Shown: piece by piece, positions 1 to 64,000 of the stretch
Position numbering within the stretch: the first letter of the stretch is position 1
Layout: every line of letters begins with the position of its first letter
From: Gammaproteobacteria bacterium
GTDB taxonomy: Bacteria > Pseudomonadota > Gammaproteobacteria > GRL18
Direction of reading: 5' to 3'
Length of the DNA: 64,000 nucleotides
Assembly: GCA_016744375.1 (NCBI GenBank)
Contig: JADGEM010000010.1
Coordinates: forward strand, 18,609-82,608
The notes under the pieces: model-generated
What the model was told of the DNA's origin: nothing
The model's input: the letters and a program-made list of their open reading frames with translations, nothing else
Database searches by the model: none
Position numbers and translations under genes: made by a program

Positions 1-1
1 T

Positions 2-1306
2 ACTAAGAATAATATCACTGGGAAGTTTTGTTATGAAATATCCCATAACTATGATTCACCCTGTAGTCAGCATGGTGAGCATTGCCCGCTGGAAACCGTC
101 ATGCGCACGGGAAAATCAACCAGTGTCCTGCATATACACAAACATGGTGATGATGAAGAACAAGTTCAGATCAGTGCCAGTCCGATTCACAATGATCAGG
201 GTGAAATCCATTATATGGGTGAAACCATGATCACTATCCCGCATGAAGAAAAAGATCCGCAATTGCTGGTGGGTCGAACACCAGCTATTTTGCGTTTGAT
301 CAATATTCTGCATCGTGTTGCCCCAACTCTTTCAACGGTCTTCATCGAAGGTGAAAGCGGCGTCGGTAAGGATTGTGTCGCTAATTATATTCACCATTAT
401 TCCAAACGCCATAAAAAACCAATGATTGTTGTGGACTGTGGGGCTATTGGTGAAACTCTGATTGAGAGTGAATTATTTGGCTATGAAAAGGGCGCTTTTA
501 CCGGGGCTCTCAAACAAAAAATTGGTCTAATTGAATCAGCTAACGGCAGTACTCTATTCATTGATGAAATCGGTGAACTATCTTTAGACCTCCAGACAAA
601 ACTGCTTCGAGTACTGGAAGGCGGCATGATAAGACGGATTGGCGGAACTCACTATTTTGATGTTGATGTCCGTATCATTGCCGCAACTAATCAGAATGTT
701 AAGAAAATGGTCAGTGAAGGAACCTTCCGCCAGGATCTTTACTATCGCCTGGCCACCTTTCCTGTCCATGTCCCCCCTCTAAGAGAACGTAAGGCAGATA
801 TTCCGGCAATCGCTGAACATTTTTTACAAAAAATGGAGGATGGCGCTCAACACATTCCTCTTCCATCTGACATTATTGATATCCTTTCATCCTACGATTT
901 TCCTGGTAATATCAGGGAACTACGAAATATTATGGAGCGCGCAGTGATTCTTTCAGCAGGTGAAGTCATTACTGAAGAGCATTTAACCATCGATAAAAAT
1001 TTACATCATATACCAACAAACGGTTTTGATGATGCAGGCGTTGAAGATTTTCCAAAACATTTTTACAATGCAGCACCCGGACACATGGGCAAATATTCTT
1101 CCCCGCCTCAAGCACGATCAACCTCAAATCCCAGTTCAGGAAAATTACGAAAACCTGATTTAGCAACAGTAAAACAAACCCTCAAACGTCACAATGGGCA
1201 CCGCCTGTCTGCAGCTCAGGAACTGGGAATCAGTGAAAGAACCTTGTATCGATATTTACAAAAAATTAGTAAGATGGAACAGGAGTCAGGAGTCTTCAAC
1301 GAATAG
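2..1306 (+). CDS. Sigma-54-dependent transcriptional regulator (PAS - AAA+ - Fis HTH), 5' end cut by window edge
   Basis: Frame is open from base 2 upstream of the listed Met; GESGVGKD Walker A, GYEKGAFTGA (GAFTGA loop), FIDEIGEL, C-terminal Fis-type HTH (LSAAQELGISERTLYRYLQK). Confidence 0.9.
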   Translation, partial: TKNNITGKFCYEISHNYDSPCSQHGEHCPLETVMRTGKSTSVLHIHKHGDDEEQVQISASPIHNDQGEIHYMGETMITIPHEEKDPQLLVGRTPAILRLINILHRVAPTLSTVFIEGESGVGKDCVANYIHHYSKRHKKPMIVVDCGAIGETLIESELFGYEKGAFTGALKQKIGLIESANGSTLFIDEIGELSLDLQTKLLRVLEGGMIRRIGGTHYFDVDVRIIAATNQNVKKMVSEGTFRQDLYYRLATFPVHVPPLRERKADIPAIAEHFLQKMEDGAQHIPLPSDIIDILSSYDFPGNIRELRNIMERAVILSAGEVITEEHLTIDKNLHHIPTNGFDDAGVEDFPKHFYNAAPGHMGKYSSPPQARSTSNPSSGKLRKPDLATVKQTLKRHNGHRLSAAQELGISERTLYRYLQKISKMEQESGVFNE

Positions 1307-1385
1307 GAAGCATTCAACAAATAGAGAGCCTTCAGCTAATAGGAAGCCTTTAGCTAATAAAGAGCTTTCAACCAATAAAAGCCAG
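1289..1385. repeat. 18-bp imperfect tandem repeat (about 5 units) overlapping the stop codon of the sigma-54 regulator
   Basis: Units ggagtcttcaacgaatag / gaagcattcaacaaatag / agagccttcagctaatag / gaagcctttagctaataa / agagctttcaaccaataa. Confidence 0.8.
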
Positions 1386-1690
1386 CAGGCAAAAAAAAAG
1401 CCCAACCAAAACCTTAATACTAAGGGCGGTTGAGCAATCCTGACAACATAAAAATGTTAAAATCCTGAAAAAAAACTAAATTAGCTCAGATTCAGGTTAT
1501 CGACAAAAACGAAATTAAGAGCTATAACTCAGACACATTCCGTTCATATCCTATATAGCATAGTCCATGCCAGTTGCCACAAATACAGATAACCTATTGA
1601 TTTGTCATGGTTTTATAGCGGCAACAACAATACATACAGAAATAAATCATTAAAATTCGTCATGACAAAAGGAAGAGATAATTTTTTTGA

Positions 1691-1768
1691 CATGTCACTG
1701 TCATGTCACTGTCATGTCACTGTCATGTCACTGTCATGTCACTGTCATGTCACTGTCATGTCATGTCA
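1691..1768. repeat. 11-bp tandem repeat CATGTCACTGT, about 6 identical copies plus a partial
   Basis: Direct reading of sequence. Confidence 0.95.
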
Positions 1769-1811
1769 GGTATGAAAAAAGAAAAAGAAAGGAAAAGAGT
1801 TAATTAAAAAG

Positions 1812-1842
1812 GTACGGCAAAACGGAGGGTCGTTTGCCGTAC
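1812..1842 (-). terminator. Hairpin with T-run on the minus strand, possible intrinsic terminator
   Basis: gtacggcaaaacg ... cgtttgccgtac stem; minus strand continues ccTTTTT. Confidence 0.5.
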
Positions 1843-2167
1843 AAGAGCTTACACCGACAAAGAGAGAAAATCACTATTAACACAATAAAATGTTATTTGT
1901 CATTCACTCTTTTTTGTTTGCACTATAGCTATTGCAACCCTTGTGCCAATAATTCATTATATAATGAAAAGCAAATAGACAAAATGTAAGTGATTGTTTT
2001 TTATAAGAAATGATTTATTAAAGAAAATTTTTGATCTAATTTTATTATAGATTCTAAAGAGAAGAGTGCCATAATTGACATTGTTTTTGTCAATTATGGC
2101 AAAAAATCGATATCCTGACTCAGAAGGCTGCCGCAGGCGGGCTCCCCATGCCCTCTGAAATGGTGCA

Positions 2168-3037
2168 TCAGTTCACTATTATTTTTGTCCTAGAGCACTG
2201 CTCTAGCGTATGTAACAAAGAATACAATGCCTTCTCAGTGTATTCCAAATTAAAAGGAATGGCATCAAAGGAATGGCTTTGAATGCAGGTAATAACTTCA
2301 GGCTGTGGCCTGGCATAACGATTTAATTCTTTTATTTGAGAAAAAGTCATATAGCGATTTTTTAGATAAGGATTAAAATGAGCAAAAAGCAGTTTTTGCT
2401 CCACTGAAAGCTGCTTAAAAAGCCGCAGCATTTTATTCTCAATTTTTTTCAATTGGTCTTTAAGTATTACCTCATTATCAAGATATTCCTCCTGGTGTTC
2501 AGGATCCATGACCACTAATCTGGGTGCAATATAGATAGCTAGCATTTTAAGCAGGCGTGGATCCATCCAAAAGCGCAAATCACTTTTTTCTTGCCGGTTG
2601 CTGGATAATATACGCCTGTTATTATTTTCTTTATCCAGTAAGGGGATATATTGTGACAATGTAATGGTTTTATGCTCCAGCTCATCACCTTGCTGCTTTA
2701 AATAATTATCCAACACCGGCTCAAAACCTCGCCCGGCACGAATAATAATATCCGCATTAGCAATTTGCTCTTTTTGCCAATTTGAGAGATCCTTGCTACG
2801 TTCATTAATATTCTGATAAATTATCTGAGGTTTAACTATGCCATGAGAAAGTGTGGCAACAAGTTCATAAAGTGGTTCAACACTGACGACAATTTTGGGC
2901 TTTGAAGATGAAAGCAAAGAAGACTCCTGTATTGCCACTACAGGATTTATCATAATAATAAAAATAACAAATTTAAACACAATTTGTTTAAAACTCATCT
3001 GGAATTCCTTATTTGAATTCAATGTCTTAGTGTACAA
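2168..3037 (-). CDS. Metal ABC transporter substrate-binding protein, ZnuA-like
   Basis: Signal peptide, KIVVSVEPLYELVATLSHG, NADIIIRAGRGFEPVLD; start may be the internal Met at about 2998. Confidence 0.7.
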   Translation of the reverse strand: MYTKTLNSNKEFQMSFKQIVFKFVIFIIMINPVVAIQESSLLSSSKPKIVVSVEPLYELVATLSHGIVKPQIIYQNINERSKDLSNWQKEQIANADIIIRAGRGFEPVLDNYLKQQGDELEHKTITLSQYIPLLDKENNNRRILSSNRQEKSDLRFWMDPRLLKMLAIYIAPRLVVMDPEHQEEYLDNEVILKDQLKKIENKMLRLFKQLSVEQKLLFAHFNPYLKNRYMTFSQIKELNRYARPQPEVITCIQSHSFDAIPFNLEYTEKALYSLLHTLEQCSRTKIIVN

Positions 3038-3148
3038 AGGTGAATATAAAATATCGCAATATAATAACAGAGCTTTAACTTAAAATATTTATTGCTTCAT
3101 TATATTAAGTCAGTACAATAAAATTTTTCACCAATTGGGGCAGAAGTA

Positions 3149-3343
3149 ATGACATTGGATAGAGCAAGAGAACTCATTCTTATCCAGGTTGACATGGGTG
3201 GTGGTTATAATCGAAATTCAGTCCGAGTGCTGCTGGCAGAAGTCAGCCGTGAGCATGGACAAGCCGCTGTGGATCAATTAATTCGAGAATTTTCTCTGAA
3301 CGATAAATTCGGCTTACAGCCTGGGCAGCCAATTCAAACTTAA
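3149..3343 (+). CDS. Small conserved-looking hypothetical protein (64 aa)
   Basis: Complete ORF between convergent genes. Confidence 0.5.
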   Translation: MTLDRARELILIQVDMGGGYNRNSVRVLLAEVSREHGQAAVDQLIREFSLNDKFGLQPGQPIQT

Positions 3344-4083
3344 GACTTCATTAATTTTCTCACACTGGGAAGATGACGCCTACTCACCTCAAATCCCTCT
3401 GGAAGTTTTTTTAGTTTAAGTAAAATTCGACCATCATCCTTTTTTTCTAATGCTTCTATTTTATCTTTTCGGATAAGAGCATTTCGGTGAATGCGCATAA
3501 AAACACTTGAAAATTCCTCCTCCAGAGACTTGAGAGTATCTTCAATAATAGTCTCGGCCATTTCCCCGTCCTTATTATATTGAATACTGATATATTTATG
3601 ATCAGCCAGAAAACAACAAATATCTTTCACGGGGATAAGAAGTATTGTTCCTCTGATTTGAGTACTGATATGCGTACGGTGGGCAGTTTCTGGATTTTGC
3701 TGACCTAATTGCTCCAACTGAAGTTTATTGAGTTTACTGCAATGACCCAGAGCTTTTTCCAGTCGCTCTTTGCGTATTGGTTTAAGCAAGTAGTCAACAG
3801 CCTGGGATTCGAATGCCTGCAAAGCATATTCATCATAAGCTGTAGTAAATATAATCGCCGGTGGGTTTTCAATTGTCATCAGATGCTGTGCTGCTTCCAG
3901 CCCCCCCATACCCGGCATACGAATATCCATCAACACAACATCCGGCTCCTCTTCATTAACCTGCTCAATAGTTTCCAGTCCATTACTTGCTTCTACTTGT
4001 TGATAATCAGGATTAATCTCTTTAAGCAAATAGGCTATTCGATCTCGAGCCAGAGATTCATCATCGGCAATAAGAATTTTCAT
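3340..4083 (-). CDS. algR: LytTR-family response regulator, AlgR-like
   Basis: Receiver domain (IADDESLARDRI, DVVLMDIRMPGMGG) plus LytTR DNA-binding domain; next to AlgZ-like kinase and argH. Confidence 0.85.
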   Translation of the reverse strand: MKILIADDESLARDRIAYLLKEINPDYQQVEASNGLETIEQVNEEEPDVVLMDIRMPGMGGLEAAQHLMTIENPPAIIFTTAYDEYALQAFESQAVDYLLKPIRKERLEKALGHCSKLNKLQLEQLGQQNPETAHRTHISTQIRGTILLIPVKDICCFLADHKYISIQYNKDGEMAETIIEDTLKSLEEEFSSVFMRIHRNALIRKDKIEALEKKDDGRILLKLKKLPEGFEVSRRHLPSVRKLMKS

Positions 4084-4095
4084 CGTTTTAATCTT

Positions 4096-5193
4096 TCATC
4101 TTTCATCTTTCGTTAGATAGGGCATGGCCACTATAGCAAAATAAACATCATTTTTTTCGTGACAAACAATTGATGCTTTACCATGATAATGAGCCTTCAG
4201 TCTTTCCTCTATATTAGCCAATGCCATTTTATTGCCTTGCCGATGAATCAAGTTTTTACTATTAGTATTCTCAACCGTAATGATAAGCTGGTTGTGATTA
4301 AATTCCCCCATCACGGCAATACGACCCCCATCAATTTCCGGCTCAATACCATGGAAAATTGCATTTTCAAGTAAGGGTTGAAGAATCAAAGCAGGCACCA
4401 GCGCATCATCTGGTATATTACTAATTTTCCATTCAATTTTTAAGCGTTCACCCAGGCGCTGCTTTTCAATATCAATATAATGTTCACAGAGAGTCAATTC
4501 ACGTGACCAGATAATCATTTCATGATCTTCTCTAAACAACATGCGAAACAGCTCAGCTAAATCCTCTGTCATGCGTTCCGCCACTTCAGGCCGTGTCCTT
4601 GTCAGACTGGCAATCGAATTCATACTATTAAAAAGAAAATGGGGCCGAATTCTGGCTTGTAACAACTGTAGTTTTGTACAGCTTTCAGCCTGTACTTTCA
4701 TACGCCATTGATGCTGAACATAAAAATAGCGCAATGCCAGAGCACTGATAATGCCGCCAATTAATAAATTATGAAGCAGGAATTCCCAATGTGAAGCAAA
4801 TGAAATGGCCTCAAAAAGGTAGTATTGTTCAACAATATAAAATGTCAGCTCAGAAAGAACAACAATAATTAATAGAATAATAAGATAACTACTGATCGCA
4901 ACAAATCGATTTGAATAATGTTTAAAAATAGGCCGTAATACACATAAAGCACTACTGCACATCAAACCATTCCATTGAACAAAAAGAGAAAGAATGGCTA
5001 AGTCATCCCATCGTTGTTTGTCCATCCTCAGTGGTGATATCGTCAGGACAATAGCAAGTAACTCACCAATCACCACCACGGCAAAAACCATCTTCAGTGC
5101 ACAAAAATCTGGAATGAACAGAGAATTCTGTTCAGGGTCATTTTTGATCTTATTGGCTTTATTCAGCCTTGGATAGTCTGTAATTTTTGGCAT
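4096..5193 (-). CDS. algZ: LytS/AlgZ-type sensor histidine kinase
   Basis: TM helices, RPHFLFNSMNSIASLTRTRPE His-kinase motif, QPLLENAIFHGIE. Confidence 0.85.
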   Translation of the reverse strand: MPKITDYPRLNKANKIKNDPEQNSLFIPDFCALKMVFAVVVIGELLAIVLTISPLRMDKQRWDDLAILSLFVQWNGLMCSSALCVLRPIFKHYSNRFVAISSYLIILLIIVVLSELTFYIVEQYYLFEAISFASHWEFLLHNLLIGGIISALALRYFYVQHQWRMKVQAESCTKLQLLQARIRPHFLFNSMNSIASLTRTRPEVAERMTEDLAELFRMLFREDHEMIIWSRELTLCEHYIDIEKQRLGERLKIEWKISNIPDDALVPALILQPLLENAIFHGIEPEIDGGRIAVMGEFNHNQLIITVENTNSKNLIHRQGNKMALANIEERLKAHYHGKASIVCHEKNDVYFAIVAMPYLTKDER

Positions 5194-5427
5194 TCCAGTC
5201 CGTTAATATTCATAATTTCAGCTTCTGATAAACCTCATTCAATACAATTGCCATTAATATTGAGCCTGATTTTGTGACAGATATAAAGAATATTTAATAA
5301 GTATCTTAGTATACGCACCATAAAAAATCTGTGAAAAGAAACTATAAATTAATGATTTTATGATTATTTGATTGATTTTCAGTTTATAATAGTTGTTTTT
5401 TTAATGCCCAGGGATCAATAAATCACT

Positions 5428-6864
5428 ATGTCTAATACAACGCCTGATGCAACTCACAACACCCAAAATACAGCACAGCAAGCAGAAAAACCCTGGAATG
5501 GCCGCTTTACTGAGCCAACAGATGCTTTTGTGGAAGCATTTACTGCTTCGGTTACTTTTGATCAGCGTATGTATCAACAAGACATTGCCGGTTCTGTCGC
5601 CCATGCAAAAATGCTGGCACATATCGGGGTGCTCAGCAATAGTGAAAAAGTTCAAATTATTGATGGCCTGACACAAATAAAAGCCACCATTGAAGCAGGA
5701 GAGTTTAACTGGTCGATTACACTTGAAGATGTTCATATGAACATTGAAGCTGCATTAACTGATTTGATCGGTGTTACAGGTAAAAAATTACACACCGGCC
5801 GCTCCAGAAATGATCAGGTCGCCACAGACATTCGTCTTTATTTGCGCGATGAGATTGATCTGATTGTCAGTGAGCTAAAGCGGCTTCAAAAGGCACTTAT
5901 TGAGCTGGCAGAACAGGAAGCAGATACCATTATGCCCGGCTTTACTCACCTGCAAACTGCTCAGCCCGTTACCTTTGGTCACCACATGCTGGCATGGTTT
6001 GAAAACCTGGAGCGTGACCGAAGCCGTTTTATTGATTGCCGCAAGCGTGTCAATATCATGCCGCTGGGTGCTGCAGCTCTGGCAGGAACAACTTACCCCA
6101 TTGATCGCAAATTTACTGCTCAGGAACTGGGTTTTGAAGGTATTTGTGAAAATTCACTCGATGCTGTCAGTGACCGTGACTTTGCCATTGAATTAACCGC
6201 AAATGCAGCTTTACTTATGACCCATTTATCCCGTTTTTCTGAAGAACTCATCTTATGGGCCTCTGCACAGTTTAATTTTATTGAGCTCAGCGACAGCTTC
6301 TGCACCGGCTCATCCATTATGCCGCAGAAGAAAAATCCGGATGTCCCGGAGCTGGTGCGTGGAAAAACAGGCCGGGTCAATGGTCATCTTATTAGTCTTC
6401 TTACACTAATGAAGGGGCAGCCTCTGGCCTATAACAAGGATAATCAGGAAGACAAAGAACCCTTATTTGACACAGTTGATACCCTGAAAGGTTCACTGAA
6501 AGTTTATGCCGATATGATGCAGCATGTCACAGTCAATAAAGAATCAATGCGTGAAGCAGCTATTCGTGGTTTTTCAACAGCTACAGACCTGGCCGATTAT
6601 TTAGTTCGTGCCGGCGTACCTTTTCGTGATGCTCATGAAGTGGTCGGTAAGGCTGTTCGCCTGGGTGTTGACAGCCATCGGGATTTGGCAGAAATATCGC
6701 TACAGGAGCTGCAACAGTTTTCAGACAAGATTCAGAGTGATGTTTTTGACGTCCTGACTCTTGAAGGCTCGGTTTCAGCTCGAAACCATCTTGGCGGCAC
6801 CGCACCTGATCAGGTACGTGCTGCGGTCAAACGTGCCAGAGAAAGAGTTGAAAAGAAGCCATAA
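5428..6864 (+). CDS. argH: Argininosuccinate lyase
   Basis: [38 protein letters not shown] signature. Confidence 0.98.
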
Positions 6865-6925
6865 GCCCCTTACAGAGACTCCTGGGAGCACGGGTAGCTC
6901 GCCAATGATGACTAATGATTCCCTT

Positions 6926-7789
6926 TTAAACCGTTTCTGAATTCAGTTCATTAATTGCCCGCTCAACAAACATTGACACATCATCACCTTTTTGCCACTG
7001 GCTCAGACCATAATGGATGTCTTTTACATCCATGGCAACATTTTGCAGACTATTATTCAATTTTTTAATCAATGTCTCAGCTGATTCATAAACGGTTTCA
7101 GGCAATAGCAAAACAAAATCATAGTTTTCTAGGTGACCGACAATATCAGCCCAACGCATTTGATCTTTTAGTAATTGACTGATCATCAAACGCATTTGCT
7201 CTACCTTTTCACTGGCAGGGCTTTCCTGTTCTGCTGCATCTGACTGGTAATTAATATTCATCAGCACCAGAGATAAAGGATTATTGTAACGACGACTTCT
7301 GGAGACTTCAGCACTTAATGTCTGAAACATGCTATGTTGATTGAGCATGCCGGTAACGGAATCATGTGACATTTTATGCGTCAGCGTACTTTCCAGTTGT
7401 AGAAGTTGTTTTTCTACCTGGACTTTTTTGCTGGCGTCAGCATAATAAAACACTGTAAGATCTTGATTTTCTGAATCAAATTGCTCACTGCTGAGTGTCA
7501 TAACATCTTGCAGCTCTATCCATTTATCCAGAATACCAGCAAATATTTCAACTCGAACCGTAGCACTTAACACTTGTTTCAAACAAGGCTCTTTAAAATC
7601 ATCACTGGATAGACCAATCAATTTCTCACGCTCAAAGCCTAAAAAGTCACAAAAGGACTGATTTAGCCAATAAATGTGCTGGTTAGCATCAAGTATGACA
7701 ACAAAAGAAGGGCTATTTTCTAATAATTTAAGGCATACTGGTGAATTTATATTTGATACCGACATAATGGTGACACCTGTTTTTAACAA
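6926..7789 (-). CDS. PAS-GGDEF-like protein with degenerate GGDEF motif
   Basis: PAS (FVVILDANQHIYWLNQSFCDFLGFERE); GGDEF-like fold region but signature position reads ENYDF. Confidence 0.7.
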   Translation of the reverse strand: MLKTGVTIMSVSNINSPVCLKLLENSPSFVVILDANQHIYWLNQSFCDFLGFEREKLIGLSSDDFKEPCLKQVLSATVRVEIFAGILDKWIELQDVMTLSSEQFDSENQDLTVFYYADASKKVQVEKQLLQLESTLTHKMSHDSVTGMLNQHSMFQTLSAEVSRSRRYNNPLSLVLMNINYQSDAAEQESPASEKVEQMRLMISQLLKDQMRWADIVGHLENYDFVLLLPETVYESAETLIKKLNNSLQNVAMDVKDIHYGLSQWQKGDDVSMFVERAINELNSETV

Positions 7790-8002
7790 AAATCATAAAC
7801 ATTTAATAAAAGTATAGCACTTAACCACTGAATTTCTCTATTTTAGAACGCATATTTTGTTTCATTTCACAAAATAGAGGCTTTAACCGAATCAAATCAG
7901 TTGAACCAGGGTTCTTAAGTGGTGATTATCAAATTTACTGCTATAATTTTACCAATTCATACAAAGATATCAGCCCATCTGTTCTAAAGATAAAGTATTT
8001 TT

Positions 8003-11000
8003 ATGGCTCATAGAACAAAACCATTAAACATCTCTCAAACTGATCAATTCTATCTGGAAAACCTGGATCATAAAAAAATACTCCATAAGTTTTTATCGCT
8101 TAATCATTTAAAACTTCAACGTACCAAGGATTCCCTCAAACAGCGTCAGGTTGAATTCTTACAGTTATTACCACTATTATTTCATATCAACCATCCATCA
8201 CTGCCTGGTTTTGTTTCAACACAATGCCCTTCTGGAATCGCAAAATATCATCCTGACAAAGACAGTATTCGATGCGCTCGAAAATTATCCCGATCATTTG
8301 AATATAAGCGTCGAGCGTATCGACAATATGACATTCATGCGCTTTATCTTATGGGGAGCACCGGCACAATTGCTTATTCAGAGGAAAGTGACTTTGATAT
8401 CTGGGTCTGTCATCGAGAAAGTCTCACAAAGATTGAAGTCAAAGAACTGCAGCTTAAAACAGAAAACTTATCCCAATGGTGCTCAGAGTTTAATCTGGAG
8501 GTCAATTTCTTTCTAATTCATGCCGATAATTTTAGACAGGGTAAAATAGATAAACTCTCCTCCGAAAGCAGTGGCTCAACACAACACCTGCTTTTATTAG
8601 AAGAGTTTTACCGAACGTCTATGCTACTGGTTGGTCGTTATCCCATCTGGTGGCTGGTTCCACCTCAGTTTGAAAATGACTATGATGAATATGTTGAAAA
8701 TATCATACACAAGCGTCTGCTCAGCAAACATGATTTTTTAAATTTTGGCTCTATTAATCATATCCTGGCTGAGGAATTTTACGGTGCAACATTGTGGCAC
8801 ATTTATAAGGGGATTGATTCACCCTACAAATCAATTTTAAAGCTTCTGTTAATGGAATGTTATGCCAAAGAACATCCAGATATTGACTTGCTATGTCTAC
8901 AATTTAAACGTGCAGTCTATACCAGTGATAAACCAGATATTGATGAACTTGATCCCTATATCATGTTGATGACAAAAATCAGTAATCACTTGATAGAAGA
9001 AAAAAGTTTAAGTCGCCTGGATCTAGCAAGACAATGCCTGTACTTGAAGGTTAATGAATCATTAACTCATTCAAAAGTGACACCATCCCACAGCTGGCGA
9101 AACAAGATCATGAAAGATCTGGTCACTAAATGGCGATGGGGACCAGTGAAACTTCAGTTATTAGACAATCGAAAACATTGGAAAATAGAAGAAGTCAGTA
9201 AAGAACATAAAAAAATCATTGAATCTCTTACCTATAGCTACAAAAAGTTATCTGATTTTTTCCGTTACCAAAATAAAAATATTCGTATTAGTAAACGCGA
9301 TCTACATATACTAGGACGAAAGCTTTATGCCGCATTTGAGAAAAAGTCAGGAAAGATTGAGATCATAGGCCATGACAGCGAGATTGATCTGCATGAAGCC
9401 CATGCATCCCTTTATCCAATTGAGCAAACTGAGAAAAACAAGCATTCAGAACAACATTCTAAAAAATCGCTCCCCATTAAAGAAGTCGGATGGGCAGTTT
9501 ACCTTGGAGCCATAAATACGATTGATCAAAAAACTCCACCGCCAATAAAAAAATCAACTCATTTACTTAAACTCCTTTGCTGGGGATTTTTTAATCGTGT
9601 TATCAACAGCAAGACAAGTATTTTGCTAAGCAAAGAAATCAGTGTTTTAAATACTCGTGAGGTAAAACAGATCCTCGAAACTCTTGAGTATTATTACCCG
9701 AAAAAAACAATAGTTCATGCCAGTATGGAAGCACTGGTTAAACCAGCACAGCTTGAGACTAACCTTTTATTTTTAAATATAGGTATTGATCCATTTCTCA
9801 ACAATCATAATCAGGGCATTCAAATTGCCAGTAAACAAACCAATGCCCTGAACTATAGTTCAATGCATAAAAATCTATTAATTACCATTGATCAGGTTTT
9901 ATTGACCAGCTGGCGAGAAGTGATGACCCATCATTTTAAGGGAGAAAATGGCCTGATAGAGTGCATCAGTCATTATTTAAACTGGAACCATGAAACTGAA
10001 CTTGCTCAAGCCCGCTCAGATCCAATACGCCCGACAGTGGTTTGCTGTTTTTCATCCGTACGTGGTGATGCTATATCAAGATGCATCAGTCAATTATTTA
10101 ATAATATACTAGATGCATTTCATGATACCAGACAAACCTATAACACCCGTTATTTATTCACAATTGAAGAAAGTTTTTATCTTATCTGGTTAGAAGAAAG
10201 TGGCACCAAATATCAAAAAGTACCTGATAAGAAAGAATTACTTAGAGAACTCTCTTATCCTCTACCCAAATTCAACTCACTGATCATTGATCCATCATAT
10301 TCTGAATTAAAAATTCTCAAACTTATTTTTAATATTAATAAAGAAAATCATATTCAATTATTTTATCAAAATCACCGCAAAACAGCTGATATTTATATTA
10401 TTGATGAACGCGGCAGCCTTTATCATCAGTCCACCCAAATAGAAAAAAATAATATCCACATTAATCATTTTGTTTTATTTTTAGATTCAGTCGTTAACCG
10501 ACTCAGTTATAGCAGCAGTTATTTTGACAGCACACTAGACAGTGCTATTGACATTCAATTTGATGATTCAATTATCGCTTCATTGTCAGCTTTGGATCCT
10601 GAACCATCCGAAATTGATTTACAGCTGGAAGTCTATGAAATTCAAAAAGAGTCCCCGGGCTCTTTAACTCTTGAAGAACAGTTTTCAAAATTGCAAAGTA
10701 TGCCGGCACATTTTTTCAAAATTCAGGTTATTGCCGATTTAAACAGTGATGGAAGTCGACACTATGTCATTTATGCCAATGAAAAAGAATATAATTCATT
10801 TGAGTACGGCCAGGATATTTATAAAAAAGTGGCAGAAGAAGTCATTAAAACCAGGAAAAATCGGCAGCGTTATCCCATTTATATTACGGATATTGATTTA
10901 TCACCTGAACTTAAAGAAGCTGAGAGCAGTCATGGAATACAGGCCTCACAATTACTCAAATTTAAGTATGAAATTGAACGCCGCTTAAATCAGGCCATTA

Positions 11001-11011
11001 AAAACTTATAA
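8003..11011 (+). CDS. cyaA: Class I adenylate cyclase
   Basis: About 1000 aa; LYLMGSTGTIAYSEESDFDIWVCH catalytic motif; class I cyclase layout. Confidence 0.93.
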   Translation: MAHRTKPLNISQTDQFYLENLDHKKILHKFLSLNHLKLQRTKDSLKQRQVEFLQLLPLLFHINHPSLPGFVSTQCPSGIAKYHPDKDSIRCARKLSRSFEYKRRAYRQYDIHALYLMGSTGTIAYSEESDFDIWVCHRESLTKIEVKELQLKTENLSQWCSEFNLEVNFFLIHADNFRQGKIDKLSSESSGSTQHLLLLEEFYRTSMLLVGRYPIWWLVPPQFENDYDEYVENIIHKRLLSKHDFLNFGSINHILAEEFYGATLWHIYKGIDSPYKSILKLLLMECYAKEHPDIDLLCLQFKRAVYTSDKPDIDELDPYIMLMTKISNHLIEEKSLSRLDLARQCLYLKVNESLTHSKVTPSHSWRNKIMKDLVTKWRWGPVKLQLLDNRKHWKIEEVSKEHKKIIESLTYSYKKLSDFFRYQNKNIRISKRDLHILGRKLYAAFEKKSGKIEIIGHDSEIDLHEAHASLYPIEQTEKNKHSEQHSKKSLPIKEVGWAVYLGAINTIDQKTPPPIKKSTHLLKLLCWGFFNRVINSKTSILLSKEISVLNTREVKQILETLEYYYPKKTIVHASMEALVKPAQLETNLLFLNIGIDPFLNNHNQGIQIASKQTNALNYSSMHKNLLITIDQVLLTSWREVMTHHFKGENGLIECISHYLNWNHETELAQARSDPIRPTVVCCFSSVRGDAISRCISQLFNNILDAFHDTRQTYNTRYLFTIEESFYLIWLEESGTKYQKVPDKKELLRELSYPLPKFNSLIIDPSYSELKILKLIFNINKENHIQLFYQNHRKTADIYIIDERGSLYHQSTQIEKNNIHINHFVLFLDSVVNRLSYSSSYFDSTLDSAIDIQFDDSIIASLSALDPEPSEIDLQLEVYEIQKESPGSLTLEEQFSKLQSMPAHFFKIQVIADLNSDGSRHYVIYANEKEYNSFEYGQDIYKKVAEEVIKTRKNRQRYPIYITDIDLSPELKEAESSHGIQASQLLKFKYEIERRLNQAIKNL

Positions 11012-11015
11012 CGAT

Positions 11016-11549
11016 TTATTCTAGTTGTCCTACATTTTCTATAATCAACTCAATATCTTTTTGCCAGCGCAAAAAAATAGCCTGGAGTTCAGCATCACTT
11101 GAGTCTGAGTTTTTTATATAAGCATGTTCGATGTAACCTGGAGACATTGCGGCAAGAATTGTTTCCTCATTCTCTGCAAAAATTGTAATGGCAAGCGGTA
11201 AATAGGGCGTTAGTTTAGGATATTTTTTAGGTAAACTTTTAATTTCTTCAGGTTTGCCGAAAAAAACAACCCGGTATTTATCAGTCTCAAATCCCATACC
11301 AGACAGGCCAATATCAACCCTCTGCACAATACTGATCGTATAACCGGCTTTTTTTATTTCTTCCTGCAGTGCACTCATTGTTTCTGGAAATGCCTCAGAT
11401 GATCGCCCCATGATTAATTTCTGATGTTCTGCCTGTAATGTTATCGGTAACAACATAAAAACAACAACAAAACCATTAAGCAATAATTTATAAAATAAAT
11501 TCTTCATTCTCATCACTTTAAAAGGTACTTTCTTCAAGCATAGCTTCAT
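11016..11549 (-). CDS. DUF302-family exported protein
   Basis: Signal peptide; sequence resembles the DUF302 region of the adjacent cytochrome. Confidence 0.6.
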   Translation of the reverse strand: MKLCLKKVPFKVMRMKNLFYKLLLNGFVVVFMLLPITLQAEHQKLIMGRSSEAFPETMSALQEEIKKAGYTISIVQRVDIGLSGMGFETDKYRVVFFGKPEEIKSLPKKYPKLTPYLPLAITIFAENEETILAAMSPGYIEHAYIKNSDSSDAELQAIFLRWQKDIELIIENVGQLE

Positions 11550-12675
11550 ACTTTTCTGCCATAAAATGACAAGACTGTTTTAATTCATTATTATTAAACA
11601 ATGAGCAGAGATAATCCGGGCTAACCGTCATGACAAGAACTGTATCCTCTTTTTTAACAATTGTTGTCCTAAAGGGTAAAAACATCCCAATACGAGGATC
11701 AACTAAAAGAGCCTGATTCAAAAAAGTAAAATTACAAAAATAAATTAAATATTCATGATTGCTCTCCTGATCTTTTTCCACAAAACCATGATCCAGCGTT
11801 TGTTCACGGATATATCGAAAATTGTGGCCTAGTGCTGCTCGTTTCATATTTTCAATTGTTTCTTCAATAGAATAAGAGGACTCGTACATTAGGACTGCAT
11901 CATCTCTCTGACTGTGTTTCACTTTTTGAACGGTGCCATTTTCTTCCAGAGAACGTAAGTAAGTGACAACATTATCAACATCTTCTTCTTTAAGGCCCAT
12001 AGCCATGGCAGAATCCATGGGGGTTGACTCTCGGCCCGTCATAATAATGCGTTTTATCATTTGATCAGAAGCAGCAGCTAAAAAAGCAGAGTTCCCTATT
12101 GCCGGAGCAATCAGTTCAGCATTTCTGGGTCGTGAAAATGTTACCCCGGTACCTTCGCCGCCAATGCCTTTTTCACGATGACAATTATCGCAAGCTGCAT
12201 CATAAGTCACCTGGCCTTTTTTAACATCACCCTCAATTAAGTCCAATGAGTAGACCGGAATCTCTATTTCCGGCCGCCAGCTACGAATATACAGAATAAT
12301 ACTCTGTACCTGAGCCTTTGTCAGCGTGCTAAAAGCTGGCATAACACGTCCTGGCCTTCCCATTCGAATGGTTTGCAGCAGATAGCGATTAGATGTTGTC
12401 CTTAAAAAATCATGCAGGTTTAAAGGGACTCCGACACCTCCAACGCCTTCGCTACCATGACAAACAGCACATTTCTTTTGAAACAACATCTTACCTGATT
12501 GAACATCAACCACACCATTTGTAAGTCCATGGTGTTCATGAGATTGTGCAAAAGCAACACTTCCTGCCAATATTAAAAAAAGCAGAGCAACAGAAATGAC
12601 TGCCAAAAATGAACTAAGCAGTATAAAATTCTGTGTTTTATTTTGAAGCATTAAATTATTCCAAATCCAGAGCAA
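11518..12675 (-). CDS. Diheme cytochrome c fused to a DUF302-like domain
   Basis: CAVCH and CDNCH haem motifs; C-terminal DUF302-like segment. Confidence 0.8.
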   Translation of the reverse strand: MLWIWNNLMLQNKTQNFILLSSFLAVISVALLFLILAGSVAFAQSHEHHGLTNGVVDVQSGKMLFQKKCAVCHGSEGVGGVGVPLNLHDFLRTTSNRYLLQTIRMGRPGRVMPAFSTLTKAQVQSIILYIRSWRPEIEIPVYSLDLIEGDVKKGQVTYDAACDNCHREKGIGGEGTGVTFSRPRNAELIAPAIGNSAFLAAASDQMIKRIIMTGRESTPMDSAMAMGLKEEDVDNVVTYLRSLEENGTVQKVKHSQRDDAVLMYESSYSIEETIENMKRAALGHNFRYIREQTLDHGFVEKDQESNHEYLIYFCNFTFLNQALLVDPRIGMFLPFRTTIVKKEDTVLVMTVSPDYLCSLFNNNELKQSCHFMAEKYEAMLEESTF

Positions 12676-12997
12676 TTTTACTGCCTGACTGTTCGGTTAA
12701 ACAACGATTCAGAGTATCAAAAAACAACTCACCGCTGCGATCATCATACCAACCGTTTTTATCACTTTCATCCAAATAATCAAAGTGGTAACCACCAGAC
12801 TTTGCAGCAAGCCATAACTGCAATGCTGCTGTCTGACGATTAATAATTATCTGTGATTTGTTTACCAGAATAATCGTCAGCATTCCATCTGATGACTCAT
12901 AATCGATTCCATTATCCAGTTCTTCTATGGCATCTTCAATTTGAATAATTATTTCTTCTATATGATCTTTAAATTCTGTTTCTGTCATAATTGTCAT
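12656..12997 (-). CDS. cyaY: Frataxin-like iron-binding protein
   Basis: IIINRQTAALQLWLAAKSGGYHFDY signature; acidic N-terminal helix. Confidence 0.93.
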   Translation of the reverse strand: MTIMTETEFKDHIEEIIIQIEDAIEELDNGIDYESSDGMLTIILVNKSQIIINRQTAALQLWLAAKSGGYHFDYLDESDKNGWYDDRSGELFFDTLNRCLTEQSGSKIALDLE

Positions 12998-13049
12998 AAA
13001 TAGTTATCGTCATTACTTATTATTAATGGCTTATTTTATCACAAAAAAA

Positions 13050-13080
13050 GGGCGTAACGGGTTTTTCTCCTGTTACGCCC
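13050..13080 (-). terminator. Intrinsic terminator downstream of soxYZ
   Basis: gggcgtaacggg-tttttct-cctgttacgccc stem; minus strand followed by a T7 run. Confidence 0.85.
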
Positions 13081-13159
13081 TTCACTTTACCAACCCAAGA
13101 TGGGGGGGGATTATCTCAACGCCGGTAAATTTTTTGCAAGCTTATTAAACTAATAATGT

Positions 13160-13474
13160 TTATCTAACTTTAGTTTCCAGCGAATCGCTTTTACCAGTGT
13201 TATCTTTCCAGCTTAATTTGATTGTATCACCTGAAGCACCAGCAAATTTAAAAGACAGGTATGGGTTTTTAGAAATTGCAACACCCCATTCTGCATTCAT
13301 CACTGCTGAACCATTATGATCACAGTTAACTTCTTCAATAAAATGAGCAGGAATTACTTTTCCTGTTTTTTTATCTTTACGTAAACCTGTTTCCATTTTA
13401 TGACTGATCAGTGCTTTAACTGTCACTACGCCGTTCTTTGCTTTAGCACGTATTTTAATTGAACTCTTTGCCAT
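13160..13474 (-). CDS. soxZ: Sulfur carrier complex protein SoxZ
   Basis: IKIRAKAKNGVVTVKALISHKMETGLRKD; next to soxY. Confidence 0.93.
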   Translation of the reverse strand: MAKSSIKIRAKAKNGVVTVKALISHKMETGLRKDKKTGKVIPAHFIEEVNCDHNGSAVMNAEWGVAISKNPYLSFKFAGASGDTIKLSWKDNTGKSDSLETKVR

Positions 13475-13577
13475 TTTTATTTACCTGTTTGTCTTATGTT
13501 TGTGCACTTGAAACCTATATCATCTGATTAAAAGTGTCTTATCAAGTATTTTTATGAGCTTTCTCTAATGAGAAAAA

Positions 13578-14039
13578 TTAACCGCCACAACCACCGATAG
13601 TGACTTTAACTTCTTTTCTGGCACTAAAAAACTTACCACCAGACTCACAAATAGCAATTACATTAGAAGTTTTACCCATTTTGATACGAGTTGAAATAAA
13701 GGCTTCAGCTTTGCCTTTCAGATTAAACTTACCAATTAAAGGCGTACCATTTTTTTCTGAAATGACAGTAATAGATGTGACATTAGCTAAAGTTGAACTG
13801 ATGGTCACAGGAACAACTGCACCATTTTCTGCAATATCAGGCGCTTTAATCTTAATCTTATCACTTGCTTCCGTTAATTCAGTACCGATAGTAGCTTTCA
13901 TTGCACCTTGTACATCTTTTGCTTCAAAAGCTTTTTTGTTCCATGCCAGAACCTGTACAGGAACTAACAAACCACTTGTCGCGGCTAAAGCAATAGCACC
14001 AGTGGCCATTGTATTTTTCAGGAAATGTCTACGTTGCAT
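13578..14039 (-). CDS. soxY: Sulfur carrier protein SoxY
   Basis: Tat-like leader (MQRRHFLKNTMATGAIALA) and C-terminal GGCGG motif. Confidence 0.95.
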   Translation of the reverse strand: MQRRHFLKNTMATGAIALAATSGLLVPVQVLAWNKKAFEAKDVQGAMKATIGTELTEASDKIKIKAPDIAENGAVVPVTISSTLANVTSITVISEKNGTPLIGKFNLKGKAEAFISTRIKMGKTSNVIAICESGGKFFSARKEVKVTIGGCGG

Positions 14040-14271
14040 TATATCTTCCTTAGTAATTGGTTATTAGGTAATCTTTTAGTTATAGATAGTTTTTATCATT
14101 CACAGAGAGTAAACGAACATCTTGAACTAATATATACTAAATATTGCACCATCTATGCCAAAATCAACACTTTCTTATAATTCATAGACATAAGCTTAAT
14201 AAAAAAATTTAGGAGCCTTCAGCTAGCCCCATAAGGAGCAGTTTGCAAGTTAAAGCATGCAAATTGCAATT

Positions 14272-15777
14272 TTAAATTAAGAGACCTTGAGGGAGAGTAG
14301 GGAATACCACAATAAATAATGCACCACTGTGTCCCTCACTTGCCACTGAGTCTTCAACCCATATATCCCCTTTATGAAGACGCATAATTTGTTCACAGAT
14401 AGCAAGTCCTAAACCAGTCCCACCAGCACCAGTTCTGGTTCGACTGGATTGACTGAATTTATCAAAAATCAGCTCTTTTTCTTCATCAGCAACACCAGGT
14501 CCCTGATCTTCAATTTCCAGTCGAACCGCATTATCATTTTTATAAATTCGAATAGAAATTAGTGAATTTTCAGGAGAGAATTTTATCGCATTGCCAATTA
14601 AATTTCGCAGCAACTGCATGATTTTATTTTTATCGCCATTGATGGCAATAGTTGCATCGGAGTTATCAAGCTCAATTGATATTTTTTTCACTTCATAAAG
14701 GGCGCCCAGCTCTTTAATGACACCCTTTGTTAGCTCAACCAGATTGTAATGGTGAAAGAAAAGATTTTCTTTTTTAAACTCCAGACGAGACAAGTCCAAA
14801 AGATCATTAACCAGGCTTAATTGGATTTCACCTGAATAATTTATTTTCTCAAAATAATCTCGCAGCTTTTCCTTTCCTACCTGATCCATACGTGTCAGAC
14901 CAAAGTGGCTAAAACTTAGAATGGAGTGCAGAGGTGTCCTTAACTCATGAGACATATTGGCTAAAAATTCACTTTTTGATTGATCAGCCTGTTCTGCTTT
15001 TTCTTTTGCCTTAATTAAATCGATGGTTTGTTCATCGACCAGTTCCTGAAGATGGTCACGATGCTTCTTTACTTCTTCTTGTTGGATTTTAATGGTCTGT
15101 AAAGCTTTGACTAGCTCATCACTACGACTTTCTAATTGAGATTGACGTAAAAAGCTGTTTTGATTTTCTAGTGCAATTCGCCTGGACTGACTGATCACAA
15201 ACATCAACATGAGAAGCACCATAAAGAGAATCAAAGGCGCATCTGGATTATCTGCAGCAGTCAGAAGTGCTAACGCTGTGACCATAGGAAGCCATTTGAG
15301 AATAATAAATTGCGTCACGGTTCTGACGTAGGAAGACATCGTGCCAATAGCCCCACCTGTTGTTGCAATATTTAATGAGAGCATCAGAAAACTAAAATTT
15401 TGCATACTATCAAACCAGAGCATCATGGTAATAATAATACTCCAGAGAAATCCAACACAGAGACTCAAAGCATAATAACGATTTAAGTAGAGCTGATAAT
15501 TGCTTTTCTCGGAATGAGCCAGTTTTTTTGTCAGAAATATACGCCAAATAGTAAGAATGAATAATATAATTTCCAGATAGCCATATTGCAGAAAGTAGTT
15601 CCAGCCATTATCAGTCCCAATGGTTATGCTTAACAGGAGGAGTATGTAGGCAATGGGAGAAAAACCAGCACGAACGCCAAAATTACTCGCTATGCGGAAT
15701 CTGGCCACTTCCATTTGCTCGGCGGTCATAGAACCAACATGAGTGGTTTCAATATAAAACGGGTAAAATATAGACAC
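14272..15777 (-). CDS. Membrane-bound sensor histidine kinase (orphan)
   Basis: Multiple TM helices, coiled coil, FLANMSHELRTPLHSILSFS, HATPase motifs. Confidence 0.9.
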   Translation of the reverse strand: MSIFYPFYIETTHVGSMTAEQMEVARFRIASNFGVRAGFSPIAYILLLLSITIGTDNGWNYFLQYGYLEIILFILTIWRIFLTKKLAHSEKSNYQLYLNRYYALSLCVGFLWSIIITMMLWFDSMQNFSFLMLSLNIATTGGAIGTMSSYVRTVTQFIILKWLPMVTALALLTAADNPDAPLILFMVLLMLMFVISQSRRIALENQNSFLRQSQLESRSDELVKALQTIKIQQEEVKKHRDHLQELVDEQTIDLIKAKEKAEQADQSKSEFLANMSHELRTPLHSILSFSHFGLTRMDQVGKEKLRDYFEKINYSGEIQLSLVNDLLDLSRLEFKKENLFFHHYNLVELTKGVIKELGALYEVKKISIELDNSDATIAINGDKNKIMQLLRNLIGNAIKFSPENSLISIRIYKNDNAVRLEIEDQGPGVADEEKELIFDKFSQSSRTRTGAGGTGLGLAICEQIMRLHKGDIWVEDSVASEGHSGALFIVVFPTLPQGLLI

Positions 15778-15802
15778 TTAGCTATTATCTAACATAATAC
15801 GA

Positions 15803-15892
15803 ATTGATGGCTTTATCTAGCTGGTGGCTCATATTCAGCTGATGGCTCTTATCTAGCTGAAGGCTCTTCTCCAGCTGATGGCTCTCAAACTG
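15803..15892. repeat. 18-bp imperfect tandem repeat directly downstream of the NtrC-like gene
   Basis: + strand units gatggctttatctagctg / gtggctcatattcagctg / atggctcttatctagctg / aaggctcttctccagctg / atggctctcaaactg. Confidence 0.85.
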
Positions 15893-15894
15893 TT

Positions 15895-17295
15895 TCATGC
15901 ACTATACTCCTTTAATTTTCGCCATAGTGTTGATTTATTAACACCTAAAATAGCAGCGGTTTTTTCTCGATTGTCATTGTTTGCTTCCAGCAACTTAAAG
16001 ATGTATCGTTTTTCCAGTTCGGCTAATGTCGGATGATCAGAATCAATCTGTGTGTCGTGGTTCTGTTCTGGTGGCTGAACAGAAGCTGGGATATCATCCA
16101 GATGCAGGGTTTCTCCATCTGATAAGGCGACAGCTCGTTCAATAATATTACTCAGTTCACGAACGTTTCCCGGCCAATGATAACTGGTCAGTACTTTTGA
16201 AGATGCCTGATCAAAGCCTTTAATGTTGCGTTTATATTTTTCTGCAAAACGTTTAATCATCACATTAGTTAATAATGGGATATCTTCTAGACGGGTCCGC
16301 AATGGCGGAACCTGAATATTAATCACATTTAAGCGGTGATATAAATCATGTCGAAATTTATTTTCCTGTACCATTTTACCCATTGGCTGGTTGGTGGCCA
16401 CAACAAAACGCACATCAATATCAATGGGCTCCAAACCACCAACCCGGATAATCTGTTGCTCCTGTACAACTCTTAAGAGCTTAGTCTGCATATTATCTGA
16501 AATATTGCATATTTCATCAAGAAACAGTGTCCCGCCTGAAGCGGTTTCGAGAAGCCCTTTTTTCTGCTTATTAGCCCCCGTAAAAGCACCTTTTTCATAA
16601 CCAAATAATTCACTTTGCAATAAACTGTCAGTCAATGCCCCGCAATCAATGACAATAAACGGTTTCTCAGATGACTGGCTCTGAAAGTGGATTGCTCTGG
16701 CCACCAGCTCTTTGCCCGTTCCAGATTCACCTTCAATAATAACATTGCAGCGAATGTCTGCAATTTTATTAATGATGTCATATACTTTTTGCATATTTCC
16801 TGCGGTGCCGATCAACCGATACCGATCATCCTGATCCTGTCTTACTTTCAGACGTTCTTTGAGGCGAGTATTTTCAGCCTTAAGGCTGGAAACATTCAGA
16901 GCTCGGCCAATTGTAATCTTAAGTTCTTCAATATCAAATGGTTTTTTTACAAAATCTGTAGCCCCCAGGCGCAGGACTTCAATCGCATTATCAACATTGG
17001 AATATGCTGTAATCACGATCACAGGTATTTGCTTATCCATATCTCGAATCTGTGCCAGCACTTCTGCACCACTAAGGTGAGGCATCTGCATATCTGTGAT
17101 CACCAGATCAGCTCCTTCACTGGAAAAAAATGCTAATGCTTCAATCGGGTTTTCAAAAATCTGGCAATCATAAGTATCATCAAGATAACGTGCCATTAGA
17201 CGACCGGCTTTAGGCTCATCATCAATAATGATCAGCCTCTCTTTTATAGAAGGCATTGTCATACCTTCTCTCGGAGATTTAATATTCGATGTCAT
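15895..17295 (-). CDS. NtrC-family sigma-54 response regulator
   Basis: Receiver domain, GESGTGKELVARAIH, GAFTGA, Fis HTH. Confidence 0.95.
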   Translation of the reverse strand: MTSNIKSPREGMTMPSIKERLIIIDDEPKAGRLMARYLDDTYDCQIFENPIEALAFFSSEGADLVITDMQMPHLSGAEVLAQIRDMDKQIPVIVITAYSNVDNAIEVLRLGATDFVKKPFDIEELKITIGRALNVSSLKAENTRLKERLKVRQDQDDRYRLIGTAGNMQKVYDIINKIADIRCNVIIEGESGTGKELVARAIHFQSQSSEKPFIVIDCGALTDSLLQSELFGYEKGAFTGANKQKKGLLETASGGTLFLDEICNISDNMQTKLLRVVQEQQIIRVGGLEPIDIDVRFVVATNQPMGKMVQENKFRHDLYHRLNVINIQVPPLRTRLEDIPLLTNVMIKRFAEKYKRNIKGFDQASSKVLTSYHWPGNVRELSNIIERAVALSDGETLHLDDIPASVQPPEQNHDTQIDSDHPTLAELEKRYIFKLLEANNDNREKTAAILGVNKSTLWRKLKEYSA

Positions 17296-17302
17296 TGGTA
17301 TT

Positions 17303-19393
17303 TCATTCTATATTTTTCTGTACAATTGGTTTTTCGGATTTAATTATGGGTAATATTATAGAGACAATAGCCCCACCTTCACTGGTGTTTTTAATCATCA
17401 GCTGGCCATTATGATTTTGTATTATTCCCAATGAAATAGATAAGCCCAACCCGGTGCCCTTACCCACTTCTTTGGTTGTAAAAAAAGGATCAAAGATCCG
17501 ATCAATAATTGCATCATCAACACCTGAACCATAATCACGAATTTTGAGTATTATATTTTCTGGTTTCTGCTCAGAAGAGTCTGACTCAAGAAATAGTTCA
17601 ACTTTTTTAGGCCATGAATTTTTTAGCAGTACACTTTTTTTCTGAGCAACCTCTGGTACAGCTTTCTCAAAATGAATCGTATCATTTTCTGCACTAGCCT
17701 GAATCGCATTAAGCAGGATATTCACTAACGCCTGCTGAAGCTTGCCTTGATCACCCATGATCATAACCTTATCATAGGTAATCATATCAGCAATCCCTAC
17801 AAGCTTAACTTGAGAGCGCTTGGCCTCCTGCTTAACCAGCCCTTCAAGATTTTTAAATAAGTCAGCAAGGCAAATCAGCTTAAATTCCTTCTCTGGAATC
17901 TGTCTGGAAAAACTGAGCACACCCTGCACAATTTCTGAAGCTCTGAGTACTTCTTCATCCAGCGAATGAATATCATCCAACATCGTATCAAACACTTCAT
18001 CAGAAACACACTCTTGATTCTGTACATCATTGCGTGCATGCTCTAAATCTCGATGAATCAACCGAGATAAAGAACGAATGTTATTCAACGGATTGTTAAT
18101 TTCATGACCAATACCTGCAGCCATCTGGCCAAGACTGGCCAATTTTGCATTTTGAATCATCAGGTTTTCAGCCTTGATTCGTTCCTGTAATGCCTGCTCT
18201 AATTTTACAGCCATATAATTAAAGGATTCTGACGAATCCTGCATCTCATCGATATCACTGTTTATTGCAATGGGTTTTTTACCATCAGCAAACGTTTTTA
18301 AATTGTCAGCCAAGTGCATAATAGGAGTGGATATTGCTCTTGAGGCAAAATGAGCCAGAAATAAACTGCTCAATGCTGCAATACCTGCCAGTAACCATAT
18401 CCCCACACGAATACTTTCAAAAGGCGTACTGAATGCCGTATCCTGCACCTCATTAACAATCACCCATGATGTCAGAGAATTTGGGTAGGGGAAATATTCA
18501 ATATAATAATAGTGTTTATCCTCTGCAGAGTCAGCCACTGAACCATATGGCTGCTCCTGATAAGCATCCCAGATAACCCCACTATCAAGACTCTGGAGAT
18601 TTTCCAACGTTGATTTTAGGTGAGCAAAACGCAGAAGTGTATTATCATTATATAGAATCTGACCATTTCGAACCGTATTTTCTTCATCCACTTCAGCAAT
18701 AATTAATTTACCATCATGTAATCTGGCGGCAAGCTCCAGTACCTGGTCAATATTTCCTCCTCGAATTGCAACCGCTAGATAGCCAACTCTCTTCCCCTCA
18801 TAGTTCAGCGGCACAACCGCATCAGGAATGACAATATTATTTTCTGGTCCCATTTCATCACGGGTTTGAGGTAATTCAATAAAGCTGACCGTATTATCCT
18901 GCAACTCTGACAGCAGCTTCAGCTGTTCTGTTTGAACAATTTCTTTATCCATAATGGCATAGGGTTCAAAGCCTTCATAGCGAGTGATACTTTCCACGCC
19001 CGAATGTATTTTCAGCAGTGTGCTTCCTCTCACATCCAAGATACGAAAAGTATCAAACAATGAAATAACAGATTGATATTGCTGAAGAAATTGACTTAAT
19101 ATATAAAGTTTTGAAACATAATCAATGTGTTGCTCACCTAAGCGAGCTTCTTCTAAAACAGGTAAAAACTGTTTCATTGCCAGAGATTCAGGTAATTTTA
19201 AAATCAAGTCCTGATCGGTTTTCAGACTGCGGGAAATTTCCACTGAGATATTTTCCAGACTACGCTGAATATCCTCTGTCGCATCATTATGATAGAGATT
19301 CTGCACATAATAAGTTGCAAACAGACCTAATGCCGTTGCCGGAAGCAATGTTGCCAGTGTCACCCAGCGGAAAATATAGGATTTTAGTTTCAC
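17303..19393 (-). CDS. Sensor histidine kinase with large periplasmic sensor and HAMP-like region
   Basis: Two TM helices flanking sensor; GQMAAGIGHEINNPLNNIRS; HATPase; operonic with the NtrC-like regulator. Confidence 0.92.
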   Translation of the reverse strand: MKLKSYIFRWVTLATLLPATALGLFATYYVQNLYHNDATEDIQRSLENISVEISRSLKTDQDLILKLPESLAMKQFLPVLEEARLGEQHIDYVSKLYILSQFLQQYQSVISLFDTFRILDVRGSTLLKIHSGVESITRYEGFEPYAIMDKEIVQTEQLKLLSELQDNTVSFIELPQTRDEMGPENNIVIPDAVVPLNYEGKRVGYLAVAIRGGNIDQVLELAARLHDGKLIIAEVDEENTVRNGQILYNDNTLLRFAHLKSTLENLQSLDSGVIWDAYQEQPYGSVADSAEDKHYYYIEYFPYPNSLTSWVIVNEVQDTAFSTPFESIRVGIWLLAGIAALSSLFLAHFASRAISTPIMHLADNLKTFADGKKPIAINSDIDEMQDSSESFNYMAVKLEQALQERIKAENLMIQNAKLASLGQMAAGIGHEINNPLNNIRSLSRLIHRDLEHARNDVQNQECVSDEVFDTMLDDIHSLDEEVLRASEIVQGVLSFSRQIPEKEFKLICLADLFKNLEGLVKQEAKRSQVKLVGIADMITYDKVMIMGDQGKLQQALVNILLNAIQASAENDTIHFEKAVPEVAQKKSVLLKNSWPKKVELFLESDSSEQKPENIILKIRDYGSGVDDAIIDRIFDPFFTTKEVGKGTGLGLSISLGIIQNHNGQLMIKNTSEGGAIVSIILPIIKSEKPIVQKNIE

Positions 19394-19552
19394 GAGTAGT
19401 TTTTTTAATATTTAAAAACAAAGACTTAACAATTGTAGCTGCCACATTTTACAACTAAACGACAAAGTTCTTCACATTTTAACATGAACAACGTTATTTC
19501 GCTTTATTTGATACAGCCTCTTCTTATCACTTTAAACAAGTCAATATAATAG

Positions 19553-22168
19553 CTATTGCATGATAAGACTAAAATTAGGATCACCATAAAAAATATAGGA
19601 TAAATAGGTTGGATCCCCGGTTTCATAAAATAGTTTTCGAGTTTTTTTAACAGCCTGTGCAACATTGGCTGGATGTTCTTCTAAATCATTGAGTATATAT
19701 TGATAAAACTGAATACTAAATCGACTTGCACCATGGTCACCGACTGGCCATAAAGCCCCAATATAGCCACTGGCACCAGACTCAAGCATTGCAGGAGCCC
19801 ACCCATCAACCATATTGGCAATGCGATGAGACTGCCCGACAATACACGAATTAATAAAATACAAGGGATGAACATTCGAACGTGATGCGATCATTCCCTT
19901 CCAGGTATCCAGATCCAGAGCCTGACTTTCTAGATACAGACTGTATTCATAAACATCATCAAAATTTTTCTTAATCATGCCATGGCCTGAAAAATGCACA
20001 ATACCGCCGGGATTATTGGCAAAGAAATTTTTAACGGATGTGTAAGTTCCCGGTATTTTCTGAAACTGCTGAAACTGGCTCAGACTTTCAATCTCTTTTT
20101 TTTGCCATGGAAGACTTGCCTGCTGCTGATTTTCTGGAGCAATGACAAACAGTTTTTTTACTTTTAGCGACAATGGCGGCTTTTCTTCCACCTGATTATT
20201 TTCAGCCACATGCCAACGTGCAACATTATAGTTAACACCAATAAAATCATGCTCTTCAGAATTATCTGGACGTATCGGCTTCATTAATTCCCAGGGTAAT
20301 ACAGGATTATTAGTGTAAATCTGAATGGAATTAAATTGCTCTTTTTTGTGATCAATCAGCTTCCAATAGACCTCTTTAAATATTTTCGGCGCAAATTTTT
20401 TATAGAGCTCTTTACCAAAACCATTCATTAAAAAAATTGCCTGTTCTTTTATCGCAGGATCAGAATGCATTTCATCAGCAACAGCAACACCACGGGGTAT
20501 ACTGCGGGAGAATTTTGCATATTTACTGTTTAGCCAATGTGACAGCTTGGGAACAGTTTTATATTCATATGACATTGGCTGAAGATAGGGAGAAATTATT
20601 GTTATAGCTGTGGAACTGGAGCGATCTGCATTAGTCATCTCTCTGACTAAAATCGTCAGATCAGCAGGTTCATTAAGTCCACTGATTTTAATCAATTTTT
20701 TTTCAACAGACTTCTGTACGGCGATATTCGCTATAGGCTGAGGTGTCGTTGGACTCATTTTTTCAGCAAGCTTTGGATTGAGAATTCTAATCTCACGGGA
20801 CACCCGACTGATAAACTGGCCTTTGTAAATATAGGAAACATAAATTTTGGATAAAAAGCTAACTTCCGGCATTTCCTGAGCCTTAAGTTTAAACAATGCT
20901 ACAGTTGAATCCCCCTTTTTTTTCAAATGAATAGAGCGAATATTTCCATCTTTAATATTAAAGCCAGATGCATTAAGCACCACATCAATATTCCAGCCAT
21001 CAGCCTCTGATTCAGGTAATTGCAAACCTAAAGCGCCTGTTTCAGTTTTTACTGCAACAGACTCATTAACAGTGCCAATAATAACAGCGGGAGAAATAAG
21101 CTGTTCAGTTAACGAAACCATTACCATAATCTCTTGATCAATATTAATCTGTTTGGGTGCTTCAATAGTAGGGTAACGTGACAAAGTATGAGATTTGGGT
21201 TTATTAACCTCAGGCGATATGATAACTATTGGCTCAACCTCAGCAGCAACTTGTATGTTTTCTTCCTGTCTATAAGCAGTTATCTCTGCTATTGGATCAA
21301 GATCAGTAATTTTATATTTGTTATTTAATCTGGCAAATGATAGTTTCCATTTATCGATTGGCATCGCTTTTCCTGTTTTAAAACTGTATTGAATTTCTTT
21401 TTGTTTTAATTTTTTACTGATCACTGAATAATCTTTGTCAATACCTGCCGTCATTAATATTTTTTTCTTTTCCGATGATGTACGTTCTGAATTATCAATA
21501 AAAACCTGTTGCGCAGACAAACCAAGAGGGGTATGAGTTGATTGCTCAGAAGACCATTTTTTTTTATACCCTTTAAAAAGAAGATCTGTGTATTTTTCAG
21601 CTAAATCAAATTCACCTTGTTCAGCAGTAAGTGATGCCAGATTATTCAAAGTAATCAGGGTATCAATATGATCAGGACCAAAGTACTCATTACGCAGCTT
21701 ATAGACTTTTTTGTTAATTAAAATTGCTTTTGTTTTCTTACCCTGAAGCATATAGATATCTGCGAGTTCAGATAGATTTTCAATTGATTTAATATGAGAT
21801 TGATCAAAACGGTCATTAACCATTTTGCTGATTTTTAGAGCCAGTACAGATGCTTCTGAATATCTTTTTTTATAAACATAAAAACGCATTAAACTTTGTA
21901 GGCTAACAATTTGAAAAACTATATTTGGTTGATTGAGTAACGTTGAGAGTTCTATAGCTTTATTTGCCTGTTCTTCAGCTTGATCAAAATTCTTTTTTAA
22001 AAAATGAGAATGATACCCAGCAATAGCCTTGAACCATTGTTTCTTAATCGAAACGTCTGCATAGACGCTGTTATTGAATAATAATAAAATAATAAACAAT
22101 GCCATGAATAAGATCTTAGAATGGCTTGAGTATTCACAGTAATTTTTCAGTTTTCTATTCATCATCAT
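19553..22168 (-). CDS. Exported TPR-CHAT domain caspase-like protein
   Basis: Signal peptide, TPR-like N-terminus, CHAT motifs IVHFSGHG and FINSCIVGQ, ESGASGYIGALWPV. Confidence 0.88.
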   Translation of the reverse strand: MMMNRKLKNYCEYSSHSKILFMALFIILLLFNNSVYADVSIKKQWFKAIAGYHSHFLKKNFDQAEEQANKAIELSTLLNQPNIVFQIVSLQSLMRFYVYKKRYSEASVLALKISKMVNDRFDQSHIKSIENLSELADIYMLQGKKTKAILINKKVYKLRNEYFGPDHIDTLITLNNLASLTAEQGEFDLAEKYTDLLFKGYKKKWSSEQSTHTPLGLSAQQVFIDNSERTSSEKKKILMTAGIDKDYSVISKKLKQKEIQYSFKTGKAMPIDKWKLSFARLNNKYKITDLDPIAEITAYRQEENIQVAAEVEPIVIISPEVNKPKSHTLSRYPTIEAPKQINIDQEIMVMVSLTEQLISPAVIIGTVNESVAVKTETGALGLQLPESEADGWNIDVVLNASGFNIKDGNIRSIHLKKKGDSTVALFKLKAQEMPEVSFLSKIYVSYIYKGQFISRVSREIRILNPKLAEKMSPTTPQPIANIAVQKSVEKKLIKISGLNEPADLTILVREMTNADRSSSTAITIISPYLQPMSYEYKTVPKLSHWLNSKYAKFSRSIPRGVAVADEMHSDPAIKEQAIFLMNGFGKELYKKFAPKIFKEVYWKLIDHKKEQFNSIQIYTNNPVLPWELMKPIRPDNSEEHDFIGVNYNVARWHVAENNQVEEKPPLSLKVKKLFVIAPENQQQASLPWQKKEIESLSQFQQFQKIPGTYTSVKNFFANNPGGIVHFSGHGMIKKNFDDVYEYSLYLESQALDLDTWKGMIASRSNVHPLYFINSCIVGQSHRIANMVDGWAPAMLESGASGYIGALWPVGDHGASRFSIQFYQYILNDLEEHPANVAQAVKKTRKLFYETGDPTYLSYIFYGDPNFSLIMQ

Positions 22169-23168
22169 TCAGCATTGAGTTGATATCTACAGGCGGATAA
22201 ACTCCTTGAGCCATTGCATCAATATCAAGACTCATTGCACGCAGAGCCAGAAACTTCTGCATCCCGGGCCCCTCCAGCCGTTCAGATAAAGTTAACAGGT
22301 TTACTATCAGAGACTCAATCAAAACAAGAGCCTGTTGTTGATTAGGTTCAGATGATACAAATTCCAAAGGAGATTGCGCCATATTTTCCGCAATTTTTTT
22401 TAATCGCTTCGGAGCAACCGGATGTGTGGTTGTTTTTAGATAATGTGCCCATTCTTTTTCATCCATCAAGGCGGAATAAGGCGTCCATAGAATAGAAGCA
22501 ACGCTGAAAAAATGAGCCATCCCTCCAGGGAAAGTTCCTATGCGGCGAAACACTAAATTGGCAAATGTATCAGCCTGAGATTCATTACTGCGTATCTGTT
22601 CCGCGGTATTTCCTGCATGATAACCTTGGTGCTGATAAAGCACATGACCAACCTCATGTGCCATAATCCATAATAAAGCACTTTTGAGACATTTCTGAGA
22701 GACATCATCCACATAAGAATTCAGTGTTGGATCCAGAGGCAACCCTAATGCTTGTAAGGGGCCTGTTGGTTTCCCATCAGGGAAGTCATCAGGACGGTAT
22801 TTGAGCAAAGAAATATAGTCAAACAAGGGTTGGCCTGTTTCTTTTTTATATTCCAGCCAGGCAGCAGCCTGACAGACATCATCCAGAAATTTAACGGCTT
22901 CAATAGGAATCACTACATTTTTTTCAGCAGGATAAGAATAAAAATCAAAAAACTGCTTATTTTCACCCCGTAATGGGAAATCCAGCGTTATACCTGTTAA
23001 CTTTCTATACTCATCATTAGAAAGTTTTTCCTCAATGACATGTTTATAGTTGTAACGAATATTTTCTGAATACGGTTTATAAGTGCGCTCTAAAACAGCC
23101 TGGTCATATAATTGAATTGTTGCTGAATAGAGGCAGACAGGGGAAAAAATAAAAATTGTTAATAGCAT
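22155..23168 (-). CDS. Exported zinc metallopeptidase, M48-like (HExxH)
   Basis: MAHEVGHVLYQHQ ... NESQADTFANLV; start moved to internal Met with a signal peptide (MLLTIFIFSPVCLYSA); ORF track start is 23294. Confidence 0.8.
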   Translation of the reverse strand: MLLTIFIFSPVCLYSATIQLYDQAVLERTYKPYSENIRYNYKHVIEEKLSNDEYRKLTGITLDFPLRGENKQFFDFYSYPAEKNVVIPIEAVKFLDDVCQAAAWLEYKKETGQPLFDYISLLKYRPDDFPDGKPTGPLQALGLPLDPTLNSYVDDVSQKCLKSALLWIMAHEVGHVLYQHQGYHAGNTAEQIRSNESQADTFANLVFRRIGTFPGGMAHFFSVASILWTPYSALMDEKEWAHYLKTTTHPVAPKRLKKIAENMAQSPLEFVSSEPNQQQALVLIESLIVNLLTLSERLEGPGMQKFLALRAMSLDIDAMAQGVYPPVDINSMLNDDE

Positions 23169-23197
23169 GCTTTTAAGTAAAATAGGCCGATGTATTT

Positions 23198-23290
23198 TAG
23201 CTAGTGCCCATCCGTAAATTGCTGTTTTTTTACCTCCCCCTTTTTCAAAGGGGGAGGCTAAGAGACTAATAAACGGATGAACACTAGCTA
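23198..23290. mobile_element. MITE-like palindromic element with about 20-bp imperfect terminal inverted repeats and an inner hairpin
   Basis: tagctagtgcccatccgtaaatt / aataaacggatgaacactagcta; inner cctcccccttt-ttc-aaagggggagg. Confidence 0.7.
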
Positions 23291-23397
23291 TCATTACAAC
23301 TCTCCCGTTATCAACAATTCCATAACATAGTTATAGCTAAAGAATTAATAAATTATGTAGGATTTTCCTGAAAAAAAGGTCTTCTGTGAATTTATAT

Positions 23398-24777
23398 TCA
23401 AGGTTTACGAAAAAAAATAAAGTCCCCACCATTATCTCCTGATTTTTTAACCGCATTGTATTCCGGAGTTTGTTCAGCATCACTTTTTACTTTTCTTAGT
23501 ATTCCTGGAAATAATGATGTCGTATCACTGGCTTTTTCGATACTATTGAGAGCTTGAATAAATGCTGAAGCAAATATGGAGTGATTATTATCCCCACCCG
23601 AATCCAGTACCGGTTCAAGCCCTCCCGATGTCATAACTTTTCTGGATTTTTTTTTATCCATCTTTTCAAAATAATCAGGCTTATTTACATTCATTACAAT
23701 ACCAGCGCCTCTCTCACGTGTAATAACTCCAGAATAACAGCTATCTGAAACTAATAAGATATGTCTTGCAGGAATAGCTTTCAGAGAACTTGTAATTGAA
23801 CTGCTGGATATCCATTTGGCTGGATTATCACGACGAGCATCAACAGGCCACCAGTAACCCTCATCAGCTTCTTTGTCGAGAAAGCCATGACCGGCATAAT
23901 AAATCAACAAATGATCCTCAAATTTTAATAGTTGCCGATATTGGTAAAGGTTCGAAATAATATCATCTTCACTGGCATCCACTAATAAAGTAACTTCAAA
24001 ACCAAAATCATCGGAGAGTATTTTATTAATGGCTTGTGCATCCCAAACAGAACTTTGTAAAGGTTTAACATATTGGTATTTATTATTACCGATGATTAGA
24101 GCATAATACTTACCTTCTGGTTTAAAGTTGATGTCATCATCCATTTTCTGTACTATCTGTCCAACAATAGAAAAAGATGGTATTACCGCCTGCTGCCAAT
24201 GTGCATGATTAATAAGAAATGCATTTAATCCTTTTGTACTTAAATCATCAACCCAGTTTGACACACCCAAAAAATCAACATAGCCTGTTAATACTACTTT
24301 AGTTTTCTCACCCTGCTCATACAATGTTGATTCACCAAAATGATGGATTAGACCCACTTCACCAGCATTCATCAGTCTAAATAAAACTTTGTTCTTGGCT
24401 GCATAAAATGTATTTTTCCACATAAAATATTTTCCTGGCATAAAATCATATTCATACATGTAAGTAATTTTATTTTCAATATCGGATAGTATTTTATACT
24501 CCAGGATCCCAGGTGCTGTAGAAAGCAATTTCTCTGGGAAATGAGTCATTAAAAACCAGACTTTATCAATCGGGGAATCAATGATATAGGTCATTTTATA
24601 GGCTTTACCAGAAAACTTTCCTGAAGCAATAGGCACTATTTCAATATTATCACTTCGCTGTGTTCCAGAATATTTTTTAATTTGTTTATTCTGTATAGAA
24701 CAGGAATGTACAAAATATATAAAGAAGCCCGCAGTCAAAAAGAAAAAAATCAGATATTTAATGACGATTATTTTCAT
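23398..24777 (-). CDS. Putative lipoprotein with SRPBCC/START-like domain and C14 caspase-like domain
   Basis: Hydrophobic N-terminus with FVHSC; SRPBCC-like region; YYAGHGFLD and SDSCYSG catalytic motifs. Confidence 0.85.
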   Translation of the reverse strand: MKIIVIKYLIFFFLTAGFFIYFVHSCSIQNKQIKKYSGTQRSDNIEIVPIASGKFSGKAYKMTYIIDSPIDKVWFLMTHFPEKLLSTAPGILEYKILSDIENKITYMYEYDFMPGKYFMWKNTFYAAKNKVLFRLMNAGEVGLIHHFGESTLYEQGEKTKVVLTGYVDFLGVSNWVDDLSTKGLNAFLINHAHWQQAVIPSFSIVGQIVQKMDDDINFKPEGKYYALIIGNNKYQYVKPLQSSVWDAQAINKILSDDFGFEVTLLVDASEDDIISNLYQYRQLLKFEDHLLIYYAGHGFLDKEADEGYWWPVDARRDNPAKWISSSSITSSLKAIPARHILLVSDSCYSGVITRERGAGIVMNVNKPDYFEKMDKKKSRKVMTSGGLEPVLDSGGDNNHSIFASAFIQALNSIEKASDTTSLFPGILRKVKSDAEQTPEYNAVKKSGDNGGDFIFFRKP

Positions 24778-27700
24778 AGCGTACTCAAATTACCTCTTTT
24801 CAGGTTAATTTGCCGATAAATTTCACTGCCTATTTTTTCTGCCAATACTTCTGGACTTATATCTCTACCTCCTGATAAATTGACTATTATTTTTTTATTA
24901 TTTATTTTTTTTCTGTTACGCCCTAGAGAGAGCTGGACTTGCAGGCTGGTATCTGTATATTGGTAAATTCCTCTTGCAGTGATAGCTTCAGGAAAAACAT
25001 CAACATCCATATAGGTAATATTCTGATTCAGAGTATTGCTTTGTTTTTGTTTATAATAATTTTGTTCACGAAAGTAAGCCCTTAGATATTCAGAGAGATT
25101 TAAATCATCAACTAATGTTTCTTTATTCATAAAAGCAGGTTTTAAAAGAATGGATTTCTTGATTGAAAGCGGGACACTAGCTCTATCTTGACGCTCAATA
25201 AGACCAATAGTAAAACTTTCTGAAAATCCCGGTGATGCAATTCTTGGTCTTTGTATGCCACCTATTTCCATCGCCAGTTCTGGAACAGTATCAGCTGCAT
25301 AATGAATCAACTCACTAACATCAATTTCTATTTCTTTTTTTAATGCTGCCCCTTTGATGCCTTGAAGCAGGGCATACGTCATTAAACCTTGTTCAAATTG
25401 ACTGGCTTCATAACTTACAGAATTAGCAGCACTGCCCATTAATACATGCAGACCGGTACGATCTTTCATTTGTTCAATCGCCCGGATCTGACCTGATGAA
25501 ATTTCACGTGTTTCGGAAAAAGAATTTGCCAAGGAACCAGCAGCACAGGTATCAAGTAGCATGACTTGTTTTTGAATCGGTGTTGATTTTAGCCAATGAG
25601 TCAATTCATTGCCGGAAATCATTAAATGTTTAACAATTTCAGGATCCGTCAAATCAACCGAACCCGCTTCTGCCGTCAAATAATAATAATCATCTTTTAT
25701 GGATAAACCATGGCCTGCCAGATAGATCACCAGGATATCCCAGGGTTTCGCTTCTTTTAATTGTTCAAAAGCCTGAACAAATGCTTCCTTTGTGGGTTGA
25801 ATTGAACCATCAGCTGTAGTGGTTGTTAATAATTTTATATTGACACGCTCTGCACCAAATAATTTTTTTGCTCCCAGAGTCAATGCTTTATTAAAATCCA
25901 CTGCATCTTTTGCAGCATAGCGCAAATCAATCCGAGTACCTTGATAATCTGAGATACCAGCAACTACAGCCCACAATGTCGGTGTCATATCCTGATCAAT
26001 TTTATCCGGTGTAAAAATGACACCTACCCCTCGACTGGAAAGATAGTTTTCATCATTATAGGCAAATACCTCAACCGTATTTTCTTCTCCAGGTATCAGA
26101 AAAGGATGTTCATATAAGTCATATTTAATCGTCATACTATGATCAGAACTCGACTGTGCAAAAGCTCGGGCATCTGAGCTTACCTCTTTGTTATTGACAA
26201 GAATAACGACCCGGCCGATACCACCACCTTGATCAGTCAGCTGAATATTTATTATTTTATTTTTTTCTCCACTCCATGAGGTAATGACTTTAGGGTAAAG
26301 CCTGGGAGCATTGAAAGAGTCCACATTCTTAATCGGTTCTGAATTATTGTCCACAACCTTTGCTAATAATGACGGTTCGTAATAGCGTTGCTTCAACTGT
26401 GACAGCTTGATTGTTTCCCGACCTATCACCCAGTGAAGTCCAGATATATCGCCGCCATTAGATGCATCATAACGCCCTTTTTGATCAAAGACAGCCCAAC
26501 TGCTATCATTAAAACCAATTAGAGACATTAGATTTCTGCCACTACCAACATCCCAGATCTGTGTTTTTTGATCGGAGCCAGATGAGAACAAGTAGTGACC
26601 ATCATTCGAAAAGACCAAATCAATTATAATCTTAGTCTGGCTGCTAAATGTTTTTAATATTTTCTTTGATTTTAAATCCCAAAGCTGAATGTTATTATTA
26701 ATACCTGCCACAGCAAGCGTTTGACCATCCGGTGAAAATTCAAGTGAATAGATCACCCCCAGTGTATTGTTCAAAGACAGAACATGTTTATTTGTTTTAA
26801 GATTATGTATCAGAATATCTTCCCCACGATTGCCAGCAGAGGAAACCAGCTGGCCATCCGGTGAAACAGCAATTGCATAAATCTCCTTTACATGTCCCTG
26901 AAAACGATGAATTAATTCACCATTGTGAGTTTCTCGGAGTGATAAATCTGAACCGTTGGCACTGATAAATGACTGCGCACCCGGAGTATAAGCAACAGCT
27001 TCAATACGATTAGAAAACTTTCTATGCCATAATTCAGAATCAGATGGTGAATCCCCGGAGAGAGAGAACATCCATAAGACACCATCATCATCACCCAGAA
27101 TCAGTTGCTTATTATCAGGTGAGAAAGCAATGGTTTTTACCCCTTTCTCCGAACGTTTTATTGTCCTGAGAATACTTCCTGTCCTGACATTCCAAACAAT
27201 AGTAACACCATCACGTGCAGCAGTTGCTGCCATTGTATTGTTTGGTGAAAAAGCAACACTGCGAACTTCATCCTTATGACCTTTTAAATGATGAATCATC
27301 ATTCCAGATTGCAAATCCCATAGATAGGCAGAATGATCCCAACTGCCTGTAATAAGATAACGACCACTGTCAGACATTGCCAAAGAGCTGACCCATTTTG
27401 ATTTATTTGCAAACCGCTTTTCTTCTTGATTCAGATCTATTTTATAAATGCTTAATGCTTCGCTCTTGTTGAACAAAACAGTGTTATTATCAATATAAAG
27501 AATTGTTTCAATTCTATCTTTTTGATTGAATTGAGCCGATTGAATAATTTTATTTGTATTGAGATCCCAGATACGAATTGAATGATCCTTACTGCTGGAA
27601 ACAAATTGGCGGGCATCAGGTGAGAAATCCAAAGCCGTAATATTATCACTATGCCCTGTAAATTTATGAATTATTTTCTGGGTTTTAATATGACTCAGCC

Positions 27701-28514
27701 AGATATTATTATCCATATCACCTGTCAGCAGGTATTTCCCATCTCGAGAAATAGCTGAAGCTGAAATACCTGCAGGATGCTCTGGAAAAATTTTTGAGAC
27801 GTCATGAGCATCGAGCCCAATCAGCATGGCCTTATTTTTACTTATTACAATTATTGACTGACCATCTGGAGTAAATTGTATTTTTTTTATAATTCCAGAA
27901 GTTCTTTGAAGGATTTTATTTTGTGTGGAATGCTTTACATCATGTTTCACTGGCCAGACTTTAATTGATTTATCAAATCCCCCTGAAATTATTTTTTTTT
28001 CATCAGGTGACAAGGTAATTGATTTAATTATATCACTATGGCCCAAATATTCTGTTTCAATTTTACCCGTTACTGTTGACCACTGATAAATAACATGGTC
28101 ACTGCCACCACTGAATAGTGTTTTTCCATCATGTGATAAGGCCAGAGCAAGAGTGCTTATCCCCTCATTTTGACCTTGATTGCTGAATTTTCTGATTTGC
28201 CTGCCATTTTTAATATCCCATAAACGAATCGTATTATCCCAACTGCTGGTGGCCAAGAATTTTCCATTGCCTGAAACTGTCATTGTTATAATAGGGCTGC
28301 CATGTAATAGCTTAACAACCAGTTCCGGTTTATGAGATTTTAAAATTTTATAGGGGCTTGAATCAGCACCGTACTTGTCCTGCTCAGGAATTTCTGAGCA
28401 GGACAAACAAAGAAGAAGTGTGAGAAAGATGACTATTTTTTTTTTTGACAAAGACAGCAAGAATGACCTTGTAAGCCAACGTTTAATCATCATTCTGACT
28501 GATATAGACATCAT
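24774..28514 (-). CDS. Putative lipoprotein with WD40 repeats and C14 caspase-like domain
   Basis: LLCLSCSE lipobox-like; many WD40 units (e.g. SSSKDHSIRIWDLNTNK); YLAGHGLS and LDTCAAGS. Confidence 0.92.
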   Translation of the reverse strand: MMSISVRMMIKRWLTRSFLLSLSKKKIVIFLTLLLCLSCSEIPEQDKYGADSSPYKILKSHKPELVVKLLHGSPIITMTVSGNGKFLATSSWDNTIRLWDIKNGRQIRKFSNQGQNEGISTLALALSHDGKTLFSGGSDHVIYQWSTVTGKIETEYLGHSDIIKSITLSPDEKKIISGGFDKSIKVWPVKHDVKHSTQNKILQRTSGIIKKIQFTPDGQSIIVISKNKAMLIGLDAHDVSKIFPEHPAGISASAISRDGKYLLTGDMDNNIWLSHIKTQKIIHKFTGHSDNITALDFSPDARQFVSSSKDHSIRIWDLNTNKIIQSAQFNQKDRIETILYIDNNTVLFNKSEALSIYKIDLNQEEKRFANKSKWVSSLAMSDSGRYLITGSWDHSAYLWDLQSGMMIHHLKGHKDEVRSVAFSPNNTMAATAARDGVTIVWNVRTGSILRTIKRSEKGVKTIAFSPDNKQLILGDDDGVLWMFSLSGDSPSDSELWHRKFSNRIEAVAYTPGAQSFISANGSDLSLRETHNGELIHRFQGHVKEIYAIAVSPDGQLVSSAGNRGEDILIHNLKTNKHVLSLNNTLGVIYSLEFSPDGQTLAVAGINNNIQLWDLKSKKILKTFSSQTKIIIDLVFSNDGHYLFSSGSDQKTQIWDVGSGRNLMSLIGFNDSSWAVFDQKGRYDASNGGDISGLHWVIGRETIKLSQLKQRYYEPSLLAKVVDNNSEPIKNVDSFNAPRLYPKVITSWSGEKNKIINIQLTDQGGGIGRVVILVNNKEVSSDARAFAQSSSDHSMTIKYDLYEHPFLIPGEENTVEVFAYNDENYLSSRGVGVIFTPDKIDQDMTPTLWAVVAGISDYQGTRIDLRYAAKDAVDFNKALTLGAKKLFGAERVNIKLLTTTTADGSIQPTKEAFVQAFEQLKEAKPWDILVIYLAGHGLSIKDDYYYLTAEAGSVDLTDPEIVKHLMISGNELTHWLKSTPIQKQVMLLDTCAAGSLANSFSETREISSGQIRAIEQMKDRTGLHVLMGSAANSVSYEASQFEQGLMTYALLQGIKGAALKKEIEIDVSELIHYAADTVPELAMEIGGIQRPRIASPGFSESFTIGLIERQDRASVPLSIKKSILLKPAFMNKETLVDDLNLSEYLRAYFREQNYYKQKQSNTLNQNITYMDVDVFPEAITARGIYQYTDTSLQVQLSLGRNRKKINNKKIIVNLSGGRDISPEVLAEKIGSEIYRQINLKRGNLSTL

Positions 28515-29166
28515 AGTTTTGACAAATATTACATTTGATACTCACTTCAGCACCTTTATCAAGAATATTCCAGTGAGACATTTCATTTTCTTTTATTGAT
28601 TTATCTTTCTCAGACCCATCTTCATCTGAATTAATCACAATAATTTCTACTGATGGTTTTTTGCTATTGCTGTTACCCGATGAATTATTATTCCCATTAA
28701 TGGCTTCAGCATGCATCATCACCGTAGGTTTGAGGACAGCTGTTTTGGTAATCATTAGATGAGACTTTATAAATGGTTTGCCTCCTCTGCTGTTTGCTGT
28801 CTTTTTCTGCCGCTTATAGATTAATGACAATTTTCTAATGTTTTCTTCAGATGGCTTAATGCGTAACACACACATTTTTTGGCTTGTAACAATTAAGTAC
28901 TTATTTTTTTTATCAAACTGACAATTATTTGTCAAAATTGAAACATCCAACAAATCAATTTCTGGTAAAAAGAAAGAAAACACTTCCTGAATGCCATCTA
29001 AAAAACCATTAAAAGGTAATGGGGACCCATTTAAAATGCTTTGCTTAACAGCTTCTTTAGAATATTTGTTCGACTCATTTGAGTGAGTTAGATTGAGACT
29101 AAGGACAGCCATATAGACAACACTGAGTACACCCAGACCAATAAAAAATTTCTTTTTATTGTCCAT
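28483..29166 (-). CDS. Membrane-anchored hypothetical protein
   Basis: N-terminal TM helix; no recognised domain; overlaps the WD40-caspase gene start. Confidence 0.6.
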   Translation of the reverse strand: MDNKKKFFIGLGVLSVVYMAVLSLNLTHSNESNKYSKEAVKQSILNGSPLPFNGFLDGIQEVFSFFLPEIDLLDVSILTNNCQFDKKNKYLIVTSQKMCVLRIKPSEENIRKLSLIYKRQKKTANSRGGKPFIKSHLMITKTAVLKPTVMMHAEAINGNNNSSGNSNSKKPSVEIIVINSDEDGSEKDKSIKENEMSHWNILDKGAEVSIKCNICQNYDVYISQNDD

Positions 29167-29180
29167 TATTATATCTCCAC

Positions 29181-29969
29181 TTATTCAATTTTTTCCAAAT
29201 TTCTGCTTTGAATAGCTTCATATTTCATTAATTGAGCTGGTAATATATAGACTGGTTTTCCAATAATCATATGAGTTTTTGTCGATACAACCAGTTTGAC
29301 TTTAGTTCCTTTTTTTACCGTTCCTGCTTTAGGTGTTTGTTTTATTACAATTTCTTCATTCATATTTTTTTGGTATTGCCTTTCAATTTTTGCGGTATCA
29401 ACTTCAAAACCAGCCCTATTGATTTTATCCATTGCGTATGAAAGCTTTAACTTTAATACATTGGGTAAGGTCATTTCAGTCACTGGAGGAGGTAATGGTT
29501 TATCGTCCTCTGAAAACACTTTCCAACCTATAATTGCAATCACTATTAATGCAATGACCAATGCCACTATCCACCAGGGAAATGATTTTTTTGGTTCATC
29601 ATCTGCAATAATAATTTCTTCTTTCTTTACTAAAACCATTTCACTACTTGTAAAATCATCTCCTGGGTTTTCTTTTGAATACACGGTGAGTTTAAATTTA
29701 TAATCACCCAGTTCCTGTGCTTCAGGTATTGTCACTTCAACTTTTATTTCTTCCGTTGTTTTACTGCCCAGCACCCAATTCGGCTCTATCTTTATGTCAA
29801 ACCATTCTTCCTTGGCAACGCTTTCATTTTCTTCATCTATAAAAATGCTGGCAGCCAAGTCAATATCTTTATCTATGATATTGCTTATGGTAAATATAAC
29901 CGAGGCTTTTGAATTTTTATCACAAGTGAATGTTCGTGAAGCAAGTGTGATTTCAACCGGTTTAGTCAT
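29181..29969 (-). CDS. Single-pass membrane protein: Ig-like N-domain, TM helix, C-terminal PASTA-like domain
   Basis: WWIVALVIALIVIAIIGWKVF TM; MTLPNVLKLKLSYAMDKINRAGFEVD ... QTPKAGTVKKGTKVKLVVS PASTA-like. Confidence 0.75.
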   Translation of the reverse strand: MTKPVEITLASRTFTCDKNSKASVIFTISNIIDKDIDLAASIFIDEENESVAKEEWFDIKIEPNWVLGSKTTEEIKVEVTIPEAQELGDYKFKLTVYSKENPGDDFTSSEMVLVKKEEIIIADDEPKKSFPWWIVALVIALIVIAIIGWKVFSEDDKPLPPPVTEMTLPNVLKLKLSYAMDKINRAGFEVDTAKIERQYQKNMNEEIVIKQTPKAGTVKKGTKVKLVVSTKTHMIIGKPVYILPAQLMKYEAIQSRNLEKIE

Positions 29970-30008
29970 GATAATTCTCCTTTATTACAATCTATATCTG
30001 TAACTCGT

Positions 30009-30566
30009 TCAGTCGCTTATGAATTTAATATCATAAGAGACATAGACAGGTTTTTCCTGCTCAATAATTCTTTGAATCAATCTATTTTGATGCTTTTGTT
30101 TTTCTGAAATTTCAACCAGAAAGTGAAAACTTTGTTGCTTTCCATGTTTATCAATTCCATCTCTTATGGTGATTGAATTTGAGCCCGTAGCAATTTTAAG
30201 AAACTGGCTTAAGCCTTGTAATGTTCCACGCCATTGCGATAAATAAGAGGCTGACAGTATCAATTCCTGCAAACACTCTTTTTGAATTAGATGATGAATA
30301 CCCAACTTAGTATCATCATGCCAAAGCCGTTCAAGATCAGTCCAATAGCCAAGGTATTCAATAAAGGCTTCCTGGGGAGTACGGCAAGGATTAAAAAAAT
30401 CCTCAATCGTTTTAAACTGTAATTCTGTTTCTACATGCATAAAATGCATGATATCAATCAAGATTGATAAAATTGTTTCTTCATTTTTATGTTCATCATT
30501 GAGAGTTTGAAGAAAGACCTCCGGCAGTAGTGATTGAATCTCAGATTGATTCATTATCCACCTCAA
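30009..30566 (-). CDS. CIS baseplate protein, phage tail protein I / Afp12-like
   Basis: Size, position after gpJ, FIEYLGYWTDLERLW and SASYLSQWRGTLQGLSQFLKIATG. Confidence 0.75.
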   Translation of the reverse strand: MRWIMNQSEIQSLLPEVFLQTLNDEHKNEETILSILIDIMHFMHVETELQFKTIEDFFNPCRTPQEAFIEYLGYWTDLERLWHDDTKLGIHHLIQKECLQELILSASYLSQWRGTLQGLSQFLKIATGSNSITIRDGIDKHGKQQSFHFLVEISEKQKHQNRLIQRIIEQEKPVYVSYDIKFISD

Positions 30567-33150
30567 TTTCTATCGCATGCTGCTCAGAGCAAAAAAGCCA
30601 GTTTTTGGGGATTGTAATTGTTTCACTGTATAAATGACTTGAGCAGTTTTTAAAACTGGTGCTTTTTTCATCGCGAAGAAAGATCCCCTTTTTACCAGAA
30701 GTCATCAGCTTTCCTGTTACCGGTGAAGCGACAATAGATTCCGGCTCACCTAATTTGCTGATACTTTCTAAATCCAGCTTGCCATCAATTTCACGCTTCT
30801 CCCAAACCGGCTTGATTGCATTAACATCCATTTTTAATATACCTTGTTCTTCTGAGGCTGCATAGACATTAGAACCATAAAAAGTAACTGAAAAACAACT
30901 GCCTGCTTTCCAGCCATCAGACAACTTGACCCAACCTTCATGATCTTCACCTGAAACAGAAAGGTGTCGCCGGTAGCAGGCATTTCCAGACCGATTAGGC
31001 ATTTTTTTCAGCAATGCCCAGAGATAGTGGTGAGCATCTCGCTTCTGGATCGCAATATTGGCAACTTCTCCAGACTCCCATGGGGGATCTTTTAATTTCT
31101 TAAACTGATTGTCAGCCGCACCATTTGAAGAAAAATAAACCTGCCCATTCTCCTTTGAAGAAAACACAGCAACCATGCCACCGTCATGGCCATCCTGACT
31201 GGTTACAATGGCATTAATTTTAAGCTCTGGCTTTTTTGCATCCACAAGAATTTTTATTGGCACTGATTCGGTGCCAATCGTGTATTCATATAATGCATCA
31301 TCGGTTGCAATCAAAAGAACCGGACCCGTATTTTTTTCTATCCAGGCAATATCGTTGATGCCTTTAATCTTTATGCTTTCTCGCTCACTCCAGTTTTCAC
31401 CACAGTTAAAAGAGATGTGAATCTGGTCTGTTTTCTCATTATTTTTTACGATAATTGCCAATAGGCCCATATTTTCTGAAATGGCTGACGTATTTTTTTG
31501 GTAAGGAAGAATTTTTTCAATAACAAAATCAAATTCATTAATTTTTTCCCAGCCATTGCCATTATTGACTGTACGAAATAGTGACTCTCCAGAACTAGCG
31601 TACCAGGTATTCCGCTGATAGTTATCAACCGCTAGTGCCTTGCAGTTTTTTTCCGGTGCATAAAATGTATTCAGTTTTAATTGCTCAACAGAAATAACAC
31701 CCGGTTCAGATGCAATGATTTTATAAATATCCCATGACTTCAGTGATTGTCCAAAATTCCAGTCTTTAACAGAGCCGGAAATTATTTTAGGAGAAATGGT
31801 TCTGTATAGTGATTCTATAACCCGCTCTTTTACTCTTTGACTGTCCTCATTTTTATTGATGATGATTTTGCCTGTAATATAAATCGGTTTATATCGTACC
31901 CAGTTAACTTCACAGTTAATCCCAAGAGGTTTCCGATCATCAAGAACCTTTTGTATATTAAGTAGTATATTATTGGATTGCAGTGATTTTAAATAGTTTA
32001 AAGAGACTTGCTGCTCCTGACCAGCAGCTAAATTAATTTCAGGAACCAGCAACACACTCACAGTACCTGGCTTTGCATGCTTCCAGAGTGAAGATTTAGT
32101 GTAGGCTCTGGTACGACTGACTGCACCTGAGCTTTGAATAGCCAACAATTCAAAGTCTCTGGCAGTAATGGCTCTTTTTAAAGAATTAAGCTGTTGCGGA
32201 CCTCTTAATAATGCATTTTCAAGAGTCTCCATATTTCGGCCACCCACAGCAGCGACCCTGTTATTGACTGTTAAACCGGGATTTGAATCTTTAAAAACCT
32301 GCAAAAAACCTGCAGGAACATTACCGGTATCACCACCGCCATAACAATACCAGAGACGAATTTCCATTCCTTCAGGTGGGATAGAGCTGTCTGTGTCCGC
32401 ATCATCATCTAATGTCTGCTCACAATAATGGCGATAAGCTGGAGAAAACTGAATGTTGCCTGTGACACGATCAACTGTATATACAAAATCAGCTTTGTCT
32501 ACTCTGGAAAAGTCATCAACCTCATCCCAGATACCAAATTCTTTATCACTAAATTTTATTCGTTGTTTTGGGTGACAACTAATTTGATCATTAATTTCAA
32601 TGGCAACAACCAGAGAGTCTAAAATAGAATTTTTTGCAATAATGGGCCGTTTAGCCGCCTGTATAAAAAATCCAGGCTGCCCTGTAGTAACACCTGCAAG
32701 TTCCCCTTTTATCCAATGGCAATGACAAGCTGGAACTGTGACTTCTATTTCATCAGGTTTAATAATAACATCACGAGTAGTAATAAAAACGGGTGGTTTT
32801 TCAATCGTGTCATTACGTTGTCCTGAAACTCGTGTGCCTTTTGTGATTAACACATCAGCGGCCCTGGTGCTGCTTAGTCGGATAATTAATTCTGTCTGTG
32901 CTGCAATCGGTGCCTGCAGTTTAACACCAATCATGGCCAAAAATTCAATATAGGCCTTATAGGGCAATTGATTAAGCTGAGAAATCATGATTTCAGTCAT
33001 ATGTGCAAATGCTTCCAACAGCACAACACCCGGATCACCTGGCGTCAGATCCGTCCACTGTGAATTTTTCTCTTTTACTCGCTTTAATGCTGAAGCCAAA
33101 ATTTGCTCATATTGGCATTCATTAATTTTTGGGATATTCAGTGACCCCAT
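30541..33150 (-). CDS. CIS baseplate J protein (Afp11-like) with C-terminal beta-propeller-like extension
   Basis: LTPGDPGVVLLEAFAHMTEIMISQLNQLP and GNVPAGFLQVF baseplate motifs; C-terminal BNR/Ycf48-like repeats (TWYASSGESLFRTVNNGNGWEKI). Confidence 0.85.
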   Translation of the reverse strand: MGSLNIPKINECQYEQILASALKRVKEKNSQWTDLTPGDPGVVLLEAFAHMTEIMISQLNQLPYKAYIEFLAMIGVKLQAPIAAQTELIIRLSSTRAADVLITKGTRVSGQRNDTIEKPPVFITTRDVIIKPDEIEVTVPACHCHWIKGELAGVTTGQPGFFIQAAKRPIIAKNSILDSLVVAIEINDQISCHPKQRIKFSDKEFGIWDEVDDFSRVDKADFVYTVDRVTGNIQFSPAYRHYCEQTLDDDADTDSSIPPEGMEIRLWYCYGGGDTGNVPAGFLQVFKDSNPGLTVNNRVAAVGGRNMETLENALLRGPQQLNSLKRAITARDFELLAIQSSGAVSRTRAYTKSSLWKHAKPGTVSVLLVPEINLAAGQEQQVSLNYLKSLQSNNILLNIQKVLDDRKPLGINCEVNWVRYKPIYITGKIIINKNEDSQRVKERVIESLYRTISPKIISGSVKDWNFGQSLKSWDIYKIIASEPGVISVEQLKLNTFYAPEKNCKALAVDNYQRNTWYASSGESLFRTVNNGNGWEKINEFDFVIEKILPYQKNTSAISENMGLLAIIVKNNEKTDQIHISFNCGENWSERESIKIKGINDIAWIEKNTGPVLLIATDDALYEYTIGTESVPIKILVDAKKPELKINAIVTSQDGHDGGMVAVFSSKENGQVYFSSNGAADNQFKKLKDPPWESGEVANIAIQKRDAHHYLWALLKKMPNRSGNACYRRHLSVSGEDHEGWVKLSDGWKAGSCFSVTFYGSNVYAASEEQGILKMDVNAIKPVWEKREIDGKLDLESISKLGEPESIVASPVTGKLMTSGKKGIFLRDEKSTSFKNCSSHLYSETITIPKNWLFCSEQHAIEIEVDNESI

Positions 33151-33168
33151 AATTCCAGTCCTTATTGA

Positions 33169-33603
33169 TTACATCATTTCTAACGTTAATATTAACTCTT
33201 CATCAATTTCAAGTGAGTGTGTCTCATGATCCCTTATTAAATAATTAAGATAAATATCCATCTTACTGGAATCCTCAGGACTACTCACCGCATCAATACG
33301 GGTAATTGATATCCTGGGCTCCCATTTTTCCAATGCCTGAGTGACAAAGTGGATGGCCAGTCCATGAGTTGTTGCATCATTAGGCATAAAGGTAAGACGA
33401 TACAACTCACAGCCATAATCCGGCCTCCTGACTCGTTCACCAGGTATGGTTGATAACAATAATAATATCGACTGTCTGATTGCCATGGATCCATTAACAA
33501 GAGCAAGGCTTCCTGTACTAGTACAGACAAAGCCTGGATTTGATTGCCCCCGGTCAAAATCCGGATGATTAAATTTCAGAGCATGATACTGATAATTTGA
33601 CAT
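33169..33603 (-). CDS. CIS baseplate wedge protein, gp25/Afp9-like
   Basis: SILLLLSTIPGERVRRPDYGCELYRLTF, typical of the gp25 family. Confidence 0.9.
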   Translation of the reverse strand: MSNYQYHALKFNHPDFDRGQSNPGFVCTSTGSLALVNGSMAIRQSILLLLSTIPGERVRRPDYGCELYRLTFMPNDATTHGLAIHFVTQALEKWEPRISITRIDAVSSPEDSSKMDIYLNYLIRDHETHSLEIDEELILTLEMM

Positions 33604-33954
33604 TTATTTTTCTACCATAAAATTCTGCCCTGCCTGATTGACCGTATAATTAATACTGCCTGGCGGCACACCATCCGTCAGTCCTTTAAGAGACTTCAAG
33701 CACACTGGGATATTGCGAATAAAGATAAATTTTGAATGACCTTTTGTTTCATTAATGGTTGTTAAACAGGGTTTTGAACCCCCAGAAGCAGGAATAGGAC
33801 AACCGGCAATGGGCCTGCTGACAAGATCACCCTTAACAAGTATGGGAATTTTTTCAATCGTCACAAATGTCTGCGAAGCTATAATGCCCACTATCCCTGT
33901 AAGATGGTCACATTGTAATACTGCTTTCTGAGTAATTAATGCTTGTGTCATCAT
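33604..33954 (-). CDS. PAAR-like / Afp10-like spike tip protein
   Basis: Small protein between VgrG-like and gp25 genes; Gly/Pro-rich CPIPASGGSKPCLT segment. Confidence 0.6.
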   Translation of the reverse strand: MMTQALITQKAVLQCDHLTGIVGIIASQTFVTIEKIPILVKGDLVSRPIAGCPIPASGGSKPCLTTINETKGHSKFIFIRNIPVCLKSLKGLTDGVPPGSINYTVNQAGQNFMVEK

Positions 33955-35525
33955 GCTTTCTCAAAATTAATTTTACTGGCTCGTATCGTCAAAGTACTGC
34001 CTGGAGCCTCAATATCAAAAGACCCATTAGAGCTGATGAGCAGCTTATCATCCGTCATCCTAATAGCATTTCCGGATTTTGTTTCTATCAGCACTGTTTC
34101 TTCCTTGAGTTCAATGCTTGATTCAGATTTATTCGATAAACTGATTCGTTCATTTTCATCATCCAGTCTGAGTCCCTGACCGCCCGGTGTTAACATTGAA
34201 AAACGACTGACCTTACCATCTACTACAATTTCATCCGGCAGGCTTGTTTCTCCATATAAGCCACCCAGCACAATAGCCTGCTCAATGCGCTCATGCAACA
34301 TTAAGATCAGCACTTTGTCGTCTATTTCAGGCAGAGCAATAATACCTTTGTTCTCTCCAGCGCCTGGAAACAAGACTTCAATCCAGCTTGTTTCTATATT
34401 GTTATACGTAGGCAGACAAACTTTTACCTTACCGGAATTTTCAGGATCTGTAATCTGGGTAATCACACCATAGGTTACTAACGTTGATTTTGAATGTTTA
34501 GTTATTTCCGGTGGCCGGCTGGAAAATTCAGTCACAAAGCCAGATAATGGATGAATTGAATGGTTGATTTTTGTAATACGGTACTGCTGTTCATTATCCG
34601 ACACTAATAAACCTGCCAACTTAATATCAATACCAGGCCCTAATTCTATACTCCCTTCAGCCTGCCCAATCACATAATTGCTCATAGCATTTATCCGGTG
34701 AGTCTGACTGTCTCTCAGCTGTATTAACTGTTGTTCATTTTGAGCTGGCTGATCCACAATGCTTGTCTGAAAAACAGGCAATTCATTATTTGATGAATAA
34801 CTATTATCCAAAGAGCTTTTTAATGAGTCTTCCATAAATAATTGGCTCCGCTGGGGGTCCCAGCCAGAAATCACTGTTTCTGTTCCAGAGCTTGCATGGT
34901 TATTAATGCAGGCAACCTCCAGCAAATTTAAGCCATATTCAAGTTCAACCGTTGCTTCAGCTGCAGGCAGCTGAACAAAATTTAATATATTGTTACTTAA
35001 ATAAAAATAAAGACCACTTCTTTCTGATAACTCCTGCAAAAATTCAAGACTAGATGATTGGTATTGGACTAGATGATTCCACAATGGTCCTGTATCCATT
35101 GCACTAACAGAGATACCATAAGGCGACAACATTTGTTCAGCAATATCAATCACAGTTACATCAACAAAAGAACGAACAGGATGCTGCATGGCAAGGTAGT
35201 TAAGTGCATCAGAGGCAGTTAATTGGATGGTGAATCCTTGATCTGTTGAATAATGATGTGAAATAGACTTAATAAAGCCTGAAAACAAATCATGCGCTTC
35301 ATTATCAACTCTGATGTTGATTTTACCACGTTGTATGAAACTCTGAACATGAGTCTCATATTCACTTTTGGTTAGAACTAAAATCAAATTACAATGGCTA
35401 GGTGTCTGAAAACTGTGTTCAATGGTTATTTCTGTCAAACTTGTTTCAATAATATCAGAAATCATGACATCATCAATTGAGATGCTGAGTTTTTTGTTAA
35501 ATTGCAGTTGACTTTTCATATCCAT
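33951..35525 (-). CDS. CIS spike protein, VgrG/Afp8-like
   Basis: VTYGVITQITDPENSGKVKVCLPTYNNIETSWIEVLFPGAGENKG, typical VgrG OB-fold region. Confidence 0.88.
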   Translation of the reverse strand: MDMKSQLQFNKKLSISIDDVMISDIIETSLTEITIEHSFQTPSHCNLILVLTKSEYETHVQSFIQRGKINIRVDNEAHDLFSGFIKSISHHYSTDQGFTIQLTASDALNYLAMQHPVRSFVDVTVIDIAEQMLSPYGISVSAMDTGPLWNHLVQYQSSSLEFLQELSERSGLYFYLSNNILNFVQLPAAEATVELEYGLNLLEVACINNHASSGTETVISGWDPQRSQLFMEDSLKSSLDNSYSSNNELPVFQTSIVDQPAQNEQQLIQLRDSQTHRINAMSNYVIGQAEGSIELGPGIDIKLAGLLVSDNEQQYRITKINHSIHPLSGFVTEFSSRPPEITKHSKSTLVTYGVITQITDPENSGKVKVCLPTYNNIETSWIEVLFPGAGENKGIIALPEIDDKVLILMLHERIEQAIVLGGLYGETSLPDEIVVDGKVSRFSMLTPGGQGLRLDDENERISLSNKSESSIELKEETVLIETKSGNAIRMTDDKLLISSNGSFDIEAPGSTLTIRASKINFEKA

Positions 35526-35528
35526 CCT

Positions 35529-36116
35529 TTAAACCAGATAGCTGGAGATATCATTCTTCCCTTCATTAAAGATTGAGTTATTCTCCGTTTCTATTTTCTG
35601 GCCAGTAGCCTCACTTTTTGGTGCAAATCCTGCATCTAAAGATTGATGTTGATTGTTGTTTTGAGACACTCTGAGCAATCTGATTTTCAACCAGGAACGC
35701 CTGGGTACGCCAGAAAGATCAAAGACATCAAATTTCTCAGTAATAGAACTAATGACACAAGGAATATTCCAGCTTTTCCCCCAGACAAAGCGACAAAGGC
35801 CTGGCCGATATTCTCCTTCAATCTGGGTTGTATTTTCTGATAATTGCCAAATTGGTTTGGTTAGTTCTCTCACATCACTACTCTGTATTGTGGATCCCTG
35901 AATGGATATATCAAAAACCAGTTCCAGTTCCAATACTGTTTTTCCTCCACCACTGAAGATTAAGCCATCATCTGCCATTTTATTTGAATCAATAAAAATT
36001 GACTTAATATTTCTTTGATGTATACCTGAGCGTCGACTGACCACCAGTGTTTCAGGGTTCAGCATGCAACTGATCAACTGTCCAGTCTCTTCCACTAAAA
36101 AAGTTACCCGTTCCAT
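35529..36116 (-). CDS. CIS tube/baseplate adaptor, Afp7-like
   Basis: CMLNPETLVVSRRSGIHQRN ... LELELVFDISIQGS, typical CIS tube-adaptor N-terminus. Confidence 0.7.
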   Translation of the reverse strand: MERVTFLVEETGQLISCMLNPETLVVSRRSGIHQRNIKSIFIDSNKMADDGLIFSGGGKTVLELELVFDISIQGSTIQSSDVRELTKPIWQLSENTTQIEGEYRPGLCRFVWGKSWNIPCVISSITEKFDVFDLSGVPRRSWLKIRLLRVSQNNNQHQSLDAGFAPKSEATGQKIETENNSIFNEGKNDISSYLV

Positions 36117-37279
36117 AGTATCTTCCTGAAAGTACCCATATCCTGTTTTAGTATAAGGCTATATTTAAGGTTATGGTTAAGGTTGTAGCCCTTTTCTAAC
36201 AAATCTCTGCTCCATACATCAACCGGCAGTGCTGACCAGTGAGAATAATTCAAATCATTATAGAATTCAGCGGTCTCATTCAGCAGACTAACATCTTCTT
36301 GAAAAGCTGAATTACACACGACTTCTTCTTTTTGTCTCAATCGTCTTTTCTTAAACATCAGTTCTTTATTTATTTTATTAGATGACGTTTCTGGTTTTCT
36401 CTTTGGTTCATAGTTCGTATCAGAGTCACTTTTAAATCGTTCTATGGACTCCATATCTACTTCTAAATGAATCCTATCCTTTGTTTTTTTTAAAATAGAA
36501 TGAGTTCTGGTTTTAAGTGTTTCCAAACTCGACATACTGGAACTATTATCAACTATAAATTTATCCTCGATTATCTTTGTACTTTTTATGAAGCCCCGTT
36601 GAGCTTGTAACATTTTATTTGACTGTGGTATTTTATTGTTTTTTTTCTGATGATTTTTTTGCTCATGCTGATGGCTTTGTTGCTCACGCTGATGGCTCTT
36701 TTGCCCATGCTGACGGATCTTATTGCCAGCATTATCTTTTTTTTCAAAAAGATGAATGCTTCGCCCATGTACATTCATTTGTTTCATTAGAACAGGAGAG
36801 GCTTGTTCCGTTATTGATTGATTGTTTACTGATGATATTGTTTTTTTATCGATTACTTGAGTTCGCCCGGTTAGTTTAAACGGGGACTTTTTAAATAGCT
36901 TTTCCTCATTATTGGAAGTCCTTCCATGAATATCCTGAAATAGATAATTTTTATTATCTTTCTTTAGTTTTCCTGCAGCTTGCTTGTAATCAGCAGGCGG
37001 AACGATGACTTGTTTCAATGATTTTATAATCGACCTTTTATTAAACGAATGAAGGCTCAATCGATTACGCTTAATTAAATCCAGCCAGTGCTGTGGTGCA
37101 TCAGCATAAAAATGTTCTAAAGCTTTGTCATTTTTATTTTTCTTAAATGATTTATTGATCGTTTGCTTAATTGCTGATTGAAAAAAGTTGACTGCCGCCT
37201 TAACTGTCTTGGCCAGTCTCTTTACAAAAATGATATAAAGACCGAAAAGGAGACTTTTATTGTCATTATTAACAGCCAT
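36104..37279 (-). CDS. Uncharacterised CIS-locus protein, lysine-rich low complexity with 7-aa repeats
   Basis: Overlaps the Afp7-like gene and ends 3 nt from the tube gene; HGQKSHQ/REQQSHQ/HEQKNHQ repeats. Confidence 0.7.
   Translation of the reverse strand: MAVNNDNKSLLFGLYIIFVKRLAKTVKAAVNFFQSAIKQTINKSFKKNKNDKALEHFYADAPQHWLDLIKRNRLSLHSFNKRSIIKSLKQVIVPPADYKQAAGKLKKDNKNYLFQDIHGRTSNNEEKLFKKSPFKLTGRTQVIDKKTISSVNNQSITEQASPVLMKQMNVHGRSIHLFEKKDNAGNKIRQHGQKSHQREQQSHQHEQKNHQKKNNKIPQSNKMLQAQRGFIKSTKIIEDKFIVDNSSSMSSLETLKTRTHSILKKTKDRIHLEVDMESIERFKSDSDTNYEPKRKPETSSNKINKELMFKKRRLRQKEEVVCNSAFQEDVSLLNETAEFYNDLNYSHWSALPVDVWSRDLLEKGYNLNHNLKYSLILKQDMGTFRKILWNG
36661..36723. repeat. 21-bp tandem repeat inside the CIS-locus hypothetical gene
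   Basis: gctcatgctgatggctttgtt / gctcacgctgatggctctttt / gcccatgctgacggatcttat. Confidence 0.8.
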
Positions 37280-37281
37280 GA

Positions 37282-37731
37282 TCAGGCTCGCTCAAGCCCT
37301 TCATGAGCAATAACCATTGATTCAATTGCAACCCCTTGATCCAGAGCATTCAGCTTAGCTGCATTCCATTCACAGACCCATGCATTGTGCAAATTGTAAC
37401 GAAAAAACTCAGAGCCATCCGGTTTAAGCATCATTACAGATATTTCCCGGCGTTCCACTTCGCCTGAAACACTAGTCGTTAACCAGTTCCATAAGTCCAT
37501 TGACTCACTCATCCCCCAGCGAAAGGTTATTTCACTGTATTCAATACGCCCAGCCAGCTTCCTGACAGCTGGTGCAGCACCGCCTTCACGATAGTCAATC
37601 GGTGTGATTCGCATCCCTAAGCCTTCGACTTCAGAAAAATTGACCTGCACTCCTTGTCCGATATCAACTATAAAATTATAATTTCGTACAATTTCTGTTT
37701 CTGTTAAAGCCATTACAGCTCTCCTAATCAA
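37282..37731 (-). CDS. CIS inner tube protein, gp19/Afp1-like
   Basis: YNFIVDIGQGVQVNFSEVEGLGMRITPIDYREGG. Confidence 0.92.
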   Translation of the reverse strand: MIRRAVMALTETEIVRNYNFIVDIGQGVQVNFSEVEGLGMRITPIDYREGGAAPAVRKLAGRIEYSEITFRWGMSESMDLWNWLTTSVSGEVERREISVMMLKPDGSEFFRYNLHNAWVCEWNAAKLNALDQGVAIESMVIAHEGLERA

Positions 37732-37748
37732 TCGTATTCGTGGTTACT

Positions 37749-38975
37749 TTATGACTCAGACTCAGATTCTGACTCACCTTCATCGGCATCAACTTCAGTA
37801 CCGCCAGCCCATTGACCAATTTTAAAGACAATAAATTCAGCCGGCTTAACCGGAGCAATACCTATTTCAATTTCCAGTTTCCCTGAATCAATAACAGCCT
37901 GAGTATTGATTTCACCGTCACATTTTACAAAAAATGCCTGCTCCGGTGTGCTCCCCTGTAATGCACCATCCCGCCATAGCAAAGTTAGAAAAGCGCCAAC
38001 ATCTCGAACTATGGATTTCCAGAGAGTTTCATCATTGGGTTCAAAAACAACCCAGCGTGTGCTTTCGCTGATTGATTCTTCAATCATTATAAATAAACGG
38101 CGAACATTAATGTATTTCCATTCACCATCATCCAGAGTTCTTGCCCCCCAGACTTTGATGCCTGTAGTAGGGAAACTGCGGATACAATTAACCCCCCGGG
38201 TATTCAGTGCACCCTGCTCAGCCGAGCTGACGACATAAGACAAACCCAGTGCACCATTAACTGATTCATTGGCCGGCGCTTTATGAACACCCCGGCTAGC
38301 ATCTGTCCGTGCATAGATGCCAGCCATAAATCCAGACGGCGGAGCGGACAGTATTTTTTTGGTTCGACTCAGCGGTGCCTGAATTAACATCCATGGAAAA
38401 TAAAATGCAGCATAACTGGTATTTTTGGGCCTTAATCCAGTTTCTTTTTTATCCTCAGTATTTTTTTTCCCACCACTGATTATACTGGCAACAGTCTTTA
38501 ATGGTTCGATACTAGTTACTCTATCTGGAGAATCCAGTATGGCGAAACAATCTTTTGAACCCTCACAGTGATCGATGAGTGCTGTATGTGAAATGCTGTC
38601 AAAATAGCCTGGAGCCGCAACCATGGCAATTTCATCAATGACATCGAATGCACAGAGGCCGGTTCGTTTAGCGGCATCACCAGCAATCGTTTCATTTTCT
38701 GGAATATTAACAATATAACATCGTGTCCCTCCATTATTAAAAAATGAAAAAACAGCCATTGACAAAAAGGTATCACTGCCACCATTCTCACCCACATATT
38801 CATGAATAAATTGAGTCCAGTTATTGCAGGCCATTGCCTTATTTAAATGGGCCTGTTTATTAGGAGCGACACCGACAAAACCTGCCGTTTTAGTGTCAAC
38901 CGTGCTGATTGGTTTTGAGCCGGTAGATACTTCTTGAATATATACTCCGGGAGCTGCATTTGCATAACTAGGCAT
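37749..38975 (-). CDS. CIS contractile sheath protein
   Basis: APGVYIQEVSTGSKPISTVDTKTAGFVG; C-terminal VKPAEFIVFKIGQW sheath signature. Confidence 0.95.
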   Translation of the reverse strand: MPSYANAAPGVYIQEVSTGSKPISTVDTKTAGFVGVAPNKQAHLNKAMACNNWTQFIHEYVGENGGSDTFLSMAVFSFFNNGGTRCYIVNIPENETIAGDAAKRTGLCAFDVIDEIAMVAAPGYFDSISHTALIDHCEGSKDCFAILDSPDRVTSIEPLKTVASIISGGKKNTEDKKETGLRPKNTSYAAFYFPWMLIQAPLSRTKKILSAPPSGFMAGIYARTDASRGVHKAPANESVNGALGLSYVVSSAEQGALNTRGVNCIRSFPTTGIKVWGARTLDDGEWKYINVRRLFIMIEESISESTRWVVFEPNDETLWKSIVRDVGAFLTLLWRDGALQGSTPEQAFFVKCDGEINTQAVIDSGKLEIEIGIAPVKPAEFIVFKIGQWAGGTEVDADEGESESESES

Positions 38976-39651
38976 TACTATCCTCCAGTTTTTTCAATGA
39001 AATGGGTATTTCCTTTCCATTGTATTTATTATGCTTATATGAATATCGCTGGTTATCTTTTTTGGTATAAATATTGATAATTGTATCGGAAGCAGAAGGG
39101 ACTAGACCCAGATTAAAAAAACCTTTTTGATCGGTCAGGACTGATCGCTGCCCTGAATTTAATTCAACCCTGCATCGTTCAAGTGGTTCATTATTAAATC
39201 CTGTCAACTTACCATAGATTGGAACCATGGGCGTAGTGACAATGTTTGGCTCTTCCTTAATCAAAGGGGCTTCCTCCCCTGTTTTTGGAATATCAAGCAG
39301 ATAGATTAATGAGAAGACAGGTTGCGGAAATAGCTTAAGCGCCTGCCAATAATCCACAGACAGCGTGTCTGGTAATAGATGAAAAACCGGATGATCGCAG
39401 CCTGACATGAGTAATTTGGAAATAACATCATGGGAGCGCTCAATTGAAGCTGAATGAACAGTGATCAGATAGTTTAGTTTTACCTGAGTATATGTGGGAT
39501 TTGTATTACCCATCAATTTTTCAAGAGAACTCAGATAAACACAGATGCAATCATTATCATGAGCAATAGCAGGCACACAAAACTCTACATTGATATTTTT
39601 GACAATATCAACTAGCCAGAGCTTGATTTGTTCATTTATCTGATTAATCAA
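38968..39651 (-). CDS. Pvc16/Afp16-like tail-terminator protein with C-terminal carboxypeptidase-regulatory-like domain
   Basis: Pvc16-N-like region (LNYLITVHSASIERSHDVISKLL) then IYGKLTGFNNEPLERCRVELNSGQRSVLTDQKGFFNLG. Confidence 0.75.
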   Translation of the reverse strand: MINQINEQIKLWLVDIVKNINVEFCVPAIAHDNDCICVYLSSLEKLMGNTNPTYTQVKLNYLITVHSASIERSHDVISKLLMSGCDHPVFHLLPDTLSVDYWQALKLFPQPVFSLIYLLDIPKTGEEAPLIKEEPNIVTTPMVPIYGKLTGFNNEPLERCRVELNSGQRSVLTDQKGFFNLGLVPSASDTIINIYTKKDNQRYSYKHNKYNGKEIPISLKKLEDSNA

Positions 39652-39793
39652 AACCTGTTCCCGTTAGAATTTTTAGCTCAACAATAAAATTATTGACTAC
39701 AAATAAACAGCTTTATACCCGAGTCATTTGAAAATTCTAAATTTAAATGAGTTTGAATATATTTTTTAGAAACGAAAAATTGGCTAAGACTGC

Positions 39794-39813
39794 AACACTG
39801 ATCAATCAGTGTT
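39794..39813. promoter_or_regulatory. Perfect 9-bp-arm palindrome in the divergent CIS/caspase intergenic region
   Basis: AACACTGAT-CA-ATCAGTGTT. Confidence 0.45.
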
Positions 39814-40164
39814 AATAACCGATAAAGAATCACTTAAAGGCTAAGTGTATTATGAAGCAACTTTTTAAATGATTTTGTTTTTTAATAATAAACTAAAAAA
39901 AATATAACACAATAGAAAAATCAATTTTCTTTAATTAGGGATTACCCTATCATTATTCTTTCAGAGTTGTAATTATTTTAAACAAGCCTATACTGGATGA
40001 TATCTTATAGTTTATTTCTGTTTTCAATTTTTTGAATTTATTCAAAATAAAGTTGTTATAACAGGTTTCTTTTCACAGACTATTTTTTCATAAACTTTCA
40101 TAAACTATTGTTCAGTAAGCGGTAAACAATATTAGCCACACTATCTAGGATAGGAGAATTTATT

Positions 40165-42969
40165 ATGTGGTCTTTATTTTCTACTGTTCCTGCTAAATTA
40201 TTCCTTATTCTTTTCTGCCTTATCATCTTACCTGCCTGCTCAGAACAAAATGATGCTAAAAGTGATGAAAATTCGTCACTGTCAGAGTTAACATCCTGCC
40301 AACCTGAAACACCTGTTATTTCAGCAGATGGAAAGCGACGTATGGCACTTATCATTGGTGTAGGTCAATACAAAAACAATAAAATTAATGATTTAGAGGG
40401 GCCACCTGAAGATGCTAAACGAATTTATCAACTATTAACTGATAAAAATGGCTACCAGTTTCCAGAAGAAAATGTCTGTCTGCTGCTTAATCAATACGCA
40501 GACAAAAAATCAGTAGTCAGTGCATTTAAGCAAAGGCTGATTGAGCCTGCCCAACAAGATGATATTGTGGTTTTTTATTATGCAGGTCATGGTTCACAAG
40601 TTACTGATCTCAACAATGATGAACCTGACAATATGGATGAGACACTTGTTTTACATGACTCTCGTACTGAGGGTGTACTCGATTTAATTGATGATGAATT
40701 TAATCAGTTGTTGAGCCAGTTATACAATAAAACACACAATATTTCAGTATTTCTGGATTCCTGTAATTCCGGCACCGCAACACGCGGTAATTATACCGCT
40801 CGTTTTATCCAACCACTCATCTTGCAAAAAACCATGACTGATTCACAAAGTCGCTCAGTGGGTGATGGAAGTGAAGAAATAACCTCTGATTCCATGCCTG
40901 GAATGGTTGTTTTCACTGCTGCCAGCGACAACACCGCTGCATTAGAACGTGCAGGACATGGTATTTTTACTGATGCTCTACTGTCATCCTTTCTTCAGAC
41001 TTCTGGTTCTCCCATTACATTTCTGCAGGCATCAAGAAAGATACCAGCACTGATATTGGCACAGCAAAGCGATCAGAAACCTTATTTTCAAGGCAAGTTG
41101 GATCAATACATTTTTTCCAGTGAACATTTTAAAAAGCCTTTTTCCTGGGATATTACGAAAGTGACTGATCCTGAAGCAGCTAATGGCATTCATTTAAGTG
41201 GTATCGCCATGCCAGGTTTAGGTGTTGGCTCAGAGCTCAGGGTGTTCCCAGGTAACACCCGCTATGAAGACAGCCAGGATTTAAATCATTCAATAGCAAC
41301 GATCGTTATTGACACGATGAAAGGCCTCAATGCCAAGGGTCACATCAGCACCCTGACTAACGGAGCACAAGCCATTCGGGCTGGAGACTATGCAATATTG
41401 ATAACCCCAGCAAACAATAATACAACCATTACAGTCTCTTTAAGAGATTCAGACAAGCCTTCAGGCATTCCATCAAACCTGGCAAAAAAAATAGTCAATG
41501 CGCTAAAAAATAATCCTGAAGCGTTTAAAGTTGTTCAAATTGTGCAGGATAAGGCTGATTTTGAACTGATTTACAAAAAAGACAAAGGCATTGCTGTCGT
41601 TGGTCCTAAAAATAAAATTCGAGCTCAATTTACCTCTGAAACCCAGGTCATTCATAATTTGTGGCAACATGCACGGCATCGCGCATTATTGCAGCTTCAG
41701 GGTGAGGGCGGTACTGATTTTGTCGACAACCAGACATTACAGGTGCAGCTGATACCTGCCCCCATGCAAAACCAATGCAGTAAGAAAGACAACTGGCAGC
41801 AGGCACCAGCTAACGCCAATCAGGGCATTCCACTGTGCCACAAGTGGCAAATTAAAGTTTCTTATACTAAATCTTCAAAAGAATTACCTACACTGCTCAT
41901 TGGTGGTGTCATCCAGTCATCTGATGGTAATTCTTTCGGACTGCCTTATGATGGCAGAAATATCCCTCTGAACCCCGGCGAAGAAGTCATCTTACCCGGG
42001 ACATTCATCGGCCAACTACCTTTGGAAACCACGGATACAGTGATGATATTTGGAACTCAGGAAAGCAACCCGGTTCACTGGTATCTATTAACAGATGTGA
42101 GTCGTACGGAAACTCGGGGTGATCACAGTCCATTACAGAATACGATTGAGCAATACCTCACACAAACACGCGGCGTTGGTCAGACAAGCAGCACTGAGGC
42201 AGACACATCAACCTGGACAAGGAGTATTGTTCCCATGAAGGTTGAAGCGAACAGCCGATTTCTTAAGCCGAAGACAATGGGTACAGCTTCAGATTTTGAC
42301 AGCAGAGAATACACAATCCAGCATTTTAATATTCTCCCCTATCTGCCAGACAATGAGCAGTCCCCGCTTTATCGTGTTTTGCAGACAGCCGATCAGCTGG
42401 CCCGCTCATCCATCAATGATGGCTATCCTTATACTCAACATGACTGGAGTCAGGGAAGTGATGATAAAAACCTTAAAAAAGGCATCGATTGCTCACGTTC
42501 AATCTGGTATGCCTTTACGCGTTCCGGTTTAGATTATAACCATAAGAATTCTTACCTCACGACAAAGGAAATGGCTGCAGAAGGCTCTGTTATGAATGAT
42601 GAGTTTATCCGCTGCGATAATCAGCCCGTACAAATCGGCGATATTCTTGTTTATCGGGATGATACTCGTGGCGATGGTCATACCGTAATGGTAATAGATC
42701 CTCAAAAACGTATCGCCTGGGGATCTCATGGCTGGGATGGTAGTGGCAAAGCACTGAAGATTGAACCTGATACAGGTGTTGAATATCAATTGATTAAATA
42801 TAAAAAAGACTGGGCTCGCTGGGATAGAAAAACCATGTTCAAAAAAGCCTGTTGGCGGTATAAGCAATTTAGCAGTCAAACTCACTCAGATGGTGAATTA
42901 TCTCAGGCAGAAACCCGAGGTTATCAATCATTAAAAAATTATTGCAAAAACAGAAAATGTACACAATAG
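40165..42969 (+). CDS. Putative lipoprotein: C14 metacaspase-like domain with C-terminal NlpC/P60-like domain
   Basis: LPACSE lipobox; FYYAGHGSQ (His codon 40588) and LDSCNSGTATRG (Cys codon 40762); KGIDCSRSIWYAF ... GHTVMVID. Confidence 0.85.
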   Translation: MWSLFSTVPAKLFLILFCLIILPACSEQNDAKSDENSSLSELTSCQPETPVISADGKRRMALIIGVGQYKNNKINDLEGPPEDAKRIYQLLTDKNGYQFPEENVCLLLNQYADKKSVVSAFKQRLIEPAQQDDIVVFYYAGHGSQVTDLNNDEPDNMDETLVLHDSRTEGVLDLIDDEFNQLLSQLYNKTHNISVFLDSCNSGTATRGNYTARFIQPLILQKTMTDSQSRSVGDGSEEITSDSMPGMVVFTAASDNTAALERAGHGIFTDALLSSFLQTSGSPITFLQASRKIPALILAQQSDQKPYFQGKLDQYIFSSEHFKKPFSWDITKVTDPEAANGIHLSGIAMPGLGVGSELRVFPGNTRYEDSQDLNHSIATIVIDTMKGLNAKGHISTLTNGAQAIRAGDYAILITPANNNTTITVSLRDSDKPSGIPSNLAKKIVNALKNNPEAFKVVQIVQDKADFELIYKKDKGIAVVGPKNKIRAQFTSETQVIHNLWQHARHRALLQLQGEGGTDFVDNQTLQVQLIPAPMQNQCSKKDNWQQAPANANQGIPLCHKWQIKVSYTKSSKELPTLLIGGVIQSSDGNSFGLPYDGRNIPLNPGEEVILPGTFIGQLPLETTDTVMIFGTQESNPVHWYLLTDVSRTETRGDHSPLQNTIEQYLTQTRGVGQTSSTEADTSTWTRSIVPMKVEANSRFLKPKTMGTASDFDSREYTIQHFNILPYLPDNEQSPLYRVLQTADQLARSSINDGYPYTQHDWSQGSDDKNLKKGIDCSRSIWYAFTRSGLDYNHKNSYLTTKEMAAEGSVMNDEFIRCDNQPVQIGDILVYRDDTRGDGHTVMVIDPQKRIAWGSHGWDGSGKALKIEPDTGVEYQLIKYKKDWARWDRKTMFKKACWRYKQFSSQTHSDGELSQAETRGYQSLKNYCKNRKCTQ

Positions 42970-42983
42970 AAGGAACTCAGATT

Positions 42984-43907
42984 ATGAATAAAACAACTTT
43001 ATTTATTCCTTTTTTTATTGCGGTATTTTTATTAGTTTCATGTAAAGCAACCATACCTAATTCTCCGAGTTCATCAAGTACAAGGGATAGTTCACAAAGT
43101 CGGCATCCACCCAGGATTGATTCTTTTGAAGCATTCCCTGCCATGTTTACGCAAGGTGATGCAATTGATTTAAACTGGGAAACATCTCATGCCACAGAAG
43201 TCCATATTTCAGGAGTAGGCAGAGTCAATAATTCCGGCTCTCATCATATCAATAATATCAGTGTTGATCAGGCTGACATCATCCTGACCGCTTCAAATAA
43301 TGGTAATTTTTCACCAGATACAGAAAGACTTAATATGCAAGTGGTACTTATGTCTATATCAGGCCCTGTTCCTGATAACTTTAAGGGTCCCAGAGACAAA
43401 CCTGTTTTGATACTTGGCAATAGGGCGACTATTAATAACAAAATAAACAGATATAAACTGCGGCCCATTGATAAAAGCATGATAAGAGATCATCGCGTAC
43501 AAACAGTTACACCCCGCCCGGCAGCCAACAGTTCTTCTATGCAAATCAAACCAATGATTGCTACTCCTATGCACTATAATATTGCGCAGCCAGGTATTCC
43601 AAAATTGCTCAGCCCTGCTAATAATAGTTCATTCAGGCACTTTCCAAGAACATTGAAGCTAAAATGGAGATCAGTAAGCAATGCCACGAGTTACAATGTT
43701 GAAATTGATTGTATGCATTGCTGTGCCAGTGGCAAATGGTGTACGGATGTAGGAGGCAAATACAAGCAGCTCAAGGGAATCAGGCGCACCTATTATCAGT
43801 TTAACTTTGTCGGTTCTCAGCCTGGTCGTTGGCGGGTTCAGGCTGTTGATAAAAACGGCAAAAAAGGTCAGTACAGTCACTGGAATAATTTTAGTTTTTC
43901 AAAATAA
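42984..43907 (+). CDS. Putative lipoprotein with Ig/FN3-like domains
   Basis: FLLVSCKA lipobox; internal Met start preferred to 42942; C-terminal SATSYNVEI-like FN3 pattern. Confidence 0.65.
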   Translation: MNKTTLFIPFFIAVFLLVSCKATIPNSPSSSSTRDSSQSRHPPRIDSFEAFPAMFTQGDAIDLNWETSHATEVHISGVGRVNNSGSHHINNISVDQADIILTASNNGNFSPDTERLNMQVVLMSISGPVPDNFKGPRDKPVLILGNRATINNKINRYKLRPIDKSMIRDHRVQTVTPRPAANSSSMQIKPMIATPMHYNIAQPGIPKLLSPANNSSFRHFPRTLKLKWRSVSNATSYNVEIDCMHCCASGKWCTDVGGKYKQLKGIRRTYYQFNFVGSQPGRWRVQAVDKNGKKGQYSHWNNFSFSK

Positions 43908-43924
43908 AAGTCAAAGGAACACCG

Positions 43925-44263
43925 ATGGATGATTTTTTTACATCAGAGCCAGCATTTACTCCATTAATGGCTGGCACCTTTACGCTGACGGCTGCAGCGA
44001 CACTGGCCACAACATTTGGCTGGCCCGGAAGCCTGACTGCAGTGATTATCAGCATGCTTTTGGCAGTTGCAATATCCATTAATAAAAAAATATCCATAAT
44101 CAAAAAGGTTGTTTTTTATCTGATTAATGCAATGACCATTTTTATTGTTGCTATGGGTCTGAACTCCGCAGGAATGTCTTTAACACAAGAACAAAAAAAT
44201 AACACTGTGGAGCGCAGTGTTGAAGATACTGCTCAAAAACCCTTTTTTCATTCATGGTTCTGA
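43925..44263 (+). CDS. Small inner-membrane hypothetical protein
   Basis: Two to three TM helices; follows the caspase and lipoprotein genes. Confidence 0.55.
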   Translation: MDDFFTSEPAFTPLMAGTFTLTAAATLATTFGWPGSLTAVIISMLLAVAISINKKISIIKKVVFYLINAMTIFIVAMGLNSAGMSLTQEQKNNTVERSVEDTAQKPFFHSWF

Positions 44264-44310
44264 GCCAGGTTAAGCATATTATTACATGGCAATGAGCAGG
44301 GGAAAAACTT

Positions 44311-44967
44311 ATGGAAAAATTAAGAAAACCTTTTTTTTACACAGCAACTATTATTTTATTTATATCTTTACTGATTGAACTGTCAACTGGACTTTTTGGG
44401 CAACAACTGGAAATACCCGGATTAGGAATTCCCTCTATTGCACTGATAGACAGTCTACTGGTATTTGTCATTACAATGATGTTGCTCAATGTTCTGGTTT
44501 CGCCCGCATTGATCGGAAAAATCAGTGGTATCAGTACACTGATTTTTTCACTCATCATACTCATTGTCTCTGTTGTAGTTCTGTTTACCAGCCTTATAAA
44601 ACTTGTGTCAATGATCTCACTGCTATTAGCGGCACCTTTTGGAACCATTTCCTATTTTGCATTATTTACTCCTTTTGAAAGAGCTAAAGCAGCCTTTGTA
44701 TTAAGCATTCTCATATCACTAAAACTTCTGTTTGCTATTTTTCTGGTACTAGCGCAACAACGCTTTTTAGAAAATAAGGGGCTTATTATTTTAATTTTTA
44801 CGGTGCTGCTGGCCACGATTCTAGTTGGGTTCCTCCATGCATTTCCGCCTGGATTTCTGGCCAGTATACTGGATGCTTTAGCTGCAATTATTGTTTCGAT
44901 CATTGCTTTGCTCTGGTCTTTAAACTTTTTTATTCGTTCCATCCCTGCAATTACAAAGCTCTTTTAA
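44311..44967 (+). CDS. Multi-TM hypothetical membrane protein
   Basis: Several TM helices; same orientation as preceding genes. Confidence 0.6.
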   Translation: MEKLRKPFFYTATIILFISLLIELSTGLFGQQLEIPGLGIPSIALIDSLLVFVITMMLLNVLVSPALIGKISGISTLIFSLIILIVSVVVLFTSLIKLVSMISLLLAAPFGTISYFALFTPFERAKAAFVLSILISLKLLFAIFLVLAQQRFLENKGLIILIFTVLLATILVGFLHAFPPGFLASILDALAAIIVSIIALLWSLNFFIRSIPAITKLF

Positions 44968-45098
44968 AGCGCTCTATCAGCCTACTCCTGATAACAATGT
45001 TAAGATACTATATTAGTTTGAGAAACATCATTTTCTGTTATAATACCGAGTTTGGTCAGTTAACGTTCAAACAATAAAATAATTTAAAGGGTGAAACT

Positions 45099-45242
45099 AT
45101 GAAATGGTGTCGTGCTGAACTTGCGCTGTATCTGATTATTACAATTTTGGGCATTGGCAATATGTTGACCGCCTGTGGCCAGAAAGGTCCTCTGTATCTG
45201 CCCAGTGAAAAAAATTCTCTTGAACAAACCGGTAACCACTAG
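45099..45242 (+). CDS. lptM: LptM/YifL-type small lipoprotein (absent from ORF track)
   Basis: MKWCRAELALYLIITILGIGNMLTACGQKGPLYLPSEKNSLEQTGNH; CGQKGPLYLP motif; directly upstream of lysA. Confidence 0.9.
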   Translation: MKWCRAELALYLIITILGIGNMLTACGQKGPLYLPSEKNSLEQTGNH

Positions 45243-45257
45243 ATAATAAAGTATTTT

Positions 45258-46526
45258 ATGGATTATTTTAAATATCAAAACGGCCTTCTCATGGCTGAGG
45301 ACAATGATGTTGCTAAACTGGCCAATCAATATGGCACACCACTTTACATCTATTCAAGGGCTACATTCGAACGTCACTGGCATGCCTTTGATTCCGCACT
45401 GGGTGAACAACCTCATCTGATCTGCTATGCCGTCAAGGCCAATTCTAATTTGGGTGTCCTTAATCTTCTGGCTCGTCTTGGCAGCGGCTTTGATATTGTT
45501 TCAATTGGTGAGCTGGAGCGAGTTCTGGCTGCGGGAGGAACACCTGAGAAAATTATTTTTTCTGGTGTAGGCAAACGGCATGATGAGATTCAACGAGCTT
45601 TGGAAGTTGGTATTCATTGCTTTAACATCGAATCTGAAGCAGAAATTGACCGTATTAATGAAGTGGCAACTGAAATGAATGCCATCGCTAATGTCTCCAT
45701 CCGTGTAAATCCTGATGTCGATGCTAAAACTCACCCCTATATTTCAACAGGCCTTAAATCCAATAAATTTGGCATCCCCATAGAAAATGCACGGGCAGTG
45801 TATGGGCGTATCAAACAATTAACACATCTAAACATTGTCGGTGTCGATTGTCATATTGGTTCTCAATTGTTAGAAATTGCCCCCTTTATTGATGCACTTA
45901 TGCGTGTTTTGTCACTGGTTGATGACTTACGTAAAGATGGTATCAAATTAAAACATATTGATCTCGGCGGCGGCCTGGGGATCCCTTATCAGGATGAAAC
46001 ACCGCCTTCTCCAGAAGAATATGCACAAGCCATCAAGAAAACAATGGCTGGGCGCTTACAAAAAATTATCCTGGAACCGGGCCGTGCTATTGCTGGTAAT
46101 GCCGGAATTCTGGTTACTCGTGTTGAATATTTAAAGCATACAGACGACCAAGATGGAAAAAATTTTGCCATTATTGATGCTGCCATGAATGACCTCATGC
46201 GTCCAGCTCTCTATCAATCCTGGCAGAATATAGTACCGCTTGTAGAAAAAAGTGAGAGAGCTGATAACCTTGAAGAGCGTGTTTATGATCTGGTTGGCCC
46301 TGTTTGTGAGACCGGTGACTTTTTGGGTAAAGATCGACTGTTAGCAATCAAAGCAGGTGATTTGCTTGCCGTTCGCTCTTCCGGGGCCTATGGCTTTTCG
46401 ATGAGTTCAAACTATAATTCACGCCCCAGGGCCGCAGAAGTCATCGTTGATGGGGAAGCTCATTACCTGGTTCGTGAAAGAGAATCCATTACTTCATTAT
46501 TTAACACCGAATCTGTTCTACCCTAG
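45258..46526 (+). CDS. lysA: Diaminopimelate decarboxylase
   Basis: CYAVKANSNLGVLNLLARLGSGFDIVS; HIGSQL; EPGRAIAGNAG. Confidence 0.97.
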   Translation: MDYFKYQNGLLMAEDNDVAKLANQYGTPLYIYSRATFERHWHAFDSALGEQPHLICYAVKANSNLGVLNLLARLGSGFDIVSIGELERVLAAGGTPEKIIFSGVGKRHDEIQRALEVGIHCFNIESEAEIDRINEVATEMNAIANVSIRVNPDVDAKTHPYISTGLKSNKFGIPIENARAVYGRIKQLTHLNIVGVDCHIGSQLLEIAPFIDALMRVLSLVDDLRKDGIKLKHIDLGGGLGIPYQDETPPSPEEYAQAIKKTMAGRLQKIILEPGRAIAGNAGILVTRVEYLKHTDDQDGKNFAIIDAAMNDLMRPALYQSWQNIVPLVEKSERADNLEERVYDLVGPVCETGDFLGKDRLLAIKAGDLLAVRSSGAYGFSMSSNYNSRPRAAEVIVDGEAHYLVRERESITSLFNTESVLP

Positions 46527-46529
46527 CAA

Positions 46530-46922
46530 ATGAGCAAAACTGAAACCCAGCAGGAATGCCCCTGTCAATCCGGCTTATTGTTTCAGCATTGCTGTCAACG
46601 CTTCCTTAAAGCCAATCAATTCGCTGAAACTGCGGAGCAATTAATGCGCTCACGTTATTGTGCCTATGTCTTTAAAGATGGTGCTTACTTGTTAAACACC
46701 TGGCATCCCAGGACTCGTCCCTTGTCCCTTGAGCTGGATGATTCACCAAATCAGTGGATTGATTTGAAAATTAAAAACACACAGCAGGGGCAAAAGCATG
46801 ATTCAACAGGAAGGGTGCACTTTGTTGCTCGATATAAAATCAATGGCAAAGCGTATAGGCTTGAAGAACACTCTGAATTTGAAAAAATAAATGAAGACTG
46901 GTTTTATTTAAATGGCTATTAG
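46530..46922 (+). CDS. ychJ: YchJ-family SEC-C zinc motif protein
   Basis: CPCQSGLLFQHCCQRFL ... AEQLMRSRYCAYVFKDGAYLLNTWHP. Confidence 0.85.
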   Translation: MSKTETQQECPCQSGLLFQHCCQRFLKANQFAETAEQLMRSRYCAYVFKDGAYLLNTWHPRTRPLSLELDDSPNQWIDLKIKNTQQGQKHDSTGRVHFVARYKINGKAYRLEEHSEFEKINEDWFYLNGY

Positions 46923-47067
46923 TACTCCCTGATTGCATAATAATATGATAAATCCCAGTTTAACACGCTTATTTTGGAAAAAATTTGACAAAAACTCTAA
47001 AATTGATAAATTAGACACTGCTTTCTACTTTTTATTCTTTATTTATTGATATTTAAGAGTTTTCTAT

Positions 47068-47499
47068 ATGTTTAATACTAAAAATTTAATTATTCTATGC
47101 ATTTCCGGCATTATTGCCGCAAGTTTCACCCAAATTACACCATTAACTGAATTTCCCTCTTTGTTATTGAGCAGCTTTTTAGCGGTAATCATTATGCTGA
47201 TTTTACAAAGCATCAAAATCAAGTCCAGCAGCCCGTCAAAAGCAGATTCAAACTTGTTCTCAAAGAAAACCACTAAGAGTCCCTCTGATCCCAATCGTGA
47301 AAGTGGTACTGTGAAATGGTTTGACAGCAGTAAGGGTTACGGCTTTATAACACGCTCGATGGGGGAAGACATCTTCGTCCATTTCCGCTCAATTAAAGGC
47401 AGTGGCTACCGTTCACTTTATGAGGGACAATCGGTTGAATTCCTGGTCACTGAGGGCTCTAAAGGACCCCAGGCAGAAGACATAAAAATTGTCAGCTAA
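47068..47499 (+). CDS. Membrane-anchored cold-shock domain protein
   Basis: N-terminal TM helices; [30 protein letters not shown]. Confidence 0.85.
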
Positions 47500-47509
47500 T
47501 TAGAAAAAC

Positions 47510-48148
47510 ATGCCATCAGAGACTGAACTTTTTCTTTTTAGCACTTCATTTCTGATATTTTTTGGATATCATCTCTGGCATTTTTTTCAGATCAGGCGCG
47601 AGCCAATGTTGACCTCTACCGGTTTCAACAATAATGCTCGCTCCATCTGGGTAAAACACATCCGTGAAAAACAGCTGGATATTCTGGCCGTACAAACACT
47701 GCGCAACTGGACAATGTCAGCGACCTTTCTGGCATCTACGGCAATACTGCTTTCCCTTGGCATTCTGAGCTTTGCACTCACAACCGATGGTTTAAATGAA
47801 ATTGCCCATGAGTTTAACCACTTCGGATCTCAGTCCCATAGCATTCTTTTAACAAAGGCACTGTTTCTTGGTGCTGACTTCATATTTTCATTTATCTCAT
47901 TTGTACTGGCCGTACGGTATTATAATCATGCCTCTTTTCTGGTTAATATTCCGCAAAATTATCACCTCTCTATCAATTCTGAGAGTGTGATTACAGCAAT
48001 CAATCAGGGAGCACTTTGCTATAACCTGGGTATGCGAGCTTATTACCTGTCCATCCCTTTAATCTTCTGGCTATTAGGCCCCACCTGGATGCTAATCTGT
48101 TCAATTTTCGTGACTTTTATTGTCTATAAGCTTGATCATGGCATTTAA
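47510..48148 (+). CDS. DUF599-like membrane protein
   Basis: Four TM helices; QTLRNWTMSATFLASTAILL. Confidence 0.7.
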   Translation: MPSETELFLFSTSFLIFFGYHLWHFFQIRREPMLTSTGFNNNARSIWVKHIREKQLDILAVQTLRNWTMSATFLASTAILLSLGILSFALTTDGLNEIAHEFNHFGSQSHSILLTKALFLGADFIFSFISFVLAVRYYNHASFLVNIPQNYHLSINSESVITAINQGALCYNLGMRAYYLSIPLIFWLLGPTWMLICSIFVTFIVYKLDHGI

Positions 48149-48181
48149 TCCCTGGCTAAAATGTAAAAAAAGAACCTAATT

Positions 48182-48205
48182 ATGACATTTTGCACAAAAT
48201 GTCAT
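48182..48205. promoter_or_regulatory. Perfect 11-bp-arm palindrome
   Basis: ATGACATTTTG-CA-CAAAATGTCAT. Confidence 0.6.
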
Positions 48206-48308
48206 ATTTTATGCACAAATCGTCAAGAATTATTTCTTAATTCACCTATACTAGAACACACAAATAAGAAGAAAAATAATAATAAGAAAAAATGAGCTGC
48301 ACACAACT

Positions 48309-48395
48309 TTAGGGGTGTAATACAAATCGCAACTGATTTATCCAGCATATTCTGACAAAATGTCAATTCAATATGTGCGATTTAATTACCCCTAA
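48309..48395. other. Nested inverted-repeat structure between DUF599-like and AraC genes
   Basis: Outer arms ttaggggtgtaatacaaatcgca / tgcgatttaattacccctaa, middle catatt/aatatg, inner TGACAaaaTGTCA. Confidence 0.6.
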
Positions 48396-49408
48396 TTATA
48401 TTTTTTATACTGTCCCGGAGAAACCCCCGTCCATCGCTTAAATGCTCTGGAAAATGAACTTACCTCTGAAAATCCCAATAAAAAAGCAATTTCACTCAAA
48501 CACAGATTTTGTTCTTTTAAATACCCTTTTGCCAGGTTAGAACGAATTTCGTCTAACAAGCTCTTAAAACGAACACTTTCATCTGCCAACTTTAATTGCA
48601 GCTTGCGTTTACTCATATTTAAAAGGCTCGAAACATCTTCTTCCGTCACTTTTCCACAAGAAAGCTGTTCTAAAATGACCGATTTAACCTGGGAAACCAA
48701 ATTATTGCTTTCCAGCTGATTAAGAGCTTTGATAATGGATTGATCCATCATTTCAGCAAAAATATGATTAGCACTGGGTAATTTTCGCCTGATATCATCA
48801 AGACTGAACGAAATGCTATCCATTGCTGCACTGAATTCAGGCTCATGACCAAATACTTTTAGATATTTATCAATATTGTCAGGTTCGGTATGGACAAAAC
48901 TAACATGCTGAACCTTGAGATTGTTTCCAAAGTTCATTCGGCTCATACAAAGCAAAGTACTGATGATTGACTCTGAACGAGCCTGAAATGCAGGATTTTG
49001 TGTGGAATAACGAATAGAAACAGTATACAAGGTATCACTATTATTAATCTCAACCTCATAAGCATTGGTGACCAAATGCTGAAAACGACTCAGACGATGA
49101 AATGCCCGTTCCAGTGTCGAGCTTGCCAGCCAGGCATATCCCAAAGCCCCCAGTTGTGAAGGGTGCCAGGTATCACGTCCTGAATCCAGGCCCAGGCATG
49201 GTTCTTTAATAATATTTTGAGCATGATGCCAAAGTGCTATTTCAATATAGGCATGACAACGTTTACTACTGTCCTGTAAATCCTTTTCATATAAACCAAA
49301 ATTTTCAAATATAGGCCCAGGATCCACATCAAATTTCACCATAACATTCCATACGGAATTTAAGGTGGGCACATAAAAATGATCAAGCTCTGACAAATGA
49401 TACCTCAA
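48392..49408 (-). CDS. AraC-family transcriptional regulator
   Basis: LCLSEIAFLLGFSEVSSFSRAFKRWTGVSPGQYK. Confidence 0.93.
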   Translation of the reverse strand: MRYHLSELDHFYVPTLNSVWNVMVKFDVDPGPIFENFGLYEKDLQDSSKRCHAYIEIALWHHAQNIIKEPCLGLDSGRDTWHPSQLGALGYAWLASSTLERAFHRLSRFQHLVTNAYEVEINNSDTLYTVSIRYSTQNPAFQARSESIISTLLCMSRMNFGNNLKVQHVSFVHTEPDNIDKYLKVFGHEPEFSAAMDSISFSLDDIRRKLPSANHIFAEMMDQSIIKALNQLESNNLVSQVKSVILEQLSCGKVTEEDVSSLLNMSKRKLQLKLADESVRFKSLLDEIRSNLAKGYLKEQNLCLSEIAFLLGFSEVSSFSRAFKRWTGVSPGQYKKYN

Positions 49409-49587
49409 AATAGGTTAACCTGTTAGGATTTTAACTGACAATAGTATAGGTGTTTTTCCTTTATTTTATAAGTCGTTTTTTATTATCATCCAAATAATCA
49501 GACTTAAAAACTCAGATACGCTTTTCATAGTTTGTTTTTTATGGGTAAAATTAAGGTATTTAACAGCAATTACTCTGGGGAGAAGTC

Positions 49588-49965
49588 ATGACAATACATT
49601 CATTAGATATTCAATGTACCCAATGTCATTCTAAAGAACATTTCAAAACCGGACACGATGATAACGAGGACAGTATAGAAAAAGCCATTGAACAGTTTCA
49701 TGGGAAAACCCAGATTCAAGTCCGTTCAATTATAAGAAAGCATAAAATTGATAATGCAGAGTATGGCTTTGCACTGTTTGCATGCCCTCAATGTCAGATC
49801 CTTTATAATCCCTATTCAGTCAAAGTAGAATACGATAATATCATGTTGTTTCAGCCATTCCATAAATGCCAGCGCTGCAATACGACATTAGTTAAAGCCA
49901 CTGACCCCATAAAAACATACGCCTGTAGGAAATGTGGTAAAAAACAATTGCACATCAATGAATAA
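49588..49965 (+). CDS. Small zinc-ribbon hypothetical protein
   Basis: Paired CxxC motifs (CTQC, CPQC, CQRC, CRKC). Confidence 0.65.
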   Translation: MTIHSLDIQCTQCHSKEHFKTGHDDNEDSIEKAIEQFHGKTQIQVRSIIRKHKIDNAEYGFALFACPQCQILYNPYSVKVEYDNIMLFQPFHKCQRCNTTLVKATDPIKTYACRKCGKKQLHINE

Positions 49966-50028
49966 ATTGTACTGTGAGCAAGAACACTTTATAGTCATTG
50001 TCATAATAATAAATTAGATTGTCTTACT

Positions 50029-51369
50029 ATGAATCATACTGAACTGACATCACAGGTTATTTTTGGCTGGGATCCATTTTGGGTATCCACGATACTCTTT
50101 GTAGCAACCTATCTGGTTATAATCAGTGAAAAAGTTAATCGTGCAATCATTGCCCTGCTGGGAGCGTCTCTAATGATCATGCTGGGTATCCTTACCCAGG
50201 AAGCTGCTATTAACGGGGTTGATTTTAATACCATTGGTCTGCTCACAGGAATGATGGTTATTGTTGCAATTACCCAACGCAGCGGTATTTTTCAATACAT
50301 CGCCATTTGGTCAGCTAAAAAAGTTAAAGCCAGTCCCTGGGGGATTATGCTGATGCTATCAATGGTCACAGCACTATTCTCAGCCTTACTGGATAATGTA
50401 ACCACCGTCTTACTCATTGCTCCCATTACATTATTGATCACACAGGAACTTCAGATTCCTCCTTTTCCTTTTTTATTCTCTGAGATTTTTGCTTCTAACA
50501 TCGGTGGAGCCTCTACTCTGATTGGTGATCCACCCAATATCATGATAGGTTCTGCTGTCGGTTTAGGCTTTAATGATTTTGTTTACAATCTGGCTCCTGT
50601 GACTATCATCATCATGATAATCAATCTGGGATTAATTTACCTGATTTGGGGTAGAAAGTTAGTTGCCTCAGATGATAGGCGTCAACAGATCATGAGCTTT
50701 AATGAATATCATGCTTTAACCGACATCCCCCTGTTAAAACGCTCACTTTTTGTTTTATTTCTAGTTCTGATTTTGTTTATGAATGCTCATAGCCTGAACC
50801 TGGAACCGGCAACCATTGCAATGGGCGGTGCAGCATTACTAATGTTGCTGGATAATATTGGAAAATCTGCAGAAGCTCAATCACTAAATGTTGATAAGTG
50901 CTTCAAAGAAGCTGAGTGGATCACCATTTTCTTTTTTGTTGGATTATTTATTATCGTTGCTGGTGTTGAGCACTCAGGAGTACTTAACATGCTGGCTGAA
51001 AAAATGCTGAATCTCACCAAGGGTCACTTTGAGACCACGACACTGGCCATTTTATGGATGTCTGCAATTGTATCGGCTTTAGTCGATAACATTCCCTTTG
51101 TCGCCACAATGATCCCCATGATTAAATCCATGGCTCCTACATTTGGTGGAGCCGAGCAGCTTATGCCTATATGGTGGTCTCTTGCTTTAGGTGCCTGTCT
51201 GGGTGGCAATGGCTCTTTAATTGGAGCCAGCGCTAATTTAATTGTTGCAGGCTATGCTGAACGGGCGGGTTTCCCCATTGCATTTTTGAAGTTTATGGCT
51301 TATGCATTCCCTCTTATGCTCGTCAGTATTGTCATCAGTCATGCTTATATTGTCTGGCGCTTTCTTTAG
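50029..51369 (+). CDS. ArsB/NhaD-family permease
   Basis: ALLDNVTTVLLIAPITLLI, ASTLIGDPPNIMIGS, SALVDNIPFVATMIP. Confidence 0.88.
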   Translation: MNHTELTSQVIFGWDPFWVSTILFVATYLVIISEKVNRAIIALLGASLMIMLGILTQEAAINGVDFNTIGLLTGMMVIVAITQRSGIFQYIAIWSAKKVKASPWGIMLMLSMVTALFSALLDNVTTVLLIAPITLLITQELQIPPFPFLFSEIFASNIGGASTLIGDPPNIMIGSAVGLGFNDFVYNLAPVTIIIMIINLGLIYLIWGRKLVASDDRRQQIMSFNEYHALTDIPLLKRSLFVLFLVLILFMNAHSLNLEPATIAMGGAALLMLLDNIGKSAEAQSLNVDKCFKEAEWITIFFFVGLFIIVAGVEHSGVLNMLAEKMLNLTKGHFETTTLAILWMSAIVSALVDNIPFVATMIPMIKSMAPTFGGAEQLMPIWWSLALGACLGGNGSLIGASANLIVAGYAERAGFPIAFLKFMAYAFPLMLVSIVISHAYIVWRFL

Positions 51370-51378
51370 GAAAAACCA

Positions 51379-51870
51379 ATGGAAATCAATGTTGATATAA
51401 AAGATATCATAATCCCGACCCCAACCGTGAAAAGCGGTGATACAATCAAAACTCTATTTGAATATTGTATTGAAGAAAATGTACCAGCCATTCCCTTTTA
51501 TGATCAAGACGGATTAGTACAGAATTTTATTTCTCTAAAAAGGGTTATGGGAAAAGACTGTCTGCCTAATTATATTGTTGAACTTGCTGGTATACTAAAT
51601 AATGATATGAGTTGCACATCACAGGCGATGGAAAAAATACAGACTTTATTCAAAAAGCCTGTTGATGACTATCTTGAAACCCCTTTTCACTTCATTGCAT
51701 CAGATACTATCTTAATTCGTGCTGTTGCTTTAATGGAGCAATACAACAGCAGCTTTCTGTTTGTCGCAGATTGTGAAGAAGACACTGATAAATCTCATTG
51801 CAAATACAAAGGTATTATTACTCGCTTATCCGTTGCCAGAAAAATGCTACAAATAGATGCATCCCTTTAG
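51379..51870 (+). CDS. CBS-domain pair protein
   Basis: Two CBS-like halves; 10 nt after the permease gene. Confidence 0.7.
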   Translation: MEINVDIKDIIIPTPTVKSGDTIKTLFEYCIEENVPAIPFYDQDGLVQNFISLKRVMGKDCLPNYIVELAGILNNDMSCTSQAMEKIQTLFKKPVDDYLETPFHFIASDTILIRAVALMEQYNSSFLFVADCEEDTDKSHCKYKGIITRLSVARKMLQIDASL

Positions 51871-51947
51871 ATACATATTATTGCTTGCTCTACAGCCATA
51901 TGAATTGTGCTAAGATATAATTGATACAATAATAAGGAATTTTTGCA

Positions 51948-52943
51948 ATGGCCGTATTTTGGTGCAGAAAATGCTCACATCTTCGTGAAGTATCAAATAA
52001 CTATATTGGTAAATCGGTTAAGTGTCCTCAATGTAAAGAACCAACGTCTATACATAGCACAACATCATTTGTAGAAAATCTCTTCCATAAGCTTCTCATT
52101 CAAAATAAAGAATTAAAAGAGTTGCGTGAAAAATCAGGAAACAAGCCTAAACCTGAAACAATTAATGACACAGATTTTATTGAACTTATAGACATACATA
52201 ATACAAGAGCACTGACTGATCAGATACAATATGAGCCCATTCTTAAATGGTTCCAACAAAAAAACATTAAAACAAGTATTGATCCTGACAATGTTGATAC
52301 AAGTGGTTTTTTTGATGAAATTGCACTGTCAATTGGTGAGAACTATGCTGTTTTAAGTAGTATTATCAATACAATAAAATCCGCCCACTTAAAAAGCTAT
52401 AAGAGTGCCAAAATTCATCTAAATAAAAGGTCGACCAATGATATAAAAATTATTAAAAAGTTCTGCCAAGAACTTTATGAGTATTCATTTGTCGCAAGGT
52501 ATTCTTTCATTAAAAAAGATCAAGTCATTTATTTAGAACTACAAAAAGCTCAAAAAATTGTTAATTTTTTCAACGGCATTTGGCTAGAATGGTTTATATT
52601 GATCAAATTATTAAATTTTTTCAAAAAACATAAAATTTCTTATTCATGTATGCGTAGCATAAATATTACTTTTACTGATAATTATGTTAATGAGTTGGAT
52701 CTTTTCATAATTGCTAATGGCATACCATTTTGCATCGAGTGTAAATCCGGGGAGTTTAGGCCCTACATAAACAAATACTCTAAACTAAGAAAAAAATTAA
52801 AACTTGATGAATCACAATTATTAATGTGTATTGTTGGTCTGGATGATAAACAAACAAAAGGTTTTAGTAGTACTTACGATCTTACTTTTGTGAATGAATC
52901 CAATATTGAGGAACATTTAAAACAGATTTTACTTAGTACATAA
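51948..52943 (+). CDS. Zinc-ribbon protein with C-terminal DUF1887/Card1-like PD-(D/E)XK nuclease domain
   Basis: CRKC...CPQC zinc ribbon; NELDLFIIANGIPFCIECKSGEFRPYINK. Confidence 0.65.
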   Translation: MAVFWCRKCSHLREVSNNYIGKSVKCPQCKEPTSIHSTTSFVENLFHKLLIQNKELKELREKSGNKPKPETINDTDFIELIDIHNTRALTDQIQYEPILKWFQQKNIKTSIDPDNVDTSGFFDEIALSIGENYAVLSSIINTIKSAHLKSYKSAKIHLNKRSTNDIKIIKKFCQELYEYSFVARYSFIKKDQVIYLELQKAQKIVNFFNGIWLEWFILIKLLNFFKKHKISYSCMRSINITFTDNYVNELDLFIIANGIPFCIECKSGEFRPYINKYSKLRKKLKLDESQLLMCIVGLDDKQTKGFSSTYDLTFVNESNIEEHLKQILLST

Positions 52944-52994
52944 GATGGCATTTTGAGAATCTTTCTGAAAGAACATCGACCATTTTAACAATAC

Positions 52995-55382
52995 CTAATC
53001 AATGTACTGAGCAATATTAACATCATCAATTTGCTCAGGCTTAAGGTATTTCTCAGCATATTTCTGGTAAACACCCGAGGTTAAAAACAACTTAAATATT
53101 TGTGGATCAATGTGTTGATCTTTTTTCATAAAGCCCATAATTCGGATAGCTTCTGATAAGGTTTTTCCCTTTTTATAAGGTCGATCAGATGCAGTAAGTG
53201 CTTCAAAAATATCTGCAACTGCCATAATTCTGGCTGGTATAGAGAGCTGATCTTTACTTAATTGGCGTGGATAACCTGTATTATTCATTGTTTCATGGTG
53301 CGTACCGGCATACTCTGGAATTTTCTGCATATGCTCAGGGAAGGGTAACAACTCAAGCATTTTTATAGTCATGATCACATGCTCATTAATTTTAAAGCGC
53401 TCTTCATCAGAAAGTGTACCTTTTTCAATACAGAGGTTATACACTTCACCATAATTGTATAAATATTCCGGTACATCTAATTTAAAAGCTTGTTTTTTAT
53501 AGGCTTCCTTATCAAAGTTGATTCGCTCAACAAGGTGTTCCGCTTTATTATTTAATAAATATTCAATTGTAGGCAAAGATGCCTCTTCAATATCCTGATA
53601 ACGCATCAATTCAAAATCTGAGAGGCCCGCTCGATCGTTGAAATGGCGAATCCATGTCCGCTGTGCAATTGACCGGATACGCTCTTTTTTTTCTTCACTT
53701 AGAAATTCACCACCTATGTTTACTTCACTTACAAATGCAAAATCATCCTGCAAAACCTGTTGTGCATTCTGTTTCCATTTTTCCAGTTCTTTCAAGTTTT
53801 GATTTTGTATAAGGCGCTGATAGTATTCAATCTCAATATCTCGCCAAAGTACTTCAAAGCGGGTACGAATTTCATGAATTCGATTATAAATTGTCTCAAG
53901 TTTTGTCGACTTATCAACAACATATTCCGGTGTTGTTACCTTACCGCAATCATGCAGCAAAGCACCAATTTCAAATTCTCGCCATTCATCTTCTGTTTTC
54001 AGGTTAAATTGACAGAATTCACCTTCATTGCTTTCATTAGCCATTTTTGCAAGCATTGTGGCAATTTCAGGAACACGCTGACAATGGCCTCCAGTATAGG
54101 CTGATTTTGAATCAATGGCTTCAGCAATTAGCCTAACAAATGAATCCATTAACTCCTGTTGCGCTTTTTGATAAGCCTGAATACTCTGAGACATAGAGAC
54201 AAGAGAGTCTGACAGGTCATTGAGTTCGATGATATTTGAGTCGATGGGTTTAACATCAACAAACTGTCGATTTTTTATTTTAGTATTTTGCTGCATCAAC
54301 GCTTTAATAGGCTTTATGATACGTGATGTCATATAAAGAACAAATGGAATACTGAATACCAGAAAGACCAATGCAATAATCAGTGAATAACCAATTATAT
54401 TCAAATATGGTGCAAGCATTACATTTGTATCAATGCTGATACCAATATGCGTATCCGAATTTTGTTCTCTGGAAAGAGTCGTCACCATGGTTAATTTATC
54501 ATCAGTTTCTTTTTTATATTGAACAATTTGATTGGTTTGACCTTTATTTAACACCTCTGTAAGAAAAATATTTAGTTCTTTATTTTCGTTTTGAGTATTT
54601 GAGGAGGCGATAATTTTTCCATCCTGACCAAACAAAACCAGTTCACTACTGGGATCTGTCCTCTCATTTCTTAATAATTCATTAAGTTTCGTTAGAGTAA
54701 AATCAAGTGCTAAAACAGCTGTACTGCCATCAATTTTTTTTGCAAATGTAATTCCTTTTTTCTGAAGGTTGGTAAAAAGATAAGGATCAGTCCGTATTGC
54801 CTGTTCACTTTGTGAAGCCTGGATAAACCATGGCCGTTTATTTGCCAGATAGGCAGATTCATCTGATCGGCTTGATATCAAGTTAAAATCAACATCATAA
54901 AAATCAATCAGGCGGATTCGCTCATAATCTTTTATCTCTAATGACTCAATAATTTTTATTATTGTCCAACGGGTTTCCTTTGGCGCTTTGTAATGTTTAT
55001 AGAGACTGTCAGAATGTTTCATATTGATCACTTCAAAAAAATCACCATTTTCCTGACCAATATACATGGCATAAACATTAGTTGAGCGCTGCATATTATG
55101 TGCAAAGCGTCTGATTACATTGATAGCACGAGAATCCATTGTCGACGATACCAGGTTTGGATATAGTTCAGTGTGATAAAGCATGCTTTTTGTGAGACGA
55201 TCCCGGGACTGTATATACTGAGTTATCTTCTCAGCACTGTGGGTAAAACTTTTTTGAGCTGCAGACATTGCCAGCTGTTGACCAAAATAATATTCTATCC
55301 CCAGGAGTGAACCTGAAATAAGCACAATAACAATAAGAAAATTACTAAGAATATTGATGCGAATTGATACCGAGTGAAACAT
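52995..55382 (-). CDS. HD-GYP phosphodiesterase with periplasmic Cache-like sensor
   Basis: EIGALLHDCGKVTTPE, HHETMNNTGYPRQLS, IMAVADIFEALTASDRPYK. Confidence 0.9.
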   Translation of the reverse strand: MFHSVSIRINILSNFLIVIVLISGSLLGIEYYFGQQLAMSAAQKSFTHSAEKITQYIQSRDRLTKSMLYHTELYPNLVSSTMDSRAINVIRRFAHNMQRSTNVYAMYIGQENGDFFEVINMKHSDSLYKHYKAPKETRWTIIKIIESLEIKDYERIRLIDFYDVDFNLISSRSDESAYLANKRPWFIQASQSEQAIRTDPYLFTNLQKKGITFAKKIDGSTAVLALDFTLTKLNELLRNERTDPSSELVLFGQDGKIIASSNTQNENKELNIFLTEVLNKGQTNQIVQYKKETDDKLTMVTTLSREQNSDTHIGISIDTNVMLAPYLNIIGYSLIIALVFLVFSIPFVLYMTSRIIKPIKALMQQNTKIKNRQFVDVKPIDSNIIELNDLSDSLVSMSQSIQAYQKAQQELMDSFVRLIAEAIDSKSAYTGGHCQRVPEIATMLAKMANESNEGEFCQFNLKTEDEWREFEIGALLHDCGKVTTPEYVVDKSTKLETIYNRIHEIRTRFEVLWRDIEIEYYQRLIQNQNLKELEKWKQNAQQVLQDDFAFVSEVNIGGEFLSEEKKERIRSIAQRTWIRHFNDRAGLSDFELMRYQDIEEASLPTIEYLLNNKAEHLVERINFDKEAYKKQAFKLDVPEYLYNYGEVYNLCIEKGTLSDEERFKINEHVIMTIKMLELLPFPEHMQKIPEYAGTHHETMNNTGYPRQLSKDQLSIPARIMAVADIFEALTASDRPYKKGKTLSEAIRIMGFMKKDQHIDPQIFKLFLTSGVYQKYAEKYLKPEQIDDVNIAQYID

Positions 55383-55417
55383 CTCTTCATCCTATAATGC
55401 GAACACTACCTAATATA

Positions 55418-57367
55418 TTACTTTTCTTCAGGGTCAGGTCGTCCGATAAAATAACCTTGATAATAATCCAGATTCATTGCCTTTAATGTATTCAAATCAT
55501 CTTCTGTTTCAATTCCTTCAGCAATAATTTTAATATCCATATTATGAGCAGTGCTTATGATTTGTCTCATATAATTAACAATGTCATTATTATCTTTGAT
55601 ATTTGATGCATAGCTGCCATGAACTTTAATGTAATCAATTTTAATATCCTGAAGATAAGACATTGAAGCAAAACCGATACCAAAATGATCAATTGAAAAT
55701 TGACATGAATAAGTATTCAGTATGTACAATAAATTTTTATACTCATCTAAAGCTTTTATAATATTGTATTCAGGTACTTCAATGACTAACTGTTTTTGCT
55801 GCTGGCGTGTTAGTTGACTAATTTGTTCCTTTATCCATATGGGAAAAGCAGGATCCTGAAGTGCATCCCGAGATAGATTAATACAATACACACTTTGTGT
55901 GCCAGATTGAACCTGTTTGATAATTTTATCAATAACCCAGCGATCAATATAACGCGTCACTTCCAGATGTTCAGCCATTGGGATAAAGATCCCCGCGGAA
56001 ATAACTTGTTCTTCATAATTAAGACGGAGCATAATTTCCTGAAATTCAGTTTGATTCCCAGCATTCACCGTTTTCTGAAAATATAATTGAAACCAGTTCT
56101 TTTCGATGGCTTCAATTATAATATTATGCCACTCATCTGCACCCTGAGTTTGTACACACTTTGATTGCTTCTTATCTGAAAGATGGTAGGCGTTCACCCC
56201 TTTTTGTTGAGCCAGCCTTAAAGCCAGATCAGCTTCAGATAATAACTCACTCACATTTTGATTGGCATGGCTGGTTACCATACCGATATGAGCAATATCT
56301 TCATCTTCAAAATCAAGTGACTTCGAGATTACTCCCAACTCATGCTTTAATTGTTCCCCCAGTGTTTCTAACACTTCTGGTGAGATTGATTTCAGAAGCA
56401 AAGCAAATTCACTGCCTGATAATCGTGCCACTAATGAATTAGAATGAGCCTCACTGCTTGTATTTAACAACTCCGCTAGTTTTTTAAGCAAGTTATTTGC
56501 TTTAATATGTCCATATTCCTTATTTATCTGAACCAGATCATTTAACTGCATAATGACAAGACAGCCTTTACTTGTTTTGTTTTTTGAATCACAAAAATAT
56601 TTAAGCTGTTTAATAAAAATCGAACGATTAGGCAAACCGGTTAAGCCATCCTGAAAAGCCTGTTTTTGCAGTTCTTCTGTAAGCTTTGCCTGTTCAGAAA
56701 AAATATTTTTCAGCTTTCCTGACATCTTATTCAGTGCCGACACAACCTTTCGAAACTCAACTGTTCTTGGTTTAATGTGAATGATAGGAAATTCACGATG
56801 ACAAATTGCATCAGCCTGTTCGCGAATCGCAATAAGCGGTTTTAGCAGCCGTTCTAAAGCACTGGCTGTAATAAATAATATGACAATAATGACCAGTATA
56901 TAGACCTGTATTTTATTCAGGGTGTTTTCCCATAATTTTTCATAGGCAAAACCAGGATAACTCACAACCCTTATTGTCCCAACGGTTTGCCAACCATTTT
57001 CAACCGTAGCTTCTTGATAGGGTGTTTGTAGAGGAAAGATATTTACAAACCATGCAGGTACTGTATCTATGGCCACTGGGCGACTTTTTCGAAACAGTTC
57101 TTTATTATCAATATCAGTGATTGATATTTCTTTATAATACCCGCCATCAAACATGGCATTAGTATAAACTTCCAGAGAGGCAATATCCCCTTCACTTACT
57201 TCTGCCGATAAGGCAATACCCAGTGAGGTTGCTGCATCCTGTGCATGAGATGAGAGTTGTTCATTTAAATATTCACGTATGTTGTTAGTACTAACCAAAA
57301 AAGTGGCAATGAACAGTGTCAAAAAGCTAACACAGATCATAATAATAATTTGTTTAAATAATGTCAT
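55418..57367 (-). CDS. lapD: LapD-like degenerate GGDEF-EAL c-di-GMP receptor
   Basis: LapD/MoxY-type N-terminal domain; degenerate GGDEF (SGSEF) and EAL (EIMLRL); next to LapG-like gene. Confidence 0.8.
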   Translation of the reverse strand: MTLFKQIIIMICVSFLTLFIATFLVSTNNIREYLNEQLSSHAQDAATSLGIALSAEVSEGDIASLEVYTNAMFDGGYYKEISITDIDNKELFRKSRPVAIDTVPAWFVNIFPLQTPYQEATVENGWQTVGTIRVVSYPGFAYEKLWENTLNKIQVYILVIIVILFITASALERLLKPLIAIREQADAICHREFPIIHIKPRTVEFRKVVSALNKMSGKLKNIFSEQAKLTEELQKQAFQDGLTGLPNRSIFIKQLKYFCDSKNKTSKGCLVIMQLNDLVQINKEYGHIKANNLLKKLAELLNTSSEAHSNSLVARLSGSEFALLLKSISPEVLETLGEQLKHELGVISKSLDFEDEDIAHIGMVTSHANQNVSELLSEADLALRLAQQKGVNAYHLSDKKQSKCVQTQGADEWHNIIIEAIEKNWFQLYFQKTVNAGNQTEFQEIMLRLNYEEQVISAGIFIPMAEHLEVTRYIDRWVIDKIIKQVQSGTQSVYCINLSRDALQDPAFPIWIKEQISQLTRQQQKQLVIEVPEYNIIKALDEYKNLLYILNTYSCQFSIDHFGIGFASMSYLQDIKIDYIKVHGSYASNIKDNNDIVNYMRQIISTAHNMDIKIIAEGIETEDDLNTLKAMNLDYYQGYFIGRPDPEEK

Positions 57368-57460
57368 ATTAATACGCCTTTATCCAAATATTTAAGTGAT
57401 GGTCTCTGTTGGCCAAATTTAATTCAATATTCTTCATGTTTTTATCTATCATAAATTGCT

Positions 57461-58129
57461 TCATAACAATTCTTTACTCATTCTTGATGTTAATTCTGTC
57501 CATAATCGTATTCGGCTGCTATTACCGACCCTTTTACCCAGAGTTTTTTGTTTTTGCAACCACATGCCTTCACCATTAAAACTATAAACTGGTTTCAAAT
57601 CTTTTCTTTTAGAGGCAGGTAAAATTGTTTTATTGATATTATCCAGAACTAATGGCACTGAGCGTTTTGATTCAGTATAAGTCAGGACCATATGCGCCTG
57701 ATTGTATTTTATGGCTTTAACATAGGTTAGTTTTAGATGTTCGATTGAAACACCTAATGAGGTCAAGGTAAAATATTTAATAATGGTAAAATCTTCACAG
57801 TCACCCGCACTTTTTATGAGAGTTTCCAGAGGAGTCGCCCAATAATCTTTTTGTTTCCATAATTTTTTATCATCAATCCATAGAAGTTGCTTATTAAAAA
57901 AATCATTGGTCAGTTGGAGTTTTTCTTGATCAGATTTATCCTGGTTCTGATCAACAAATTTTTTCCATTTTATCAGTCGTTGAGCAACTTCCGGGCCATG
58001 TTTTTTTTCAACCTGAGCTAATTTATTTTCAGTATAGAGAATGGTCTTGTTTGAGGCATAGAGCCATCCTGCAAGTAACAACACAGAAGAGATAATGCAC
58101 ATCAAAGTTGAGAATAAAAGTTTTGCCAT
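57461..58129 (-). CDS. lapG: LapG-like periplasmic cysteine protease (BTLCP)
   Basis: DDKKLWKQKDYWATPLETLIKSAGDCEDFTIIKYFTL; QAHMVLTY; VLDNIN catalytic Asp. Confidence 0.88.
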   Translation of the reverse strand: MAKLLFSTLMCIISSVLLLAGWLYASNKTILYTENKLAQVEKKHGPEVAQRLIKWKKFVDQNQDKSDQEKLQLTNDFFNKQLLWIDDKKLWKQKDYWATPLETLIKSAGDCEDFTIIKYFTLTSLGVSIEHLKLTYVKAIKYNQAHMVLTYTESKRSVPLVLDNINKTILPASKRKDLKPVYSFNGEGMWLQKQKTLGKRVGNSSRIRLWTELTSRMSKELL

Positions 58130-58352
58130 ATCATTAAAACTAGCATAGTTATATTAATGCCACAATTAATTACACCAATTTATTATAGCCATTTATTCTA
58201 CTTTGAGCCTCTCACTTTTTCCCTTGGTACCCAAATGGGTTAGAAGGGGGCTGATGAGCTTGTCATCACTAGGTTTCTGGCAGGTTTAATGATAGTATTA
58301 CTGAGCAAAAGGTTCCTTTGTCGAAGTCCCTGAATACCTACTACTTGTAATA

Positions 58353-59546
58353 TTGCACTGTAGTGATGAAATCACTTCCATTGCCCATGGCAGTAAAAAA
58401 GGAGATTGTTTTATCAACAACTCTACCCGCTGTTTTTTAAATCTTATTACGACACCTCTTGCCTCTATTTTTGGCAGTGGTTTTCTGATTATAATTCCGA
58501 TCCTTGCCAGTGTTGCCGGTCAATATTCAATCTTTGCTATGATGGCTATCTGTTTATTAGCCTACTCGGTCGGTGGTGTTATTCGATTTAATATCCAACA
58601 TGTCGAGCCATTACTTAAACATAATCCTTCAAAAAGCACATTCATTTTTGAACGTTCTTCTGATATCGCCATTATTTTAGCTTATATCATTTCAGTGTGT
58701 CTTTATCTGCATATTATGTCTGCATTTGTTTTAAGTGATATACACATGGATTCCAGCTCTCATGAGGATATTTTAACTACTATAACCATCGTTGTAATTA
58801 CTCTGTTTGGTTTTACTAAAGGCTTAAAACAGCTTGAATTTCTAGAACAATGGGCATTATTCATTACTTTTTTGATCATTTTTTCATTAATAATTGGTTT
58901 CACTCTATATGATTTACAAATTCTACAAGCTAAAAATCTGACATTTCCTGAGCCTGTCAAACATTCTTATTGGGAGAGCCTCACCATTATTGCCGGCACC
59001 TTAATTGTCGTTCAGGGATTTGAAACCACTCGCTACCTCGGCAATAAATATCAAAGCAAGAATCGCATTAAGGCATCTCGTTGGGCCCAAATCATTGCCA
59101 CGGCCGTGTATCTGTCTTTTGTCGCCTTAGCACTGCCCATTTTACATGAACTCAACGATCAATATGATGATAACAGCCTCATTGCCCTGACGCTGGTTGT
59201 TTCACCATTATTAGTCTTACCACTAATAATTGCCGCCACTTTGAGCCAATTTTCTGCAGCCGTTGCTGACATGCTGGCTGCCTCAGGCAATCTGGAGGAA
59301 ATTTCACATGAAAAGGTGAAAGAAAAATGGGCTTATCTTTTGATTGGGGTAACAAGCATTATTCTAACCTGGAGTGCTGATACCTTTGAACTGGTTTCTC
59401 TGGCCTCAAGAGCCTTTGCACTTTATTACATGCTGCAATGCTTTGTTGCTTTTTCAGTCAGCCAGTCATTGAATCACAAATTATTACTGATAATACTATC
59501 GATTATTCTTGGCTTTATCACAATTTTTGCTATCCCCGCCAGTTAA
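58353..59546 (+). CDS. APC-like multi-TM transporter
   Basis: About 10 TM helices; LASIFGSGFLIIIPIL N-terminal motif. Confidence 0.65.
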   Translation: MHCSDEITSIAHGSKKGDCFINNSTRCFLNLITTPLASIFGSGFLIIIPILASVAGQYSIFAMMAICLLAYSVGGVIRFNIQHVEPLLKHNPSKSTFIFERSSDIAIILAYIISVCLYLHIMSAFVLSDIHMDSSSHEDILTTITIVVITLFGFTKGLKQLEFLEQWALFITFLIIFSLIIGFTLYDLQILQAKNLTFPEPVKHSYWESLTIIAGTLIVVQGFETTRYLGNKYQSKNRIKASRWAQIIATAVYLSFVALALPILHELNDQYDDNSLIALTLVVSPLLVLPLIIAATLSQFSAAVADMLAASGNLEEISHEKVKEKWAYLLIGVTSIILTWSADTFELVSLASRAFALYYMLQCFVAFSVSQSLNHKLLLIILSIILGFITIFAIPAS

Positions 59547-59732
59547 TATTCCTAAACCTATTCCAGCAAAATAGTTGAACCAATGCCAAAGGAATAATTA
59601 TTAAAAGCTATTTTCTGGTTGAGATAATATAAACATTGATTTTTGCTCTGAAACTTGACCCATCCTTGACCCAAAGCAGAAAAGGCAAGCTGGATAATAG
59701 TGACTATTTTATGAAAGTGTTGCTGTTGTATA

Positions 59733-59810
59733 TGGTGCCCAGGAGAGGACTTGAACCTCCACGCCCCGAAGAGCACTAGCACCTGAAGCTAGCGTGTCTA
59801 CCCATTTCAC
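59733..59810 (-). pseudogene. 5'-truncated tRNA-Leu (CAG anticodon), likely att-site remnant
   Basis: Minus strand: GGTAGACACGCTAGCTTCAGGTGCTAGTG...GGTTCAAGTCCTCTCCTGGGCACCA; no matching GCCCAGG 5' acceptor strand. Confidence 0.75.
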
Positions 59811-59976
59811 ACTGTAACAAACAATAACATTGAACCCACCTAAAACACATGCTACCATTGGCTTGTAGTGACTTGTTACACCCTGTTGTATAACAAGCCA
59901 AAACACAGAAAAACACCCTAAAGGTTGACTGAGGGTTGACTAGAATTTTCTAGTCAACCGAACCAGAGGCGATATC

Positions 59977-61248
59977 ATGGAAAAAATTAAAAAGTTTACT
60001 GATGCTATGGTCAAGAACCTGAAGCCATCTGAGAAGCTCTTAGAGTACACAGAAGGAGGTGGTTTTTGTTTGAGAATTACACCTGCAGGTAAAAAAGCAT
60101 GGGTTTACACATATAAGTTTGATGGTAAGTCAAAAAGGTTCACTGTTGGTTATTATCCAGCTCTTTCTGTTGCTGAAGCAAGGAAAGAAGTTGGTGATGC
60201 TGCACTATTAAAAGATAAGAATATTGACCCAATACAAGCTAAGAAAGATGAAGAAGCCAGAATCAAGGCTGAACAGCTAAGGGAAATACAAACAGTTGAA
60301 TGGTTAGTTAATGATTTCTATGACCGTTATGTTTTGATAAACAGAAATGCTCCTATACAGATCAAACAACAGAAAGATGCTGATATTATTCCTTTGCTGG
60401 GTAAGCTGAAGATTGAAGATGTTACCACCCGACAGATCACCCTTGCATTGGAAAAGATAGTTGATAGAGGCTCCCCTGTTCACGCAAATAAAGTATTGAG
60501 AACCATCAAGCAGATGTTTAATTATGCCGTGAGCAAGGGACTGATTAAGCATAACCCAGCCATTGCCATAGAAACCAAAAGCATTGGTGGCATAGAAATC
60601 CCTAGAGACAGATGTTTAAGCTATGAAGAAATCAAAGCTCTTTGGGCATATCTTGATGATAGAACTGAACATAATATTCACCCTGCAACAATTGCTGGTC
60701 TGAAAGTATTATTGCTCACTGGTGTTAGAACTGGCTCATTGATCAAGGCTGAATGGAAGGAAATAGATTTTGATAATAATTTATGGACTATTCCACCAGA
60801 GCATTTAAAGCTGAAGAAAACAGAAGTACGGAAACCCCATAAGGTCCATTTGTCTGACTTTACTAAAGACCTGTTTAAAGAACTGAAAGAGTTATCAGGC
60901 TGCAGTCATGTCATACCATCAAGGGATAGCACTGAAAGCGATTCTAAGCCAGCCAATGGTAAGCTATTCAGCAGAGTGATTAATCGTTCCAGGGGAAACA
61001 TTAAAGGAATTGAAGAAAACTTCAATGCTCATGACTTCAGAACGACTTTCAGTACTTCTATGGCTGATATGGGTATTGCCCCTCATGTTACTGAATTGGC
61101 TTTAGGACATAAGCTGCCTAAGATCATGGCCACCTATAACAAACATGAATATCTGGATGAGAGAAGAGATGCACTTGAACAGTGGTCAGATAAAATTGAA
61201 ATGCTGGCAACCAATAATAATGTAGTAGTTTTAAACACCAATGGATAA
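59977..61248 (+). CDS. Tyrosine recombinase/integrase, P4 type (DUF4102 N-terminus)
   Basis: GFCLRITPAGKKAWVYTYKFDGKSKRFTVGYYPALSVAEARK; TGVRTGSL; HDFRTTFST; ALGHKLPKIMATYNKHEY. Confidence 0.95.
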   Translation: MEKIKKFTDAMVKNLKPSEKLLEYTEGGGFCLRITPAGKKAWVYTYKFDGKSKRFTVGYYPALSVAEARKEVGDAALLKDKNIDPIQAKKDEEARIKAEQLREIQTVEWLVNDFYDRYVLINRNAPIQIKQQKDADIIPLLGKLKIEDVTTRQITLALEKIVDRGSPVHANKVLRTIKQMFNYAVSKGLIKHNPAIAIETKSIGGIEIPRDRCLSYEEIKALWAYLDDRTEHNIHPATIAGLKVLLLTGVRTGSLIKAEWKEIDFDNNLWTIPPEHLKLKKTEVRKPHKVHLSDFTKDLFKELKELSGCSHVIPSRDSTESDSKPANGKLFSRVINRSRGNIKGIEENFNAHDFRTTFSTSMADMGIAPHVTELALGHKLPKIMATYNKHEYLDERRDALEQWSDKIEMLATNNNVVVLNTNG

Positions 61249-61276
61249 CTATACCCAAATAGAGTACACTTAAAAG

Positions 61277-61609
61277 ATGAAAGCTGTTTTTGTTGAAACC
61301 AAGTTATTTGAAAAGTTAAGACCTGATTATCTGAATGATGAGTCATATCATGAATTTCAGTCAGTTTTAATGGAGACCCCGAAATCTGGCGCAGTCATTC
61401 AAGGCACTGGTGGTATTCGTAAAATACGCTGGGCAGCCAAAGGCAAAGGAAAAAGAGGTGGAGTCAGGATTATTTATTACTGGCTGGACAAAAAAGAAAG
61501 GTTCTATCTTTTAACCTTGTATGCAAAAAATGAAGTCACAGATTTAACAGCAGATGAAAAACGAGCATTAAAACAGTTTGTAGAGGATTGGGAACATGAC
61601 CAAACGTAA
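61277..61609 (+). CDS. RelE/HigB-type toxin
   Basis: GGIRKIRWAAKGKGKRGGVRIIYYWLDKKERFYLLTLYAKNEVTDLT. Confidence 0.9.
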   Translation: MKAVFVETKLFEKLRPDYLNDESYHEFQSVLMETPKSGAVIQGTGGIRKIRWAAKGKGKRGGVRIIYYWLDKKERFYLLTLYAKNEVTDLTADEKRALKQFVEDWEHDQT

Positions 61610-61907
61610 CCTATTTGAAGAACTCAATCAGGGTTTAACAGAAGCCAAAGAGCACGATCAGGGCAAAATGACCTTACGTACTCATAAAATTGATAAGCCC
61701 CATATTGAAATGACAGCTGAAAATATCCGTGAAATTCGAGAGCAATTTAATATGTCACGCGCCCTATTTGCTGGATACCTTCATATATCACCACGTACTT
61801 TAGAGAAGTGGGAGCAAGGATTAAGCAAACCAAACGATCAGGCCATAACTTTATTGAAGTTGACTGAAAAATATCCTGATACCATTGAACGATTACAGGC
61901 TATCTAA
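61596..61907 (+). CDS. HigA/NadS-type XRE antitoxin
   Basis: MSRALFAGYLHISPRTLEKWEQGLSKPNDQAITLLKL; overlaps the toxin gene. Confidence 0.9.
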   Translation: MTKRNLFEELNQGLTEAKEHDQGKMTLRTHKIDKPHIEMTAENIREIREQFNMSRALFAGYLHISPRTLEKWEQGLSKPNDQAITLLKLTEKYPDTIERLQAI

Positions 61908-61936
61908 ACTTTATATGCAAGGTTCTTCACTTCATT

Positions 61937-62003
61937 CTTACATATAAATATCCATATGTAAGTTTAATGGCTACATCCTTACATATAGAAACCCATGTGT
62001 AAG
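61937..62003. repeat. Two tandem imperfect 26-bp palindromes
   Basis: cttacatataaatatccatatgtaag and cttacatatagaaacccatgtgtaag, 41 bp start to start. Confidence 0.75.
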
Positions 62004-62407
62004 ATTAACCGAATTAGCCAGGCATAGGCCGTATACCGAAACTGGCAGCAATGTTGTAGCACTAGAAAAGAAAGTATAATAAAGTTTAACCAGCCTAGTT
62101 TTAGCGGATGAAAAGCGGAGTCATTAACTATGAAGATTCTCTAAAAAAAGTGTCCGGTTGGACTTGACCAGAACACTTCGGCTAAATTTAATAAACCAGC
62201 CTTGTGTTTAATAATAGGATTGTTAGTATGTAACATTAGAGAGTTTCCTTTTGTTTTGAAATAAAGATTCGACACCTTTATCAAAACGGGTAACTCTCTT
62301 CTTGTCAATCAGAAGTGTCAGATGAAGTCGGAACTAATACACATTACCCGCCTGGCTGGTTTCCTACCAAGTAATGAATAATCGCTTTAATGAGGTGCTT
62401 GTTATGT

Positions 62408-62851
62408 TAGTTTATTACAACGGCTGGGCTCGTTGAAAGTGGTTTGTGGGTATGTCCTTACACTGGACGAGTAACAAAAAATCCAACTGACTTAGATGTT
62501 GACCATCTCGTTGCTCTTGGGGAAATAGACGCAGCCGGAGGGAATAGCTGGCCAATTGAAAGACGGACAGCGTTTGCTAATGATCCAGATAATCTCATTT
62601 CTGTATATAAAGGCTCTAATCGCTCAAAAGGGGATAAAGATGCCTATCTCTGGCTTCCACCTAATATTGCTAACTGTACCTGGTATCTTGAAGAGAGAAG
62701 TCAGGTCTGGGAAAAATATAATATACAGATAGATAGTGATGAAAAATCATCAGTTGAATTTTTTCTTAATAAATGCCCAAAGCATGAAAAGGGAATTAAA
62801 CTGAATCGGGTTAGACGTTGGCTCGGAACATGGTTTGATGGACTATTCTGA
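62408..62851 (+). pseudogene. HNH (GmrSD-C/DUF1524-like) nuclease domain, probably 5'-truncated
   Basis: ESGLWVCPYTGRVTKNPTDLDVDHLVALGEIDAAGG ... FANDPDNLISVYKGSNRSKGD; only a TTG start listed, N-terminal part missing. Confidence 0.6.
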
Positions 62852-63167
62852 TAAAGCATAATCCAAATAGGCAGAACTCTTTAGATTTAACCTGTAACCA
62901 CCAAAGGTACGACCTAATATCGCAGTCTTTTGGGTGGTAAACTTTTAGAGGTTGGCCAAATTACGGGCTGACCTCATTAAAAGTTGTGCTAGGTGATCTT
63001 GAATCTGGGCTTACCTTAATTTTAAGGTCAATAATTAACTTGTCCAAAATAGGATTGTTGTTCTAAAATGGACAGGTTAAAACAATAAAAAACATTTCTT
63101 ATAAATAACCCTGTCTACTGAAATATAAAAATACAAATAATTGGACAATTAAAAACTTAAAAATACA

Positions 63168-63590
63168 ATGAAAAACAAGACCAGATTATCCATAACTGAA
63201 GCAATTGAACTATCAGGCATATCAAGAAGTCAATTCTATTCAAAGTATATAAACAAAGGGCGTATATCAAAATTGCGTGATGAAAATAATAAGGTTTATA
63301 TTGATCCTGCTGAACTATTCAGGGTGTTTCCAAACATTAAAATAGATGAGGATAATACAGACTGTTGTTCTGAAACAAACAAATTAGAACAAAAATGTAT
63401 GCTATTTGAGCAGAAAAATACATTCTTAAAAGAACAGATTGAACACTATAAATTGCTTGAACAACGAGGGTTTGAACGTGAAATAGGTCTACAATCGACT
63501 ATAAAGCACTATCAAAGATCACTGCCGAATCCAGATAAAGAACAGAAAAAAGATAAGAAAAAACATAAAAAGAAAAAAAAGAACAAGTAA
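63168..63590 (+). CDS. HTH protein with coiled coil, plasmid/mobile-element accessory type
   Basis: LSITEAIELSGISRSQFYSKYINKGRIS HTH; lysine-rich tail. Confidence 0.7.
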   Translation: MKNKTRLSITEAIELSGISRSQFYSKYINKGRISKLRDENNKVYIDPAELFRVFPNIKIDEDNTDCCSETNKLEQKCMLFEQKNTFLKEQIEHYKLLEQRGFEREIGLQSTIKHYQRSLPNPDKEQKKDKKKHKKKKKNK

Positions 63591-64000
63591 TAAGCTGACA
63601 AAGATATTTATCATTCATCCCACATAATTAGATTTAAGCAAGACACTGAAATGCAATATTTGAGTCTCGGTAGGTACTCCCAATATTGGATTAGTGAATA
63701 AATCAGAGGTAGTTTTTTTGAAATGAAGAAATAACTTTTTTACTAAATTATCAAAAATTTTAATTTATCTGGAGGGTGGTAATATTCCACCTAATTTAAC
63801 TTGCCCACTCTGGAAAACTTTACCACTCCTTTGCATCCTAGTTTTTCACTAAGCACCTATGTTTTGTTATTACTATAAAGGATAGTGTACAATTATTTGA
63901 ATAATTAGTCGACCCTGAAAAAAGATAAATTCCAGTGCTCTATAGATTACTGTACAATATTTATTGTTATTTTATCGTTCATAGTCCTATTTCTATAGGC

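Follow-up and report, generated by a model that had tools for sequence, protein, structure and literature searches.

The gene at positions 40,165 to 42,969 of the window, by which we mean the whole 64,000-nucleotide stretch of DNA analyzed here, encodes a predicted lipoprotein of an uncultured gammaproteobacterium that joins a metacaspase-like domain to a phage tail-lysin-like domain, and it is located directly beside the structural operon of a contractile injection system (CIS), a phage-tail-like injection machine. We tentatively read this caspase-lysin protein, stopping just short of an even chance, as the periplasm-facing protease and wall hydrolase of a CIS-linked envelope module that would open the producer's wall for firing, release, or lysis. 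The gene and its parts are as follows.

40165..42969, +, 934-aa predicted lipoprotein with a caspase and a tail-lysin-like (NlpC/P60 superfamily-like) domain (ribosome-binding site before the ORF, Pfam C14, orthologues)
40165..40239, +, signal sequence and lipobox LPAC25, aa 1-25 (hydrophobic segment at aa 4-22; C25 conserved in orthologues)
40333..41124, +, metacaspase-like domain, aa 57-320 (Pfam, PDB metacaspases, invariant residues)
40588-40590 and 40762-40764, +, codons of the caspase dyad, H142 and C200
41125..42264, +, middle region, aa 321-700 (no family match)
42265..42309, +, linker, aa 701-715, poorly conserved, with basic residues (31-53% identity)
42310..42879, +, tail-lysin/NlpC-P60-like domain, aa 716-905 (phrog_1015, hhalign, dN/dS)
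42490-42492 and 42679-42681, +, codons of the C-terminal dyad, C776 and H839

An AGGAG site precedes the ATG of the ORF, and this, together with the lipobox, bears out the lipoprotein gene that an earlier sequence-only reading had placed here. By inspection, the lipobox takes the form LPAC or LTSC in four of the homologues and an atypical form, QAGC, in that of genome G260. Judged from hydropathy and motif, as are all export signals reported here, the protein is probably exported and lipid anchored, and the Ser at position +2 suggests, by the Lol rule of E. coli, sorting to the outer membrane. The caspase-like nature of the N-terminal domain, proposed by the same reading from its HGS and DSCNSG motifs, was also upheld. 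Peptidase_C14 matched aa 58-311 with an E value of 5.1e-21 (75.9 bits against a Pfam cut-off of 21.4), and both motifs, containing H142 and C200, respectively, are invariant across five homologues. Among PDB sequences, the closest solved relatives are metacaspase-1 chains (yeast; E=3e-17); their type-I motif, DLDGDEEDGMDD, corresponds in the alignment to DLNNDEPDNMDE of the window protein. The domain is accordingly described as type-I-metacaspase-like, with cleavage after R/K and Ca2+ dependence as predictions. A long cyanobacterial "caspase family protein", encoded on the Calothrix brevissima plasmid AP018209.1, aligned with aa 61-665 (23% identity, 65% of the protein); it is alike in the caspase and middle regions, but the alignment ends before the lysin domain. 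Plasmids yielded no full-length relative, with the caspase and middle regions being the only parts that aligned. The least conserved internal stretch is the short linker between the middle region and the lysin domain, a possible metacaspase cleavage site. Its variability and basic residues are only compatible with a self-cleavage event that would free a lytic domain, as had been suggested.

The C-terminal domain carries DCSRSIWYAF (C776) and GDGHTVMVID (H839), and both residues are invariant in the five homologues. It had been described as NlpC/P60-like, a description that stood in the wider sense of the superfamily, since the order of Cys, GDxxx motif, and His is found in the sequence. Membership of the Pfam family itself did not stand: NLPC_P60 (PF00877) scored 14.2-16.8 bits in the window protein against a cut-off of 23, although it reached E=5.8e-5 in other homologues. 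Scanning the domain alone raised the Pfam bit scores slightly; for the whole protein, Amidase_5 (17.5 bits) and DUF4846 (17.4 bits) were also below their own cut-offs. In contrast, the PHROGs family phrog_1015, "tail protein with lysin activity", matched all five homologous domains (2.4e-7 for the window, 3.3e-8 at best). Aligned with hhalign to genuine NlpC/P60 proteins of related genomes, the domain scored 35.5, compared with a maximum of 18.7 for 50 column-shuffled profiles. Alignment with the tail lysin of SIOphi gave a probability of 95%, with DCS, an LTT/MTT motif, the GD-x-x-x-Y strand, and GDGH coinciding. The profile found nothing meaningful among PDB sequences, and tblastn against phages returned nothing at E<=0.01; several of the weak phage matches at E 0.2-10 are annotated as tail lysins. 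No relative of the domain was found in a scan of IMG/VR. Because a PF00877 search of genome G000 gave no match, the caspase-lysin may be the sole NlpC/P60-like protein of that genome.

In a multiple alignment, the canonical third His of NlpC/P60 enzymes is replaced by Ala851 in the window protein, and the same position is Gly and Ala in two phage tail lysins. The absence of this His from all three proteins suggests that the tail-lysin subgroup uses another residue or a dyad. H855 was considered as the third catalytic residue and ruled out, as it is Met in G260. Given the subthreshold Pfam scores, the matches to phrog_1015 and in profile alignment, and the missing third His, we call the domain tail-lysin-like within the NlpC/P60 superfamily and not a member of Pfam NLPC_P60. 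AlphaFold models were of low confidence, with a pLDDT of 35 for the full protein and 39 for the C-terminal domain alone. The proposal that one protein combines a protease with a wall hydrolase was borne out in part, the two domains being joined in one exported protein with both dyads conserved.

Relatives of the same length share 73% (L003 of G004) and 65% (L004 of G021 and L005 of G019) identity with the window protein, and a distant relative in G260, a genome of another order, shares 47% over 916 aa. Both dyads, H142/C200 and C776/H839, are kept in all five homologues. The lysin domain is the most conserved and most constrained part of the protein. Its identity to L003 is 89%, compared with 71% for the caspase domain and 69% for the middle region, and its dN/dS against L003 is about 0.05, a rough value with dS near saturation. 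Since the dyads are conserved and the strongest constraint falls on the hydrolase domain, it likely hydrolyzes peptidoglycan, both the activity and its substrate being read from these features. The distribution of the gene is patchy: it is present in 4 of the 24 genomes of its own order and 1 of the 40 genomes of the order of G260, and a phylum-wide draw of 399 genomes gave no other match.

The CIS and the membrane protein gene that follows it occupy the other side of the divergent region.

30009..39651, -, CIS structural operon (Pfam)
38968-39651, -, p227
37749-38975, -, sheath
37282-37731, -, tube
36104-37279, -, p391, between the tube and LysM-like genes
35529-36116, -, LysM-like tube protein
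33951-35525, -, VgrG-like spike
33604-33954, -, PAAR-position protein
33169-33603, -, gp25
30541-33150, -, baseplate J
30009-30566, -, Tail_P2_I
29181..29969, -, bitopic PASTA membrane protein, directly after Tail_P2_I (PASTA 1.4e-10, Pfam; TM segment at aa 134-152, hydropathy)

As the sequence-only reading had stated, the caspase-lysin gene is transcribed divergently from the CIS, the minus-strand genes of which lie directly upstream. The same arrangement is found in G004 (L003). In the distant order, the gene of G260 lies downstream of the CIS on the same strand, and the two are separated by a gene homologous to that of the six-TM operon partner described below. Contiguous adjacency of gene and CIS is limited to three genomes (the window, G004, and G260), as contigs break in G019 and G021. 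Within the gene's own order, a close-type sheath (at least 84% identity) occurs in three of the four gene carriers (G000, G004, and G021) and is absent from all 20 noncarriers; these counts come from related genomes, and any P value derived from them would be optimistic. In G019, the gene is on a 4-kb contig, and a matching CIS was not seen there. Such linkage and co-occurrence could mean transfer as one island and not joint function. The CIS of G260 (L072 2020-5560) has two sheath and two tube genes, compared with one sheath gene in the window. Homologues of the PASTA protein were found in G004, G021, and G260; that of G260 (L030 11410-12768) is longer, with several PASTA-like repeats. The 391-aa p391 is basic and of low complexity, conserved mainly at its N terminus, and is possibly a cargo or a disordered factor.

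The divergent intergenic region precedes the caspase-lysin gene, and three operon partners follow it.

39652..40164, no strand, divergent intergenic region, with blocks conserved versus L003 at 39780-39798, TTGGCTAAGACTGCAACAC, and at about 40118-40134, AGCGGTAAACAATATTA
42984..43907, +, second lipoprotein, with lipobox LVSC and an Ig-like segment, encoded directly after the caspase-lysin in the operon (homologues in L003, L004, and L005)
43925..44263, +, 112-aa inner-membrane protein (two hydrophobic segments; conserved in L003 and L004)
44311..44967, +, predicted six-TM protein of 218 aa (hydropathy; beside the gene in G260 too, with 44% identity)

The first Met of the second lipoprotein's signal is at 42984, whereas 42942 is a mechanical TTG start. 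Its Ig-like segment belongs to a separate lipoprotein in the window and is fused to the second caspase in G260. The 19-mer TTGGCTAAGACTGCAACAC is common to G004, occurs once in the window, and overlaps the palindrome AACACTGATcaATCAGTGTT within 39780-39820. No sigma-54 promoters were found in the divergent region, a simple promoter and terminator scan showed no excess over shuffles, and an Rfam search gave no match. Genes for sigma-54-type response regulators lie near the CIS in the window (15895-17295, -) and in G260 (L072 7804-9198).

Beyond the PASTA gene, the locus is rich in proteases.

24774..28514, -, lipoprotein-like fusion of WD40 repeats and a caspase (lipobox; C-terminal caspase at about 25233-25973, GHG/DTC intact)
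23398..24777, -, second CIS-locus caspase, a predicted lipoprotein (Pfam 9.8e-23; GHG/DSC present)
22155..23294, -, exported M48/U49(Lit)-like zinc peptidase (Pfam, PADLOC, hydropathy)
19553..22168, -, exported TPR-CHAT protein, caspase clan (Pfam CHAT 6.7e-13; signal segment)

Three of the six C14 matches of the whole genome sit at the CIS, namely, the caspase-lysin, the caspase lipoprotein, and the WD40-caspase, the latter two having gone unmentioned in the sequence-only reading. PADLOC caspase and Lit profiles match at the locus, and hydropathy indicated export signals in the caspases, the CHAT protein, and the Lit-like peptidase. The contigs that carry the CIS in G004 and G021 also encode the conserved WD40-caspase fusion; the one in G004 yielded no counterpart of the CHAT, peptidase, and caspase genes (19553-24777). 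By eye, a different TPR/CHAT-like protein is encoded near the caspase-lysin gene of G021 (L004 5309-7852, -). Where a genome has a CIS of another lineage, its C14 genes are on contigs other than that of the CIS or are lacking, so, as far as sampled, the caspase association appears specific to the CIS lineage of the window.

We propose that the caspase-lysin would act as an outer-membrane lipoprotein facing the periplasm and consisting of an R/K-type metacaspase, a flexible linker, and a peptidoglycan endopeptidase of the phage tail-lysin type. Given their hydrophobic signals, the caspases, the CHAT protein, and the lysin domain are predicted to be on the periplasmic side. The CIS would be assembled in the cytoplasm and then dock at the inner membrane via the bitopic PASTA protein. 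A stress or death signal would render the exported caspases active, and the wall hydrolase would be switched on by a caspase that cleaves it or a partner, by Ca2+, or by damage. Opening of the peptidoglycan would then allow the CIS to fire, to be exposed, or to be released with lysis of the producer. That the caspase controls the lysin domain, serving as its switch and perhaps cleaving its own chain, we infer from the fusion of both in one protein; self-lysis would be the putative outcome. A wider version, in which this gammaproteobacterial CIS lineage has its own exported caspase cascade (lysin-caspase, WD40-caspase, caspase lipoproteins, and TPR-CHAT) for programmed envelope lysis of the producer, with the tail-lysin-type domain on the caspase lipoprotein as executioner, appears to us somewhat unlikely. 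If true, it would amount to an apoptosis-like trigger for a phage-tail weapon.

The main rival to such an envelope-opening module is ordinary local wall remodeling, in which the hydrolase makes a local gap for the tube of a membrane-docked CIS, with the caspase limiting or timing its action and no cell dying. Type VI secretion and flagella have dedicated wall hydrolases, and housekeeping of this type would fit the conserved, co-operonic membrane proteins and lipoproteins, the PASTA membrane protein within the CIS operon, and the absence of any wall-hydrolase match (Pfam) from the CIS structural proteins. However, it does not account for a locus with three caspases, CHAT, and Lit-like peptidases, and tuned remodeling seldom needs a caspase; we consider it unlikely. 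The same proteases suggest a different alternative, in which a stress- or phage-sensing periplasmic network (caspases, WD40-caspase, CHAT, and Lit-like) kills through wall hydrolysis and shares an island with the CIS but has no mechanical connection to it. Caspase, CHAT, and Lit families recur in defense and conflict systems, in line with the PADLOC matches and the patchy distribution. Retention of the CIS and related neighbors beside the gene even in a distant order with rearranged gene order, together with the caspase-free contigs of other CIS lineages, makes this improbable.

The C-terminal domain might also have the fold of the NlpC/P60 superfamily but leave peptidoglycan uncut, being a transferase, a deamidase, or a binding remnant, which would leave the protein simply a periplasmic caspase. 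This would agree with the noncanonical third catalytic residue and the subthreshold Pfam score, but the canonical third His is likewise missing at this position from the best-matching tail lysins, and Cys and His are invariant in what is the most constrained domain; we rate it as decidedly improbable. CIS loci often encode effectors, and the domain pair is toxin-like, yet delivery of the caspase-lysin into other cells as CIS cargo is hardly credible when its Sec/lipoprotein signal and lipobox point to the envelope and its gene is divergent, with membrane proteins as operon partners. The identity of a CIS effector was rejected on the basis of this signal. The most economical reading remains a module of the envelope by which the producer's own wall is opened and the CIS fires, becomes exposed, or is released.

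Cell-associated CISs need a way to leave, or to fire across, the wall of the cell that makes them, and their ties to programmed cell death are a recent finding. The caspase-lysin offers a concrete, conserved, single, and testable executioner candidate beside a CIS. It also gives a bacterial example of a caspase that may target a wall hydrolase directly. In Streptomyces, CIS contraction and cell death require the membrane protein CisA (PMC12237407). CisA is bitopic and encoded after the baseplate genes; by hydropathy and gene order, the PASTA protein has the same topology and lies directly after the baseplate genes here. The likeness is one of position and topology, as the periplasmic domain of CisA is substrate-binding-like and not PASTA (PMC12237407). 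In Anabaena, stressed cells with a thylakoid CIS become ghost cells without outer membrane and peptidoglycan, exposing the membrane-anchored CIS (PMC8894136). Both systems are cell associated and tied to death of the producer, as proposed here, and a caspase is mentioned in neither text (PMC12237407, PMC8894136). A search of the open-access literature for CISs with a caspase or C14 found no reported link.

Lysis cassettes of tailocins and phages (holin, endolysin, and spanin) likewise place inner-membrane proteins, a wall hydrolase, and an outer-membrane lipoprotein beside a tail-like particle. Unlike in these cassettes, the hydrolase of the window is fused to a caspase and probably lipid anchored, and no holin or spanin family was matched in Pfam. 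The tail lysins of Herelleviridae (phrog_1015; SIOphi, YP_009625855.1, and Enterococcus phage EFDG1, YP_009218337.1) share DCS, GDxxx, a catalytic-type His, and a noncanonical third position with the caspase-lysin; of the two, only that of SIOphi, a Bacillus phage, has GDGH. Their lysin domain lies within a phage tail protein, whereas that of the window is carried by a cellular caspase lipoprotein, which, with its Sec signal and lipobox, its caspase domain, and its divergence from the tail operon, is not a structural tail part as phrog_1015 would imply. Fusions of a metacaspase with Amidase_2 are also alike in having C14 and a peptidoglycan hydrolase in one protein; four were described in 2012 (Polaromonas, Nitrosococcus oceani, and others) in a report by Asplund-Samuelsson that proposed a role in cell death (PMC3501461). 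A caspase-wall-hydrolase fusion is therefore not new as a general idea. Their hydrolase is an N-acetylmuramoyl-L-alanine amidase, and the passages on these fusions make no mention of CIS linkage (PMC3501461); the window protein has a cysteine tail-lysin-like domain instead. The novel features are a hydrolase of the cysteine tail-lysin type, probable anchoring by lipid, and conserved linkage to a CIS.
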